Shown: piece after piece, positions 1 to 64,000 of the stretch
How positions within the stretch are numbered: the stretch's first letter is position 1
Layout: each line of letters opens with the position of its first letter
Source: Cerioporus squamosus
Lineage: Eukaryota; Basidiomycota; Agaricomycetes; Polyporales; Polyporaceae
DNA: 64,000 nucleotides
Direction of reading: 5' to 3'
Assembly: GCA_022592435.1 (NCBI GenBank)
Contig: JABYQS010000098.1
Location: forward strand, 62,001 to 126,000
Notes under the pieces: generated by a model
What the model saw: the letters and a program-made list of their open reading frames with translations, nothing else
Told to the model about the DNA's origin: nothing
The model's database searches: none
Translations under genes and position numbers: made by a program

Positions 1-413
1 GACATAACCTGCATCGAGCGGACTTCGTTTGATGCCCCCGGCATACCGTCACTCTGGTACTCGTGCCGCCCTATGGCTCGCACGCACACACGCACTATAT
101 CTTATTGGATATGTACCATCTGCTTCAATTAATCACTCTCCTCTGCTGGATTGAATCGTGCCCCTCTGTCATGACCAGCTAACACCAGAACACAAACCGC
201 AGTTTGAGCAACAGACAGGTACAGAGGACCATGGTGCACAGTACTCGTACGAAACTTCAAGCGGGGTTACAAGCGGATAACCGACGGCGAACGCCGGGGA
301 ACCTAGTAAGTACAAGCCGTGTTCAAACGTCCATCTTGCATCGATTCCACCTGACTCTGCGAGCTCCATACTGTCAGTGTCCGCTCCCCCGCGATCTGCT
401 TCTGAGCATTGTC

Positions 414-1426
414 CTATAGGATCGTAAACTCCCGCGACACAAGCACATCCGGCAAACTCTCCATCACACCAAGCCTCTCGAGCAACAAGTGCCTCGACAT
501 CCGCGCTCGCTTCCCCAACTCCAACTCCAGCTCACCCCCGTACATACCAAGTTGGAGTAGCCATACCTCGCCGGGCCTCTCTGATCACGATCAGAGGACT
601 CTGGTCGATGCCAGCGGTCCCGCCCGGAACCCTGCACGGAAGCCGGGCCTTCGATGTCGCCCGCAGCGCGTTGGCCTCTGGCCCGACGAGCTGGCGGAAC
701 ACCACCGCCCCGAACCAGAAACAGCGGAGCTCGACGGCGCTCGGCTCCGTGTCCGCCCACGGCGGGCTCTGGTACGTGCGCGCGGAGACGGATGTGGCGA
801 CGTCCGTGAGCGACGGCGCGCGGTTCTGGCGGAACGTGTACGTGTATGTAGAGCGTGTGTTCTTTGGAGCGCTCCACGCCGGGCTCGCCGCTGTAGGCGA
901 GCACCAGGTGGCGGAACGTCGGTGGGATGGCTGCTGCGGCCGGAGACTCGAGTAACGAGTCCGCAGAGTGACGAGGGGATGTACTCGGACTGTCGAACGG
1001 GTTGGCAGAACGCGCCTCCTTGGCGATGCTGTCGCCGGCGACCGCGCCGTCCCCGTGCGGCTTGTGTTCGTGGGCACGTTCGACGAGGCATTCGAGCTTG
1101 AGGGCGCCCACGGGATGCGGCCGGAGAGTACCCCTATCTGCGGCGAAGATGGTCATGAGCACGGACACGCACTCGAGCTCATCGGTCCTCGGGCTCTTCA
1201 ACAGTTGGATCTTCTTGACGAAGCATCGCTGGAGGTCGGGGTCGGGGTCGGAGGAGAGCGCGGACTTGCAGCTGCGCATGTACAAGTCCTGGAACTCGAG
1301 CTCGGTGTCGCGCTCGGAGTCGGGCTCATCGCCCTGCAGATCGAGGAAAGTTCTCAGCCCGAGGGTGTCGCCCACGGGGAATCCGAGGAGGCGCATGGCA
1401 TTTTGCCAGGCGGATGTGAACACGGA
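414..1426 (-). pseudogene. Unrecognised gene with two reading-frame breaks
   Basis: I do not recognise this family. The first ATG (1426) lies about 48 nt downstream of a TATATAAA box (1474-1481). An acidic and serine-rich N-terminal part of about 190 codons reads cleanly to about 845. There the open frame jumps by one base within a TACATACACGTACACG run and continues in another frame to about 535, with the segment ELRCFWFGAVVFRQLVG. It then shifts again to a short C-terminal frame ending at 414. No splice sites explain the two jumps, so I read it as a decayed gene or as two indel errors. The stretch around FKLEC/LKLEC and the G..VVFR segment resemble the fragment at 4.9-5.3 kb, suggesting a duplicated family. 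Possible but unproven: a functional gene with unusual introns. Confidence 0.45.
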
Positions 1427-1473
1427 CATCCGTACTGATGGTGGTGACTGGTCAAGCTTCAAGGCCCGTCGCC

Positions 1474-1481
1474 TTTATATA
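1474..1481 (-). promoter_or_regulatory. TATA box upstream of the 0.4-1.4 kb gene
   Basis: TATATAAA on the minus strand, about 48 nt before the chosen ATG. It is a good match to consensus and supports start 1426 over the in-frame codon at 1462, which would be too close to it. Confidence 0.45.
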
Positions 1482-1969
1482 ACGATGCACTCACCGAACC
1501 GGTACCCCCTGTGGCGCGTGAGCTGGTCTCGTCGCTGTACTGTGGTGGGTGGGTCCGGACAACGCGGTTGGGGTACGTACTGACTGAATTCTTTCAGTAC
1601 ATCTCACGAACTCGGTAGAGTGGACATCCGGGAGCGGAAGAGACTGCGATCCCGACGACAAGTCCATATGCATATGGTTCCGCGTCAGCCACAACTCGAG
1701 CTCTTCATCACTCTTCCTCCAACGATCGCAAGCACTCTCACTGATCAACCTACAATTCGTCCTGCGGCTTTCGCTGTCTGCTCTACATGGCTCCCCACTC
1801 TTCGTGATGGATACACATATACTATGCTCTGTTCTGTGGGGCCGGCTGCAACAGCGACCCAGGTACGCACAAAATTGCATCATCGTAAAACTCCATTCAT
1901 ACTTCCACTCCAGGGCATATACGAAACACCGTCGTCGTCATCGTCGTCGTCTATCCTGCCGACCACGAT

Positions 1970-2708
1970 TCACGACGGGCAGTTAGGAGCGAGCCACCCG
2001 CGGCTCCTCCGCTCGCACCGGTACGACGCCAGAATGTCGTTGAAGCTCGACGTCTTCGTGCTCGCCCCTCCGTCCCCGACAGCAGTCCCCGCGTAGACGG
2101 TGAAAATGTCGGTTATACATCCTTGATCACTGTAGGGAGGCAGCAAGAGGTCGACGTCAGCGGAAGCTCCGGAACTCCTCGACCTGAACGTGCACGGGTT
2201 ACGTACCTATACACTGCAGCGGGACGAGTCCGAGTCATCAGTAAGCACCACCGAACTCGGCACTGGGCAGACCGAAGCACTCACGTTCGCAATACACGCA
2301 CACGTCGTTCACCCGGAAGCTCGAGACCGACTTCATGTACGCCTGGTCTTCGATGTTCATGCAGGTCTCGAGCGTGACCTCAGGCATAGTGCACTGGCCC
2401 GTGAAGTTCGGGTCCGTGCAGTATTCGACGCTGTAGATCAGGTTGCCCCCGCTCTGTCGAACGAGGTCGAAAGAGTCAGCGTCTGTGTCAGCACCCGTCT
2501 CCCGACCTCCCCGCCATCGCCAAGCTCATCCCTCGTCAGCGCGCGCGTGACGTACCTCCCTGGCTTCTTTGGAGGTGGCTGCCTCTCGGACCGCATCCAG
2601 AGTCTCGGAGGTCTTGGACGGTGGCGCGCGGTGCACTGCGTGAGCGTGGACGAGACTGGAGCTGGCGAGCAGGCACGCTGCAAGAACAGATAGCTGTCTG
2701 AAGAACAT
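1970..2708 (-). CDS. Small secreted beta/gamma-crystallin-like protein A
   Basis: Predicted extracellular protein of about 180 residues. Residues 1-24 form a signal peptide (MFFRQLSVLAACLLASSS..HAHA), followed by a short polar linker. Four exons fit: 2556-2708, 2285-2453, a 7-nt exon 2207-2213, and 1970-2183. Exon 2 encodes a first Greek-key-like unit (V-E-Y-C-T-D..F-T-G-Q-C... ending S-F-R-V-N-D-V-C). The micro-exon adds x-Tyr-x, and the last exon carries a second unit ending S-S-F-N-D-I-L-A-S-Y-R-C. The order Cys..G.C, S[FV]..D, Tyr, FND.I.SY is the pattern of beta/gamma crystallins, so the fold assignment is by analogy. Paralogues lie at 3.9-4.5 and 18.7-19.3 kb with the same exon layout. 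A TATA-like TATATATG lies about 120 nt upstream. Function unknown. Confidence 0.72.
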
Positions 2709-3882
2709 CGGTAAGCGTCGACGTGGGGCTCGTAGGGTGTATGTGGTGCCGTATAGGTTCGGGATGTCGGATGGCTGCAGCCCGAGGGCGAGTGAGAGGA
2801 ATAGGTTACCCTCGACATCCGAGTGCTCGTGCATATATACGCCCAGAATGCAGACGACGGTCGCCCGCGCGACAGTTGCAATTGTCAGGGCACCCTGCAA
2901 GCTGTCATTGTTCAGCAGATGGCCCATGTAAGCATTTCTGCACGTCGTCGAGTCCATGATATTGCGACTGACACGGAGGTGAGCAGGTTCAGATCATTCT
3001 CTGAAGGCGTCCAGCTCGTTCGGTGAGCGCAATGACTTCTAGTCTCTAGACATCCCGAGGTCATCCAGCGTTCGTGAAAGCATTCCTGCATACTTGATCC
3101 CCAATGTACTCACGGTCACCGCGACATCGTAAGTAGTCATTGTTGAAGTTTGCAGCGGTCTAGTCGATACCGTCAGAACTCAGTCTGTGTGCACGTAGTG
3201 TGAACAGCTTCAATATATTTACCTAGTCGATACCGTCAGAACTAGTACAGTGTCAGTACAGTATCTCTAGTGTATGGAACATAGACCTCTTACCTCAGTC
3301 TGTGTGCACGTAGTGTGAACAGCTGAGGAAGAGAGACGAAAATCTCGAAAGGATAGAGGAAGTGATTACGTAAGGAATCAAGTAAGTAACGGATTATTAG
3401 ACGAATCACAAAACGTAGTAAGTACGCTGTAAGTAGTTGTAACTAGTACGATGTAAGTAAGTTCTAAAGAACGACTTTCAACAGTCATTCCTCTCAAGTC
3501 GCCAGGAAGCGCACCATTCCCCAACTTTGCCTTAACCCACGTTTTCCCGGACTGCCAGTGCAGCCCGTCTCCGCATTCTAACAACTCTCGTCTCATCCGA
3601 CCGCCCGGACTTCCGGACTTAGCGAAACTCGAAAGGCACTAGGGAGAGCACTTGTACGAGGAGATCGTTCCGCTCCACTTGTGTCCAGTGTCATCTGGGC
3701 GGAAGTCTGCGATGGCAATGTGATGATTCCCTATACGACTGCGGAACACAGACACTAACTCCTACTCCGCAGTGCGCACCCCTTCGTCCCCCTAGCTACT
3801 CATAAGTCATGACGCTTCTACCTCCCGCCACACCCCCTCCTTCCCTCCTGCCGTACCATCCACAGGCATCTCCTACGGGACT
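2709..3882. other. Intergenic region
   Basis: Apart from the direct repeats at 3160-3324 and the promoter of the secreted protein gene on its left, I see no gene, RNA or mobile element here. The short open frames lack splice-compatible continuation and coding character. Confidence 0.5.
3160..3324. repeat. Interleaved short direct repeats
   Basis: A 21-nt unit starting CTAGTCGATACCGTCAGAAC occurs at 3160-3180 and 3223-3243. A 31-nt unit starting CTCAGTCTGTGTGCACGTAG occurs at 3179-3209 and 3294-3324. They are exact copies in intergenic DNA. The arrangement a-b ... a ... b suggests a small tandem duplication later interrupted. No coding meaning seen. Confidence 0.75.
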
Positions 3883-4532
3883 CTACGGGCACTGATGCAC
3901 GCAAACATACGAAGAGATCCTGTCGTTGAACGTGTTCGGCCCAGTAGTGCCGTCACTGACAGTCTGGTTCGGCGGGAAGACTCTCAAGATCGGCTTCACG
4001 GAGCATTCGTAGTCTCTGCGCATAGTCACAGAGATCATCAGGTCAGTACCAGGCGTAGGATCGTCGCGGAGTGCGGGAGTTGCGGCTTACTCGTATCCTG
4101 CCAGGAGACCGGTGCGGCGTCAGCAACTTGGAAATCCACATACGCTAGGCCACAACTCACCGGTACAAGCGGTACACTCATCTGTCCTCACGCTCGAAAT
4201 CTCGTTGTCGAACGCCAGGTCGCCTTGGAGGGTCTGGCATTCGCCGAACGGGCGCAGGCGGTAGTTGCAGTTCCCGGAGAGGTCGACGTCGGTGCACAGT
4301 TCGATGCCGCCGAGGTCCGCGTCCTGCCAATCCATGCCCCAGAACGATCAACTCGAGCCGCTACCGGAATCAAGAGGAACGCGTCACGTACACGTCTGTT
4401 CGGCAGCGATGCCGGGATATAATCATGTGCGGTGTCGACCTCCCGGCGGAAGGTGACGGCGGCGGCGGCGGCGGTACAAGAGCCTGCGACCAGGCAGGCG
4501 GCGAGGATGGCGGCGAGACGGGTGGAATGCAT
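3883..4532 (-). CDS. Small secreted beta/gamma-crystallin-like protein B
   Basis: Secreted protein of about 155 residues. The signal peptide is MHSTRLAAILAACLVAGSC followed by an Ala-rich stretch. Exons: 4392-4532, 4161-4323, a 7-nt exon (GATACGA), and a last exon ending at 3883 after C-V-H-Q-C-P. The first unit reads G-G-I-E-L-C-T-D..L-S-G-N-C and closes with I-S-S-V-R-T-D-E-C-T-A-C. The micro-exon supplies the conserved Tyr (G-Y-E), and the second unit closes N-T-F-N-D-R-I-S-S-Y-V-C. This is closest in layout to bona fide beta/gamma-crystallin motifs, where N-S-I-R-V-x-S..C...L-Y-E and F-N-D-S-I-R-S occur at the same points. A TATTTATA-type TATA box (4657-4664) is about 125 nt upstream of the ATG. 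No frame damage seen. Function unknown. Confidence 0.75.
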
Positions 4533-4902
4533 GGCCGAGGAGGATAACGAGGAGTGGATTCAGAGAAGGTGTAAGAAATGCAAAGAGGAAGGCGAGCGCA
4601 GCTCGAGAAGCAACAGTGAGAAGGATGGAGACTCAGCGGAAAGCTACTAGGTCCGGTATTTATACGGCATGCGAACCAGCTTGATTGCGCTCATCCGAGT
4701 CGGAGGATATTACATGTTGCAGTGGGATAATGCCGCCGCTGTAGACTCGGACGGCGGGGCTCGAGAACTGAACGACGGGGATGCCGGGGGGCTTCAGTCG
4801 ATTCTAGTCGATATGGGTATACCTGTCAAGTGGCCGGGATGTTCGAGCAGATCAGATCCGAGTCATCATTCTGGATGATCAGGCAAGAGAATGGGAGGTA
4901 AC

Positions 4903-5340
4903 CTACATACGAAGGAGCGTGAGTACATAGTTGCCTACGCCGTCCGTGTCGTCAGTCGGACAGACGACGGAATGATGGCTCCTATGGCATGGGTGGGTCG
5001 CGGAATACCAACATAGTGAACCAGTACTGGCAGTGCGACTGGGGGCTCGGGCTGTCGTAGTCGGGCCCGGGCACGTCGTAGCCATCATGGAGAGCGAGAG
5101 AGGACAGCGAGGAAGTTGGTGAGCCAAAGACGATACTCGTTGAGATGTATACTCGTAGATAACGTGTTTTCCGAAGCAGTTCAAGCGAGGCTTGCGGTTG
5201 TACACGAGGATCCGGTCGCGGAACACCACGCGCGGGCCCACAACAAAGAAATCCGAGCCGGACGAGTTCTGAAGACCGGCGGACAGACTCGAGCTGCTGT
5301 ACTGCGGGCGAAGGCTCAAGGGTACATTCGAGCTTGAAGG
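4903..5340 (-). pseudogene. Fragment related to the 0.4-1.4 kb gene
   Basis: An open stretch reading A-F-K-L-E-C-T-L-E, then in the adjoining frame S-G-S-D-F-F-V-V-G-P-R-V-V-F-R-D-R-I-L-V, resembles the LKLEC and FWFGAVVFRQLVG segments of the gene at 0.4-1.4 kb. I found no start, no complete frame and no convincing ending. It is best read as a relic of a second copy. Both copies sit next to a crystallin-like secreted protein gene, so a unit of two genes may have been duplicated. The similarity is short and judged by eye. Confidence 0.3.
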
Positions 5341-6228
5341 CGCCGGCGGGATGGGACCTCCTCGGTTCTCGTCTGTCTGGCGAGCTCGTAGGGTTATGGC
5401 GGCATTGTCGGGATACCGTCGAAAGACTTCGGGTACTACCGATATACCGCGAGTCTGAGTGGAAGAACTACGCTCAGCGGTCGAAGGAGCGGAACCGCGA
5501 CTGAGAGAAGAGCTCCGGACACCTGAGAGGACTATCTGGCGACCCCGATGATAAGTTCAAGCCTCGCAGACTCTGAGCCTGTAACAGACAAGGGTGAGCG
5601 CTGAAGCTGAAGCGCTCACGATCTACGTAGAGTCGCATCAAAACATCAATAGAGACAAACACCCGTCTGGTCGGTGTGAGCGTTTGCCACTCCAAGTCAA
5701 CTCCAAGTTGCAGCCTAACATCGAACTCCTTCTAAGTCCTGCCACCGCCGCTGCGGTATCGGACCCACTTGCGCCGCTGCCAGGTATACCGCGTGCTCAC
5801 GGTCGCCTTGACCTATCTGACTAGGTCACAACTCAAGCATTCCTCGAACCAAGCCTCGAAGTCTTGGTCGATGAAGCTTGAAGGTCCTTCCAGACCATGA
5901 CTTTCTCACCCATCACAATTGCGCGGACTCGTGACAGCAACATGCTTCAGGCACAATCCGGAAGGACATATGGCTGACTTGTCTCGCTGCACCCGCGAAG
6001 ACGCAAGTATTCTGCCATGCTAGTTGGTACATGTAGCTAACCTTCAGCGTTGTATCATTCCTCCGACCGATGCGATCCAATACTGGCTGTCATTCACACA
6101 CAGGATCGGACAGGCAACTATGAATGGGCGTACATGTTAGACTAACAGAGTTATTGGGGAACACGCCGCACGCCGCCCTCCCCCGATTTGCACGGCCGGC
6201 AGCGGTCATGCAGGATCGGTCGAGCAGA
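5341..6228. other. Intergenic region
   Basis: No gene, RNA or repeat that I can support. It ends at the TATA box of the first dehydrogenase gene. Confidence 0.45.
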
Positions 6229-6234
6229 TATAAA
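6229..6234 (+). promoter_or_regulatory. TATA box of dehydrogenase 1
   Basis: TATAAA, 73 nt before the ATG at 6302. It supports 6302 as the first AUG of the transcript, a choice that also makes the N-terminus equal in length (53 residues to the G-V-x-R-A-L motif) to that of the neighbouring paralogue. Confidence 0.5.
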
Positions 6235-6301
6235 GTGTCCAACGTTGACCTGACGACTTCAGGACGCCTCAATCTCGACACGCCTCCGTTCTCTACCTGC
6301 A

Positions 6302-7659
6302 ATGCTCTCTCTCTTGTCGGCCGTAGTGCACCTTGGGCATCATACTAAGTGCTCACGCATGGCCGCTCACAACATTCTCTCGAGTGCGCATGGCTACCTT
6401 CGCCGACGCATGTCTTACGCTCCCCCCAAGACCGTATCGTTCGGCGTCGGGAGAGCGTTACAAGCCTCACCCAGCTCATGTGAGTACTCCCACAATTTCA
6501 TACCCACTCTCCAATCTGACAGTCTTGGTCCCGGACAGCGTCGAACATCGGGACGACATTGTTCGCCAAGGAGTTCTCTCTGGCCGATCGCGTCGCCCTG
6601 GTGAGCGGAGGAAGGCGCGGCATCGGACTCGAGGCGGCGCTGGCTCTTGCAGAGGCAGGTGCACGGTCCGTTTATTGCCTGGACTTGCCGAAGGAGCCCG
6701 GAGAGGAGTGGACGAAGGCCCGCGAGCTCGCTGCTCGCATGGGCGTTGGTAACTTTGAGTACATCTCCGGCGACGTGCGCGAGCAGGTACGTCGGACGGT
6801 TCCGACTTTGCCCTGCGCGCAAGTTTTTCACGACGCACGCCACTGACGGATCGTCGCTGCAGGAGGCGATGTGGAAGATTGGAGAGACGATCGGGGATAG
6901 AGAGGGAAGGCTCGACGTCTGCGTTGCTGCTGCCGGTATACTGGGCGAAATCGCGCCGTCGCTCGAATACAACGAGCAGGCGTTTCAGGACGTGAGTGCA
7001 GTGTCCGCGATACATCGAGCCGATCGTACCTTCGGCTGACATCCCCCAAGATCATCGACGTGAACCTCAAGGGCGTCCTCTTTACCGCACAAGCCGCAGG
7101 CCGCCAGATGCGTCGCTTCGAGCAAGGCGGCAGCATCATCATGATCGCCAGCATCTGCGGCTCTGTGGCAATCGAGGTACGTCCTTTTGGAAGCTCACGT
7201 GTGACGCTAGAATTGAAAAGGGGTGATCTTCTTCACCAGCCGACAGTCTGCACGGTGGCATACCACTCAGCCAAGGCTGGCGTCCACCAGCTGGCACGCA
7301 GTATGGCTTGTGAGCTCGGATCAAAGGGCATACGGGTGAACACAGTCAGCCCCGGGTTCTTCAAGACGAAGTGAGTGTGCCCCTTCTGTATACCCCTCGC
7401 CGCACACTGACATCCCTCTATCACAGGATGGTCGCGCTTGCACCGCCAGAGGTTGAGGCGACTATGGCTAATGCGAACCCGCTCAGGAGGATCGGGCATA
7501 CGCAGGAGCTCCGGGGCGTCTTCGCTTGGCTCGCCAGCGACGCAAGCTCCTACTGCACGGGGATCGAGTAAGTGTCGCCCATGCATTACGCAAGCCGCGA
7601 AAGAGAGGCTAACCCGCGGTCACAGTGTGTCTGTGGATGGAGGTCACAAGGCTTGGTGA
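6302..7659 (+). CDS. Short-chain dehydrogenase/reductase 1
   Basis: Classical SDR oxidoreductase using NAD(P)H. It has the nucleotide-binding loop S-G-G-R-R-G-I-G, an acidic residue after the second strand (C-L-D-L-P), A-A-A-G in place of NAAG, the serine in I-M-I-A-S-I-C-G, catalytic Y-H-S-A-K, V-N-T-V-S-P-G, and the C-terminal S-V-D-G-G-H-K-A-W. Several 50-70 nt introns interrupt it, the first at 6480-6538. The overall pattern resembles fungal sorbose/xylulose-reductase-like SDRs, but the substrate cannot be read from sequence. The N-terminal 40 residues are rich in Arg, His and Ser with no acidic residues, compatible with a mitochondrial presequence. It is in tandem with a paralogue 260 bp downstream, and a third copy lies at 16-17 kb. 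The core TGG loop starts with Ser instead of Thr, a mild change. Confidence 0.85.
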
Positions 7660-7920
7660 GGTCGTCAAGTAATCCTTCGCTTCTCGGCTATGGAGCCAGA
7701 GTTCTAGGTCGTAGCCGTTCATGTACGCCGAGTTGAATCGAGCCGGTGACTTCAAGCTACGCGACTCATGACGGGGCCCCATGACGTCCACGGGACACTT
7801 CGTAAGTTCGCGACGGTATGCAGACCTTCGAACGCTCTCAGGCACGCTCGCGGGGTACAAAAGAGCCTCCCCCCATTTGACGCGGCCTCCGCACTCTGCA
7901 GGCACCCCAAGGCCCTTCAG

Positions 7921-9287
7921 CATGCTTCCAAAGGCCTCTGGAACTTTGCGCCTCGCCTCGGTGCTCTGCGCACGGCGCTCTCACGCGCACTTCTCCACCA
8001 ATGCTTCTGTTCGCGCTGCCCATGACCACATGACGGGCACGCTGCCGTCGTACGGTCCGGTCGGCGTCGCTAGAGCACTCGACGCCTCCTCCTCTGCTGG
8101 TACGTCCTGCGCGGTTCCTCACGGCTAACCGAGAGTCGAGGTGACTCGCTACTAACGCAACATTCAGACACGAACCCCACGTTATTCGCCAAAGAGTTCT
8201 CTCTCGCCGACCGCGTCGCACTGGTGACCGGCGGCAACCGCGGGATCGGACTCGAGATGGCACTCGCGCTCGTCGAAGCGGGCACCCGCGTCGTCTACTG
8301 CGTGGACGTCCCGGAGAAGCCTGGAGACGAGTTCAGCAAGGTGCGCGAGTTTGCGTCGCGCCTGAAGGGTACGGGCGGCGAGGCGAGGCTGGAGTACATC
8401 AGCGCGGACGTCACGGACCAGGTTCGTCTCTCGTCTCGACTCGGGTGGAATGAGCTCATCGTCACGAATGTGGGACGTAGAACGCGATGTGGAAGATCGG
8501 GAAAGCCGTCGGAGATCGGGAGGGGAGGATGGACGTGTGCGTTGCGGCCGCGGGGATCTTGCGAGGCGACACGCCTTCCCTCACCTATCCCGCGAAACAA
8601 TTCGAAGAGGCGCGTCGATTTCTCGTTCTTCGGTGTTCGCGTCTTGACTCCGCAAGCCCAGGTCATCGCCGTGAACGTGAATGGCGTGCTATACACCGCA
8701 CAAGCCGCGGGACAGCAGATGGACCGCTTCGGGAACGGCGGAAGCATCATCATGATCGCGAGCATCAGCGGGCACGGCGCGAACCAAGTACGTTCCTTCT
8801 CTCGCATATGTCTTGGACAGGGAAGACTCGGGAAAGACTGACGAGGATCCCGCAGGGCCACCCCTGGGTCTCGTACAACACCTCGAAGTCTGCAGTCCTG
8901 CAAATGGCGCGCAGCATGGCCTGCGAGCTTGGTCCTAAGAACATTCGGGTGAACACCATCAGCCCCGGATACATAAACACCAGGTAAGTGTGTTCTCACT
9001 CTCAGAGCCCGTACTAGGACCCATCTCACGCACGTCCCGTACAGCATGACGGGGCAGTTCCTCGCGAAGCGTCCGGAGTTGCTGAAGATGTGGTGCAGCC
9101 ACAACCCGCTCGGGCGGATCGGGCGACCGGACGAGCTGCGCGGCATCGTGGCGTGGCTCGCGAGCGATGCGAGCTCGTTCTGCACCGGGAGCGAGTGAGT
9201 ACTTATGACATGCTGCAGATTGATAGCTGAAGCTAACAGCGTCATCGCTGTAGCATCCTCGTGAGCGGTGGGCACCACGCTTGGTAG
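7921..9287 (+). CDS. Short-chain dehydrogenase/reductase 2
   Basis: Paralogue of the gene just upstream and in tandem with it. The start MLPKASGTLRLASVLCARRS looks like a mitochondrial targeting sequence. After a shared P-S-Y-G-P-V-G-V-A-R-A-L motif comes the SDR core: T-G-G-N-R-G-I-G, C-V-D-V-P, A-A-A-G, I-M-I-A-S-I-S-G, catalytic Y-N-T-S-K, V-N-T-I-S-P-G, ending V-S-G-G-H-H-A-W. Most introns are at the same sites as in copy 1. One intron, 8610-8661, has a GC donor (GAG|GCGCGT) with a normal CAG acceptor; it is required to keep the frame aligned to both paralogues. Substrate unknown. Confidence 0.83.
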
Positions 9288-9904
9288 GTCCTCAGCAGGC
9301 CGTTGTATCGAAATCGAGAGAGTATGCAAAAGGCTAGAGTGTGCAGGTCTGCCCTTTGCTGTGCATCGAGTATTTTCTGGGAAGAGATGGACGCGATGAA
9401 TCGCTGTGCTTTCACGAAAACCCAGAGGTGACGCAGAGAGTCCTGACTTGATGCTGAGCTTAATGTCGCTGCAACTGTTCTTATGTACAAGTAGGATGAC
9501 AGCGGCCGATAATGACTCTGTTCGCCGAAGTACCTCGACTTGGCAAGGTCGAGTGCATCGTGCAACATAGCGTGCATTCTCAGAAGAGTCAACTTTGGCT
9601 GTGAGTGATGGAGGAGGGGCCTGAAGAAGGGGGGGGAGGAGGAGGTAAAGACGTTTCAGATGAGCTAGTTCACATTGTAGATGCACCCGGTCCCTCGCGC
9701 CATAGTTTTGGAGGCAAGGAACCAGCTACGGCGTCCTGACAGTGACGACTCAGCAGTCGAGGAGGCACACGAACTTCAAATCCGACGATGGGGCTGTCAC
9801 GGTCGCGTGTGTGATGCATCACGTGGAAGCATGTCACAGCGCTCAGGGCGCGTCCCGCTGGCAGCGACGACGAGACGACTTTCCCGGACCGTCTCTACGC
9901 ACAC
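9288..9904. other. Intergenic region
   Basis: 3' flank of dehydrogenase 2 and 5' flank of the BTB-type gene. It contains a GGA/GGG-rich purine run near 9610-9640 and nothing else that I can support. Confidence 0.4.
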
Positions 9905-11046
9905 ATGTCCTCGCGGACATCTACACGGCGCAAGAGGAAGGTAGTCTCTGCAGGACAAGAGGACAGAGCTTCTTCTAAACGCTCTCGTCGCGCACAATCT
10001 CCGTCTATTGTCTTTCTCTATATCCGCAAGTCCGCACCTCCCCCCTTCAACGCCGACGACGCCGACGTCATCCTTCAAACTTCCACGGGGATACCGTTTA
10101 GACTGAAGAGACACATCATCAAGCTTGCGTCACGAGTGTTGGGCGATGTCATCACTCGGACTGTGCAGTCGTACCGCCCCAGTTCCCCGCCTCGATGCGT
10201 CGAACACACCGTCCCCCGAATCCGACTTTGTCCTAGAGGTGCTTTTGCGCTTCATCCACTTTGAAGAGCCCGTCCTGCTTGACCTGGATGACATTGTTGA
10301 CGTCCTCGAGGCCGCCACCAAGTATGAAATACACATCGCTATTCAGGGCTTAACGAAGGCGTTACCGCGCTTCCTCGACAAGGACCCCCTGCGCGTCTTC
10401 AGCGTAGGTCGGAGAGTTTTCCTCGCTGACCCGAGTTGCGTCTTCAAGCGCGCTGTGCTAAAGCACCCCTTACAATGACCGCCGACCACGCATGACCCCG
10501 AGCAGGACACGTCTCTCCAAGAGCTCTACGACGCAGTCAAGTACCGCCGCAGAATATCCTTCGCCGCCATCTCCCTCGTTGAAGACCCATCACGCCTGCG
10601 ATCTCTCCCGTGGGACCGCGTACCCGGCGGGAAGCCGCCATGTGGTGGAACGTGTTGGTGGCCCGTCTACACCGACCGCGCAAGGCACTTGCTACATGAG
10701 ACTCCTCTCAGCGACGTTGTCTGCAGTGCCTCGCTGGTCGCTTCCGTTGGACTGGATCTGAAGTGTGTGGACTGCAGAGAGCATCTGCTCTGTATCCTCC
10801 TCCCCGACGGGTATATCGAGCAGCTGAGACATGACATCGACGCTTTACCGGACGTTGTTAGTACAGGTGAGAACCGAGTGTATACTCTCCTCCTGCGTCG
10901 GACTGCTTACATCGACTTCATGGCAGGATTTATGTGACTGTCTCCGATGCAAGACATGTTCACGGTACTATCGCGGCTCTCAGACAACGATCATGGACGC
11001 TTACACTCAGAGGAGACTCGGAGAACTACCAGGCGCATTGGACGTG
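9905..11046 (+). pseudogene. BTB/POZ-domain protein, decayed
   Basis: Nuclear-type basic N-terminus (S-T-R-R-K-R-K) followed by a BTB domain: D-A-D-V-I-L-Q-T-S-T-G-I-P-F-R-L-K-R-H, then V-L-E-V-L-L-R-F-I-H-F-E and L-D-L-D-D-I-V-D-V-L-E-A-A-x-K-Y-E. This matches the expanded basidiomycete BTB family of transcription or ubiquitin-adaptor-like proteins. The frame shifts between about 10150 and 10200, inside the domain. An in-frame TGA at 10476-10478 separates the BTB part from a downstream region (T-H-D-P-E-Q-D...L-Y-D-A-V-K) that is still open and family-like. The last possible intron (about 10877-10926) would not rejoin in frame. Three independent faults make a pseudogene likely. The end is approximate. 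Confidence 0.6.
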
Positions 11047-11343
11047 TCGTCGCCATACGAGGCCGAGTCGACTCATATACTCTGTGGCGTGCTCATCCGT
11101 CACCAACCCCTGTCCCTCTTCGTCAAATCGCCTACGCGACGTCATCCGCTTCAGCGTCCGGAGTGCAGACGCGAACGCTGCGCTGTTCTCCATCTTTCGT
11201 GCTTGGGGACATATACCCTTTGCTTCCCCGGCTTGTCAGCCCTTGAGTGTCCGCACGACTCTCATGGCCATCTCCTGCATCATTTTACGACTGCGAATGA
11301 TGCCGGTTGGACTGTACTCGCCCTATGCATCAGACCCTGCCAT

Positions 11344-11950
11344 TAGTGACTTGCAAGTCCCGGCTCGGTCTGAAGCCTGGGGCTTGGGCCCGGCTTCAGA
11401 CAGCCGGGGCTTGGTCGAACCTCAGGCCGGGCCCCGAAGACGTCTCAGGCCGGGCTGTGCGGCTTGTCCCGGCCTGAGCCACGGCTTCGGTTGACTGAGG
11501 AGTAAACTCAAGATGCGCAATTTTGGGGGCTTCGTGAGGCTCTGTTCAGGCTTATATGGGTTGCTTCGAGTCGACAACGAGATGATAACCATGCAGGAGC
11601 GCATTCGGAGCTTACACGGGGTCAAACCTGTGCGCATGAGTGAGTCGTTCAGTTCTCCTACTCGCTGAGGGTGGCTAAAAGCGATAAAATGAGGTGGTGT
11701 GGTTAGTGATTCATTAAACGCTGCATACCCTCCCATAGTTGACGCACCCTTACAGCTAAAGCCAGGCCTGTGGTACATGGTTGAGCAGGGCGTCCAAGCC
11801 CCGGCGTGACGTCTCGGCTCGGGCTTGACATATGCTCGAGCTGAGCCGTCAGGCCGTCAGAAGCCCCCAACAAGGCTCGTCTTGTCCCGGCCTGCACAAG
11901 GGCTCGGCCTCACGGCTTGACGGCCTGAGGCCGGGACTTGCAAGTTACTA
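11344..11950. mobile_element. hAT-like non-autonomous element (MITE), 607 bp
   Basis: The terminal inverted repeats start TAGTGACTTGCAAGTCCCGG on the left and, read inward, TAGTAACTTGCAAGTCCCGG on the right. The element is bounded by an exact 8-bp target duplication, CCTGCCAT, at 11336-11343 and 11951-11958. GC-rich subterminal repeats (GGCCGGG, GGCTTG motifs) surround a more AT-rich centre. There is no transposase coding. The TAG ends and 8-bp duplication are hallmarks of the hAT superfamily. The superfamily call is inference; the repeat and duplication are seen directly. Confidence 0.85.
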
Positions 11951-12248
11951 CCTGCCATCCCGGCGCGCGCATGGACGCATGCTAATGATCCCCAGCTCAC
12001 CCTCGGAATGGAGACTCGGCCTCCCGACTATAAAGCTCGACCAGCACCGGAGAACATTCTCGCAATCCTTCCAAGCATACTGAGCCCGCCATCCTCCTAC
12101 TCCTACCTGGCCCTTTTTTTCGTTCGCTCCATTTGTTATCCCCTAATTCGTTCGCCTTCCTTCGTTCACCTCATTCATCTACTCTCTTCGACGTTGAGTT
12201 CGCTCGCCTCGTTTTCGTCAAGTTCTACACCAACGATTGTCTCCTGTC

Positions 12249-13114
12249 ATGCGCCTCCACGCTCTTTTCATCTCGGTGACATGCATTGTTGCGAGCAGCT
12301 GCGCCGCTCCGATACCCGTCCTGAGTTTTCCCGAAGCCGCGGACGTCTTCAGGACACCAAATGGACCCTACGACTATGAGGCTGTTGGTCTCCTGAAGCG
12401 AGTGCGTGTTCAGATGTTCACTCATAGATATGCAAATAGCTTACAATATGTCGGCGTTAGGATGTCCTGGGCGCGGCATCGCACGCAGTGGTCTCGTACC
12501 CAGACTATGTACGGGATGAGGTCGCACCCCACCACCGCACCTACCCGAACGTCTGGGGCAGTTTGATAGAGACCTCCTACCTCCCCCCCCGTGGGAACTT
12601 TTCCGGGCTTAAGCGCCCCCGAGTCCTGAGGGCAGCGCGTCACAGATGGCCGTGTTTCTACTGAGATCTTCATATGTATACTCCCCAGAACATGACTGAG
12701 AGGTCGAGAGAACGTGCAAGAACATCAGGAGATTTTCTGAACCATTTGCTGCTCAGGAAATACTCCCCAAGTCGTTGGTAGGCAGTAGAGTAGTACTGCA
12801 GACAGGGCAGGAGGCTCAATACTGGGAGCGGCGCTATGGTTCTTGGTTCCAATCATGCCCAAACATCTCGGGCACGATCAGAGGTCTTGCGAGACTAGAA
12901 TACAGGTGAATAACATCTAGACCAAGTGCAAAGTAGCTGCGAGGCGGTCGGAGCTCGGGGCGCTTAAGCCCGGAAAAGTTCCCACGGGGGGGAGGTAGGA
13001 GGTCTCTATCAAACTGCCCCAGACGTTCGGGTAGGTGCGGTGGTGGGGTGCGACCTCATCCCGTACATAGTCTGGGTACGAGACCAGCACGCAGTTATCA
13101 ACGAGTCTCTGTAA
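12249..13114 (+). pseudogene. Small secreted peptide precursor split by a MITE
   Basis: Exon 1 (12249-12401) encodes a signal peptide (MRLHALFISVTCIVASSCAA) and a short acidic pro-segment ending G-L-L-K-R, a Kex2-type dibasic site, just before a GTGCGT donor. The intron runs 12402-12460. Exon 2 begins D-V-L-G-A-A-S-H-A and is broken by the 598-bp element at 12489-13086. Ignoring the element and one copy of its target duplication, the frame continues into a short tail and a TAA at 13112-13114, giving a precursor of about 66 residues. A TATAAAG box lies at about 12030. With the element present the frame reads into its left repeat for about 55 more codons. The peptide resembles no family I can name. 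A hydrophobic peptide released after Kex2 cutting would be its product. Confidence 0.55.
12489..13086. mobile_element. Long-TIR MITE, copy 1 (598 bp)
   Basis: The ends are perfect or near-perfect inverted repeats of about 120 bp beginning TGGTCTCGTACCCAGACTAT. They are flanked by an exact 8-bp target duplication, GCACGCAG (12481-12488 and 13087-13094). A near-identical copy with inverted internal orientation lies at 37531-38408. It has no transposase. An 8-bp duplication points to the hAT or a related superfamily, whereas the very long repeats are more Mutator-like, so I leave the superfamily open. It sits inside exon 2 of the secreted peptide gene. Confidence 0.9.
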
Positions 13115-13608
13115 TCGTCCGAAGACATGGGTTCCTACCCGCCTCAAGCCAAGCACACCACACGTGCGCTCCTCGAACCTCATGGTATGTTTCATAATCG
13201 TCCAGTCACTGAGTCGCCTAATGGTTCTGACGAATACTCTCTGTAGAACGCGACTGCGTATTTATACTAACGGCCCAGCTAGCATACTTACTAACACGAT
13301 CAACCACGCCAGGTTCGACGACCACAACATTGACCATGCTAGCAGTCTCTCCCCAGCGAGCATACCCCGTTACTGAAGGGACTGCTGCCAGGAGGGTTAC
13401 TTGGACCAGGAGACTTTCCGCAGGACGGGCCAGTGTACTAGAAGGTGGAACCATCTTCGGAATGTCACGCAGGTTGCCGTAGTAAGAGTCTATATATTGT
13501 ATACAACACGCATGTCCCATATTCTGCGTGAGCCACCGCGCATGATGCCCGCCGACTACGATGTTGCCCCATGTTGACCGTCAAAGTCCCGATACCGACT
13601 GCAGTACT

Positions 13609-15454
13609 TCACTTCACGCCCAGCTCCGCCTCTCGGCCCATGCTGCCGTTCCCGATACCCCCGCTCCCCCTTGTCTCTTCCTGGATATCATCCGCATGGC
13701 CATGGGCGTGCTCCGGGTCCTGAGGTGACCCGCACGGTCCAGCGGCGACAGGCAGATCAGGTATACCATCCGCTTCGTAGGCTGTTGCTTCTTCACGTTC
13801 CACAGATCCCGGTCTGATTGTTGCCGCGATGGAACCTGCGACTCGTGCGAAGTTGAGCGAGCCCGATCGACGTCCCTCCGATTCGGTAAAGTGCAGCGGA
13901 TCGTCCGAGTCGAGCTTCACGTCGCGTTGATTCGCTTCCTGCAGGTCGAGCAGGAAGCGAGTGACGAGGATAGCCATGAGGCTGTACGACCGCGGCGGCA
14001 TTTCCGTCAGTAATTGAGAGACCGTGAAGGTGAAGTCCGAGAACAGCTTACGGGTCGGTGAACGTTGAAATGTGGCTCACGGCGCCATCCCACCATATCT
14101 TGCCAGAGGGTAAGTACGGGCCACACAGGTAGTAAGGCCCGCTTGAAACTCACCGCAGTCAGTGAAAACACTATGTGGAGGACGTTCAGCGTGACCGCGG
14201 CTCTGTCAAGAACGATAAGCTTCGGCGCCGGACGGCATGGCAAGTAAAGCGATGAACGGAGGACGCACATGAGGTATAGCATCCCTAGGAGTTGCGAACA
14301 GTGTAAGCAGCATATGAGTGACCTCGCAGAAGCACGACCTGCATACCATTCCACATCATCACACTCGCCAACGAATCGGCCGAGAACATTTTGTGATCGA
14401 ACCGCACGGAGTCTGCTTGCGTACGCCAGGTCAAAACGGCGAGGATGAAGTCACTGAGGATGAACCCTCCACGAGAGAGGATTGTAACTGTACACGAGTT
14501 AGCCCCGGATGTGCTTGAAACAGTAGTGACGCACACCTGCGCGAGCATCAGCATTTCGTCCCACAGACATAGTCCTCAAGGATCGACTCGGAACGCACAT
14601 GATTGCCTCTACTTGGGTAGTCGGCGAGTCTGACAAGCATCCCTCGGGTGGGAACATGAATCCATGTATCCCGATCTTGAACTTCATCTACAGGAAAGTG
14701 AGCAAACCATGACTTCGCAGTGATACGGCTTTGGAATATACGCAGTTTACTACCAGCGGTATGAGGGAAAGCACGCTCACTAGCGTACATACCGCCCACT
14801 TCCGATGCCGCGCCAAGGCATATGCCCGCATTGCGGAGAATGCTGAAACAATCATAGTATGAGCGACATGTCGTTGGGTCAGGCGGTCTGCACGTACCGG
14901 CTAAGGATAGATACCGGACGTTACTGAACGCATCAGTCGCATTCACGAGTTCGTCACAGCTACCAGAGGCCGCACGGGGTATCAGCACTGTGCTTGGTCG
15001 CAGTAGACGAAGCGGGAGCACCTCTGTACAAGTGGAAGGGATTTACCGATCAGCGGACTGGGAGGAGCGACCTTTGGGATTGACGCACCTTATCTGTCAA
15101 AGTCGGAATCCATACTCCGAATTGACTCACGGCGGACAGCAATGCCTGGTAGCGTGTCACGTAGAACAAGACCGACGGGACTCGAGAAGGTATGGCCCAG
15201 AACGATCCGACTTCGCAGTCGAAAGTCAGGAGATAGTCGTAAATGAGAAGTGCTTGCGTATCATACATAGTGAGTCGCACTCCCTAACATACTAACGGTG
15301 TCATACTCACCCAGCGTAGCAAAGTAGGCGTAGTTATCCTGTTGACTAACGAGCCCGATGTCAGCGACAAGACGTAGAATGATTTCAGCTGGCAAGATAC
15401 TCACACTTCGTCGGCTATGTTGACGATCTGGGTTGCAGCCACTGAGGAGGACAT
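13609..15454 (-). CDS. DUF6533-type seven-helix membrane protein
   Basis: Plasma-membrane protein of unknown function from a large agaricomycete family with a receptor-like seven-helix plan. It starts MSSSVAATQIVNIADE. After two introns comes the signature helix A-L-L-I-Y-D-Y-L-L-T-F-D-C-E-V-G-S-F-W, then several hydrophobic segments on separate small exons (14.0-15.0 kb). The closing cytoplasmic part is L-V-T-R-F-L-L-D-L-Q-E-A-N followed by a polar tail ending at 13609. The L-D-L-Q-E-A-N-Q motif after the last helix is typical of these proteins. I assigned exon borders confidently only for the first three and the last exon. The middle ones are inferred. Ligand or role unknown. Confidence 0.7.
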
Positions 15455-16134
15455 GTTGGAGACCTAATCGGCAGGAGAGTCGCAAACGGCCGCCCTTATA
15501 CCTTCGACTCCCTATGAACAATTAGATGCCTACAGAATACGGATGTTCAACAAACACACAGCATAACCGCATCCGAGTCATCTCTCTCTGATCGTCCGCC
15601 GGGAAGGAGACAAGGAGCGCAGTCATAGACTCCTGTGGCGAACAGCGGAGATGATTGATTACCGTTGTAAAGAAACCACATCCAGTCCAGGAGGGAGCTG
15701 TACCGCTAGGATGCGCGGCCGTAGCGGAGATAGGAACTCACCAGACATTGTCCGACCATGTGTCTATGTGGCATATCTGTCGACGTCTTCGCTGATTGAG
15801 CGGTCCTCTTCCGCGGTCGTTCTGGTTCCGCCACTGTCACCTTGTGCATGCCAGCGTGGAAATCAACCCCGTGCATCGCGATTGAAGAGCTACGCCTAGA
15901 AGACACGTGGGGCCAGTGGTGATGGTGCGGTATAACAGATGCGATGTCACGATGCACTGGCTGCAAGATGTGGGGTCTCCGTAGGGCTCAATGTCGTATG
16001 GTCGACATCGCGGACGTTCATCTGTCTTCGGGTACTCACCCGGTACTCCTTGGAAAGGGCGGTGGCCCATGGCTTCAGCACACGCGAGTGTTATTCATTC
16101 GCCAAGACAAATTTGAAACAACTTGACGGCTGTG
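15455..16134. other. Intergenic region
   Basis: Head flank of the membrane protein gene and tail flank of dehydrogenase 3. No supported feature. Confidence 0.4.
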
Positions 16135-17418
16135 TCACCACGCGCGATGTCCACCATCTACGATGATACTGTGGACAGAGATGCAATCGCAACATCATCA
16201 AAACACCTTCGAGAGTAAATCTCAGGAACTCACTCGCTCCCAGTACAGAATGAGCTCGCATCACTTGCCAGGAAGGCCAAAGCGCCGCGAAGCTCGTCCG
16301 GACGCCCTATCCTTCCCATCGGATTAGCAGCCGCGACCTTCGCGCCTAGCTGTGGGACCTGCTCGAGCCATTCGGTCATCCTACAGAATCCCAGGGTTCT
16401 CAGTGACGCATCTCCGCTACGGAACACTGAAGAGACCTACTTGGTGATGACGAATCCCGGACTGATCGTGTTAACTCGGATGCGCTGCGGGGCGAGCTCA
16501 CACGCCATGCTGCGTGCCATCTGGAGCACCGCCGCTTTCGACGCCTGGTACGGGATCGTGCAGATCGGCGGCTGGGAGTTGCGCGGTCAGATAGACTAAG
16601 ACACCTGTGGCAGAGAGACGGAGGGAGACGAAGACGCACCTCCATTGCCACCCTCCCGCATATGCTCGCAATCATGATGATACTCCCGCCCTTCCCGAAC
16701 CGTGCCATCAGGCGTCCCGCGGCTTGCGCGGTGAAGAGCACGCCGTTGACGTTGACGTCCATGACCTGACGGAGTTGAGCGCTGAGCAGATGCATACGAG
16801 TAGAGCAGAAGCACTCACGTCCTGAAACTCCTTCCCCGGAAAGTCCACGGCTGCTCCTACGTCAGCGGTACCAGCTGCTGCAACGCACACGTTCAAACGG
16901 CCTTCACGATGTCCTACTTGCTCAGCCAACTTCCAGATAGCTTTCTGCACGTCGAAACACCGGATGAGCTCACTTGACATGTACATCTGATTGGCAACGA
17001 GGAGAGATACGCTGCTACTCACCTGGTCACGGACGTCGCCGTGCAGATACTCCAGCTTGCACGACAGGCCCATGGACTGGATGAACTTGCGCACTTTGGT
17101 AAATTCTTCCCCTGGCTGCTCTGGGAGGTCTATGCAGTAGACGGCCCGTGCTCCCGCCTCCGCGAATGCCAGCGCTGCCTCGAGACCAATGCCGCGATTA
17201 CCCCCCGTGACGAGAGCGACACGGTCTTCGAGGGAGAAATCATGCGCAAACAGAGTTGGGGCCGGTGCTGTACCGCAGAAAAGGCTTCATGATCTGAAGA
17301 CGTATATATATGAAGAGAAGCTGGACGTACGGGTAGACTCGGACTCGGGAGCCGCGAGCGCTCTGGCAACGCCGACAGGTCCGTAGGATGGTATCGCAGC
17401 AGCAGCTGTCGAGGACAT
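16135..17418 (-). CDS. Short-chain dehydrogenase/reductase 3
   Basis: Third SDR paralogue. It starts directly at MSSTAAAAIPSYGPVGVARA, so it keeps the P-S-Y-G-P-V-G-V-A-R-A-L motif but lacks the 35-40 residue basic N-terminal extension of copies 1 and 2, suggesting a cytosolic location. The core has T-G-G-N-R-G-I-G, C-I-D-L-P, A-A-A-G, I-M-I-A-S-I-C-G, catalytic Y-Q-A-S-K, V-N-T-I-S-P-G, C-T-G-S at the last intron, and V-D-G-G-H-R-A-W at the end. Introns have canonical GT-AG ends; the first is in the Ser/Thr-rich linker and the last just before the final exon ending at 16135. It reads open throughout. The substrate is unknown; a sugar- or polyol-type reductase is the usual role of relatives. 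Confidence 0.83.
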
Positions 17419-18610
17419 TGTGGTGATAGGAAATAGCTCAGGCCGTGAAGGAGCAGAGAAGTTGAGAAAGACGGGGTAAGTACTGGGGCGTTCAGGTCGA
17501 ACGTGTATATTCGCACTGCTCGGAAATTAGCCCCAATAATGAGCACATCAGCGCTCTGAGCTTCGCAAAAGGTATGTAAGAGTATAATTTTAAGCCTGGG
17601 TGTCGATAAGAAGGTCGAACGTGGGGTAAGCACTGCTTGAGATAGAGATTACTGAGCATTCGGAGCATTGGCAGGGATGGCGTTCAAGCTCTGCCAGACT
17701 CCCGGACTTACTAGTACTGGCTAATCACCGGAACCATTCGCTCACGGAGGTCCTGCTCTTCTTGAGAACCCGATAGGTACTCTCGCGCCCATACTTTCCG
17801 CGCAGCGCTCGCCTGGGCCCTTGGGCGGCGTGGGCGGAGGGTTCTGCGAGTTGCTCGTCACTGCCGGCGAGTAGACATCTATCTGCAGACACGGCGGTCA
17901 ACCGTCTGATAGGCTAGCTTCCAGTAACCGTCAAAGAGAGAACCAGGGGATGGGACGAAATAATCGGTGGAGGCAGGAGCAGTGGCAAGAGGTTCGCCTC
18001 CGTGACTCGGACACTGAGAGAATGTGACAGCGCTTGTGCCGTAACCGTCACGCGTTCCCAGAGGGCGCCGAGGTTCCTGCGGTCGACCACGATGACGCCA
18101 GCGTGATTTTGGGTGAAAAGTCTCGGAACCTCCGCTCGCGCGTCCGGGGTATTCGTATGTTGCTCTGTTACTGACATACTGTTGTACGTGGGTCACTTAC
18201 TACTTATAGGTCCTTGGATCGATACCAACCCTACCAGAATCTGGAGAACACTACCGGTTTCACCTTAGTATCAGTACGCCCATATATTCATCCATGACAA
18301 CCAGCATCTACGTCATAGATAGCTCTGGGAACTGACGGTACTACTACTAGTGACTTCTCTACATTCAGGTACCACGTGAACCGAGAGTACACCCGCCCGC
18401 GTCACGCTGGACCATCAGAACCATAGGGACGGTGTCAGGAGTGAGTGTACAGCGAACCCCTAGGGCAATCTGCACGGTGTTGCCCCTGCTCTGTGCATGT
18501 GAACAGCGACGCGTGAAGCTATCCCAACGGCATAGAGACCGACGAGCCCAAATTCGGGACCGGCAGTGACAAGAATGTCCGACGTCCGGATGTGTCAAGT
18601 ACGGTTCTAC
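17419..18610. other. Intergenic region
   Basis: A minus-strand open stretch of 87 codons (17914-18177, starting MSVTEQHTNTPDARAEV) ends in a hydrophobic segment. It has no relatives I know and no clear promoter, so I do not call it a gene. Otherwise nothing is seen. Confidence 0.35.
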
Positions 18611-18616
18611 TATAAG
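18611..18616 (+). promoter_or_regulatory. TATA box of secreted protein C
   Basis: TATAAG, 74 nt upstream of the ATG at 18685, at the spacing usual for highly expressed fungal genes. Confidence 0.45.
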
Positions 18617-18684
18617 TACCAAGGAGTGCCTTTGCGCTTCGCAGCCCCCGACCCTCGAGAGCCTGCGACTTCCCCCAGGACGCC

Positions 18685-19308
18685 ATGCTCCCTCTCCTCG
18701 TCGCCCTCGCGATCTCCCTCTTCGCCGCTTTCGTTGCAGCTTCGCCAATCGTCAACACAGCTCCTCTGGTCGTGCGGGAGGTAGATGCGAAGCTGGAAGA
18801 GACCGTCCTGGAGGTACGTGAGCTCTACCATTCGGTTTGAGCGAATCTGACCGTCATGTATGATCACTAGAAACGGAACATCGGCGGGGTGTACATCTGC
18901 ACCGGCACGAACTGGAGCGGGACGTGTGGCTACGCAGTTCAGCCACTGAACACCTGCATCGTCCTCGGCTCGGACTGGAAGAACAAGATCGCAAGCTTCG
19001 GCCCCGACTCGTGCACCTTGTGCTTCGGTACGCCTCCCGTCCGTCATTGTGCGGCTCGTATCCCAGTGCTTACTTAGCTCGACAACACAGCGTACAAGTA
19101 TGCCTCTACCTTATCTTGGAAGAGGAATGGCACACTAATGCAGCAATTATTTGGCAGGACGAACAACTGCGCCTTTGGAGACGGCTTCTTCTGGATGTTC
19201 CAGAACCCCGGCGACGCGAGCGGGGGGCGGAGCGTAACCAACAACGCGTGGAACACGCACATCGAGTCATTCAAGTGCTGGCGGTCTCCTGACTGCTACG
19301 CGTCCTGA
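18685..19308 (+). CDS. Small secreted beta/gamma-crystallin-like protein C
   Basis: Secreted protein of about 150 residues with signal peptide MLPLLVALAISLFAAFVAAS. Exons are 18685-18813, 18871-19027, a 7-nt exon 19091-19097 (CGTACAA) and 19158-19308, all with GT-AG introns. Unit 1 reads G-G-V-Y-I-C-T-G-T-N-W-S-G-T-C-G-Y and ends I-A-S-F-G-P-D-S-C-T-L-C. The micro-exon supplies A-Y-K, and unit 2 ends W-N-T-H-I-E-S-F-K-C. The S-F-G-P-D-x-C motif followed by the Tyr is characteristic of the basidiomycete crystallin-like secreted proteins. It is the same gene plan as A and B, but on the other strand and 14 kb away. Function unknown; it may be a cell-wall or interaction protein. Confidence 0.78.
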
Positions 19309-20006
19309 AGATACCCAAGGCGGTAAGTATTCCATAGCAGTCTCGATGAGCCTCGCTGACGGTTCATAGGGCAGTCGTACGAGAGTCCCTAGGCCGTCGA
19401 ATCAGAGGCGGAAGTTCTACATATACGGCAGATTTCAATGCCAGGGCTACTTACCACCGCGCCCATGTACGCTCATTCGTGGGTGCGGTCCAACGGTATC
19501 GGGTGGTGCCGGTGAGCCTGCGTATTTGACCGCCCATGCGACACTATCCACTAGTAGTAGTACCTGAACGGAAAGTATCGATATCAGACTCAGAGTACCG
19601 ACCATCATTCAAATTATCGCTCAAAGCAACGCACTGATACTGAGGTCGACTATGTACTAGTACTGCTACCGAGGCACCTGATTCGCCGCTATCGATCTCG
19701 CTTACGCCACCAGTGACCGGTGACTAGTGCGTCCAGGATCCTACAAGTACGCAGACATCCCCTCTGACTACGGCTCGAGCTACCCGCAACTGCTCATACT
19801 TCCCATCGAGCTACATAGCACCCACGAAAGGACTCTACTGCCTATCCGGTAAGAATTGCCTCCTCAGATGAAGCATCGCATATGCAGACCGCGTGCGTAC
19901 CCCTAAGCATGGCGGTAGCCGCATGCGTCGTGCTTCCAGAAAAGCTCGTCACCCTCACACATACCAGTACTCATCGGTCATATTCTGCAGGACTCTCTGG
20001 CACAAC
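19309..20006. other. Intergenic region
   Basis: Contains several short imperfect CTAGTAGTAGTAC-like motifs but no gene or element I can delimit. Confidence 0.4.
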
Positions 20007-20570
20007 ATGAGCACCAGTCCATCCGAGTCGAACCGGGACTACCTCATCCGCACCGCCGACCTCTCCCCCGACACATTCCAACACCACAGCCACTATCACC
20101 CAATCGCGAACACGAACAATTCCTACCAGTTCCCGCTAGGGGACCGCACGGGCCTCACCAAGACCGCCGTGCACTTGTGCCGCGTCCCCGCCGGTGCGAC
20201 GAGCACGACGCTGCACTGGCACACGCACGAGGACGAGTGGTGCTACGTCCTCGAGGCGGACCCGGACGCGGTCCTCCTCATCTGGGAGGGCCCCATGGAC
20301 GTCCAGGACCAGGACATAGAGAAGGTCGTGCCGCGGGAGGAGAGCGTGAAGCCTGGCGATTTCTTGGGCTTCAAGGCTGGGATTCCCCGCGCGCACACGT
20401 TCAGGGCTGGGAAGAAGGACTTGGTGTATCTCGTAGGGGGCAGCCGGGAGGAGCTCGATGTCTGCCACTATCCCGGAGTGGGGATGAGCAAGGTGATCGG
20501 GAGGGAGTCGGAGTGGACGTTCGAGGATAAGTCGGTCACCTTTGAGGACAAGCGACCGTCCCGGAAGTGA
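20007..20570 (+). CDS. Cupin-domain protein 1
   Basis: Single-exon gene for a 187-residue single-domain cupin. Motif 1 is H-W-H-T-H-E-D-E-W-C-Y-V-L-E, giving the two His and the Glu of a metal site. Motif 2 is P-G-D-F-L-G-F-K-A-G-I-P-R-A-H, giving the last His. The relatives are small fungal cupins of unknown reaction; a metal-dependent dioxygenase or isomerase is possible. There is no signal peptide, so it is probably cytosolic. The start at 20007 is the first ATG in frame and aligns with the second copy at 26.8-27.3 kb (M-S-x-S...D-Y-L-[IV]-R-T-A-[DE]-L-S-P-D). It ends E-D-K-R-P-S-R-K. Confidence 0.85.
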   Translation: MSTSPSESNRDYLIRTADLSPDTFQHHSHYHPIANTNNSYQFPLGDRTGLTKTAVHLCRVPAGATSTTLHWHTHEDEWCYVLEADPDAVLLIWEGPMDVQDQDIEKVVPREESVKPGDFLGFKAGIPRAHTFRAGKKDLVYLVGGSREELDVCHYPGVGMSKVIGRESEWTFEDKSVTFEDKRPSRK

Positions 20571-20779
20571 AGAAAGTCAGATGGGATGCAGAACCGACGG
20601 ATGGAATCACCGACAAATGTGTATCGTGTAGAGTACTGAGGGGAATTACAGAGTGGCCACAAGATGCCCTGAAAGTCGAGCGATATCGTACAGGGTACAT
20701 AGTTACACGGAAGTGCGGCGAGCAGGCAGAGCAGAGACGATAAAGTTACAAGCATTGGTGATTTCAGACAAGATGCGGC

Positions 20780-22567
20780 TCAATAATCGAGGTACTCAAC
20801 CTGCTCGAGCCGGCGGACCTTTTCCAACTTCCACAACCCACCCTCGAAGCCGCGCGTCATCGCGTAGCCAGAGACGAGCTGCACCTTGCGCAGGTTCGGA
20901 CAGAACCTGTTCCACCCGATGAGGGTGTCACGCATCTCGTCCTCGATCGACTCAAACGACGAGTCGCACAGGAACGGCGGGTACGACGGCGCGAACTCGC
21001 CGCGCGGCGGGAGCTGGTACATCTCCAGCGTGTGCAGGTCCGGCATCTCCGCGAGGAAGTCGGGTGCCAGGGACACGAGGAAGTTCTGCCCGGGGCGCGA
21101 CGTCAGCAGAGTCAACTGCACGCGGACGTGCGGACTCACCTCGTCAGGGCCCTGCCCGTCGTACACGATCTTCAGCCGGCGGAGCTCCTTGAAGTGCAGC
21201 GAGACGGCAGAGACGATCTCCGCGTCCCACCCCTTGCACTCCATCATCAGCATCTTAAGCCCGGGACGGACGAGCGCGACGCTCGCGAGCGCAGTGACGC
21301 CCTCGCGCGAGCTCAGGCCGCACTTGAGCAGCCCGAGCGCCTTGACGTCGCGCACTGCGGCAACGAACTGCGCGGTCTCGAGCGGCGCAGCGAAGCGGTC
21401 GAGCACGAGAGGGAGGGCCTCCGGCGCAATCGTGACTTGCGCAGGGACAAACATGGGCGTGGAGACGACCTTGAGGCTCGGGGCCTGCGCACAAAAGTGG
21501 TACAGATGCGTGTCGGGGAACGAGGTCTGCGAGACGGCCCAGTGCGAGGGCTGTTTCGGCTCGGGCGCGGTGATGGTGCGCTTCCGGACGACGTAGAGGT
21601 TCTCGATCGACGCGGGGACGGTCCATCCGCGCGCCTGCGCGTCCGAGGGCCCAAAGACGTACCGGAAGACATCCGCAGACGCGTCGATGGTGAGCGTCCG
21701 CAGGTTCTCGGCAGTCGCGAGCGAGAGCGCCTGTGCGAAGGGGTCAGGAGGATGGATCCACATTTGTCCGCCAGCACCTGGTCCCAGGCCATGGCCGACT
21801 CCTGCCATCCCGGCCGGTGGTCCGTGCCAGTGCAGCTGCTGCAGTTGCTGGACGTGCATGAGGTTGATGGGGTGGTGGTTTGCCTGAGCGTCCTGTCCGC
21901 GGCGGACGTTGAGCATCGTCAGCTCGGTAATTGGAAGGGTGCGATTGTCGAAGCCCTGAGCGGCATTCCCCTGGAACACGCACGCCTCGAGTCGCAGCGA
22001 GCGCAGCTGAGGCAAGCTGTGGATCAGGCGGAAGTGGTCCTTGTCGATGTACATGTCGACGAGTGCGAGCGACGAGATGTTTGTGAATCGCTGTACGCGC
22101 TCCCAGAGGGCACTGGTCACCTCCTCCGTGGACTCTGAGTAGTTCCGGCGCGCGTTGGCTGCCGCGAGCCTCGCAGCGGGGCTGTTGTTGCCGAGAAGCC
22201 AGTCGCTTGCGCCCGGGGCGTTTTGGACGGTCGAAGGGGGGCAGCCGAGGCTGATCTCGAGAGAACGCACGTACGTTTCCATGCCTTCATTCCTCTGCCA
22301 GACCGCAAGGTTGTGCTCCGCATGGGTTTGTTTCAGCCAGACGAGGTCGCGGTGGAGTGCGCGGGTGGTTAGGTCGTGGAACCGGTGAGATGCGACGCTG
22401 AGACTGTAGAGGTCGGTGGACTTGGGCACCAGAGCGAAGATCTCGAGCCAGATCTCTGCAGGTATCCTCTCTGCTGCAGAAATGTCCGCAGTCGGCTGTG
22501 CGTCCGTGGCCATCGTCGAAGTTTTACGCAGCGACGAGCTCGCCTCAAGGGTAGCATCAGGATCCAT
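20780..22567 (-). CDS. F-box/LRR-type protein 1
   Basis: Substrate-recognition subunit of an SCF ubiquitin ligase by family. The F-box is I-P-A-E-I-W-L-E-I-F-A-L-V-P-K-S-T-D-L with S-V-A-S-H-R-F, near residues 35-75, followed by about 500 residues of degenerate leucine-rich repeats. The body reads as one open frame, but 21067-21120 is best taken as a 54-nt intron: GTGAGT donor, CTGAC branch site, CAG acceptor, and a length divisible by three. The related sequence near 61 kb lacks those residues when its own intron is removed. The protein ends G-L-W-K-L-E-K-V-R-R-L-E-Q-V-E-Y-L-D-Y. The ATG at 22567 is chosen; a second at about 22510 is possible. It has a broken relative at 60.2-62.4 kb. Confidence 0.8.
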   Translation of the reverse strand: MDPDATLEASSSLRKTSTMATDAQPTADISAAERIPAEIWLEIFALVPKSTDLYSLSVASHRFHDLTTRALHRDLVWLKQTHAEHNLAVWQRNEGMETYVRSLEISLGCPPSTVQNAPGASDWLLGNNSPAARLAAANARRNYSESTEEVTSALWERVQRFTNISSLALVDMYIDKDHFRLIHSLPQLRSLRLEACVFQGNAAQGFDNRTLPITELTMLNVRRGQDAQANHHPINLMHVQQLQQLHWHGPPAGMAGVGHGLGPGAGGQMWIHPPDPFAQALSLATAENLRTLTIDASADVFRYVFGPSDAQARGWTVPASIENLYVVRKRTITAPEPKQPSHWAVSQTSFPDTHLYHFCAQAPSLKVVSTPMFVPAQVTIAPEALPLVLDRFAAPLETAQFVAAVRDVKALGLLKCGLSSREGVTALASVALVRPGLKMLMMECKGWDAEIVSAVSLHFKELRRLKIVYDGQGPDEVSPHVRVQLTLLTSRPGQNFLVSLAPDFLAEMPDLHTLEMYQLPPRGEFAPSYPPFLCDSSFESIEDEMRDTLIGWNRFCPNLRKVQLVSGYAMTRGFEGGLWKLEKVRRLEQVEYLDY

Positions 22568-23448
22568 AGAGAAGCACGAGCAGACTCTGAGGCATTCCAA
22601 GACTCACTGACAAGATTGGTTATAAAGGAAACGAGTGTCGTTGCAGATGGTACGAGGAGGAGATGATGGACGTTCAAGACCAAGGCTGAAGGTAAACGCG
22701 CATGTTGTACGGGCTCTCCTCCTGGTTCCCAACCACCACCTCGTCCACCTCGCAGTTTCACATCATACACGAATCATCTCGCTCTGTAGCTGCTTTCGTT
22801 TCGGAATATTGTTCCATACACCTGCTCAACTTAAGGTGCCCTCAAAATCGTCGAAGTACGCGATGTCGAAGGCTCGAATGAAGGACCGATGGGACGCCCG
22901 GGATACAAGGGATTAATTACTTAGTGCATGCATGCTGGCGGCGAGTATGATTGGTAGAGAGGTTGAGAAGTGAGTAGAGGACTCAGGATTGAAGGTAAGT
23001 TCGACGACTTTGTGGCTTCCCCTGCGACGGTTCGCCATACACCACATGAACGAACGTGTCAATTTCTCAGTCCGCCAGTCTGATGCACTAAACCGGCAGC
23101 GAGAAGAGGACTCTCCATCGTGTCATGCTTGTGCGTCTCTGCAAAGCACGAAGGAGATGAAGAATCCCTCACCGGTCGTCGAGACTTCATGCATCTTCAT
23201 GAGCTCAAAGATATGACATTGCAAGCCCGCCGGAGGTGTGTCCAGTACTAAACATAGGTGACACCAAGCCAACAGAGCTCCCAGGGACTCCCATGTGAAC
23301 CGTGCTTTATCAGCCCTTTCGATGACACCATCTTGCGCGTCCGGTGCGTACTTGACATGCCTTCTCGACCCTTGCCGTATATATATGACCCAGAAGTAGG
23401 CTTCAGTGCGTGTGGAATCCCACTGCAGCCCTCCACAATATCGTCGAG
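22568..23448. other. Divergent intergenic region
   Basis: Shared upstream region of the F-box gene (minus) and the GST gene (plus). No coding or repeat feature that I can support. Confidence 0.4.
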
Positions 23449-24399
23449 ATGCCGGAGACAATCACTCTATACACCGCTAAGGTCAGAGACATCCGTACCT
23501 GAAACAGGAGCTGTTGCTAACGAGTAGCGTAGGTCTGTCCGTACGCGCAACGTGTGAGTTGTCCTGTACTCGTACTGCGCCATCTTACTAAGCCAGTTCG
23601 TTGACTGGACATACTCAGGCCGAGATCGCTCTTGCAGAGGCGAAGGCTCCCTTCACGAGGTATGAGATCGACCTGCAGAACAAGCCGGAATGGTACGCAC
23701 CGAAGGTGAACCCGGCCAGTAAGGTACGTCCCGCCGACATACGCTCCGCAGTTGTCCTCAAGGTTTATCCCACCTAGGTTCCTGCGATCGCTTACGGCGG
23801 CCCACCGGTCCCCCCTGACCAGCCCTCGCCCGAATCGACCAAGCTCGCGGAGTCGCTCATCCTCGTCGAGTTCATTGCTGACCTCTATCCCGACGCACAC
23901 CTCCTCCCTTCTGACCCCGTTCTCCGTGCCAAGGCGCGCTTCTTCATCGACGGCGTGTCCACAAAACTTGTCCCCGCCTGGCACAGCTTCCTCCAGGGCA
24001 AGGGCCCCGTCGAGGACTTGTACAAGGCCGTCGAGTACCTGCAAGAACAGCTCCCTGCTGAGGGCGGCTTCGCTGTCGGCCAGTACTCTATCGCGGACAT
24101 CGCGATCACGCCGTTCCTTGCGCGTGCGAAGGTTGCGCTGGTCAATGATCTTGGTGCCTACCCCGAAGGCGAGGGCCAGAAGGTGTGGGAGGCGTTGAGC
24201 TCTGGACAGGGGAGGCTTGCCCGGTTCGGCAAGTACCTCGCGGATCTGCTGAACAGGGACAGCTTCAAGGCTACGTTCGATGAGGTACGTGGCATGCGTC
24301 CTGTGGCGATCATGGTGCTGGGCTAACGTCTCCCTGCCCCAGGCGTACATCACTGAGAGACAGAAGGCTCGCTTTGCGAATCTGCGCGCCCAGCAGTGA
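23449..24399 (+). CDS. Glutathione S-transferase, Ure2/omega-like, with tiny catalytic exon
   Basis: Cytosolic GST of about 250 residues. Exons: 23449-23481 (MPETITLYTAK), 23533-23553 (21 nt, V-C-P-Y-A-Q-R), 23619-23723, 23778-24284 and 24343-24399. The 21-nt exon holds the C-P-Y-A-Q motif whose Cys is the catalytic residue in omega-type and Ure2-like fungal enzymes. Without it the thioredoxin fold would lack its active site. The third exon gives A-E-I-A-L-A-E-A-K..Y-E-I-D-L-Q-N-K-P, the fourth V-P-A-I-A-Y-G-G (cis-Pro), E-S-x-x-L-[VI]-E-F-I-A-D glutathione-site residues and an all-helical C-terminal domain. Usual substrates are glutathione conjugates and glutathionyl-quinones or wood-derived compounds, which is family inference. 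Confidence 0.85.
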
Positions 24400-24751
24400 C
24401 TGCACGCGACTAGGTTATGAAACGAAAGACCGTTGTACGAGTAAGATTGCGCGCACTTCGAATAGCAGAACCATCGCGATTAGCGTTCCACGCGCCGGCA
24501 TGGTTATATGGTCATTGTGGGCTTTGGTAAGTACGACTATGTTATCGCCTGCAGATACATCGTTACGGATCGCGGAATTCCAACGGCCGTTTTCACACCG
24601 CGCTTAATGCTACGGGCACCCTCCAGAGCGGTCCTATTAGGACGTAGTAGACACCGAGCTACCTATAGGTCAGTATTCTCCTCGCATCCTTTGATTTGCA
24701 TACATTAGATCCCCTGACATGCTCCGCGACTACCTCAGAGGCCTTCAAACT
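24400..24751. other. Intergenic region
   Basis: Tail-to-tail gap between the GST gene and the second F-box gene. Nothing supported. Confidence 0.4.
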
Positions 24752-26394
24752 TCAGAAGTCGCTGTTGGCGGACGTCGTCCTTGGGCCTGAATGCATATCC
24801 TCCTCTGCAAGCAGCGCACGCCCATCATCCTTTGATATCTCTCTCCAACGGCATCTGTCCACATCGAGCAGCTCGCGTTCCCATGTCCTGAGACCGCATG
24901 TCTCGACGTCCAGAAAAAACACGCGGAGCGACGGCACACTCTGAGCCAGAAGTCGCACATCCGAGTCGAGTCCGTTGTCCTCGTACACCGCTTTCCCCCA
25001 CGGCACGAGCTTCTGGTCCTGGATCCCAGGGCGTTCACAATACAGCTGGAGTAGCAAGTGCGAAATGGAGGACTTCTCGAGGCCACTGCCGAGTTTTGCC
25101 TGGTCGGCGAACGTTAGACACACAGCCTGTCATGCGAATCGCTACGTTACTCACCATGAAGCCTGAATAGCCATACGCTCCGAGCAGGCCCCACGGGACG
25201 CGCACAACGAGATGGGTGAGGTCGCGGGCTACGCTCAGCGCCCCGGCAAGACCGCCCAGTTCCACCTCCAGCCTGAGCGGAAACCAGTACTCCATGTGCA
25301 GCGTGAGGCACCGCGGGCGCGTGTGCCGCAGCACGGGGGCTATCACCTCAGGAAAGAGGTGCAACAAGAACAGGTCCAGGTGCGGCACTCGCGCGCACAG
25401 CCCGAGCCAGTACAGGCCCAACGCGTACCGCGCCGAGACGCGACGGAGCTGTTCCCAAGTTGGCTGCTGCAGCTGTCTCGCGGACGAACCGTGCGTGTTG
25501 TGAATGTTGTTTAGGCCCTCCAGTTGCTCGGGCTGGAGCTCAGAGCATTCCTCGAACGACCGTCGAGGCGATCGATCCGGCTGGACTCCGACGATGGTCA
25601 CGTCTTCGACGTTGGGGAACACCCGCATGAGCGTCGCCACGCCACCCTGGACGTAGACAGTGTGGAGGCTGAGGACGCGCACCTCGGGCATAGGATCCAG
25701 GTCTGGGAAGAAGTATACCGTATGGAGGGACAACTCCCGTATCGTCGCGCGATGGTTCCGGAGGAAAGGCATCGAGTTGTAGCAAATGGGCTCGGGATGA
25801 TTGGAGTGGAAGTTCAGTCGCACAGCTTGCAGAGAAGCTGGGATATCCAGGAGGGAATCTTCGTACGCCGGAGAGACAGACTTCAGACTGAGCCGTTCCA
25901 GCTGCCGCATGCAGGCGAGGGCCGCTCTGAGCTCCTGTGGAGGAAACATTTGCGGATATACTCGCAAGAGGTGAAGGGAGGCGATGTTCGGGGCTTCCTG
26001 CAATATCGACATCGCCAGCTTGCCAGCTTCTGCGTCACCGGGGTAAGAGTCGAAAAAATGTCCGCTGGAAAGCGATCCCTCGCAGCTGTATGAGAAGTCG
26101 CGCAAGTAGGGTATTCGCCCGTGATCGGCATCTAAGAACATCCGGAAGGACTTGATATGATGGCGTCTCACCCGCACCGTGCCTTTGAGGAGTTCTATAA
26201 CCAGAACTTCACGGAGAAACCGACATGTCCTGGTAAGCACTGAGAGCGTATGTCTGGAAGAAAACCCGGCGATAACGTGCAGGATATCTCCATTCAGACC
26301 ACGCAGCCAACGCGAGGGCGACGCAGAGCTGTCATAACTGTCTTACTCGCAAATTATATATAATCTGGTGGAGGAGCACTCACGTCGAAGTCAT
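24752..26394 (-). CDS. F-box/LRR-type protein 2
   Basis: The N-terminal F-box-like helix reads L-N-G-D-I-L-H-V-I-A-G-F..H-T-L-S-V-L-T-R-T-C-R-F-L-R-E, followed by a long leucine-rich region (S-L-H-L-L-R-V-Y, V-R-V-L-S-L-H-T-V-Y). The last intron starts at a GTGAGT after G-Y-S-G-F-M (about 25155), and the final exon runs F-A-D-Q-A-K-L-G-S to T-S-A-N-S-D-F at 24752. The start at 26394 gives a four-residue first exon (M-T-S-T) before a GTGAGT donor, with TATATAAG at 26448-26455 upstream. This start is plausible but not certain. The probable role is an SCF adaptor of unknown target. It is not closely similar to F-box protein 1. Confidence 0.68.
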
Positions 26395-26447
26395 CCGTGG
26401 ATGGTCAAGGTCGGAGATCTCGAGAGTGATGTGGCTCTTGGCGCCTT

Positions 26448-26455
26448 CTTATATA
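26448..26455 (-). promoter_or_regulatory. TATA box of F-box gene 2
   Basis: TATATAAG on the minus strand, 54 nt upstream of the proposed ATG at 26394. Confidence 0.4.
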
Positions 26456-26778
26456 GGCTCTGCCATTGTCCATCGTAAAAGTATGTAAGTAGTACTTACC
26501 CGCTGATAATAATGGTACTTGTCCGTACTTGTCCATGTCAAGACTCGAGACAGCAGGGCAGAACTTGAAATACCTCTGGACGTAAGGTAGCGGTGTACGT
26601 ACTCAATATCACCACCCATGCATGCGGAATCAGAGACAGCTCTGGAGAGCACTGCGCTCGGAACAGTACAGTACGGACTCACGAGCATCCAGCGTGCCCC
26701 GGCTTGTTGGGTGACTATCGCAATTCCGCGTGTCGTATTATTCACTACTACATACGTCTTAGCCTGCAGGACTTCCCT

Positions 26779-27333
26779 TCACTTGCGGTATGGTTTCTTC
26801 TCCGAGATGGTAACAGACTTATCCTCGAACGTGTACTCCACGTCTCCGCCGACAACCCTACTCATCCTCTCGGCGGGATAGTGCGAAATGTCGAGATCCT
26901 CCCTGCTTCCTCCAATCAGGTACACCATGTCCTTCGTCCCCGCCCTGAACGCATGCGCGCGCGGGACACCAGCCTTGAAGCCCAAAAAGTCCCCAGGCTT
27001 CACGTCCTCCTCCCTCGGGACGACCGCCTCGCCTTCCTTCGAGACGGCGCCCTCGCCCTCGCCCTCCCAGATGAGCAGCACCGCGTCGGAGCTGGCCTCG
27101 AGGACGTAGAACCACTCGTCCTCGTGCGTGTGCCAGTGCAGCGTCGTGCTCGTGGCCCCGGCTGGGAGCCGGCTGAGGTGGACGGCTGTCTTGGACAGAC
27201 CCGTCTTATCGCCCAGGGAGAGCTGATAGCGGTGGTTGGTGTTCACAACTGGGTGAACGCGGTGTTCGAGTGCGTCGGGGGAGAGCTCGGCGGTACGAAC
27301 GAGATAGTCCGCGGTCGTAATGCTCGCTGACAT
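26779..27333 (-). CDS. Cupin-domain protein 2
   Basis: 184-residue single-exon paralogue of the cupin at 20.0-20.6 kb, in opposite orientation. The metal-site motifs are kept: H-W-H-T-H-E-D-E-W-F-Y-V-L-E and P-G-D-F-L-G-F-K-A-G-V-P-R-A-H. The loop between them differs in sequence (E-G-E-G-E-G-A-V-S-K) from copy 1 (P-M-D-V-Q-D-Q-D). It ends S-E-K-K-P-Y-R-K. The reading frame is intact, so both copies are probably functional. The reaction is unknown. Confidence 0.85.
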   Translation of the reverse strand: MSASITTADYLVRTAELSPDALEHRVHPVVNTNHRYQLSLGDKTGLSKTAVHLSRLPAGATSTTLHWHTHEDEWFYVLEASSDAVLLIWEGEGEGAVSKEGEAVVPREEDVKPGDFLGFKAGVPRAHAFRAGTKDMVYLIGGSREDLDISHYPAERMSRVVGGDVEYTFEDKSVTISEKKPYRK

Positions 27334-27977
27334 GATGTGCGAGAAGAAGCCTGGGCTGCTGCCCGGTCAACGAGCGAGGATACGCAAGAGTATAAGTGGG
27401 ACATACCGGCTGGGTGGAGATGTGGTATGGTAGATAGCACCTGCAGCTACTGAAACAGTGAGAGCTGGGGGCTTGGATGCGGCGTGAGGGGCAGACACGG
27501 TTTATGTACCCTGTTCGCCGCACCTGTCGACAAGGAAGAAGCACGATAGCTCGGGGATAGGACATCCGGTAGCAAGACCGATGGAGGTTAATCAGCTGTT
27601 TTGGGCGCAGGAAGTCGGTATGTGTGCCATCGTGGAGGTTCGGGCCAAGTTTAGACGACAAACCAAGCGGCCCGCGCGCAGGCTTGAACCTACATACCAG
27701 CTGACTACGACGTGTGTGCACAGATCGCAAGCAGGACCGCAAGGACTGACCTTATGCCCGGTCGTCCTCTACTGCCGTCGTCGCTTGAGTTGGACAAGTT
27801 CATTGACCAGTACTACCGCCTCATATACTCACGTCATAGCACGTGGCCGCATAGGCGCGGTTTCTCGCGCCCCGAGCTCATCGTCCGCAACGACGACGAC
27901 GACAGTCCGCTAAGCGCGACCTCCACCCTCGCTGACGGGCAGCACACCCAATCAATTTCAAAACCCTCTCTTTCTCC

Positions 27978-28662
27978 ATGTCTGAGTTCGTGCCGCCGAC
28001 CATTGCGCCTCAGACGATCGCTCCTGCGCCAGAAGATGGCTCTGGTCCACAAACCGTCCCCGCTGAGACTCCTGAGCCTGCACCCATCACCGAGCAGGAC
28101 ATTGGCGAATACCGTGAACAAGACCGCTTCCTCCCGGTACGTGTTTTGCAAGTCTCGCCCTTCCGAGCCATCGTGCTTACCCGTTCAATCCCCGCGCTCA
28201 CATCCGCACCCACCGTGCATGCTTCACGTCGCGTCCACCTCGCCCCCGCATCTCGCTGGTCTTCGTTCTCAGATCGCGAACGTGTCGCGGATAATGAAGT
28301 CGTCGGTGCCCGCGACGGCGAAGATCTCAAAGGAGGCGAAGGAGTGCGTACAGGAGTGCGTGTCCGAGTTCATTTCGTTCATCACCTCCGAGGCCTCGGA
28401 GAAGTGCCACATGGAAAAGCGGAAGACCATCGGCGGCGAAGACATCCTCTATGCCATGGTTACGCTTGGGTTTGAGAACTACGCGGAGACTCTGAAGATC
28501 CACCTGGCGAAGCTCAGGCAGGTGCGTGTGTTCGTATCCCCAACTCGCCTCTATCCGATCCATGAGTGCAAATGAGGGTTCTGAGAGGCATGGGCTGAAC
28601 TCTGTACGCAGCACCAGACCACGCCGGGAAACCGGAATATACCAGAGGCCGCGGATGACTGA
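27978..28662 (+). CDS. HAP3: CCAAT-binding factor subunit NF-YB/HAP3, copy 1
   Basis: Histone-fold subunit of the CCAAT-binding HAP/NF-Y complex, nuclear. Three exons: 27978-28136, 28273-28521 and 28612-28662, total about 152 residues. The first exon encodes an acidic and Pro-rich tail ([20 protein letters not shown]). The second holds the histone fold, [13 protein letters not shown]...[21 protein letters not shown][IV]-[17 protein letters not shown] and G-F-E-N-Y. The short last exon ends E-A-A-D-D. An almost identical gene lies at 58.6-59.3 kb. The start is the first ATG and is shared by both copies. Confidence 0.9.
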
Positions 28663-29369
28663 CAGAGCTCCTGGGTCACGGATTGGACATGCTTCTGGAC
28701 ATTGTGTGTACGGTATCCTCTGTAGCTTGGTGTACTCTTCGGCTGCACGATAAGTCGCCTACTTGCTACGGATGTGCGAGGAGGTAGCTGCTGCCACGGC
28801 CGCAGGTGTCCCGTCGCACCTTCACCTTACCCAGCTTCGCCGACGGTACATGTGCAGTGTCCTGACGCTGGCTTTCGCTCTCCGATAATTGACGTCAAAG
28901 GCTCCTTGGTATCAGACAACGTACTTCTTGCGACAAGATGCCTCTGACGCGCGGAAGTCGTGTCCAGGACGACAGCCCGACAACAAGTCGCAACTGCGCC
29001 GGTTTCCAACCTCGTACTCCTCATGAGTAGCTAGAGATATCCTCCGCGGCAGTGGGAACGATGGACGGAACGACAGAGGGCGACCATTCCGAATGCAAGA
29101 AGCGCAGGTTATCGCCCCACTCGAGCTGTAATGCTTCACGTCCTGCTGGTTCGCCTGCTGCAAGAACGGCATGGGACGCGAACATGATCCTGCGGACTAC
29201 CGGATGGCATATGTGGACAACGAGGCGGAGATCCGTTGTCACTAGAATCGTCAGCATAGGTGTAGGAGTGTTTTGAACAAGTACAGAGAATCTGCATAGA
29301 CATCTACCAAAAGTCCTTCGGTCGGTATCTCCATACGCCTTCTCCGCGTCTTCGTATCGGTAGCCGAAC
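28663..29369. other. Intergenic region
   Basis: Tail flank of HAP3 copy 1 and of the third F-box-type gene. No supported feature. Confidence 0.4.
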
Positions 29370-31371
29370 CTACACCTTGACCCTCCTAACCTCATACCTC
29401 ACGCGCTCCGCGTCCCTAACGAGCACGACAACGCGGCCCGCGCCGTCGTCCCAGTGGTCCAGCCTGCGCAGCTTCGGGCACTTCCACGCGAGCACCGACG
29501 CGACCTCGTCGTTCTTGCGCGCGCGGCTGCGGTCCGACATCGACAGCGCGAGCGACGCGCTGTCCGTGCATGCGACCTCGTAGAAGAACCGGATCCCGTG
29601 GAACGTCGTGAGCTCCGGCATCTGCGCCAGGATGCCCGCCCACTCGCCCTGCACGCGCACCAAGGGTCAGCACACGCCGCCAAACCGACGCAAATGGCAC
29701 GTACGAAGTTCGAGACGACGTGGTTGGGCGCCGCCTTTGCGCCTGATCCAGAGCCCGAGTGCGATATTGCAGCGATGGCGGGGTTCGTCGCCGACCCGCC
29801 CCGCTTGCCGATGTCCAGCCAGACGAGGTGAGGGACGCACTCTGCGAGCCGCCGCACGTCCTCCATCTCGTTCCACCCCGCCAGCTCCAGCCGTCTCACC
29901 TGCGTGCCGAACGCCCGGAGGTTCTCCAGGAACACCCTGTCGCGCGCAGAGTTGCTGAGCCGGACCCCCTTCAGCGTCTCGAGCGGACGGCCGCCCTCGG
30001 CGTCGCACGGGCACGCGAGCAGCGCACACGCGAGATCCCGGCTGGCCTTGAGCTCGCGCAGGCGAGGGAGGCAGTTCGGGGGGAACTTGAACGACGCCAG
30101 TGCGCCATTGCCGTGGTTGTTTGCGCCCGTGCCGAAGGAGACGTCGAGATGGAGGACCTCGAGACTGACGTGTGCAGCCAAGAATGAGGCGGCCGCGTCG
30201 AGACCCGCATGCGGCGTGCACCAGAGGTTCGTGAGCGTGAGGGAGCGCAGGGACGACCACCGTCCGCAGAGCAAAAAGTCGTCCGCGACGGGGTTGAAGA
30301 ACCCGGGCGAGTGCCGCGCGACGTAGCTGATCGCCAGGGCCTCGAGGTTCGGGCAGTTGTGCAGCATCGAGGAGATGCGCGTCAGGTCTGGGTTCTTGGA
30401 CGCCCCGAAGGTGTTCTTCGTGCCGTGCAGCCCGACCTTCTTCAGATCGAGTAGCTGGGCGATCGCGGACCGGTGAATGAAAGGCACATCGCCGGAGATG
30501 AAGCACGTACCACGGCAGGACGCTGCTTCGACTTGCGCGACGCGATAGCTGGGGACGCGCCCGAGTCGTCCACCGGCAGAGCCTGGAAGATCAAGTTGTC
30601 GTTGGCCTCGACCTCGCTCACGGTCTGGCACTTCACGAGGGCCGGCCAGACGCGTTCGAACGTGACGAGGGAATGGTTGCACGACCACTTGAACGACTGC
30701 AGCGCGGTCATCCGACCCAGAGCAGACACGACGAACCTTTCCTGCTTATCGTGCAACGCCAGCTCGTCATCCGTCGACTCCAAGTCCGTGTCCGTAGTCA
30801 GAATGTCCGAGGGTACAGCCTGCTCCGCCTCTCCCGCGCGCTCGTCCAGGATCTCCAGCCTCCGCACGTTTCTCGCCAGCGACCGGTGCACGACCAGGTG
30901 GTTCCACACGCTCAGCGTGCTCGCCTTGCACTTGATGACCCGATATTCGTAGTGCCTCGGGAACACGATCGAGTAGAGCCGCTTGCACGAGAGCGCGAGC
31001 GAAAGCAAGTCGCGCTTCGCGTCGATGTGGAACACGATCGCGTCCAAGATCTCCGTCGGCTGGCGGGCGAGCGCACGACGCGACGCACACGGTGCGAGCC
31101 CGACAAACGGCTCGACGACCGTGAGCAGGTGCAGCGTGAGCTTGTGCTCCTCCGGAGTGAGCTTGTACTGGCACCCGCCGAGACGCGATGGGAGGGCGGA
31201 GAGCAGCTTGCGGAGGACGTTGAGCGCGGTGAACGGGTCCGTGCGGTCGTACGCGGCCGGGTTGGTGTCTACGGGGTGCAGGACGCCTCCCTTGCGCCCG
31301 CCTCCGCCGCCAGACGACTTGGTGGCGGCAGAACGCGTGCGAGACTGGGGAGGACGCGCTTGGGGCGCCAT
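29370..31371 (-). CDS. F-box/LRR-type protein 3
   Basis: Exons 30511-31371, 29705-30454 and 29370-29648. The N-terminus is basic with a glycine run (S-S-G-G-G-G-G-R-K-G). An F-box-like helix follows at about residues 100-140: A-R-Q-P-T-E-I-L-D-A-I-V-F-H-I-D..L-L-S-L-A-L-S-C-K-R-L. Then comes an LRR-like body (S-S-L-R-S-L-T-L-T-N-L-W, L-E-V-L-H-L-D-V-S, V-R-R-L-E-L-A-G-W). It ends R-Y-E-V-R-R-V-K-V. The two introns are 56 nt each and canonical. Presumed SCF adaptor with unknown target. Unlike most F-box proteins the F-box is about 100 residues in. Confidence 0.75.
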
Positions 31372-33788
31372 CGCGGTAGGTGGAGGACAGCTGGCCTGTC
31401 GTTGCCGACGCGATGGTGGCGATTGCGCCCGTGGGATTCATTCGGGGCCGAAGGCAGTATCGGTGATTCACACACACCTGTATGGTTAGTGCGCCATAGT
31501 CCGCAGCTGCTGGGTCGTTGAGTCTGCCAGAGCATCGGCTCGCGATGCGCACACAATTCAAGAAGAGGCATGGTGAATGAGGGTTCGCGGCAAGTTTGCA
31601 GAGCCTCAAGCGCCCACAACCAAGCGGATACTTACAGCTGTTTGCAGAAGTCGTGTCCGCCCAACTCCGACTGACGCGCACACACTTTTGACGCGTAATA
31701 TTCACGTTAATGAGAAAATTCGTCCGTAAGACAACAACACCAGTATATACATGCTACCCCACTCCATCATGCTATGGCATGCGCCCTCGACCTGTTCCAA
31801 CTTTTTCTAAGTCGCAGCGTGCCCGTAATGCGGAGATAGTAATGCCAGGTCACTGCTCATCTGGAGGGGTGTTTCGAGTGTTTCCGCCCCTCCAGACTCC
31901 ACCAAAATTTGGTCAAGCCTACATCAAAGCCGTAAGTATATGATTGAATGCTCCCCGAGGTGCTGCGAAGGCTTGGGACGTGTGAGCATGCATAACTTCC
32001 ACAAGCCCCAGGGACGATCGTAAGCGCCCGTTGACGACATCGTGATACTCGCTCATCTTCTGCGCTCTCCGCATTTCTGACACTCTGTACATACTCCTGT
32101 AAGCTTTCTGCGTCTCCAAGAGTAGTCCTAGTCAGAAGAAAGTGGCGAACGACTCGTTCAGATTTTCTGAATTTCTGAATTTTTTGTGCACAACGCGTGC
32201 TGTGCAATCGGCGCCTGGCCACGACCTCTGCAAACAGCTGTAACCGCACTGGATCCAGTGCGGGGAGCTCACTCTACTCCCCGGACAGGTTCTCCTTTGC
32301 GGCAGTTCAAGCAGTTTACAAAAATTACCCATACCTCATTTACCAGCCCAGAGATCAAGTAATCCGTACCGGCGACGATAGCTAGGTATCCTGCGTGTTG
32401 ATCATACTACTTGAGGTGTTCCTCTGCCCCAGCCACAGTACGCATGCTCGCCCAGTGTCCACATCAAAGCTGTCTCTATCGCCGGTTTGGTAGTATTAGC
32501 TGGGTAGAATGTGGAGGGTTGCTCATAGACGAACCGAAGGGGTTCTGAACCAGACGTCGTCCACGGCCGGCACGTCGTACACCGTCGGGGCCAGGCGATG
32601 ATGACGGTGCGGGCACGGGTCAGTAGCAATTGTTCTTCCTGAAAATTAAGCTCAGCCGATTGTGCACTCCCTGTGGTAAGCGCACCGCACCGGAGGCGGA
32701 CCAATGAATAGATTTCTGCAGGACACTGCGGCGCACCTGTCGTCGGTCATTCTACGCCGTTCCTATGCTTATGTCAAGGTGTTTATTGGGTCGTAGCGAA
32801 GAGGACAAGGCAGGAGATGGACGTAAGAGACACAACGCGAGACGCGTCGATCGCGTCCCGGGTCAAGACGCGGTGGTAACGTGACCGCGTTTGACTCAGA
32901 GCTCCTATCCAGAGCAAGTACTACGAGTTTCGAGAGTAAGTAGTGGACTACAGCAGCAAGCATCCAGCGAGACTGTATGGTTCATCCCGACTCTCAACGC
33001 ATTGGCAAAAGCGATAAGTCCGCTCACCACTCGTGCCGGTACTGTACTGACGCAGGTTTTCGGGCAACTGACTTTCGGAGTTCGTGGCGGTGGAGCGGTC
33101 GATAGCGAGCACATGGGTATCGCTTTCCAGAAGCCAACCAGTGCACATGCAAACGGTCATTTTGAGACCGTTCGGCCAAGCCGCGTGGAGCTCCCAGGAG
33201 CCCGCGAAGTTCTGAGACTTTAGTACTAGTGATCGATCCGACGGTCGCACGGAGGTTAACTCGAGCCTCGAGGCGAATGAACTCCAAAGCTTCAACTTGC
33301 TCGTGCAGAAGCATTGCGCCGTCAGAGAGGAGTTGATGATGTGTGTTTTCAAGCGCGTCCATTGCAATCGTTCCTAAGTAAGTACTGGGTACCCAAAACC
33401 CGAGATGGAGGGAAGAGAGCGAGCCATTAGTACAACAGACACAGATACCAAGATAGAGAGATAGAGCAATAAGTATGTATCCTACAATGCACGTATACGT
33501 ATCCAGGTCTGTCAGCGTGTCAGTACCAAGCGAATCATGATGGGGTCCGGTCCTAGCACCGTGGTACGTGTGCGTACGTGATAAAATCGCTATCCACCGC
33601 CGTCGTGAGCACCATGGAATAGCATAAGGTCAACGAGCCGTCGTCACTGGTCGGGGAATACATCAACCCGCGTCCTCGAACGCGTCCAATCCCATCGAGT
33701 CGACCCCACATGGCACAATCTACACCGTCCTCTCCGTGCGCACCTGACCCAACGCAGCAAAGGTGAGAAAGCGCATCAACGCAGCACC
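31372..33788. other. Long intergenic region holding a candidate MITE
   Basis: Apart from the inverted-repeat element at 31635-32240 I see no gene in these 2.4 kb. The open frames are short, overlap on both strands and lack splice-compatible continuations. Confidence 0.45.
31635..32240. mobile_element. Candidate TA-flanked MITE (606 bp)
   Basis: Inverted ends beginning CAGCTGTTTGCAGAAGTCGT on the left and CAGCTGTTTGCAGAGGTCGT when the right end is read inward (one mismatch in 20), flanked on both sides by TA (31633-31634, 32241-32242). No transposase frame. A TA duplication suggests a Tc1/mariner-type MITE, but TA is short and could be chance. Confidence 0.5.
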
Positions 33789-35942
33789 TCATTCCTTGTC
33801 AACGCTCGCCTTCTCGATGCTCTCCTCCTCCGCCGCGACGGCTCCGGCAGGCGCGTGCCCGAGCTCCGCCTCCTCGCGCTTCACGTCGTCGACGTACACC
33901 ATGTGCTCGTCCGCGTAGTTCGTCTCCTTCACCGTGCGGATCACGAGCCACGCGAGCGGGAACGAGGCGAGCATCATCAGCCACGACGCGAGGTGCTCGT
34001 TCAGGAAGGGCGTCGACACCGCGTCCATGCCGAACGAGCCCGCTGCGCCCGCGGACTGGAGCGCCTTGTACAGGCCGGCGTACCGCGCGAGCGTGAAGGG
34101 GTCGTTCGTGAGCGCGGACATGATCCAGTATGCGAGCGCTTGGTAGCACGCGTCGGAGAAGTAGTCTGCAGGGGATGTCAGTTAGCCGTCGACAGCGGGT
34201 GGTAAGAGGCAGACGAGGACGTACAGAAGAAGTAGAGCGCGCCCTTGCCCGCGTAGTTGGAGTCGTGGTAGTTGATGCGGTTCGCGTCCGAGACGTCCGC
34301 ACGGGTAAAGGTGACCTGCCACGAGAGCCCGACGGACCAAATGATGATCGTGAGGACGGTGACCGTCGCGAGACCGAGGTAGCCACGGGTGCGGCGATGG
34401 AACCACTTGAGATCGAGCACGCAGTAGCCGATGAAGAGCGCGCCGACGATGGCTCCGGCGCCCTCGAGCGTCGCGTTCAGCGCACGGGTCGGGCCGTCGA
34501 AGATGTTTGCGTTCACCGCGCCCTGGTACGCGTAGAAGTAGTTCGAGGCGAAGAACATGGGCGCGAGCGCTGGTCACGAGGTAGTGAGCATATGGTGCGC
34601 TGTCAGAATGTCAGGAACGTCGTGAGACTCACCGAGGAGACGCCAATCCTTGAAGAGACGAGCCATGCCGATGATCTCCTCATGCGGCTTGGAGGCGGCC
34701 TCGAGCTTGACGATAGTGCCATCGGAACGGATAACACGGTTGGGGGGCAGGATCAAGAACGCCGACGCGACACCGACGAAGATGATAACCAGGAATGCCT
34801 GCGTGCGGGTGTCTGGTGTGAGAACATGTTCGGAAGAAGGCTGTCAGACTGAGCACTCACGATGTACGTCGACGTCGACACCGCAGAGAGGCCCCCGGAC
34901 TTGATGTTGATAGCGAGCGCGATGACCGAGCCGATGAAGGAGCCGAACTGGAAGATGGCCCAGAAGATCGCGAACGCCTTGCCCTTGTCCTTCTCGAGCG
35001 GGTACGACATCATTATCGCACCCTGTGCGGACCAGAGGAGCGCGGCTGAGGCACCCAGGAGCGCACCAGCGAAAATCAGGAACCAACCCGTGCCTTGCGT
35101 CTGGTAGCTGATAGGGATAGGCAAGTCAGCATGTTTGCTCCGAGTGCGAACGAGAGCGTGAAACGATAGCGAGATAACATGGATGAGGGAGACGCTAGCC
35201 ATGGTGCATGATGTTGGACAGCTAATAACGTCTAGCGTTTACGATAACGATGGCAGGAGTGTCAGTCAGGGCCGAGAAACGTCACCCTTACTGCATCCCG
35301 AGATCGCAAAAGAGTCTGGGAAGAAAGCAGCATGACATGTCTTCATGTCCGTGGCACGGGATGCAGATCTAGAGTTTACGGTGGAACGCGACCAGCATTC
35401 CGACATCACGGAGGCACGCGCTCTTGCGGGGAATAGGTGTTCCACACCAGACATGCGGCGACACCACGCGCTCGAGGAGATTCGAAGAGGAAGCATGAAG
35501 CCAATGTGGCAGGGATGGAAAGAACATGAGGGAGATAACACGTACCACCAGAGCGAACCTACGTAGAGGGCATAACCGAGTGTACCGATGAAGAGCGTGA
35601 GCCGGGGACCGAGCACTGCGGGCGGGCATCGGCAGTCAGGGCACGCTACGAGACATGGAAGGCAAAGAGGGAGACGCACGGTTGCTGATACCACCGCTGA
35701 CGAGACCGGTGAGGGCGAAGACCCCGTAGAGGACACCGTTGGAGGTGTCGGAGAGCGCGACGTCGCTAAGACCACCGGCTCCCAGGTTGGAGACTGCACT
35801 GAACATGCCAACTGTGGCAAAGCTGGGCGAGACATATCAGACGGAAGGCGGAGCTCGGAGGGGAGCGGGGGACTGACCAGGTGATGCCGACGAGGACTAC
35901 CTGCGCCATGGGCGTGGTGTACCAGGAGGGTAGTGCGACCAT
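33789..35942 (-). CDS. UNC-93-like (DUF895) major-facilitator membrane protein
   Basis: Polytopic membrane protein of about 10-12 helices. In order of exons: P-S-W-Y-T-T-P-M-A-Q-V-V-L-V-G-I-T-W, then M-F-S-A-V-S-N-L-G-A-G-G-L-S-D, the typical UNC-93 N-terminal signature. Next are P-R-L-T-L-F-I-G-T-L-G-Y-A-L-Y-V-G-S-L-W, a pair of helices around L-L-W-S-A-Q-G-A-I-M-M-S-Y-P, and N-Y-F-Y-A-Y-Q-G-A-V-N. A cytoplasmic tail (M-V-Y-V-D-D-V-K-R-E-E-A-E-L) ends at 33789. Fungal relatives are uncharacterised transporter-like proteins. Start: the ATG at 36016 is in another frame and only about 20 nt from the TATAAG box (36035-36040), so the ATG at 35942, in frame and at normal spacing, is preferred. A few residues could precede it. 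Confidence 0.75.
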
Positions 35943-36040
35943 TGCGACCCAGACGAAGCGCAAGGGTGCGTGCAGAGGAGTGGTGGCTGGTAGCGGGGCG
36001 GATGCTCGACGGACATCGCACGAAGCCGCGGGTTCTTATA

Positions 36041-37530
36041 GCAGCAGTGGGTGGAGGCGAGACGATAAGACGGATTTGGGCTGGGGAGTGGGTGTCCACA
36101 GGTGTCCACATGGTCGCCCGCGCTGCGTTTGATGCGGGCGTGACAGCAGGGCCGGGCAGGCTGGCCTGACCCATACGCTCGCTCCTCCCACCCGGCTTCG
36201 CCAGTCCTCATTCCGGCCTCGAACCAACTCTGTTCCGCTCAGATGACCTCCGTCCATGCTGTCCCCGACGTCTTCCCCATCTCGCCTTCGAGAGCGCGTC
36301 CCCGACACTTGCGCGCTGGCAACGCACCGACTGCTCCGCCGTCCTCGCCCCGCCGCCGCTGGGCGCCGTGTGCGCACGTACCTGAACTTGAGGAGGATGG
36401 CGCAGATCCAGACTAGCAGATAACGATAGGTTCGTCCTCCTCATGAGCGCACGGCGGCGAACACATGCACCAGCAGAGGAGGACCTCGCGTCTCGCCGGA
36501 CACGCGCCACGAGAAGTGCCTTTGCGCTGTTCGCAGCCGCTCGGTGCGAGGCCTGCCATCTGTTCCACGACCCGCGTAACACCCCGACTCGCGCACTTTG
36601 CGATCCGCAACAACCTCCCATCGCCGTCGCGGGTGTTCGCATGAACACCGCCATGTGGGGCTCCCGGCCGTTCGCGGTGGGGCGCAGCCAGTTTCGCGAG
36701 TCGCTGGGCAATGCAGCAATCCGGGGCCGTCGACACCGTGGACGATGGTCCGTTGGGAGTACTGGCACGGCACTGGCAGGCCTCGTCTCGCCCTCTTCGC
36801 AGGCTGTCGCAGGCTCCCCGAGGTCGGAGCCGGATGACCGGAGCGAGAGGAGGCAGCAGAGCCCGATCTCGACGCGTTGTGGCGCAGCCCGCGAACGACA
36901 GCTAAGAACAGGCACATGAGATCCTGCTCGCAAGATGGCAAGATTTATCAAGGCACCCGCCCGTGTGCTGCGTGCTCTAATTACTCGAGGTTATGTATTG
37001 CAATTGGCGATCGTGCTCGTTCACTCCACATCGCCCGCATGCGGCCCCTTGTCGCGTGCACGAAGTCTCTGAGACATAAAGTGCTGAACTCCGCGCAGGA
37101 GTACTGGGATCACTCTGCGTCGTCGTCAGGCCGATTACTGGCGGCCATGCAGCCATACCGCACCGTGTGGTGCTAGCGGCGATCATCCGTATCTTGCGTT
37201 CTCACACGGCGAAACATGGAGTCTGTGAGCTCGAGTCACTTGAGCAAACCCCCCAACCTATTAGCAGCTAGTTACTATTGGTGGTACCTGGCGAACCTGA
37301 GCACATTGCTCAAAAAGCCTCAAGGCTTACACATTATAATTTTCGACTCCTCATGCAATCCAATCTTCACGATAATACATCCGCGTTGACTTCCTGAGGC
37401 CAGCAGGCAGCCGGATAACAACATGAGCGTGCCGCCTCCGAGTCGCCGCAGACGCACTCACTCGGACGGCGCCAGGGCTAGAGACACCGGTCCACATAGA
37501 CCGACATTCTGCCATTTTAGTAGCTGGCAG
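36041..37530. other. Intergenic region with GC-rich open frames on both strands
   Basis: Between 36208 and 36951 both strands are open for more than 150 codons, but the translations are Arg/Ala/Pro-rich without recognisable domains. I treat them as GC-driven. No repeat or RNA is recognised before the MITE at 37531. Confidence 0.4.
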
Positions 37531-38408
37531 TGGTCTCGTACCCGGACTATGTACGGGATGAGGTCGCACCCCACCACCGCACCTACCCGAACGTCTGGGG
37601 CAGTTTGATAGAGACCTCACTGCAACGGACGCATCCTTTCCGCCCTGCTGAAATCCTGGCAAAATGGTAATGTTGCTTGATTCCGCCAGGTGGAATATGT
37701 TACGTTTACGAGACGATAAGCCTCCAAGGAAAGTTTCGTTTAGGGAGGTTTGGAAGGCTTATGGACCTATTGTGGCAAGCGTAAGGGGGTTACGTGCAAT
37801 GTTTTAGAGATAGCAAAACTCTTACTTTCAGCAATCCAATTTCTATGCCTTTACTAACCCCGGAAAGGATGCTTTCTTTGCAGTGCCTCCTACCTCCCCC
37901 CCGTGCGAACTTTTCCGGGCTTTAATAAGCGCCCCCGAGCTCCGACCGCCTCGCAGCTACTTTGCACTTGGTCTAGATGTTATTCACCTGTATTCTAGTC
38001 TCGCAAGACCTCTGATCGTGCCCGAGATGTTTGGGCATGATTGGAACCAAGAACCATAGCGCCGCTCCCAGTATTGAGCCTCCTGCCCTGTCTGCAGTAC
38101 TACTCTACTGCCTACCAACGACTTGGGGAGTATTTCCTGAGCAGCAAATGGTTCAGAAAATCTCCTGATGTTCTTGCACGTTCTCTCGACCTCTCAGTCA
38201 TGTTCTGGGGAGTATACATATGAAGATCTCAGTAGAAACACGGCCATCTGTGACGCGCTGCCCTCAGGACTCGGGGGCGCTTACATAAGCCCGGAAAAGT
38301 TCCCACGGGGGGGGAGGTAGGAGGTCTCTATCAAACTGCCCCAGACGTTCGGGTAGGTGCGGTGGTGGGGTGCGACCTCATCCCGTACATAGTCCGGGTA
38401 CGAGACCA
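37531..38408. mobile_element. Long-TIR MITE, copy 2 (878 bp, contains nested element)
   Basis: Same family as 12489-13086. The ends begin TGGTCTCGTACCCGGACTAT, with an exact 8-bp target duplication GCTGGCAG (37523-37530, 38409-38416). Internal sequence is nearly identical but in reverse order relative to the window. Removing the 268-bp nested element and its 3-bp duplication leaves 607 bp, close to the 598 bp of copy 1. Confidence 0.9.
37618..37885. mobile_element. CACTA-like MITE nested in the long-TIR MITE (268 bp)
   Basis: Inverted ends of about 30 bp: CACTGCAACGGACGCATCCT on the left versus CACTGCAAAGAAAGCATCCT reading in from the right, followed by TTCC-G. By comparison with the intact copy at 12.5 kb the insertion made a 3-bp duplication (CCT). 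CACT ends and a 3-bp duplication are the hallmarks of the CACTA/CMC superfamily. No coding capacity. Confidence 0.75.
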
Positions 38409-39062
38409 GCTGGCAGGAGTGTACCTTGATCCCGATTCCCCGCGATAACTACTCAGACCTACTCAGACTCCAGCTCCAAGACTAAAGAACTTTCCCATCG
38501 AAGCTGTCGGCGACTTGATGCAACATATTGCAAGGCGTACACTGTCGGATGCGAGTCGAGTGGGTTGATACTTAGTGTGGCTCTCGGTTTGAGTACGCAA
38601 AGCTCTACCAATCAACCGCTCCCATTCACGAAGAGATACCCCTGGCGACACCAAATACTGGGACGGGGCGTCCGATACATCGATGTAATACTAAAGGTCA
38701 GATCCCACCTGTCCTCGCGCCTCCAGGAACCCGGAGCAAGATCCAGAATCTGAGGCGGAAGAAGAGTCAAACATAGCAACTATGTACGCCTTCCAGTCTC
38801 GCCCTCCGTGCCCAAGTTCTCGATGTTCAGACGACTTGTTACACGCAGCCCTCATGGATCTGGGAGTACATAGCATGAATGGGTATTACTTACATGAACA
38901 ACGAAGGGGGGTTAAGTACAACGGCGCTCGTCAACTATGGATACAGTGGAGTTAATGTGTTCGTCTACTTTCCCAGATGCTAGTTTGTGTCTGTCCGTCT
39001 TCCTCACGGTCCCACAGCCTTCCTACTGTAACAAACCATCCCCATCCCGCTACCCCAACCGC
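38409..39062. other. Intergenic region
   Basis: Between the MITE and the 3' end of the tRNA ligase gene. No supported feature. Confidence 0.4.
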
Positions 39063-41837
39063 CTACGATTGCAGCCCCTTCACACGCCCCTTCACCCACA
39101 CATCCTTCAGCGGGATCGCCCACACCCCAGGGATCGTCCGTCCCTCACGCTTCTTCCACGCCGTGACCAGCTCCTTCGCCTCCACCGGCGGCACACTCTG
39201 GTTCCGCGTCCCCACCGTGATATGCAGCCGCTCGCGCACCTCCTCCGGCAAGCCCACCACAAACTCCACCGCCTCCTTCTGCGCTTCCCCCTCGCTCTGG
39301 TCCACAGCGATGTCAACGACCGTGCACGCCATGATCCGCTCGCTCCACACGACGTGCCCCAGGCGGAACGAGAGCAGCGGCGGCCGCGGGAGCGCGTGCA
39401 GCGCACGACACCGCTCCCACAGCGCGCCCTCCGCCGGCAGCGACTTGGAGTGCACGAGCGTGACGTGCGGCCGGCCCTGCACGCGCTTCTCCTGCACCAG
39501 GTTGTTCCAGAACCGGACCGCCTCCGAGGGCAGCTGCGACTCGGCGGCGGCGATCGCACCCCCGACGACGGACTGCAGGTCGACCTCGGCGAGGATGCCG
39601 AAGTACCGCGGGGCGGGGGGCGCCTTGCTCTTCTTGGGCGAGCCCTGCGCCTGCTCGGCCTTCTCCTTGTCCTGTTTCTTGTTCTTCCCCTTGCCTGCGT
39701 CTCCGTTCCCGTTGCCCTCCGGCTTCTTGCCCTTCAGCTTCGGCTCGTACGCCCTCGCCGCTGCGAGCGCCATGCCCATCTTCTCCGCGTCCGGCTGCGG
39801 GAGCCCGAGGTACTTGACGACGGCCCCGACTGCGCGAGACAGCGCGTCCTCGAGCGGCTCCTCGACGTCCATGCTGACGACGACGTCCGCCTCCGCGTCC
39901 GTGAGCTCCTCGGCGTTCTTGAGGAACTGCCAGAGGACGTCCTCGTGCGACTTGGTCTCGTCCGCGACGAGCGACTGGTGATTTTCCCCGCGGGCCATGA
40001 TGCGGTCGCCGCAGATCCGGTGCACGGTCGACATCGGGATGTCGAAGGACCAGTTGAGTGCGAGCAGCTTGGCGGGCGGCCTGAACTTCTTCGCTGCTTC
40101 CCGGAGCTGCTCGCGATGCTGCTTCAGGTGGTTGTTCCTGAAGGTATGCATGTCGTGGTTAACAGATGTACTGCGAAAGATTGTGCAGATGCTCACTTGT
40201 CTGCGATGACAACGTCGTGTGTCTTGAGCGCGTCAACGACGCTCTTGATGAATACCGGCGCCGGCTTCTTGGCGCGGATGTCGTCGCTCTGGACGTGGCC
40301 AAACCCGAAAAGGTACGCCAGCGCGACTGCGATCGTAGTCTTGCCTGCCAACATGAAACGCAACCACAACTCGTCAACACTTGTCAACCGCAACAGAGAA
40401 ATCGCACGGCAGACGCACCGACGCCAGGAATCGCCACGGGCATGATGATGGTTTTGCCGCCCTTCATGTTGACGTCCCCCTGCAGACCCGTCTCCTCCGG
40501 GACCGCATCCGCTGCCTCCTGCGCCTTCCTCCCCTCTTCGCTCTCCTGCCACTTGAGGAACCGCTCGCGTGTCGCAATGATCCCCTTCCCGCGCGTGAAG
40601 TCCGCAAACTGACTCTTGTCGCGTTTGATTTCCGAAATCACCCAGCGCACGTACGCCTTTGTCTCCGGGCGGCGCAGCTTGCTCTTCGGCACGTTACTCT
40701 CCACCGGGCCCTTCGAGAGCAGCGTCTTCGTCACCTCGCGCCAGTCGCGGTACATCATGTACGGCTCGTCAAACTTGACCTTGAAAAAGAACGACGAGCC
40801 CGGCGGGTACGGCGACGCGGACACGGGCTTGTCGCCCTTCGTTGGGGGCTCGGTAACATGCGTGCGCACGACGAAGCCCTCGAGCGCCTCGCCGTTCCAG
40901 CTGCCTATCCGCCCGATCTTCTCTGTGAACTCCTTCACTTCCGGGATCGTCTTGAGCACGGTCGAGGGCGTGACGATGAAGCCCCACTCGCGCGCAAACG
41001 CGTCGACGACGTCTTGGTCTTGCGTGTGGAACCGCTTCGTGCACGCGTTCAGACCGTGCAGATGCAGCCCGGTCTTCTCGGGCGGGTACGGCAGGACGTG
41101 CTCCTCGAACGAGTCATCGCATAGCTACGCAGGCAGTCAGCGCGACGTGCTCTGAGGGTGAGACCACGGAGACTGACCTCGGCGACGGCTGTCCACTGCT
41201 TGTCCCAGAGCGTCTTCGCGAGCTGCTCCTCGGTCTTTCCAGCCGCGGCTAGGTGCTTGCGGAGCCACTGCTCGCCAACCTGCGCGTGGCTTCCCGGCCC
41301 AGAGCCGTTCTCCTTCAGGCCGCCGAGCGAGTGTTTTGAGGTCACAACGAGTTTGCTGGGAGTGAGCGCGGCGATGAAGATAATGCAGCCGTTGGACTTG
41401 AGCGTGAGGGTATACGGGGGAGCTGTATGCGACTCGAGAGAGCCCCATGTTGTCCAAGGCACCTCACCAATGTTGAAGAACTTGTCGTACCCTCGCGCGA
41501 CGATGCGGTTCTTCGTCTGCCCGGAGGCGGTCTTGACCTCCATTGTGAACAAGCCGCGCGCGAGGGTAGGGAACGGCGAGGGGATATCGTAGTACTTGAA
41601 CTCGTTCATCTTCCAGCTCCGGAGACGGATGCTCGGGTCTGCGGGAGCGGTGTACTCGGTCGACTTGACGAGCTTCGGGGCCTTCTTGGAGAGAGCCTTG
41701 AGGGCATCGATGAGCGCGGAGTCCTCGTCGTCGATGCTGAGGGAAGCGAAGAGGTTCTGGAGCTCCTCCGTGGGCTCGGGCTTGTCGCTACCAGCGATGA
41801 CAGGAGGAGGCGAGGGGGTACGGGGTGGCTCAGACAT
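39063..41837 (-). CDS. TRL1: Fungal tRNA ligase (ligase, kinase and phosphodiesterase domains)
   Basis: Joins tRNA halves after intron removal and the HAC1-type mRNA in the unfolded-protein response. All three catalytic domains are visible. The N-terminal adenylyltransferase has R-G-Y-D-K-F-F-N (predicted AMP-accepting Lys119) and L-K-S-N-G-C. The central kinase P-loop, P-G-V-G-K-T-T-I-A, is split by an intron after G-V-G, and is followed by the 5'-kinase core. A Lys-rich low-complexity linker (G-K-K-P-E-G-N-G-N-G) follows. The C-terminal 2H cyclic phosphodiesterase has H-V-T-L-V-H-S and H-I-T-V-G-T. Length is about 830 residues, normal for the family. It starts MSEPPRTPSPPP and ends G-L-Q-S at 39063. 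It is divergent from EXO70 with about 630 bp between the starts. Confidence 0.92.
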
Positions 41838-42467
41838 GGTGACTTGCTCTTGTTGTCTCGCGTGAGTGGTGGAGAGTGTGCGAGTAGCAGATCTGATAGA
41901 GTGCAGATGCCTGAGCTGAATGGCGTTTTGTGAAGCACAAAGGGGCTTTGAGCTTGGTGGATGCTTGAGGAGGATGAAAAGGCGGAAAGCTCGAGGGGAT
42001 ATGGTGGAAACAGACAGAAAGCGAGCACGACGAGTCTGAGGGGACCCGGCGTGCTACGGCTGGTATATGTACTGTACCTTGGGCGGTGGTCGCTGGTGAC
42101 TCGACGTCGAGTGATGGCTATGTAGTCGAAATGTGCGAGACGATGAACTTGAAGGCAAGTCAATACACCTGCGCCACCGTGACGATCATCGTCCGGGACA
42201 AGTCGCGCGCTGCGGCACCGCGCTCGCCCCCAACGCTCTTGACTGCTTCCCGCCACCGTGTCTGTCTGCATACCTTGCTTTGTGCTTTCTTCCATCTCGA
42301 CTGGGCTAGTACACTGTCGCGATACTCGAGGACGTGCTCGGAGCACCTTGCTGGAGAAAGACTCGGAGTTCTCTGGCGTGATCCTACCCTTGGTTACGAC
42401 CACTCTACGGGCATAGCTAGCACAGTAGGGCAGGCATATACCATCGGAGGATACCCGTTGCAACGAC

Positions 42468-44816
42468 ATGGATGACGAGACCGCAGAGATTGAGCTGGTA
42501 AGTCCATCGATTCTTCAGCATGGCAGACACGCCGACCTCGTCCCAGCTCGAGCAGAACCTGAACAAGACGAGGCAAATCTCGCAGCGGATGACCTGTACG
42601 TGACGCTCCGTCTGCAGCATGTGCGTTCGGACGAACTGTTCGACAGCCATTCTCTCCAGCTTCGATACCCGCCTAGTCAAGCTCGAGAAGTCCATCCTCC
42701 CCTTGTATACCTCTACCCAGGTGCTCACCAGACGAGCGAATAGTGAGTCTCTAAGCCTTCGAGTGTGGCATGCAGTAATCAAATGCGCTCCGGAAGACAT
42801 CGACAGCGCCTTGTTGAAGATAGACGAGATCGCAAGTTACCATGAAGGTGTCGCCGCGGAGGAGGCCTTGATCTTGCGAGGGTAAGCATATGCCTGCGGA
42901 CGCAGTAGCGATGCTGACAGGACTGCTATCTAGCCCGCAACCGAACCAGCTGAACGCATACACCGAGGTGCTCGAGCGCATGAACGCCAGTGTTGCATTC
43001 AACAGCGCCGACTCTCGAGACAAGGTCCGTATATGCCGTGTCCTCTGTCCGTGGCGTGCTTATTGACAATCTCGTAGGCTCGCCTGGTCGAGAGCGGCGC
43101 CAAGAAACTCATTCAGCTCTATACCAAGCTCGTCGCGGAGGGGTCGTCCGGTGTGCCTCCCGGAGGCTCGGAGTTCTCTTCAGTACCTTTCCCCGCACAC
43201 CTCCTCGTCACCCTCAGACCCCTTGTCGCGTTCCTCCGTACCCTACCTCTACCAGCTACCCATCCATCTCATCCGGCGGCGTCTGGCATTCAGTCCGCGC
43301 TGAAAGACGCGCAGAAGGGCTATGGAGATATGCGCGGCGCGTGGGTGCGGAAGTGCTTGGAGACGTTCGGGAAGCGCGTTGTCGACAGAGCAGAGACAAT
43401 CGACGGTGTCACCGCTGGCCAGGAGGTCGGGAAGTGGACGCGCGATCTTCTCACCGTCGCGAACGTGAGTCGTTCGTTCTCTTGGTTCGCGTGGCACATA
43501 GGTTGATTCAACTCCACTACAGGAGGAGTACAGTCTACTCACCGAGCTCGCCCCTCTCAACGCACCCAACGCACTCAGCTCCACGTTCGCCACGCTCATC
43601 ACGCCCCTCACGACGCTCTTCACGTCCACCCTCGGCTCGCTCGGGTCCCTGATCAAGCGCAATCTCAACAAGAACACCTTCCTCGCGCTCTCTGCGTACT
43701 CCTCGCTCAGCGAGTTCCAGAACCCATGGACTGAGATCATGTCCAAGCGCGCAGACCGGAAGGACAACGAGCTCAAGGAGGGCCTCCACTCGATCCGCGC
43801 GTCGTGTCTCCGGGCCTTCCCCGAGTTCCTTGCGGATATCCGCATTGCCGGTCTTGGCAAGGGCGGGGAGACGGGCACGGGCCTCGCCGAGTTCACGATC
43901 TCGGTGCGTAGCGTGTAAGCGCTGTTCGAACAAGTGCTGATATTTTGTGGATAGACTGTCCAATTCCTGGAGCGGCTGCTGGCGGTGAAGGACGCGGCTG
44001 CTTCGGCGCTGATGACCCTCGGCGATGGCAACTGGAGGATGGGCGAGGGCGCGCAGGTCGGGAAGACCAAGCCGGCCGAGGTCGACGACAAGACCATAGT
44101 CCAGCACTTCACCTGTGCGTCCTTCGCCACTTCGTCCGTCCGTCGCCCATACTGACACCCACTCACCGTAACAGACGACGTCGTGAACGCCGTGATCCAG
44201 TCGCTCCTCGCGCTCTCGCGCATGAACAAGCGCCCCGCGTTCGGCGCGATCTTCCTCCTGAACAACGTCTCCTTCCTGCGCACGCAGCTGCTCGTCGAGC
44301 GGTCCGCGATCACCGCGATCCTCTCGCCGCCCGCGCAGGAGCTGCTGAACAGCAACTTCCGCGTCGCCAAGGCGGGCTACTTTGACGCGAACTTCTCGCC
44401 GCTCCTGCAGACGCTCATCGACGAGAAGGACAAGGGGAAGAGCGCGGTGAAGGAGAAGTTCAACCGGTTCTTTGATCTGCTGGACGAGGTCACGGAGCGC
44501 CACCAGATGGCGCGCGTGCTCGCGGACGACCCCGAGGGCAGGGCGCAGGTCGCGGACGAGGCCGTCAAGCTGGTCGTGCCGTCGTTGCAGAGATTCATTC
44601 AGAGGAACTTGGGGAAAGAGTTCAGCAAGAGTGAGCAGCATCTCGCGTCACCGTTTCGTGTGTTTCCCGAGGCTGACACGATGTTTTTGCAGACCCGCAG
44701 AAATGTGAGCGTGGACGGCTGACGATGTCGCGCGAGTCGGACTGACTTGTTACGTTGCAGATATCAAGATGCCCCCGGAGGACGTCGAGAACCTCATCAA
44801 GGGCTTCTACTCGTGA
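42468..44816 (+). CDS. EXO70: Exocyst subunit Exo70
   Basis: Membrane-tethering subunit of the exocyst that binds PI(4,5)P2 and Rho-type GTPases during polarised secretion. It starts MDDETAEIEL, then N-L-N-K-T-R-Q-I-S-Q-R-M-T and the family signature I-L-S-S-F-D-T-R-L-V-K-L-E-K-S-I-L-P-L-Y. The helical-rod body follows over several exons, e.g. W-T-R-D-L-L-T-V-A-N-E-E-Y-S-L-L-T and L-S-S-F..L-I-K-R-N. The C-terminal region is L-N-N-V-S-F-L-R and F-N-R-F-F-D-L-L-D-E-V. Near the 3' end a 12-nt exon (44693-44704, P-Q-K) links F-S-K to Y-I-K-M-P-P-E-D-V-E. The stop at 44814 follows G-F-Y-S. Length is about 600-630 residues, normal. Confidence 0.9.
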
Positions 44817-45064
44817 GTACCTCGACTGTTCGTGCTGGGATGTCGCCAGTGCTCATGCATCCCATCCATCCTCAGGGGCGGAGCGAGCACTCTGTCACTC
44901 CCGCCGGCCCCGGAGAAGCTCACAAACACACTGCTGCAGCAGGCGGGGTGGGGATGGTAATTCCGTGGGGATAATAATTCCGGCTCTCGCGCTCGAATGC
45001 CTGTACGGTTCTATCTTGTTGTACAACAGACGCTAACTTATGCTTCTACATCGTCTTTCTCCTC

Positions 45065-48063
45065 GTCATCGCACGCTGTGTAGCTCCACCCGCCTGATCT
45101 TGTCCTCTTGCTGATGGTCGTCTGCGAGTGTTGTGCTTTCTGTGTCAACCCGCTCGTCGTCGTCCGCCCAGTATCCCGTGCCGTAGTCCAGCAGCAGCTC
45201 TTCACCTCTCCTGACGGTTTGGGCTGAGGGCGACAATCAGTACTCAGTATGGAGCAGCCGCAACAGAAGAGGGCGTGCGCAGCGACTCACTCGTCCACAG
45301 CCCGATGCGCCTGTCTCCATCGACAGTGAAGGCTGAAGCATGACGATATAACATCAGCGATGCAAGGTACGAGTGTCGTTGATACTCACCGCAGAAAAAG
45401 ACGTTGAGTTTAGCCTTGTCCACGAGCGAGTCGTTCAAGCACCGCGTCGCGTTGCCGACCGTCGCGGCGTCGAACAACGTGAACTCGTCACCCTCATCGT
45501 TCCTGGGCTCTTTCATCATGTAGTTGAGCTTGCGGTGCTTGTTGACCATCCGTTCGGCCACAGTGTACCGTTCCCCCTCAGGGCCGGTCGGCAGAGGGCA
45601 CATCTCGGCGACATACTCTGCGTGAACCGTGGATAGAGTCGGGCCTGTGATCGTGAGGGGGATGAACGAAGGCTTACCTCCCAGGTAGGTGTGGGTTGCG
45701 ATGTTCTCCTTTGGACCCACGAACGCCCCCGTGCCGTACGAGCCCTGCTTGATGACAATCTCCTGTATGTGCCGCGTTGACGGCCGGAAATGGGTGAGTC
45801 AACCGCGCGATCAGCGTGCGGTAGAAGGAGCCACAAACCGGTTTGGTCTCGCGCTGTATGGCCACGAATGAGCACGAATGCATCCAGGTACCTCCGCGTC
45901 CGTTCTTGCGCCCTATATACATGGATGATCAGTACGGATATATCTGTCGACATCTACGCAAAACGCGGACCTTTTTGGGTTCTATCAGATTACGAAGCGT
46001 GCGTCAGCAATCCGACAGTTGACACGGAGAATGGGGACGCCTCGAGGTGCCCTGGAACGCACTTGGGACGAATGCAGAGCTCAGGGCTGCATTCCCATCC
46101 GTTTTCGACGCAAGGGCATTTGAGCGTGCAGATGCCGCCTTTGCAAGCGCATCCTTTCCGCGGTCGAGCGCATCTTTCCGCGGGTCGAGCGCATCTTTCC
46201 GCGATGTGGCTGGCCCCTTCCGCATCGCGCCTGCAGGCGGAGAGACCTCCGACGTCAGTGATGATCGAGGTGACTTCGTGAACGTAGGACTCACATCGCG
46301 CGAAGCAGCTGCACCTCCGGCAGCATCGCCTGTCGCCTCTTGCGCACGCACAGACTTCGGGTAGGCAATGTCCTTCATGGTCACAGATGTGTGGATCCGG
46401 CCTGCTTCGCCGTCGTATGAGTGAAGACAGAGGGCCAGTACGCGGAGAATCTTACTCTCGCTTGAACCCTACATGTCCAGTCGGACGGTCATCGTCTTGG
46501 TCAGGGTAGATTGAAGAATGTTTCCTGGGGAGAACGAGAAGTCGGTGATGGTATACCTAGGAGAAAGTGTAGCATCAGCGATTCTTTACGCACTCTGGCA
46601 GTCCGCACGAGTCTATCCGACTCACATCTCGGCAGTCAACGCGACAGAGGTCCGCAAGCTTGCACATGGACACGTCGGGGAATATTTTGAGCGCATCGCA
46701 GACATCGCCGTTGATGACCAACGGGTCGTCGTCCTGCACGCGTCGTCAGTACGGCATATGCGGAGTCCGGGGTACCAGTGCATGTCGGATGACGGTGGAA
46801 TAGTACGTACTGTGACGACGTCCTGCTGGGTTCGATAGCAGTTTGCTACACAGGGACTGTTCCCACCCCCTTGTCCAACCCACACAGCATCCCCTGCATA
46901 TTCTCGGTTAGACCTCCTATGCTTCGCGTGTTTCAGTGGAGGTTTCGGGTATTCTGAAAGGACAAGCAGTCAGCTGAGGATCGGAACCCGTGGACGGCGT
47001 AAGAGAATGCTGACCGTGCATGGTGCACAAAACTTGGACGCAAGTTGCGCTGCGGCAGAAGACTGAGTCGTTGCATCTGACAGACTTCCACAGGCTCGGG
47101 TGCTCCACGGGTCTCTGGAGTGTCGCTCGAAGGGTGCTGAGCTGGTCAGAAGATGATGGGAGCTCTTCAAAAGAGAATGATATACCCCAGTTCATGAGAT
47201 CACTACCGAGGAGGACGGAGTCAGTGCCTGACCGTTCGATATCGCCGATGCTTTGAAAATACGAGGACGTACCGATTGTGCATGGTGGACAGCAGTCCAG
47301 CGCTGCCGGTGATCGTGGGGAAGAATGGGATTTGCTGTTCGTCAACGGACATCGAAGATATCTCTGCATTGTGCAAGGACCATAGCGCACGTAGCGCAAT
47401 GAGCTTGACTTCCAAAACACCCACCATATCCCTGAGTTGCTGTGTGGAGTCATAGTCGAGGAGAGAGCACTTACAGTCGACGTCATACCAGGACACCTGC
47501 CATACAAACGTGTTATACAAGCGAGCGTACATCCTCCCAGAGAACCCTGCTTCGTCAGCATACGGGATGAATCCAATTTCTTGCACACCGCGGCGATGAA
47601 AAATGCTCCGGACGGCCGGTGTGCAAGACTCGTACTTCGGATATGCGAAGGACGCGATGCACATGGGGCCAATAGACACGACGTCCACAGGTTCATACTC
47701 ACGATGGTCAGGGTCTGTGGTTGAGATGGTCAAGGATGGGGATGGGGACGCCACTGGGATGTCTAGCTTCATCGATTTCTCCCGGCCGTTGCATGCAGAG
47801 CTCATTGTATCCTCCAGGAGCCTGTCGCAAGACGCAAGATTCACGGATGGACAGGAGACCTGCAAAGCATTCAGTGTATTCCGGCAATAATGCGCTTCCC
47901 AGTGGTAGAACTCGTCCCATGCTGCTCGGTACGCCTTAGTAATCTTCTGCGGGACGCGCATATGCTCGCGCACACGTTGCGCATAGTTCCGCTCACGCTG
48001 GCGATCTTCGTCAAGATCCTCCTCGGGGAGTAACGACTGAGGTACACAGTCCGAGACGTCCAT
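45065..48063 (-). CDS. Enhancer-of-zeste-like histone methyltransferase I (PRC2 type)
   Basis: Catalytic-subunit type protein of Polycomb repressive complex 2 (H3K27 methylation), nuclear. The N-terminal part (47.2-48.06 kb) has R-V-R-E-H-M-R-V-P, F-A-Y-P-K-Y-E-S-C-T-P-A and V-S-W-Y-D-V-D-C. The middle has F-C-R-S-A-T-C-V-Q-V-L-C-T-M-H-G, then N-C-Y-R-T-Q-Q-D and C-D-A-L-K-I-F-P-D. The Cys-rich CXC domain (46.05-46.37 kb) runs from C-D-H-E-G-H-C through C-P-C-V-E-N-G-W-E-C-S-P-E-L-C. The SET domain (45.1-45.77 kb) has G-S-Y-G-T-G-A-F, R-C-L-N-D-S, V-D-G-D-R-R-I-G-L-W and G-E-E-L-L-L-D-Y. The usual N-H-S is N-D-S. The CXC domain carries an in-frame repeat of a 21-nt unit (46151-46201). It has many introns. 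The paralogue is at 50.8-53.6 kb. Confidence 0.78.
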
Positions 48064-48843
48064 AGTCAATGCATTCTTGAATGACAGTAGTTCTGAGATG
48101 TGAGGCTTGGAGACGGCTCTAGAGAGGATCCCAGTGCAGTTGAGCGCGACGTCGACGTCGTGGTTGCGGTCTGAGCCGCAGCGAGCGAGCGCTACAGTAA
48201 CCCGGATACATAAACGCTGTGACGCTCCCCCTCGGGTCACACTCCGAAAATTCAAGTCATCTTACTTCTCTCCCAGGCCGATAGCGACCTCTCAAATTCA
48301 AGGACGAACGGCGGCCGTGCTCGCCATCTAAACAGCTTATTGGCTATTGCGGCCATGAGTTCGGTAGGTGACGTGCCGGTGGCCAGAGCAATGGCTCACG
48401 TAACTGTGCCCGACTCCGATGACAGACGCTTACCACGACGACAGGACATCGCAGTCATATTTCGCTCCTCAATCGCGAAAACCATCCATGAAAAGGGGTG
48501 CATGTACAGTGCAGGCGCACGGGGAACGACTCGGGCGATCCGTAACCACAAGTTGTGCTAGCGTCTGGCCTGTGGCTATGTGGCTTGCCTTCGGCATCAA
48601 CCATCCCGACCCCGAGGTCCATCCCCGATATGGATATGACGATAGAGGCGCTCCTCGTCCTCGGCCAGCTTTACTTTCAACGCCGAAGATGACCTGCCAC
48701 CAATACTTGGTTTGTGTCTTCCCTCTGGCCCGCTCTCTCGCTGACCCCCCAGTGCTACCGACCTTCCTTACGTACGCACAGGAGGAGGTGCATGCGTAAG
48801 GTGCCCGACGTAGTGTCCGAGCGTTTTCCCCATGGCCTCTGCA

Positions 48844-48852
48844 GACTATAAA
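48844..48852 (+). promoter_or_regulatory. TATA box of the epimerase/reductase gene
   Basis: CTATAAAAG about 85 nt before the ATG at 48936, followed by a pyrimidine- and CATC-rich leader; a strong fungal promoter pattern. Confidence 0.5.
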
Positions 48853-48935
48853 AGCGGGCTGTTCGATGTCATCCTTCATCATCTACCAGCTACCGCATCC
48901 TCTACCTATCCAGCCTTTCTACTTTGACGCACACC

Positions 48936-50363
48936 ATGTCTATCAACCCGCCTGCCTTGATTCTGGTGAGTACTCATACTGATCAGTGCACCGCTGTGAG
49001 CCTTACCAGCGTGGATCCCTAGGTTACCGGAGCCTCCGGCTTTCTGGCCACGCATATCGTGACGCAGCTGCTCGATGGTGGTTACCGCGTCAGAGGGTGA
49101 GAACTCTCTCCCTTGCGTCTACACCAGCCGACTCACTCTTGAGCAGCACCGCACGTGGCGCAAAGCTCGATCTCCTCCGCGAGCACTTCAAGTCAAATCC
49201 CAACTTTGAGGCCGTGAAGATAGATGACATTGCTACCGGCGACTTTTCCGCTGCCCTCAAAGGTGTGTTCGCTGCCTGCGGCGTTCGCTACTGGCACTTA
49301 CTTACCTCGGCCTCCCATCCGCCCTCTATAGGTGTCAACGCTGTCATTCATGCGGCGTCGCCTCTAGTTGGGAAGGCAGCACCTGCTGAACAAATCCAGG
49401 TGCGTTAGCTGCTGGATCGATTGACAATGACAATCTGATGTCTGTGAAACTCAGGGCGCAGTTGAAGGCACACTAAACGTGCTTCGTCAGGCCATTGCCG
49501 CAGGCATCTACAAGGCTGTCGTGACGAGCAGCTGGGCTACGCTTTTGGATCGTGAGTACCCCAGTGAGACCGACACGTAACCTGTGTGCTCATACCGTTC
49601 TAGCCGACCACAAGGACGTATTCACGGGCATCACGTTCACCGAGAAAAGTAAGTGCTTCGTGGACGTACCAAACCTCCGCTGACCAACGCATCCAGACTA
49701 TGGGAAGGCGACCCGCGAGGACCTCATCAACGGCAACCACAACCCCTTCTACACCTACATGGGCAGCAAGATCCTCGCTGAAGAGGCTGCTTGGAAGTTC
49801 GCCGAGGAGCATCCGCAATTCGACCTCGCCACGAGTGCGTCGTCCATCATCCCTTAAAATGTGTACGCAACTGACCTCGACTCGGCCCAGTTAACCCTCC
49901 TTTCCTATTCGGGAAGTTCCTCCTCCACCCTGGCAACGGTCCGAGCTCCCTCGGCTCGAACTCTATCCTCTACCAGCTCATCGCCGGTGAGGGTGGACGC
50001 CCGCTCCCGGACCAAGCTTCCCCCGAGTACTGCCACGTCTCGGACGCCGCTCGCGCCCACATCCTCGCGCTGAAGCTCCCGAAGCTCCCCGCCGGCGCGG
50101 ACGTCCGCACTAAGCGGTTCATCGTCGCGGCCCCGGTGCCGGCTGTCTACACCGAGGTGGTCAAATACGTCGCCGAGAAGTATCCGGAGCTGAAGGACCG
50201 CCTCCCGACGCTGGAGAATGCCCCTCCGCTGCCCGGACCGTTGTCGAAGAGCGACACTACACGGGCTAGGGAGGTGCTCGGGATCAAGGAGTATATTGGA
50301 TTGGAGGAGACTCTCGACGAGACCATCAAGTCGCTCCTCGAGGTCGAGAAGTCGTGGAATTGA
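48936..50363 (+). CDS. NAD(P)-dependent epimerase/dihydroflavonol-reductase-like protein
   Basis: Extended SDR of the dihydroflavonol reductase / Gre2 (methylglyoxal reductase) type, cytosolic. After a short first exon (MSINPPALIL) comes the cofactor loop V-T-G-A-S-G-F-L-A-T-H-I, then V-I-H-A-A-S-P-L, V-V-T-S-S-W-A-T, catalytic Y-M-G-S-K and I-N-P-P-F-L-F-G-K. The substrate domain has H-V-S-D-A-A-R-A-H. The C-terminus is T-I-K-S-L-L-E-V-E-K-S-W-N. About seven short introns with canonical ends; total about 340 residues. The true substrate is unknown (aldehyde or ketone reduction in relatives). It lies between the two E(z)-like genes on the opposite strand. Confidence 0.87.
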
Positions 50364-50771
50364 ACCTTGTACCTGCACGCTCCGAGCGACCTGTAGATCG
50401 ATTTAGTTTGACACAACCGCACGAGCTCAATTGATCATGGAATTACTATCCGCTGTGCCCTTGCGCCGCTTCCTCGGCCTTGACCTGCGTACGAGCAGTC
50501 CGCTGAAGAGTATTATCCCTGACAGTAGCCGTTCCCGCACACTCTGGACCTCTACGTACATTACACATACGTGAACCATGATTTCGTTGATTAGTCCTCT
50601 CTTCCTCCACATGAATTTAACTTACTGGCCCCAGTCGGCTTGCTACTCAATAGGCAGCCTCGGTGACCATCAGACTTTCGCAAAGCCCTCCCCTGAAGCC
50701 GCGTCAATCTGTTATTAAATCACTGTTTCCTTCGCATACGTCTGGGATGACGCATATAACCTGCTCCCAGA
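50364..50771. other. Tail-to-tail intergenic region
   Basis: 3' flanks of the reductase gene and of E(z)-like II. Nothing supported. Confidence 0.4.
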
Positions 50772-53640
50772 CTATCCGTCTTCAAGATCGTTTTCCTTCT
50801 CATCCGCCCCCAACAAGTCATCCTTGTCAAGCGTCTCCTCTCCATCCCCGTCATCCCCTGCGACCTCCGCATCGAACCGCTCCTCGTCGCTGCTCGGCAC
50901 GTCGCAGTTCGCCCAGTACCCCTCGCCATAGCCTAACAGCAGCTCCTCGCCCTTCTTCACCTCCTTGGCTGGCACACATTTCAAAGCGCGAGTCAGCCCC
51001 TGCGAACGCCAAGACAGTGGAGCGAGGTTTGGAACACTCACACGCCCAAAAGTATATCCGCTGGTCTCCGTCCACCACCGTCGCTGCAGCGTATCCGGTC
51101 GGCATACGGAAGGAACGGCAAAGAGGCGATGAGAGAACTGGACTCACGCTCTGCCTGGGCGTTCAGCTTGTCCTTCTCCAGCGAGTCGTTCAGGCACCGC
51201 GTCGGGTCTCCGACCGTTGCGGCGTCGAGGATGCCGCTGTTGTCGTTGAGCGAAAACATGTAGTTCAGCCCGCGGTGCCGGTTGATCTTGCGCTGCGCCT
51301 TGTCGATCCTGGAGTGGCGGCCGTGGGGAAGTCATGGCTCAGCTCATTCGAAAGGGCAGGAAGAGTGAAGAGAAGACGACTCACTTCTCGTTGGGAGTGA
51401 GCGGGTACTTCTCCGCGATGTATTCTGCACACGATAATGCCGGTCGGAGGGGGAGCAGCGGAGCGGAAGAGCGTACTCACCCCCGAGGAAGGATCCTGCG
51501 GAGATTTTGTCGCTTGCGAAAGCGCCTAGCCCGTACGTCGCCTGCTTCACCGCAATGATCTTTGCGTTCGAATGTTGGTGGACGAAAGGGCGCATACGGA
51601 CGGTACTCGTGGGACATACCGGCTTCTTGTCCTTCTGCAAGTACATGTACTTGCACGCGTGTTTCGTATGCTTCTTCGTCCGCTCTACGGGAAGAGGTCA
51701 AGACAGCCCGCGACAGCGACATGTTGCACTCACTGTTCCTGGAGTATCCGGTGGTCGCACCATCAGCGCAAGCATAGAGCGGTATCGCTCGCAAGAGGGC
51801 AGATGGAAGGCGGTAATGTACGCACCTCGTCCCAGCGCACAACTCGGGACTGCACTCCCACCCAGCATCGATGCATGGGCAGATCGCTTGAGGGTTCCCC
51901 TTCGTATCGGCCAGGTGAAGGCATTTGCCGTCTTCGCAGGTACATCCCTTCCGTAACCCTGATTGGCCGGTCGCGTTGTCACTGGTTGAGAGACGAGAGG
52001 GCGAGAAGATGTGTGTGCAACACGGACTCACCACAGCGTGCGAAGCACCCACATCTCCTGCTGCACATTGTCTGTCTTAGTGCGCATGTGCAGGCAGGCA
52101 AGGCGCATGGTCCGTCGTGGTCGCAGACGTCGGTCCTAGGCCAGGTTTGATATACGGTAAGCAAGAGCGATATCATACGATCAGAATCGTCAAGACCAAC
52201 TGGTGTACGATGGCTACTTGAGGATCCTTCTTGCTTGGACCGAATGTGTCTGGAATGGTGGAGCTCTTCTTCGGAAGATACATGATTCTGTGGTAGTATA
52301 CCTGCCGAGCAGCGACTCAACCTTCCGAGAAGGGCAGCAGTTGCAGAAGTGACTGACCTCGCGGCAGTCTGCGTCGCAGAGTACTGCGAGTTTGCATATG
52401 GGCGCATCCGGGAAGACCTTGAGCATGTCGCAGATGTCTTGGTTGATCTCCATGATGTCCGTCTCCTCCTGCTCGCGTTATCACCGCTGAGGTCCTCGAC
52501 CTCTAAATGCACAGCACGTACCGGATCCTGCTCAGCGCGGTAGCACTTCGGACCACAGGGCCTGGAGCTCTCCATGTACTCTTCGTTGGCCTTCTTGTGC
52601 TTTGCGTGTCTCAAGGGAGGTTTCGGGACCTCTGAGTACGCGTTGAGGGAATGAAACATTCTATTGGAGTAGCAACGTACTGTGTAGCATACACAGGCCT
52701 TCGACGCAGTTTGTGCTGCGGCAAAACAAGGAATCGAGACTACTAACGGACCGCCATAGGTCGGGCTTGCGCGCCGCTTCTCGGAGTGCAGCCAGCTGCC
52801 TGGAAGGGACTGCCTCCTTCCAGTCAAAGAGGTCGCTACCATGATGAAACCCGTGAGGTGAGAGATGGAGGGGATTGATCGTGCATGGAGCGCTTACCGG
52901 TTGCACAAGGAAGTCAATAGGCCAGAGCGGCCGGTGATTTTTGGGAAATAGCGAACCTTGTAGTCGTCCAGAGCTGCAAGAGACAAACCAGCGTTTCGAA
53001 GAGACCAGGTCGCTTTCAGAACGATTAGTTTGTCTGCAGGACAGAAACCGCGTTAGGCACAGCGTCGCATGAGCACGGTGAACGGCTTACAGTCCACGTC
53101 GTAGAATGACAACTGCCAGGAGAAGGAATCGTGTTGTTGTGCGTACAGGAAGTGATAAAAACCGGGCTCGTCGGCGTAGGGTATGAAGTCCAGCAGTCTC
53201 TGGTCGTGTGTGTGGGATATAATACGAGTCGCCGGTGTACAAGACTCGTATTTGGGGTATGCGAAACGCATGATGGAGACGTTAGGAAGGAAAACCTCAA
53301 GTACAACAAGGGACTGGGAAGGTGAACCAAGGTCGGCAGGCAGTACAGTGAACGTCAGAGAAGGGTCGGAGTCTTCTGCCATGGAGTCGCAGTCTTGGCC
53401 AGGTGCCTCCAACAGCTTGTCGATGGATGAGGCCGGGCTCGCAGCAGTTGGAGCCTGGATACTGCGTAGGATGCGCTCACTATAGCCTGGTTCCCAGTCG
53501 TAGAACAATAACCAAGCAGTGCGGTATGCCTGGATCATCATCTCTGGCACACGCATCCGTTCGCGGATACGCTGCGCATACCGCAAAGCCTGCAGCTCGT
53601 CGTCCCCATCCTCGAGGCGAGGCGCAGGCTCAGTATCCAT
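50772..53640 (-). CDS. Enhancer-of-zeste-like histone methyltransferase II (PRC2 type)
   Basis: Paralogue of the gene at 45.1-48.1 kb with the same order of regions. The N-terminal part is R-I-R-E-R-M-R-V-P, F-A-Y-P-K-Y-E-S-C-T-P-A and L-S-F-Y-D-V-D-C. The middle is F-C-R-S-T-N-C-V-E-G-L-C-M-L-H and R-P-C-G-P-K-C-Y-R. The CXC domain (51.84-52.13 kb) is C-D-H-D-G-P-C...C-S-R-R-C-G-C-F-A-R-C and K-G-C-T-C..C-P-C-I-D-A-G-W-E-C-S-P-E-L-C. The SET domain (50.9-51.62 kb) is A-T-Y-G-L-G-A-F, R-C-L-N-D-S, V-D-G-D-Q-R-I-Y-F-W and G-E-E-L-L-L-G-Y-G-E-G-Y-W. An acidic C-terminal tail ends at 50772. N-H-S is N-D-S and the following Asp-Tyr is Gly-Tyr. The start codon chosen is 53640. The 5' end is 254 bp from the ATG18-type gene. 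Confidence 0.8.
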
Positions 53641-53894
53641 CCCAACACTTCGTCCCAAGCACCGAACCCGAGAAAAGCATCCGTGGAGACGACGAGGAAC
53701 AAGCTAGAACAAGAGCAGGCAGCAGCGAAGAGATGGACGCAAAGGACAAGTCGCGCTCGCCCGGCAGCAGGCCCAAGTCACGCGAGTCACACCTTCGTAA
53801 CGGGCACCTCGCCTGCGCTGCAACGCGCGCCCCGACGTGAGCAGCGACCACCACCATCTCCCGACGCCTGCGACGACGACGACGAGCGGCAGCC

Positions 53895-55620
53895 ATGGCG
53901 GAGCGCGTTAACCCCAACATGCTCTTTGCCAATTTCAACCAGGACTTCACGTGAGTGAGTCCGGCCGCCTTCCAGCTCGCACTCTCCTTAAGGTGTCCCC
54001 AGATGCATCTCCGTCGGCACGAAGAAAGGATATAGTATCACCAATGTCGAGCCATTCGGGAGAGTGTATACCATGAGTGCGTATTGGCTTACCTTGAAGC
54101 TACGCTCTGTGCTGATCTCAAGGCTTCGACGCAGACGACGGAGCTCGAGGGATTGTGGAGATGCTGTTCTGCACATCGCTGCTCGCGCTGGTCGGTGCCG
54201 CAGACCATCCGCAGTCAAGTCCTCGGAAACTGCAGATTGTTAACACAAAGGTGCGTTAAGTGTAGTACATCTCCCGCGGGTCGCGCCATGTCCGCCATAC
54301 CCTCCCGACGGCGCGCCCGGGAGCGAGTTACGGTATGTGGACGGTTTCTGACCTGCAACACGCGCAGCGGCAATCCATGATCTGCGAGCTCCTCTTCCCA
54401 TCGTCCATCCTCGCCGTCAAGCTCAATCGCAAGACGCTTGTCATCGTCCTCGAAGTCGAGATATACATTTACGACATCTCGAACATGAAGCTCTTGCACG
54501 TCATAGAGACAACACCAAATCCCAATGGTGAGTGCTCACAGTCTCCTCCCAGAAATACAGGAACCAATGCTCCCTAGCCATCGTCGCTCTCTCGCCTTCT
54601 GCCGACAACTCTTACCTCGCATACCCCTCACCCGTCCCATCACCTGCACTATCCCAGGCAACATCGTCACAACAGCCCACACCTCCCTCCTCCGCACCCT
54701 CCACCGGCGACGTCCTTCTTTTTTCCACACGATCCCTCACCGTCGCGAACGTCATCCAAGCGCACAAGTCCCCCATCTCCTTCCTCTCCATCAACTCCTC
54801 CGGCACCATGCTCGCCACCGCGTCCGAGAAGGGTACCGTCATCCGCGTCTGGAGCATTCCCGGGGCGGAGAAGCTCTACCAGTTCCGCCGCGGCACGCGC
54901 GAGGCGCGCATATACTCCCTCAACTTCAACATCGTCTCCACGCTCCTCGTCGTCAGCTCCGCGCACGACACCGTGCACATATTCAAGCTCGGGCAGGGCC
55001 AGGGCCAGGGCCGCGGAGGCGTCAGCACGGAGAAGAGCCCGTCAAGTCCCTCGGGCTCGATCGACAGCAGGGAGGGCTCACAAGGGCTGGACGGCGGGTA
55101 CGAGTCGTATGTGGAGAAGAAGAGGGGCAGCAGTGTCTCGTATGTACCTCCTCCGCGTTTTGATGTTATGCGCACATTGGCTTTGGGTATTCACGCGCGA
55201 CGTGGTCTTGCAGGTCAACATTGCGTCGGAGATCGCTGCATCTGACGAAGAACTTGACGTCGTCCGTCGGGGGCTACCTCCCGAACACCCTCACGGAGAT
55301 GTGGGAGCCGTCACGAGACTTTGCGTTCCTCCGCTTACCAACGAGCGGTGCGCGGTGTATCGCTGCATTGAACGGGTGCGTGTAGTTGCTCGGTCTGCTT
55401 GGAGGAGTGTCACAACTGACAGTTGGTGCCAGGACGATGCCGCAGGTCATGGTTCTCTCGTCAGAGGGTTACTTCTACTCATACAATATCGACCTGGAGA
55501 ACGGCGGCGAGTGCTCGTTGATGAAGCAGTACAGGTGCGTCCCTTGCAGCGGTCTCATCGGGCACGTGTGCTGACGCACTCCCTAGCCTGCTGGACTCGA
55601 ACGACGAGACGGCAGAATGA
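53895..55620 (+). CDS. ATG18: PROPPIN WD-repeat autophagy protein (Atg18 family)
   Basis: Seven-bladed beta-propeller that binds PI3P/PI(3,5)P2 at autophagosome and vacuole membranes. It starts [18 protein letters not shown]. Short exons follow with [32 protein letters not shown] and the strongly conserved [11 protein letters not shown][ST]-S-I-L-A-V. The lipid-binding motif L-Y-Q-F-R-R-G-T is present. A Pro/Ser-rich loop of about 30 residues and a Gly-Gln repeat ([10 protein letters not shown]) are inserted in surface loops, as is common in fungal Atg18. The last exon ends S-N-D-E-T-A-E. Atg18 versus Atg21 cannot be separated safely. Confidence 0.88.
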
Positions 55621-56099
55621 ACCAGGTTATACGGATATTACCCTTGGATCTTGCGTCTCGTTCATTGTTCTCTTCATCTTCGCTTTTGTTCACCACGGTC
55701 GATACTCGCTCTCCCCTTCACGGAATCATCGGTACGCTCGTGTGGGGGATAGGCTTGTCCATGTCAGCGTCACGACTTTCATGATACCGTCGCGCTACCA
55801 TACATGTAATACTAAGTATATTCGGTCATGGCTGGTGCCGTGGTCTCCGGGATATATCCAAGGACGGGAACGATTACATGCGCTCGTCATGCTGAGGACA
55901 AAGTACTCGTACGTACATACTGAGGGGGGTTACACTGATGGCAGGAACATAGAGGAACACGACTACTGTCCTGGTACCGATGAGCAACATATCCAGACAG
56001 GTCTTTATCCAAGAATTACGATGGCAGGAAGGTGTATCCAAGATGGCAGGCATCGTCAGCACGGAATCGCGAGGGGTATATGAAAACCTTCCACTTCGC
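55621..56099. other. Tail-to-tail intergenic region
   Basis: 3' flanks of the Atg18-type gene and the low-complexity gene. No supported feature. Confidence 0.4.
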
Positions 56100-57698
56100 T
56101 CACTCATCGCCCCTGCGCGCAAGGAACACGCCCATATCGCTATTGGTGTTCCTTCTCTCGACCCCGGCGCGCAGGCCTACGCTCGGGAACCCAGCGACAG
56201 GCAGATACTCGGCCTTCCTCATCTGAGGCATCTCCGAGTCCTCAGGCTCCAGCGCCGCGACACGCAGCTCGGACGAGCCCAGATCACCCGGGAAGCCCTC
56301 AAAATCGTTGCCTGCGATGGCGGGGAGGTGCTCCGGCACGGTGGGCGGGGGCGACATGAGCGAGGACGCGGTCCCGCTCGCACTCTGCGACGAGGTCGAG
56401 TGCGAGATCGAGAGCGACACGCTCGCCTTGCTCTTCGACTTGCGCCGCTTCTTCTTCTCCTTCTCCCCCCCTGCCGCCCCGCTCCGCTCCGCTTCCGTTG
56501 CCGTTTCCTCCGGTGGGCGAGATCGGCGTCGAGGGCACGCTCTCGGACAGCGGCGAGCGCAGCATCGGCTGGTGCTGGAACTGGTGGTTGTACGGGGCCG
56601 GCCCTGCGCCAGTGTACCCGGTGCTGACAGTGCCGCGGCTGGAGGACGAGCGCGTGTCGGACGTGCTCATGGTCCCGCTGCCGTGGAGAGACTTGGACTT
56701 GGACTTGCTCCGCGGGCGGGAGGTATAGGACTCCCCGCCGAAGTCAGCGCCGTCTGCTGCCTCGTCGGCTTCGGCGGCTTCGGCTGCGTCGGGGTCGAAG
56801 GGCTGCACGGGCTGGCCGTGCGCGAAGGGCCCGAACTCGTGTGAGGAGGTCGAGCCCGAGCCGGTGCCCGAGGTCAGGCTGGGTGCGAAGGGCGAGGTGA
56901 GATGGGGGAGGGCAGGACCGCTTCCCTATAGACAGAGAACGTTGTTCAGTACAACAGGCGGAGAGGGATGCCGATCCGCGACAGTGCGACAAGCGGAATA
57001 TAGTCGCAACGTAGGATAGCAAGAAGAGACATGGAAAACGTACCTGGAAACCCTCAAAGTCCTGCTCGCCGTTTGCCTGGATGTCCAGCGCCGCCGCCAT
57101 CGCCGCCTTCTTCAGCTCCTTCCTCTCCCTCCTCCGCCGCCTCCTCTCCTCCTTCTCCCGCCTCTCCTCCTCCTCCCGCGCACGCGCCTGGGCCAGCCGC
57201 GCCGCGCTCAGCTCCTCAATCGCCGCCGCATCCAGCGGGGCCGCGTCCGAGTCCATGCTCGAGCTCGAGATCGTCCTCCCATCGGCCCCCATCCCGCCCC
57301 TCGCCGCCGCCCTCCCTTGCCCACCCCCACTGCGTCTCCGTCCGACCAGCGGGTCCTCGTCGTCCGACTCGGGCAGCTGGATCGCGGGCGCGCGGCCGAA
57401 GAGGTCGAAGCCGAATATGCGGATGTGCCTCGGGGCGCGGCGCCGCTTCTTCCTGCGCCGCTCGCCGGGGTTTGTGTGCAGCGAGAGCGCGTCGGCGTCG
57501 TCGGAGGCGTCCGCGAGGAGGCCCTCGAGCTCGTCGGGGCGTGCGCGGGGCGGCGGGATGACGTGGGCGAAGGCGGGGTTGCGCGGGCGCTGGTGCTCGT
57601 CTTCGCTGTCGGAGGGCGCGTCGGAGGACTTGAGGCAGGGGAGGCAGGAGAAGGCGGCTTGGATGGAGTCGGACCAGGAGAACTGTACGTGGGCCATC
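56100..57698 (-). CDS. Low-complexity hypothetical protein with poly-G frame break
   Basis: I do not recognise this protein. It starts MAHVQFSWSDSIQAAFSCLP, with a C-L-P-C pair that could be lipid-modified. A basic patch (R-R-R-K-K-R-R-R-A) precedes I-R-I-F-G-F-D-L-F-G-R. An Arg/Glu-rich segment (residues about 190-225) is predicted coiled coil. The motif D-F-E-G-F occurs at the end of exon 1 and again near the C-terminus. An intron separates exon 1 (ending before GTACGT at about 57043) from a Ser/Gly-rich exon. In that exon a run of seven G (56465-56471) puts the Lys/Arg-rich segment and the conserved-looking tail in different frames. The tail ends F-L-A-R-R-G-D-E. Either a homopolymer error or a real frameshift. 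Confidence 0.5.
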
Positions 57699-58594
57699 GT
57701 GGCGAGGTGTGTGGTACGGAGCACGAGAGGTTGCAAGAGATTTAGAAAGAGCAGCTGGTAGTCGTGATTCGTGGGCGTGATAATTCGTGAGAGCTTCCGA
57801 GTCAGTGAAGCTGCGGAGCTTGCTGCGTCAGGCGTGTCCTGCCGACACCGTCAAGGGGGCAAACGGCAAGGAGGTGGTGGACGTGGCAGAAGGAGGCAGC
57901 GCGCAGTCTGGCCTCGGGGATCTGACAGAAGAGAAAAGGGCAGGTCGCGGCGTGTACGGTGTGGGGAGATATGCGGAAACCACAATCACGGCTTCCGGCA
58001 ACTCCCCGGATGCTGCATCTTTACCCGGCTCAACATCTCGTCCCCAAGAGTATTTCATGCTCGTAAGAAACACGCTATACAGGAGGCTGTATGCAAGCTA
58101 CCGGCGATGCCTATGTCTACGTTACGTCTGCTCGAATATTCGCATACTACTCTTCGCATGCACCAATCCGAGTTAAGTAGCTGTAGTTTCTCCCAGTGAA
58201 GCTATAGGACGGGACTACCCACGCGGCGTGATGGACGTTCCGTGCTGGGCACGGGCAGGAGGGCTTCCTTGCTCATTCGAGGCGTACTAAGCCGCAGCGT
58301 CCCTAATCAGAACTCCTGCGGTCGCCGTGAGTTACCATACACCGCAGGCAGCAAGCACGAAGCGGGGACGTACCTTGCCTACTACAGCAGAGTTGTGTGC
58401 AATAGTACTCGTCGGAGTGCTCCATGAGCGTGCGGAAAGCTAGCGGATCCGAGGCGGGGCCGGAATGGTGACCTAAGGACGAGACGAGGACGGGTGAAGC
58501 AGTCGATGAGCATTACAATCTACAAAAAACACAGTACACACACGAGGAGATCCCAGAGTGTCCAGTCCGTAACCAAGGAGAAGTCCCGAGTCCG
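57699..58594. other. Intergenic region
   Basis: Upstream region of the low-complexity gene and 3' flank of HAP3 copy 2. No supported gene or repeat. Confidence 0.4.
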
Positions 58595-59269
58595 TCAGTC
58601 GTCCGCGGCATCTGGTACACTGCGATTCCCGGGGGTAGCTTGGTGCTGAGCACGGTCCAATCAGCATCTCACCGGCTGCTCCGCCTAGCCCACACGATGT
58701 ACACAGAGGTGACGATGCACGCACCTGCCTGAGCTTCGCCAGATGGATCTTCAACGTCTCCGCGTAGTTCTCGAACCCCAGCGTGACCATGGCATAGAGG
58801 ATGTCCTCGCCCCCGATCGTCTTGCGCTTCTCCATCTGGCACTTCTCCGCGGCCTCGGACGTGATGAACGAGATGAACTCGGACACGCACTCCTGCACGC
58901 ACTCCTTCGCCTCCTTCGAGATTTTTGCCGTCGCGGGCACCGACGACTTCATGATCCGCGACACGTTCGCGATCTGAACAACCGAGGCCAGCGGGATGCG
59001 GGGGCGAGGAGGACGCGACGCGAAGCATGCACGGCGGATGCGGATGTGAGAGCGGGGATTGAACGGGTAAGCACGATGGCGCGGAATGGCAAGACTTGCA
59101 GAGCACGCACCGGGAGGAAGCGGTCTTGTTCGCGATACTCGCCAATGTCCTGCTCAGTGATGGGTGCAGGCTCAGGAGTCTCAGCGGGGACGGGTTGTGG
59201 ACCAGAGCCATCTTCTGGCGCAGGAGCGATCGTCTGAGGCGCGATAGTCGGCGGTACAAATTCAGACAT
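58595..59269 (-). CDS. HAP3: CCAAT-binding factor subunit NF-YB/HAP3, copy 2
   Basis: Exons 59111-59269, 58725-58973 and 58595-58645 have exactly the lengths of copy 1 (159, 249, 51 nt). The protein differs by only a few residues: Q-P-V for Q-T-V in the tail, E-A-A-E-K-C-Q for E-A-S-E-K-C-H in the histone fold, and H-Q-A-T-P-G-N-R-S for H-Q-T-T-P-G-N-R-N in the last exon. The first intron is also still recognisably the same over most of its length. The frame is intact, so both copies could supply the complex. Confidence 0.9.
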
Positions 59270-59632
59270 GGTATAGACAAGGTTCAGGTCAGCGTGATTT
59301 CTCAGGGGCGGGGATGTGGGTGTCGAGTAAAAAGGCTCGTGGACACGCCCCCGGCATCCCCGGCGTGAGTCGCACGATCATATGACCACACGATGGCGCG
59401 GCGAACTGAGCTGAACGAGCTGAAGCCCTACCAAACGCTCCCCTTTCGGTGTACACCCTCTAGAGAGTATAGGCGAGTATCTTGAGCCTGCTCGCACCCT
59501 GTTCGCACCCAGCTCGCTAGGTGTTCGGGACCGTTCTGACTCACCAACCTCGCTTAATGAAGGGTTGCCTGGTAGCACACGAGCCGACATCTCCCAAGAC
59601 GCTCTGGTATTAGTCTGATTCTGCGTGTTGGA

Positions 59633-60061
59633 ATGCAGAGCGTAATCAGCAGTACAGTGAACGACTGCCCCCCTGCTCAGCATCCCTCCAATAGCACCAA
59701 CGCCACCCTCCGCCCCCACCTAGCCCCAGACACCGCACAACATTGCCTGTATCTGTCCCTGATGGACCCTGCACGCATTCCCCAGCCGCACCTCCCTAAA
59801 CACCTCCTCTTGATAACCAGATGGACAGGGTGGTGCGAATGTGGGCAAGGCGCAAAGCGGAGAAAGCAGGCATACTCCTACGCCCTCGCGGTGAGGCCTG
59901 ATGAACCTATCATGAAGGGAAGGCTTGTCAAAATCTTGGCCGTCTCGCCGGTCGCATACCACACACCTGAAGCCGCGCTGCGTGAACTGGAGACGTACGA
60001 TCCGCATGTTTTGGGATGGATCACGGAGGCCCTACTAGCAAACTCTAAGGCTAATATGTGA
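59633..60061 (+). CDS. Hypothetical protein, 142 codons
   Basis: Single open frame starting MQSVISSTVNDCPPAQHP. The centre reads W-T-G-W-C-E-C-G-Q-G-A-K-R-R-K-Q and the C-terminal half looks more protein-like (V-R-P-D-E-P-I-M-K-G-R-L-V-K-I-L-A-V, A-L-R-E-L-E-T-Y-D). No family recognised. It could be an exon of a larger decayed gene, or chance. Confidence 0.25.
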   Translation: MQSVISSTVNDCPPAQHPSNSTNATLRPHLAPDTAQHCLYLSLMDPARIPQPHLPKHLLLITRWTGWCECGQGAKRRKQAYSYALAVRPDEPIMKGRLVKILAVSPVAYHTPEAALRELETYDPHVLGWITEALLANSKANM

Positions 60062-60177
60062 ATATCAAGTACACAATGTGATAACAGACTGATAGTAGTA
60101 CATATCAAGGCTACTAGTAGTACTCGCTGAATTCAAGAGTCAATTAACTGCTACTGGCAGCAGATTCGGAACACTTT

Positions 60178-62410
60178 TCAATAGTCAAGGTACTCGAACT
60201 GCTTAAGGCGGTCGACTCTCTCGATGTTCCACAATGTGCCCTCAAATCTGCGCGTCATGGCGTATCCAGAGACGAGCCGCTGCACCCTGCGCAGCTTTGG
60301 GCACCAGTGATTCCACGGAATCAGGATGTTGCGCATCTCCTCCTCAATCAAGTCCAAGAGGGAGGCGCCAGAAGAATCCGAGACCGCGGGACGAGGGGGG
60401 GAGGGGGTCCTGGGGTCCCTTAATGCACTTCTGGATGTCCATCTGTGCAAGCCATGCAGAGGCTCACGAAGGGCATTCATGACCTCCATACACATAAATC
60501 CACATGTATGAACACTATGAAGGCTTCTAATCGTGTATAAGACACTATGGGACATGTATGACCCTTGTCGATCCCCTGGGAAGTAGCTTACTGGCGTCTA
60601 CAGTGCCATATCGGGAGTTGGGTGCACGACAACTTGTCAGGCCTGTAACCCAAAGACAAGCCAGGTTCATGGAGTCGACTCACTCTACTAGTTGAGATGT
60701 TGCCTAGGAACTGTATCAAGAGCCGTTGAGTACTCATGAAGGTTTGTCATCCCACTTTGGAAGACATTGTCTCAAGACATACGGAAAACATACCATATAT
60801 GGTGAATTCCCACGGTGGGAGGGAGGAGGGGGGTCCCTGGATACTGCTTAATGCACTTTCATGACCCCCGGTCTGATATTATATTAGCGCCTCCCTCTTG
60901 ATCAAGTCCCACGTATTCTCGAAGAGGTGGGTCGGATGTTCAGGGGTGTACACACCGTTCGGTGGAAGCTTATACATCTCGAGGGTATGCAGCTGTGGCA
61001 TATCGACAAGGACCTCGGCACCTAGGTTGTCGAGATAGTTCTGCGAGCAGCACGAAGTCAGAAAAGGACAGATGAAAGCAGGGACGTGCACATACCTGGC
61101 CAGGGCCATTCTCGCCATAGACAAGCTTGAGGCGGTGAAGCTGCTTGAAGTGCTGCGAGATCACAAGCACGATCTCAGCATCCCAGGCCTTGACTTCGAA
61201 CACGAGCACCTCGAGCCCCGGACGCGCGAGCGCAATGAGCTTGAGTGCTTCGATAGTTCCATGCGTGTTAAGCCCACACTTGAGCACTCCCAGCGCCTTG
61301 ACATCGCGGTAAGTAGCAACGAACTGCGCAGTATCCAACGGAGCCGCGAAGGACTGCAGGTCCGCAGACAGCTTCTAAGAATCTATGGTGACATCGGATG
61401 GGGCGAACACCGGCGCAGAGATCGTCTTCAGGCTACGCGCCCGCGAGCAGAACTTATACAAGCTCTGACTGTGGTAGTCTTCCTCGCCGCCCCAACGCTG
61501 AGACTCGCGAGCGGTGATCGTGCGTTACTGCAGGACGTAAAGATGCTCCAGCATGGGAGGGGCAACCCATCCGCGATCCTGCGCACCAAACGAGTCGAAC
61601 ACATAGCGGAAGATGTCCGTGGACGAGTCAACCTTGGGTGTCCGAAGGTTCGTTGCGGTAGCAAGGGTGAGGGCCTGAGTGAAAGGACCATGGAAGACGG
61701 GTGGCGGGTTCCCCTGTTGTTGCACCAAGAGCGCGAGCACGGCAGGATTAACCTGATCCTGATAACCCGCTCTGTCCCCGCGATGCACGCCGATCATCGA
61801 GAGTTCGGTGATGGGGAGAGTCTTGTTGTCGAAGCCATCCGCAGCGTCGCCGTTCACGATGCAACTGATGAGGTCCAGGGAGCGCAACCGGGCAAGGCCG
61901 TGAATGAGGCGGAAGTGGTTCCTGGTAAGGGTCATGTTCTTGAGGACGAGGGCTGAGAGGTTGGTGAACGTCTCTATGCGCACCCATAAGACATCCTGCA
62001 CTTGCTGTGGCGTGAAGAGTAAATACCTACCCGAAGAGAGCAAGGCTCGTCTCCCGACAGGGGTATGTCCTTCAAGGACCGTGACAGAGGGCCAGGCGTA
62101 GTTATCGAGGATAGCGGCATTCTGCTCGGGGGTTCTGTTCGAAGGGACGCCACCTATGCCCAGCACCAGAGACCGGACGTGGCCCGGCATCTCTGCGTCC
62201 GTCTTCCACACGTCAAGGTTGTTCGCCGCATACGACTCCTTCTCCCAGATGAGGTCACGGTGGAGGGCGCACGTCGTGAGGCTGCAGAACTTGCGCGAGG
62301 CAACGCTCAGACTGTGCAAGTCGCTCGACTTCGGCACCTGCTTGAAAATCTCGAGCCATATCTCCTCCGGCACCTTCTCGCCCGCTGATAGGCTAGTGTT
62401 CTCCACTGCT
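60178..62410 (-). pseudogene. F-box/LRR pseudogene related to F-box protein 1
   Basis: A relative of the gene at 20.8-22.6 kb: V-P-E-E-I-W-L-E-I-F-K-Q-V-P-K-S-S-D-L-H-S-L, the LRR-like body (L-P-I-T-E-L-S-M-I-G-V), D-T-A-Q-F-V-A-T-Y-R-D-V-K-A-L-G and the tail R-L-K-Q-F-E-Y-L-D-Y. It has an in-frame TAA at about 61526 (after L-Y-V-L-Q) and a TAG at about 61377, without other loss of frame. Toward the 3' end the body stops at D-L-I-K-R-E-A near 60888. The tail restarts near 60366 with L-D-L-I-E-E-E-M-R, an overlapping version of the same region, after about 520 bp of unrelated DNA. The first exon upstream of 62410 is unclear. Confidence 0.75.
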
Positions 62411-62481
62411 GTGAGAGTCTGATTAATCAACAGCGAAGTCAGCGGGAAGAGCGAATACGAACACGCAGGGGTTGAACTCAC

Positions 62482-63519
62482 TTGTCCCGGAGCTGGGCAG
62501 GATGATGTGGCAGAGAAAGAGGAGGAGGATCGAGAGGCCCCTAAAAATGGGGACGAACAAACTTCCCGGTGCTAGGAGGAGGAAGCCTGAGAATTGAGTT
62601 CCAACCTGCAAAAAATGCAGGACATCTCCAGCCACACGTCGTCATGCGAGCGTAGGCTAAGGTATGGCGACATACTTATCGGAACGGCATGCCGAACATA
62701 CGCTGCGGGGGACAGCGCGTTGAACGAACTGGGGAGGAGGAGGACGAGCCTGAGAGGTACTATCCTGTCCAGAGCCCGGGTGGCAGCTCACTAAGTAGTC
62801 ACTTGCAGGCTCGCCCTCCGGGGTTCTTGAAAAGGCGGTACTGAGTTCGAGGACCAGAACGGATGAAATGTGTGCGTAGGAGGCTGAGCTGACAGTTCCA
62901 AGAGATTAGCATGGGCGCCATACGCTTGGCTCAACGGTTGAATTACCGTCCGCGCAGCAGCGTGTAGTAATTACAATGGGCATTACAACGCCCGGGTTTC
63001 CCAGGCGGCGGGCGTTGCAACGCCCTGGCTTCGTGCCAAAAGCCGATTTCCCAGGTCTCTGTGAACGAAAAAAAATCAGTTTTCGAGAGTTGTATTCAGT
63101 ACACGCCCCCGCATAGTGTACTGCCGTTCGCAGGCAGGAATCATAGGAGACCGCGAGGGCCTCCGAAGGGCTCCTCCGCTGTCTCGAACACGCCACACTA
63201 GAACAGGCGCCAGGAGGCAGTGGTGCAATCTGGCGTTATCGTGACGAGCGCCTCTGTGGATATCTAATCTGCTGGCGCTATCGGCCCCACTTGCCGCCAG
63301 GCACGTCATGCCACGTCCCGTAATCCCGACGGTCCCGCGAGTGCCTCGGCAAAACAGTCCCTGCTTGCCGCAAGCCCGCAACTCTAAACTCTGGACCTCG
63401 ATCGCGATCCACCCCGCACCACGCAGATTTCCCCCAAATTAATTTCGCGCCCTGCTCGAAGGCCAGCACCCGCCTCTCTCGCTCAGTACACTCGCGTTCA
63501 CAAGTAACTCTTCGTGCGA
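62482..63519. other. Intergenic region with a small inverted/direct repeat cluster
   Basis: Around 62975-63055 the motif ACAACGCCCGGGTTTCCCAGG recurs in altered form (CAACGCCCTGGCTT, GATTTCCCAGG) on both sides of GGCGGCGGGCGTTG. This gives a short palindromic patch. No gene supported. Confidence 0.4.
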
Positions 63520-64000
63520 TGGCAAACTCGGTCAGTTTGCGAGTGCGCTTGCTCCGCATGGGCCTACTCACACTCCTCTGTAGATTAATTTCATCGACGG
63601 CGTGCTGTTTGGGCCCGATGGCCTTCCCCGCCTCCAGTCCGTGCCCATCCAGGGCTTCGCCATGGGCCGCGGCGTCGAGGTGCCCCATCTCACGTCGGTC
63701 TTCCGTACACCTGCGCCCACGGACTACCTCGTGGTCAAAATGCAGCGCTCCGACACAACGTTCGTCGTCCACTTCCCCATCCAGCCTCGTCCTTCGCGCC
63801 ACATTCGCCGCACGAATGTGCTCATCTGCCGCGCCGTGGGGGCCTTTGAGAGGTATGCCAATTGTGCGCAAACCGACTTTGCGCTTGCCGGCATCGCCGC
63901 AGGATTGTGAGTGATTCCATCCATCACTCCTCGCTGTGTCGAACATACTTAACCCTCCCCCAGTGCGCTTGTGTATTGCCGAGACCACGCGCCGGATGAG
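63520..64000 (+). CDS. Unrecognised gene, 3' end beyond the window
   Basis: First exon ATG-GCA-AAC-TCG, a 54-nt intron with GTCAGT donor and TGTAG acceptor, then a clean exon from I-N-F-I-D-G-V-L-F-G-P-D-G-L-P-R-L to I-A-A-G. A second intron (GTGAGT ... CCCCAG, about 63908-63961) follows, and then a third exon running off the right edge (A-L-V-Y-C-R-D-H-A-P-D-E). The protein-like composition and two frame-compatible introns support a real gene. I know no family for it; no domain is identified. Confidence 0.5.

What the first reader, a model, noticed from the sequence alone, without database searches (positions are those of the whole stretch)
1970..19308. Three crystallin-like secreted proteins share a 7-nt micro-exon
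In genes at 1970-2708 (-), 3883-4532 (-) and 18685-19308 (+) the third exon is exactly 7 nt (TGTATAG, GATACGA, CGTACAA). All are phase 1 and each completes a codon, encodes one Tyr and begins the next codon. The Tyr falls at the junction of two Greek-key-like units, where beta/gamma crystallins have their L-Y-E motif. Independent conservation of such a small exon in three diverged paralogues on both strands is strong evidence that it is real and under selection. Most gene finders would miss it and truncate or mis-frame these proteins.
Basis: partly seen in the sequence, partly recalled or inferred. Interest (0 to 1): 0.82.

Follow-up and report, generated by a model that had tools for sequence, protein, structure and literature searches.

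The report
Seven-base exon in fungal crystallin-like genes
A group of small secreted mushroom proteins, predicted to share the fold of eye-lens crystallins, is encoded by genes that hold an exon of only seven bases carrying a key aromatic residue of that fold; the exon looks genuine and is shared by the gene family, but such tiny exons are already known in other fungi.

The parts
2556..2708 (-). gene A exon 1 (signal peptide and propeptide, inferred)
   Evidence: hydrophobic N-terminus
2285..2453 (-). gene A exon 2 (first Greek key, by alignment)
2207..2213 (-). gene A exon 3, 7 nt TGTATAG (completes Leu, Tyr, starts Ser)
   Evidence: public protein P0014 contains this product; allele unchanged
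1970..2129 (-). gene A exon 4 (rest of second Greek key, stop)
4392..4532 (-). gene B exon 1 (signal peptide and propeptide, inferred)
4161..4323 (-). gene B exon 2 (first Greek key, clamp DNEISS)
4091..4097 (-). gene B exon 3, 7 nt GATACGA (completes Gly, Tyr, starts Glu)
   Evidence: spliced protein identical to public P0013; allele unchanged
3883..4015 (-). gene B exon 4 (second Greek key, clamp NDRISS, stop)
18685..18813 (+). gene C exon 1 (signal peptide and propeptide, inferred)
18871..19027 (+). gene C exon 2 (first Greek key)
   Evidence: model of homologue P0001
19091..19097 (+). gene C exon 3, 7 nt CGTACAA (completes Ala, Tyr, starts Lys)
   Evidence: Polyporus arcularius P0001 has the same CFAYK; allele unchanged
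19158..19308 (+). gene C exon 4 (second Greek key, stop)
   Evidence: model of homologue P0001

Best explanation
A, B and C (and D on contig C441) are paralogous genes for small secreted, cysteine-rich proteins with one beta/gamma-crystallin-like domain. The gene is cut at module borders: exon 1 = signal and propeptide, exon 2 = first Greek key, exon 4 = most of the second Greek key. Exon 3 is the 7 nt left between two introns; it completes one codon, gives the aromatic (Tyr in A-C, Phe in D) at the Tyr position of the second Greek-key signature Y-x4-[Y/F]-x-G (here Y-x4-C), and opens the next codon. Inclusion is most likely constitutive: both flanking introns are short (53-77 nt) with their own splice sites, so they are probably removed one after the other by intron definition, and plain skipping breaks the frame. 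Shown: exon plan, phases, agreement with public models, conservation between alleles and paralogues, predicted fold. Inferred: secretion, splicing order, constitutive inclusion, origin of the exon by two introns becoming neighbours. My guess at the role of the proteins is extracellular, wall- or competitor-directed (about 0.4).
Against: No RNA reads or cDNA could be examined, so inclusion in mRNA is inferred; public models may themselves be ab initio. No public model of gene C itself appeared. Skipping need not always break the frame: the exon-2 donor joined to an AG 2 nt (B) or 8 nt (D) downstream of the exon-4 acceptor stays open. 19 of the 97 homologues examined lack an aromatic at the position. 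The branch-like site is absent from intron 1 of B and D. The P0050 back-translation is one post hoc case. Sequence-only comparison with solved crystallins is weak (best E 0.011), and Pfam PF00030 is below its cut-off (15.4 against 25 bits for A).
Confidence: 0.9

Rival explanations
1. Regulated switch: the 7-nt exon is included or skipped by condition. Skipping gives a frameshift and a stop soon after the first Greek key, so it would turn the protein off (through mRNA decay) or yield a one-key fragment.
For: Skipping to the exon-4 acceptor gives a premature stop in 4 of 4 genes. A glucose-dependent microexon is in print for Trichoderma Xlr2 (PMC11121469, abstract and passages).
Against: Nothing found here points to regulation, and no expression data were available. 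Skipping would need one intron of 122-155 nt, about twice each flanking intron, which I take to be disfavoured.
Confidence: 0.1
2. Intron loss instead of gain: the ancestor had both introns, and lineages with one or none lost them.
For: Both intron positions occur in C. squamosus and, by inference from one protein, in Sanghuangporus.
Against: An ORF near-identical to a Morchella protein (P0044 against P0024) runs continuously through the region, and 7 of 10 ORFs picked by eye (1 of the 10 too short to test) allow only the second donor. No rooted tree was made, so the direction is untested.
Confidence: 0.35
3. Artefact: the true gene uses one intron or another small exon, and the 7-nt exon is a chance AG-7-GT.
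For: 66 in-frame single-intron alternatives in the four genes, and a 4-nt exon in A. In B one of them uses the same exon-2 donor GTGAGT with an acceptor 2 nt further on.
Against: Four paralogues whose introns share no more than a 9-base match all have it; shuffle rates are 0.5-3.1% each; 0 of the 66 alternatives keep C-x7-C together with the aromatic; public models agree for A, B and D.
Confidence: 0.02

Closest known systems
Abundant perithecial protein (APP), Neurospora crassa (PDB 5z6d, 5z6e)
   Different: 11% identity in the alignment. The gene structure of APP was not examined.
Spherulin 3a of Physarum (1hdf), flavollin (3hzb), protein S (1nps)
   Different: Here 8 to 10 Cys per precursor; Cys takes the first signature position of key 1 and the sixth of key 2 (by eye); A and C lack the canonical clamp.
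Microexons in Phanerochaete chrysosporium P450 genes (PMC1184071, abstract and passages)
   Same: Exons down to 6 bp in a white-rot basidiomycete.
   Different: Said there to be spread over P450 families and not restricted to any; here one fixed place in a protein family.
Trichoderma Xlr2 microexon (PMC11121469, abstract and passages)
   Same: Functional microexon in a filamentous fungus.
   Different: Regulated by glucose; regulation is not shown here.
Chordate beta/gamma-crystallin genes (PMC11118217, passages)
   Same: Introns lie between Greek-key coding regions in Ciona and vertebrate gamma-crystallins.
   Different: In the lancelet they lie within the motifs. No 7-nt exon is mentioned in the passages seen; common descent of the introns is untested.
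Spherulin-like secreted protein 872712 of Rigidoporus microporus (PMC11446221, passages)
   Same: Agaricomycete secreted protein modelled on APP and spherulin 3a, up after latex exposure.
   Different: Its sequence was not compared here; that paper discusses spherulin as a cupin, which as I recall concerns other spherulins.

Membership tests
beta/gamma-crystallin superfamily | one domain of two Greek-key motifs | tested here: met
beta/gamma-crystallin superfamily | signature Y-x-x-x-x-Y/F-x-G (as given in PMC3551895, passages) | tested here: not met
   By eye: key 1 has Cys in place of Y (C-T-x-x-x-[FWL]-x-G in A, B, C; D lacks the G too); key 2 has Y (F in D) but Cys in place of Y/F. The paper notes high variation of the signature. 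Hence 'crystallin-like', not filed as a member.
beta/gamma-crystallin superfamily | calcium motif N/D-N/D-x-x-S/T-S | tested here: inconclusive
   Two in B, two in D, none in A or C; 77 of 101 non-read-through proteins have none. Binding not testable.
Pfam PF00030 Crystall | score above the curated cut-off | tested here: not met
   A 15.4 bits against 25; B and C no match at E <= 10; 1 of 15 members of alignment A1 matched at E <= 1.
Inhibitor I36 (PF03995) | score above the curated cut-off | tested here: not met
   Best 17.8 against 21.1 bits (P0118); 3 of 10 proteins matched at E <= 0.5, all below cut-off.
Yeast killer toxin (PF09207) | score above the curated cut-off | tested here: inconclusive
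   1 of 15 members of A1 at E 0.032; its bit score was not shown.
microexon | internal coding exon of at most 30 nt between GT-AG introns | tested here: met
   7 nt with introns of 53-77 nt on both sides in A-D, by sequence.
microexon | present in mature mRNA | not testable with these tools
   No RNA reads; supported only by public protein models.

The most novel reading that the evidence does not exclude
In a large family of secreted fungal crystallin-like proteins, an obligatory 7-nt exon was assembled stepwise by two introns settling 7 nt apart around the signature aromatic at the border of two structural modules, and this frame-breaking exon also serves as an on/off switch for making the protein.
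Probability: 0.1. Interest if true: 0.7.

Novelty: new variant of a known kind. Interest (0 to 1): 0.42.

Why it matters
It offers a testable case of how an exon far below the usual size arises and is kept: the same two intron positions seem to occur separately and together in relatives. It also points to a wide, unnamed family of secreted fungal crystallin-like proteins (their crystallin-like part matched no Pfam or NCBIfam model above cut-off in the scans made) whose gene models may be wrong at this place in some species, which matters when such proteins are screened or modelled.

Tried and rejected
One search, a loose pattern search of the genome, served only to locate the window (C977:62001-126000). 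Single-intron models and a 4-nt exon in A were weighed and set aside. Phmmer of C against solved structures found nothing at E <= 10; profiles gave weak matches, some to unrelated proteins. NCBIfam gave no match for six proteins. A tandem-repeat scan of window 1-20000 gave three short arrays, none inside the genes. The first anchor for counting aromatics misplaced P0014, P0043, P0056 and P0057; one search replaced it. DNA of other species could not be reached, so intron states outside C. squamosus rest on translated ORFs. The ORFs tested were chosen by eye after seeing them: 11 of 15 allow a phase-1 donor G|GTRNG (background for N|GTRNG over tripeptides 10.9%); 7 of 10, one of them too short to test, allow a phase-2 donor GTRNGT (background 0.25%). 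No description of this exon or family turned up in the listings of paper searches; most subscription papers are not in that library. PMC10136162 and PMC4014442 (passages) were irrelevant. The last search scored only the 7999 candidates sharing most words, so the family is larger than counted or at least not fully listed.

Full report
What was checked. The three genes were rebuilt base by base. Each has four exons with introns of phase 0, 1 and 2; exon 3 is TGTATAG, GATACGA and CGTACAA in A, B and C. The spliced proteins have 162, 147 and 147 residues. Joining exon 2 to exon 4 gives a premature stop in each.

Whose genome. The window is C977:62001-126000 of a genome of 53,974,592 bases. A profile search returned public proteins named Cerioporus squamosus (Polyporaceae) on contigs of 150546 and 20438 bases, the lengths of C977 and C441. 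P0013 equals my model B, P0015 equals model D, and P0014 contains model A from residue 105. So the 7-nt exon is already in the public models of A, B and D. For C no public model of its own appeared; the closest protein is P0001 of Polyporus arcularius (84% identity over the full length), which has CFAYK.

More copies. Paralogue D (C441:704-1231) has exon 3 TTTTTGA, phases 0, 1, 2 and a stop on skipping; it has Phe where the others have Tyr. A copy resembling A that looks decayed by eye lies at C977:7 onward. Contig C122 carries close copies of A, B and C in the same order (98.7, 92.8 and 97.6% identity), which I take for the other alleles; exon 3 is unchanged in all three. In B the two introns beside exon 3 differ at 25 of 138 bases plus 12 gap columns while all exons differ at 8 of 444; in C it is 9 of 123 against 5 of 444; in A 1 of 148 against 4 of 489, which tells nothing.

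Chance. In 5,000 shuffles per gene an in-frame 7-nt exon passing my splice-site rule arose in 3.1, 1.3, 1.4 and 0.5% for A-D, and with an aromatic in 0.18, 0.06, 0.08 and 0.02%; any in-frame exon of up to 30 nt arose in 20.6, 8.3, 8.9 and 4.2%. The introns of the paralogues share no more than a 9-base match. The exon plan is nevertheless inherited rather than invented four times, since all four genes share positions and phases. A branch-like site lies 18-32 bases before the acceptor in 8 of 8 flanking introns, against 17-42% per shuffled intron; of the four first introns only 2 have one (the pattern is my own and TTGAC was added after seeing D). Of 66 in-frame single-intron alternatives in the four genes, 2 keep a Cys at the right distance and 0 keep it with the aromatic. 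In B and D two of the 66 use the true exon-2 donor with an acceptor 2 or 8 nt further on, so an in-frame product without exon 3 is conceivable there.

Family. Three protein searches gave 121 proteins. Leaving out 20 read-through ORFs picked by eye and 4 without a usable anchor, 78 of 97 have Y, F or W at the exon-3 position; of the 85 with the following Cys, 74 do. The 19 exceptions include P0033, P0050, P0060, P0099 and P0100, which look like altered gene models, and six Mycena proteins with Ser, Ala or Met (P0090, P0093, P0102, P0105, P0110, P0113), which look genuine. 55 of 121 hold a dibasic pair 1-3 residues before GG, GV or GI, as in the propeptide border of C. P0055 and P0108 of Mycena carry a DPBB_1 match after the crystallin-like part (P0108 39.5 bits against a cut-off of 28.8, P0055 23.5, below it).

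Origin. ORFs from unnamed sources that run into introns give a view of genomic DNA. Nine seem to read through intron 1 at the propeptide border. Among ORFs I picked by eye, 11 of 15 allow a donor just before the aromatic, and 7 of 10 (one too short to test) a donor just after it, with none before. P0044, near-identical to Morchella P0024, holds an insert at intron 1 but runs on through the aromatic. P0050 of Sanghuangporus vaninii retains a stretch that can be read as intron, 7-nt exon giving A-Y-R, intron, as in P0022 of S. sanghuang; 132 of 20,000 shuffled peptides allow this. Together this suggests two separate introns whose neighbourhood makes the exon; gain or loss is undecided.

Known and new. 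Exons from 6 bp upward were described in P450 genes of Phanerochaete (PMC1184071, abstract and passages), codon-sized ones in Tuber (PMC4986451, one passage), and a regulated one in Trichoderma (PMC11121469, abstract and passages). Introns between Greek keys are known in Ciona and vertebrates, within them in the lancelet (PMC11118217, passages). What seems new, within the searches named under Tried and rejected, is a frame-breaking 7-nt exon kept at the signature aromatic of a secreted protein family.

Noticed in passing
window 3738-3639 (-): Downstream of gene B lies a possible alternative last exon: a donor inside exon 4 (3910) and an acceptor ending at 3739 would join in frame over a 172-nt intron and end in ISSYKCSP. 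The stretch differs at 1 of 100 bases between alleles, against 8 of 144 plus 5 gap columns just upstream.
   Followed up: partly
G000:C977:7-300 (L032): A copy resembling gene A that looks decayed by eye, with a remnant of the small exon; described only.
   Followed up: partly
window 2708 and upstream (-): Public protein P0014 starts 104 residues before the Met used here, which would hide the signal peptide; the Lentinus tigrinus relative P0016 starts near my Met.
   Followed up: partly
window 19893-20570 (+) and 26779-27333 (-): Two similar ORFs that look like cupin-type proteins (name recalled, not searched).
   Followed up: no
window 27712-28575 (+) and 58669-59280 (-): Two related ORFs; the first resembles NF-YB histone-fold proteins, the second seems to change frame part-way (name recalled).
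   Followed up: no
window 19098-19157 (+): Intron 3 of gene C is 60 nt and open in frame, so its retention would insert 20 residues without a stop.
   Followed up: no
proteins P0055 and P0108 (Mycena): Crystallin-like domain followed by a DPBB_1 (expansin-like) match, a possible hint of a role at cell walls.
   Followed up: partly
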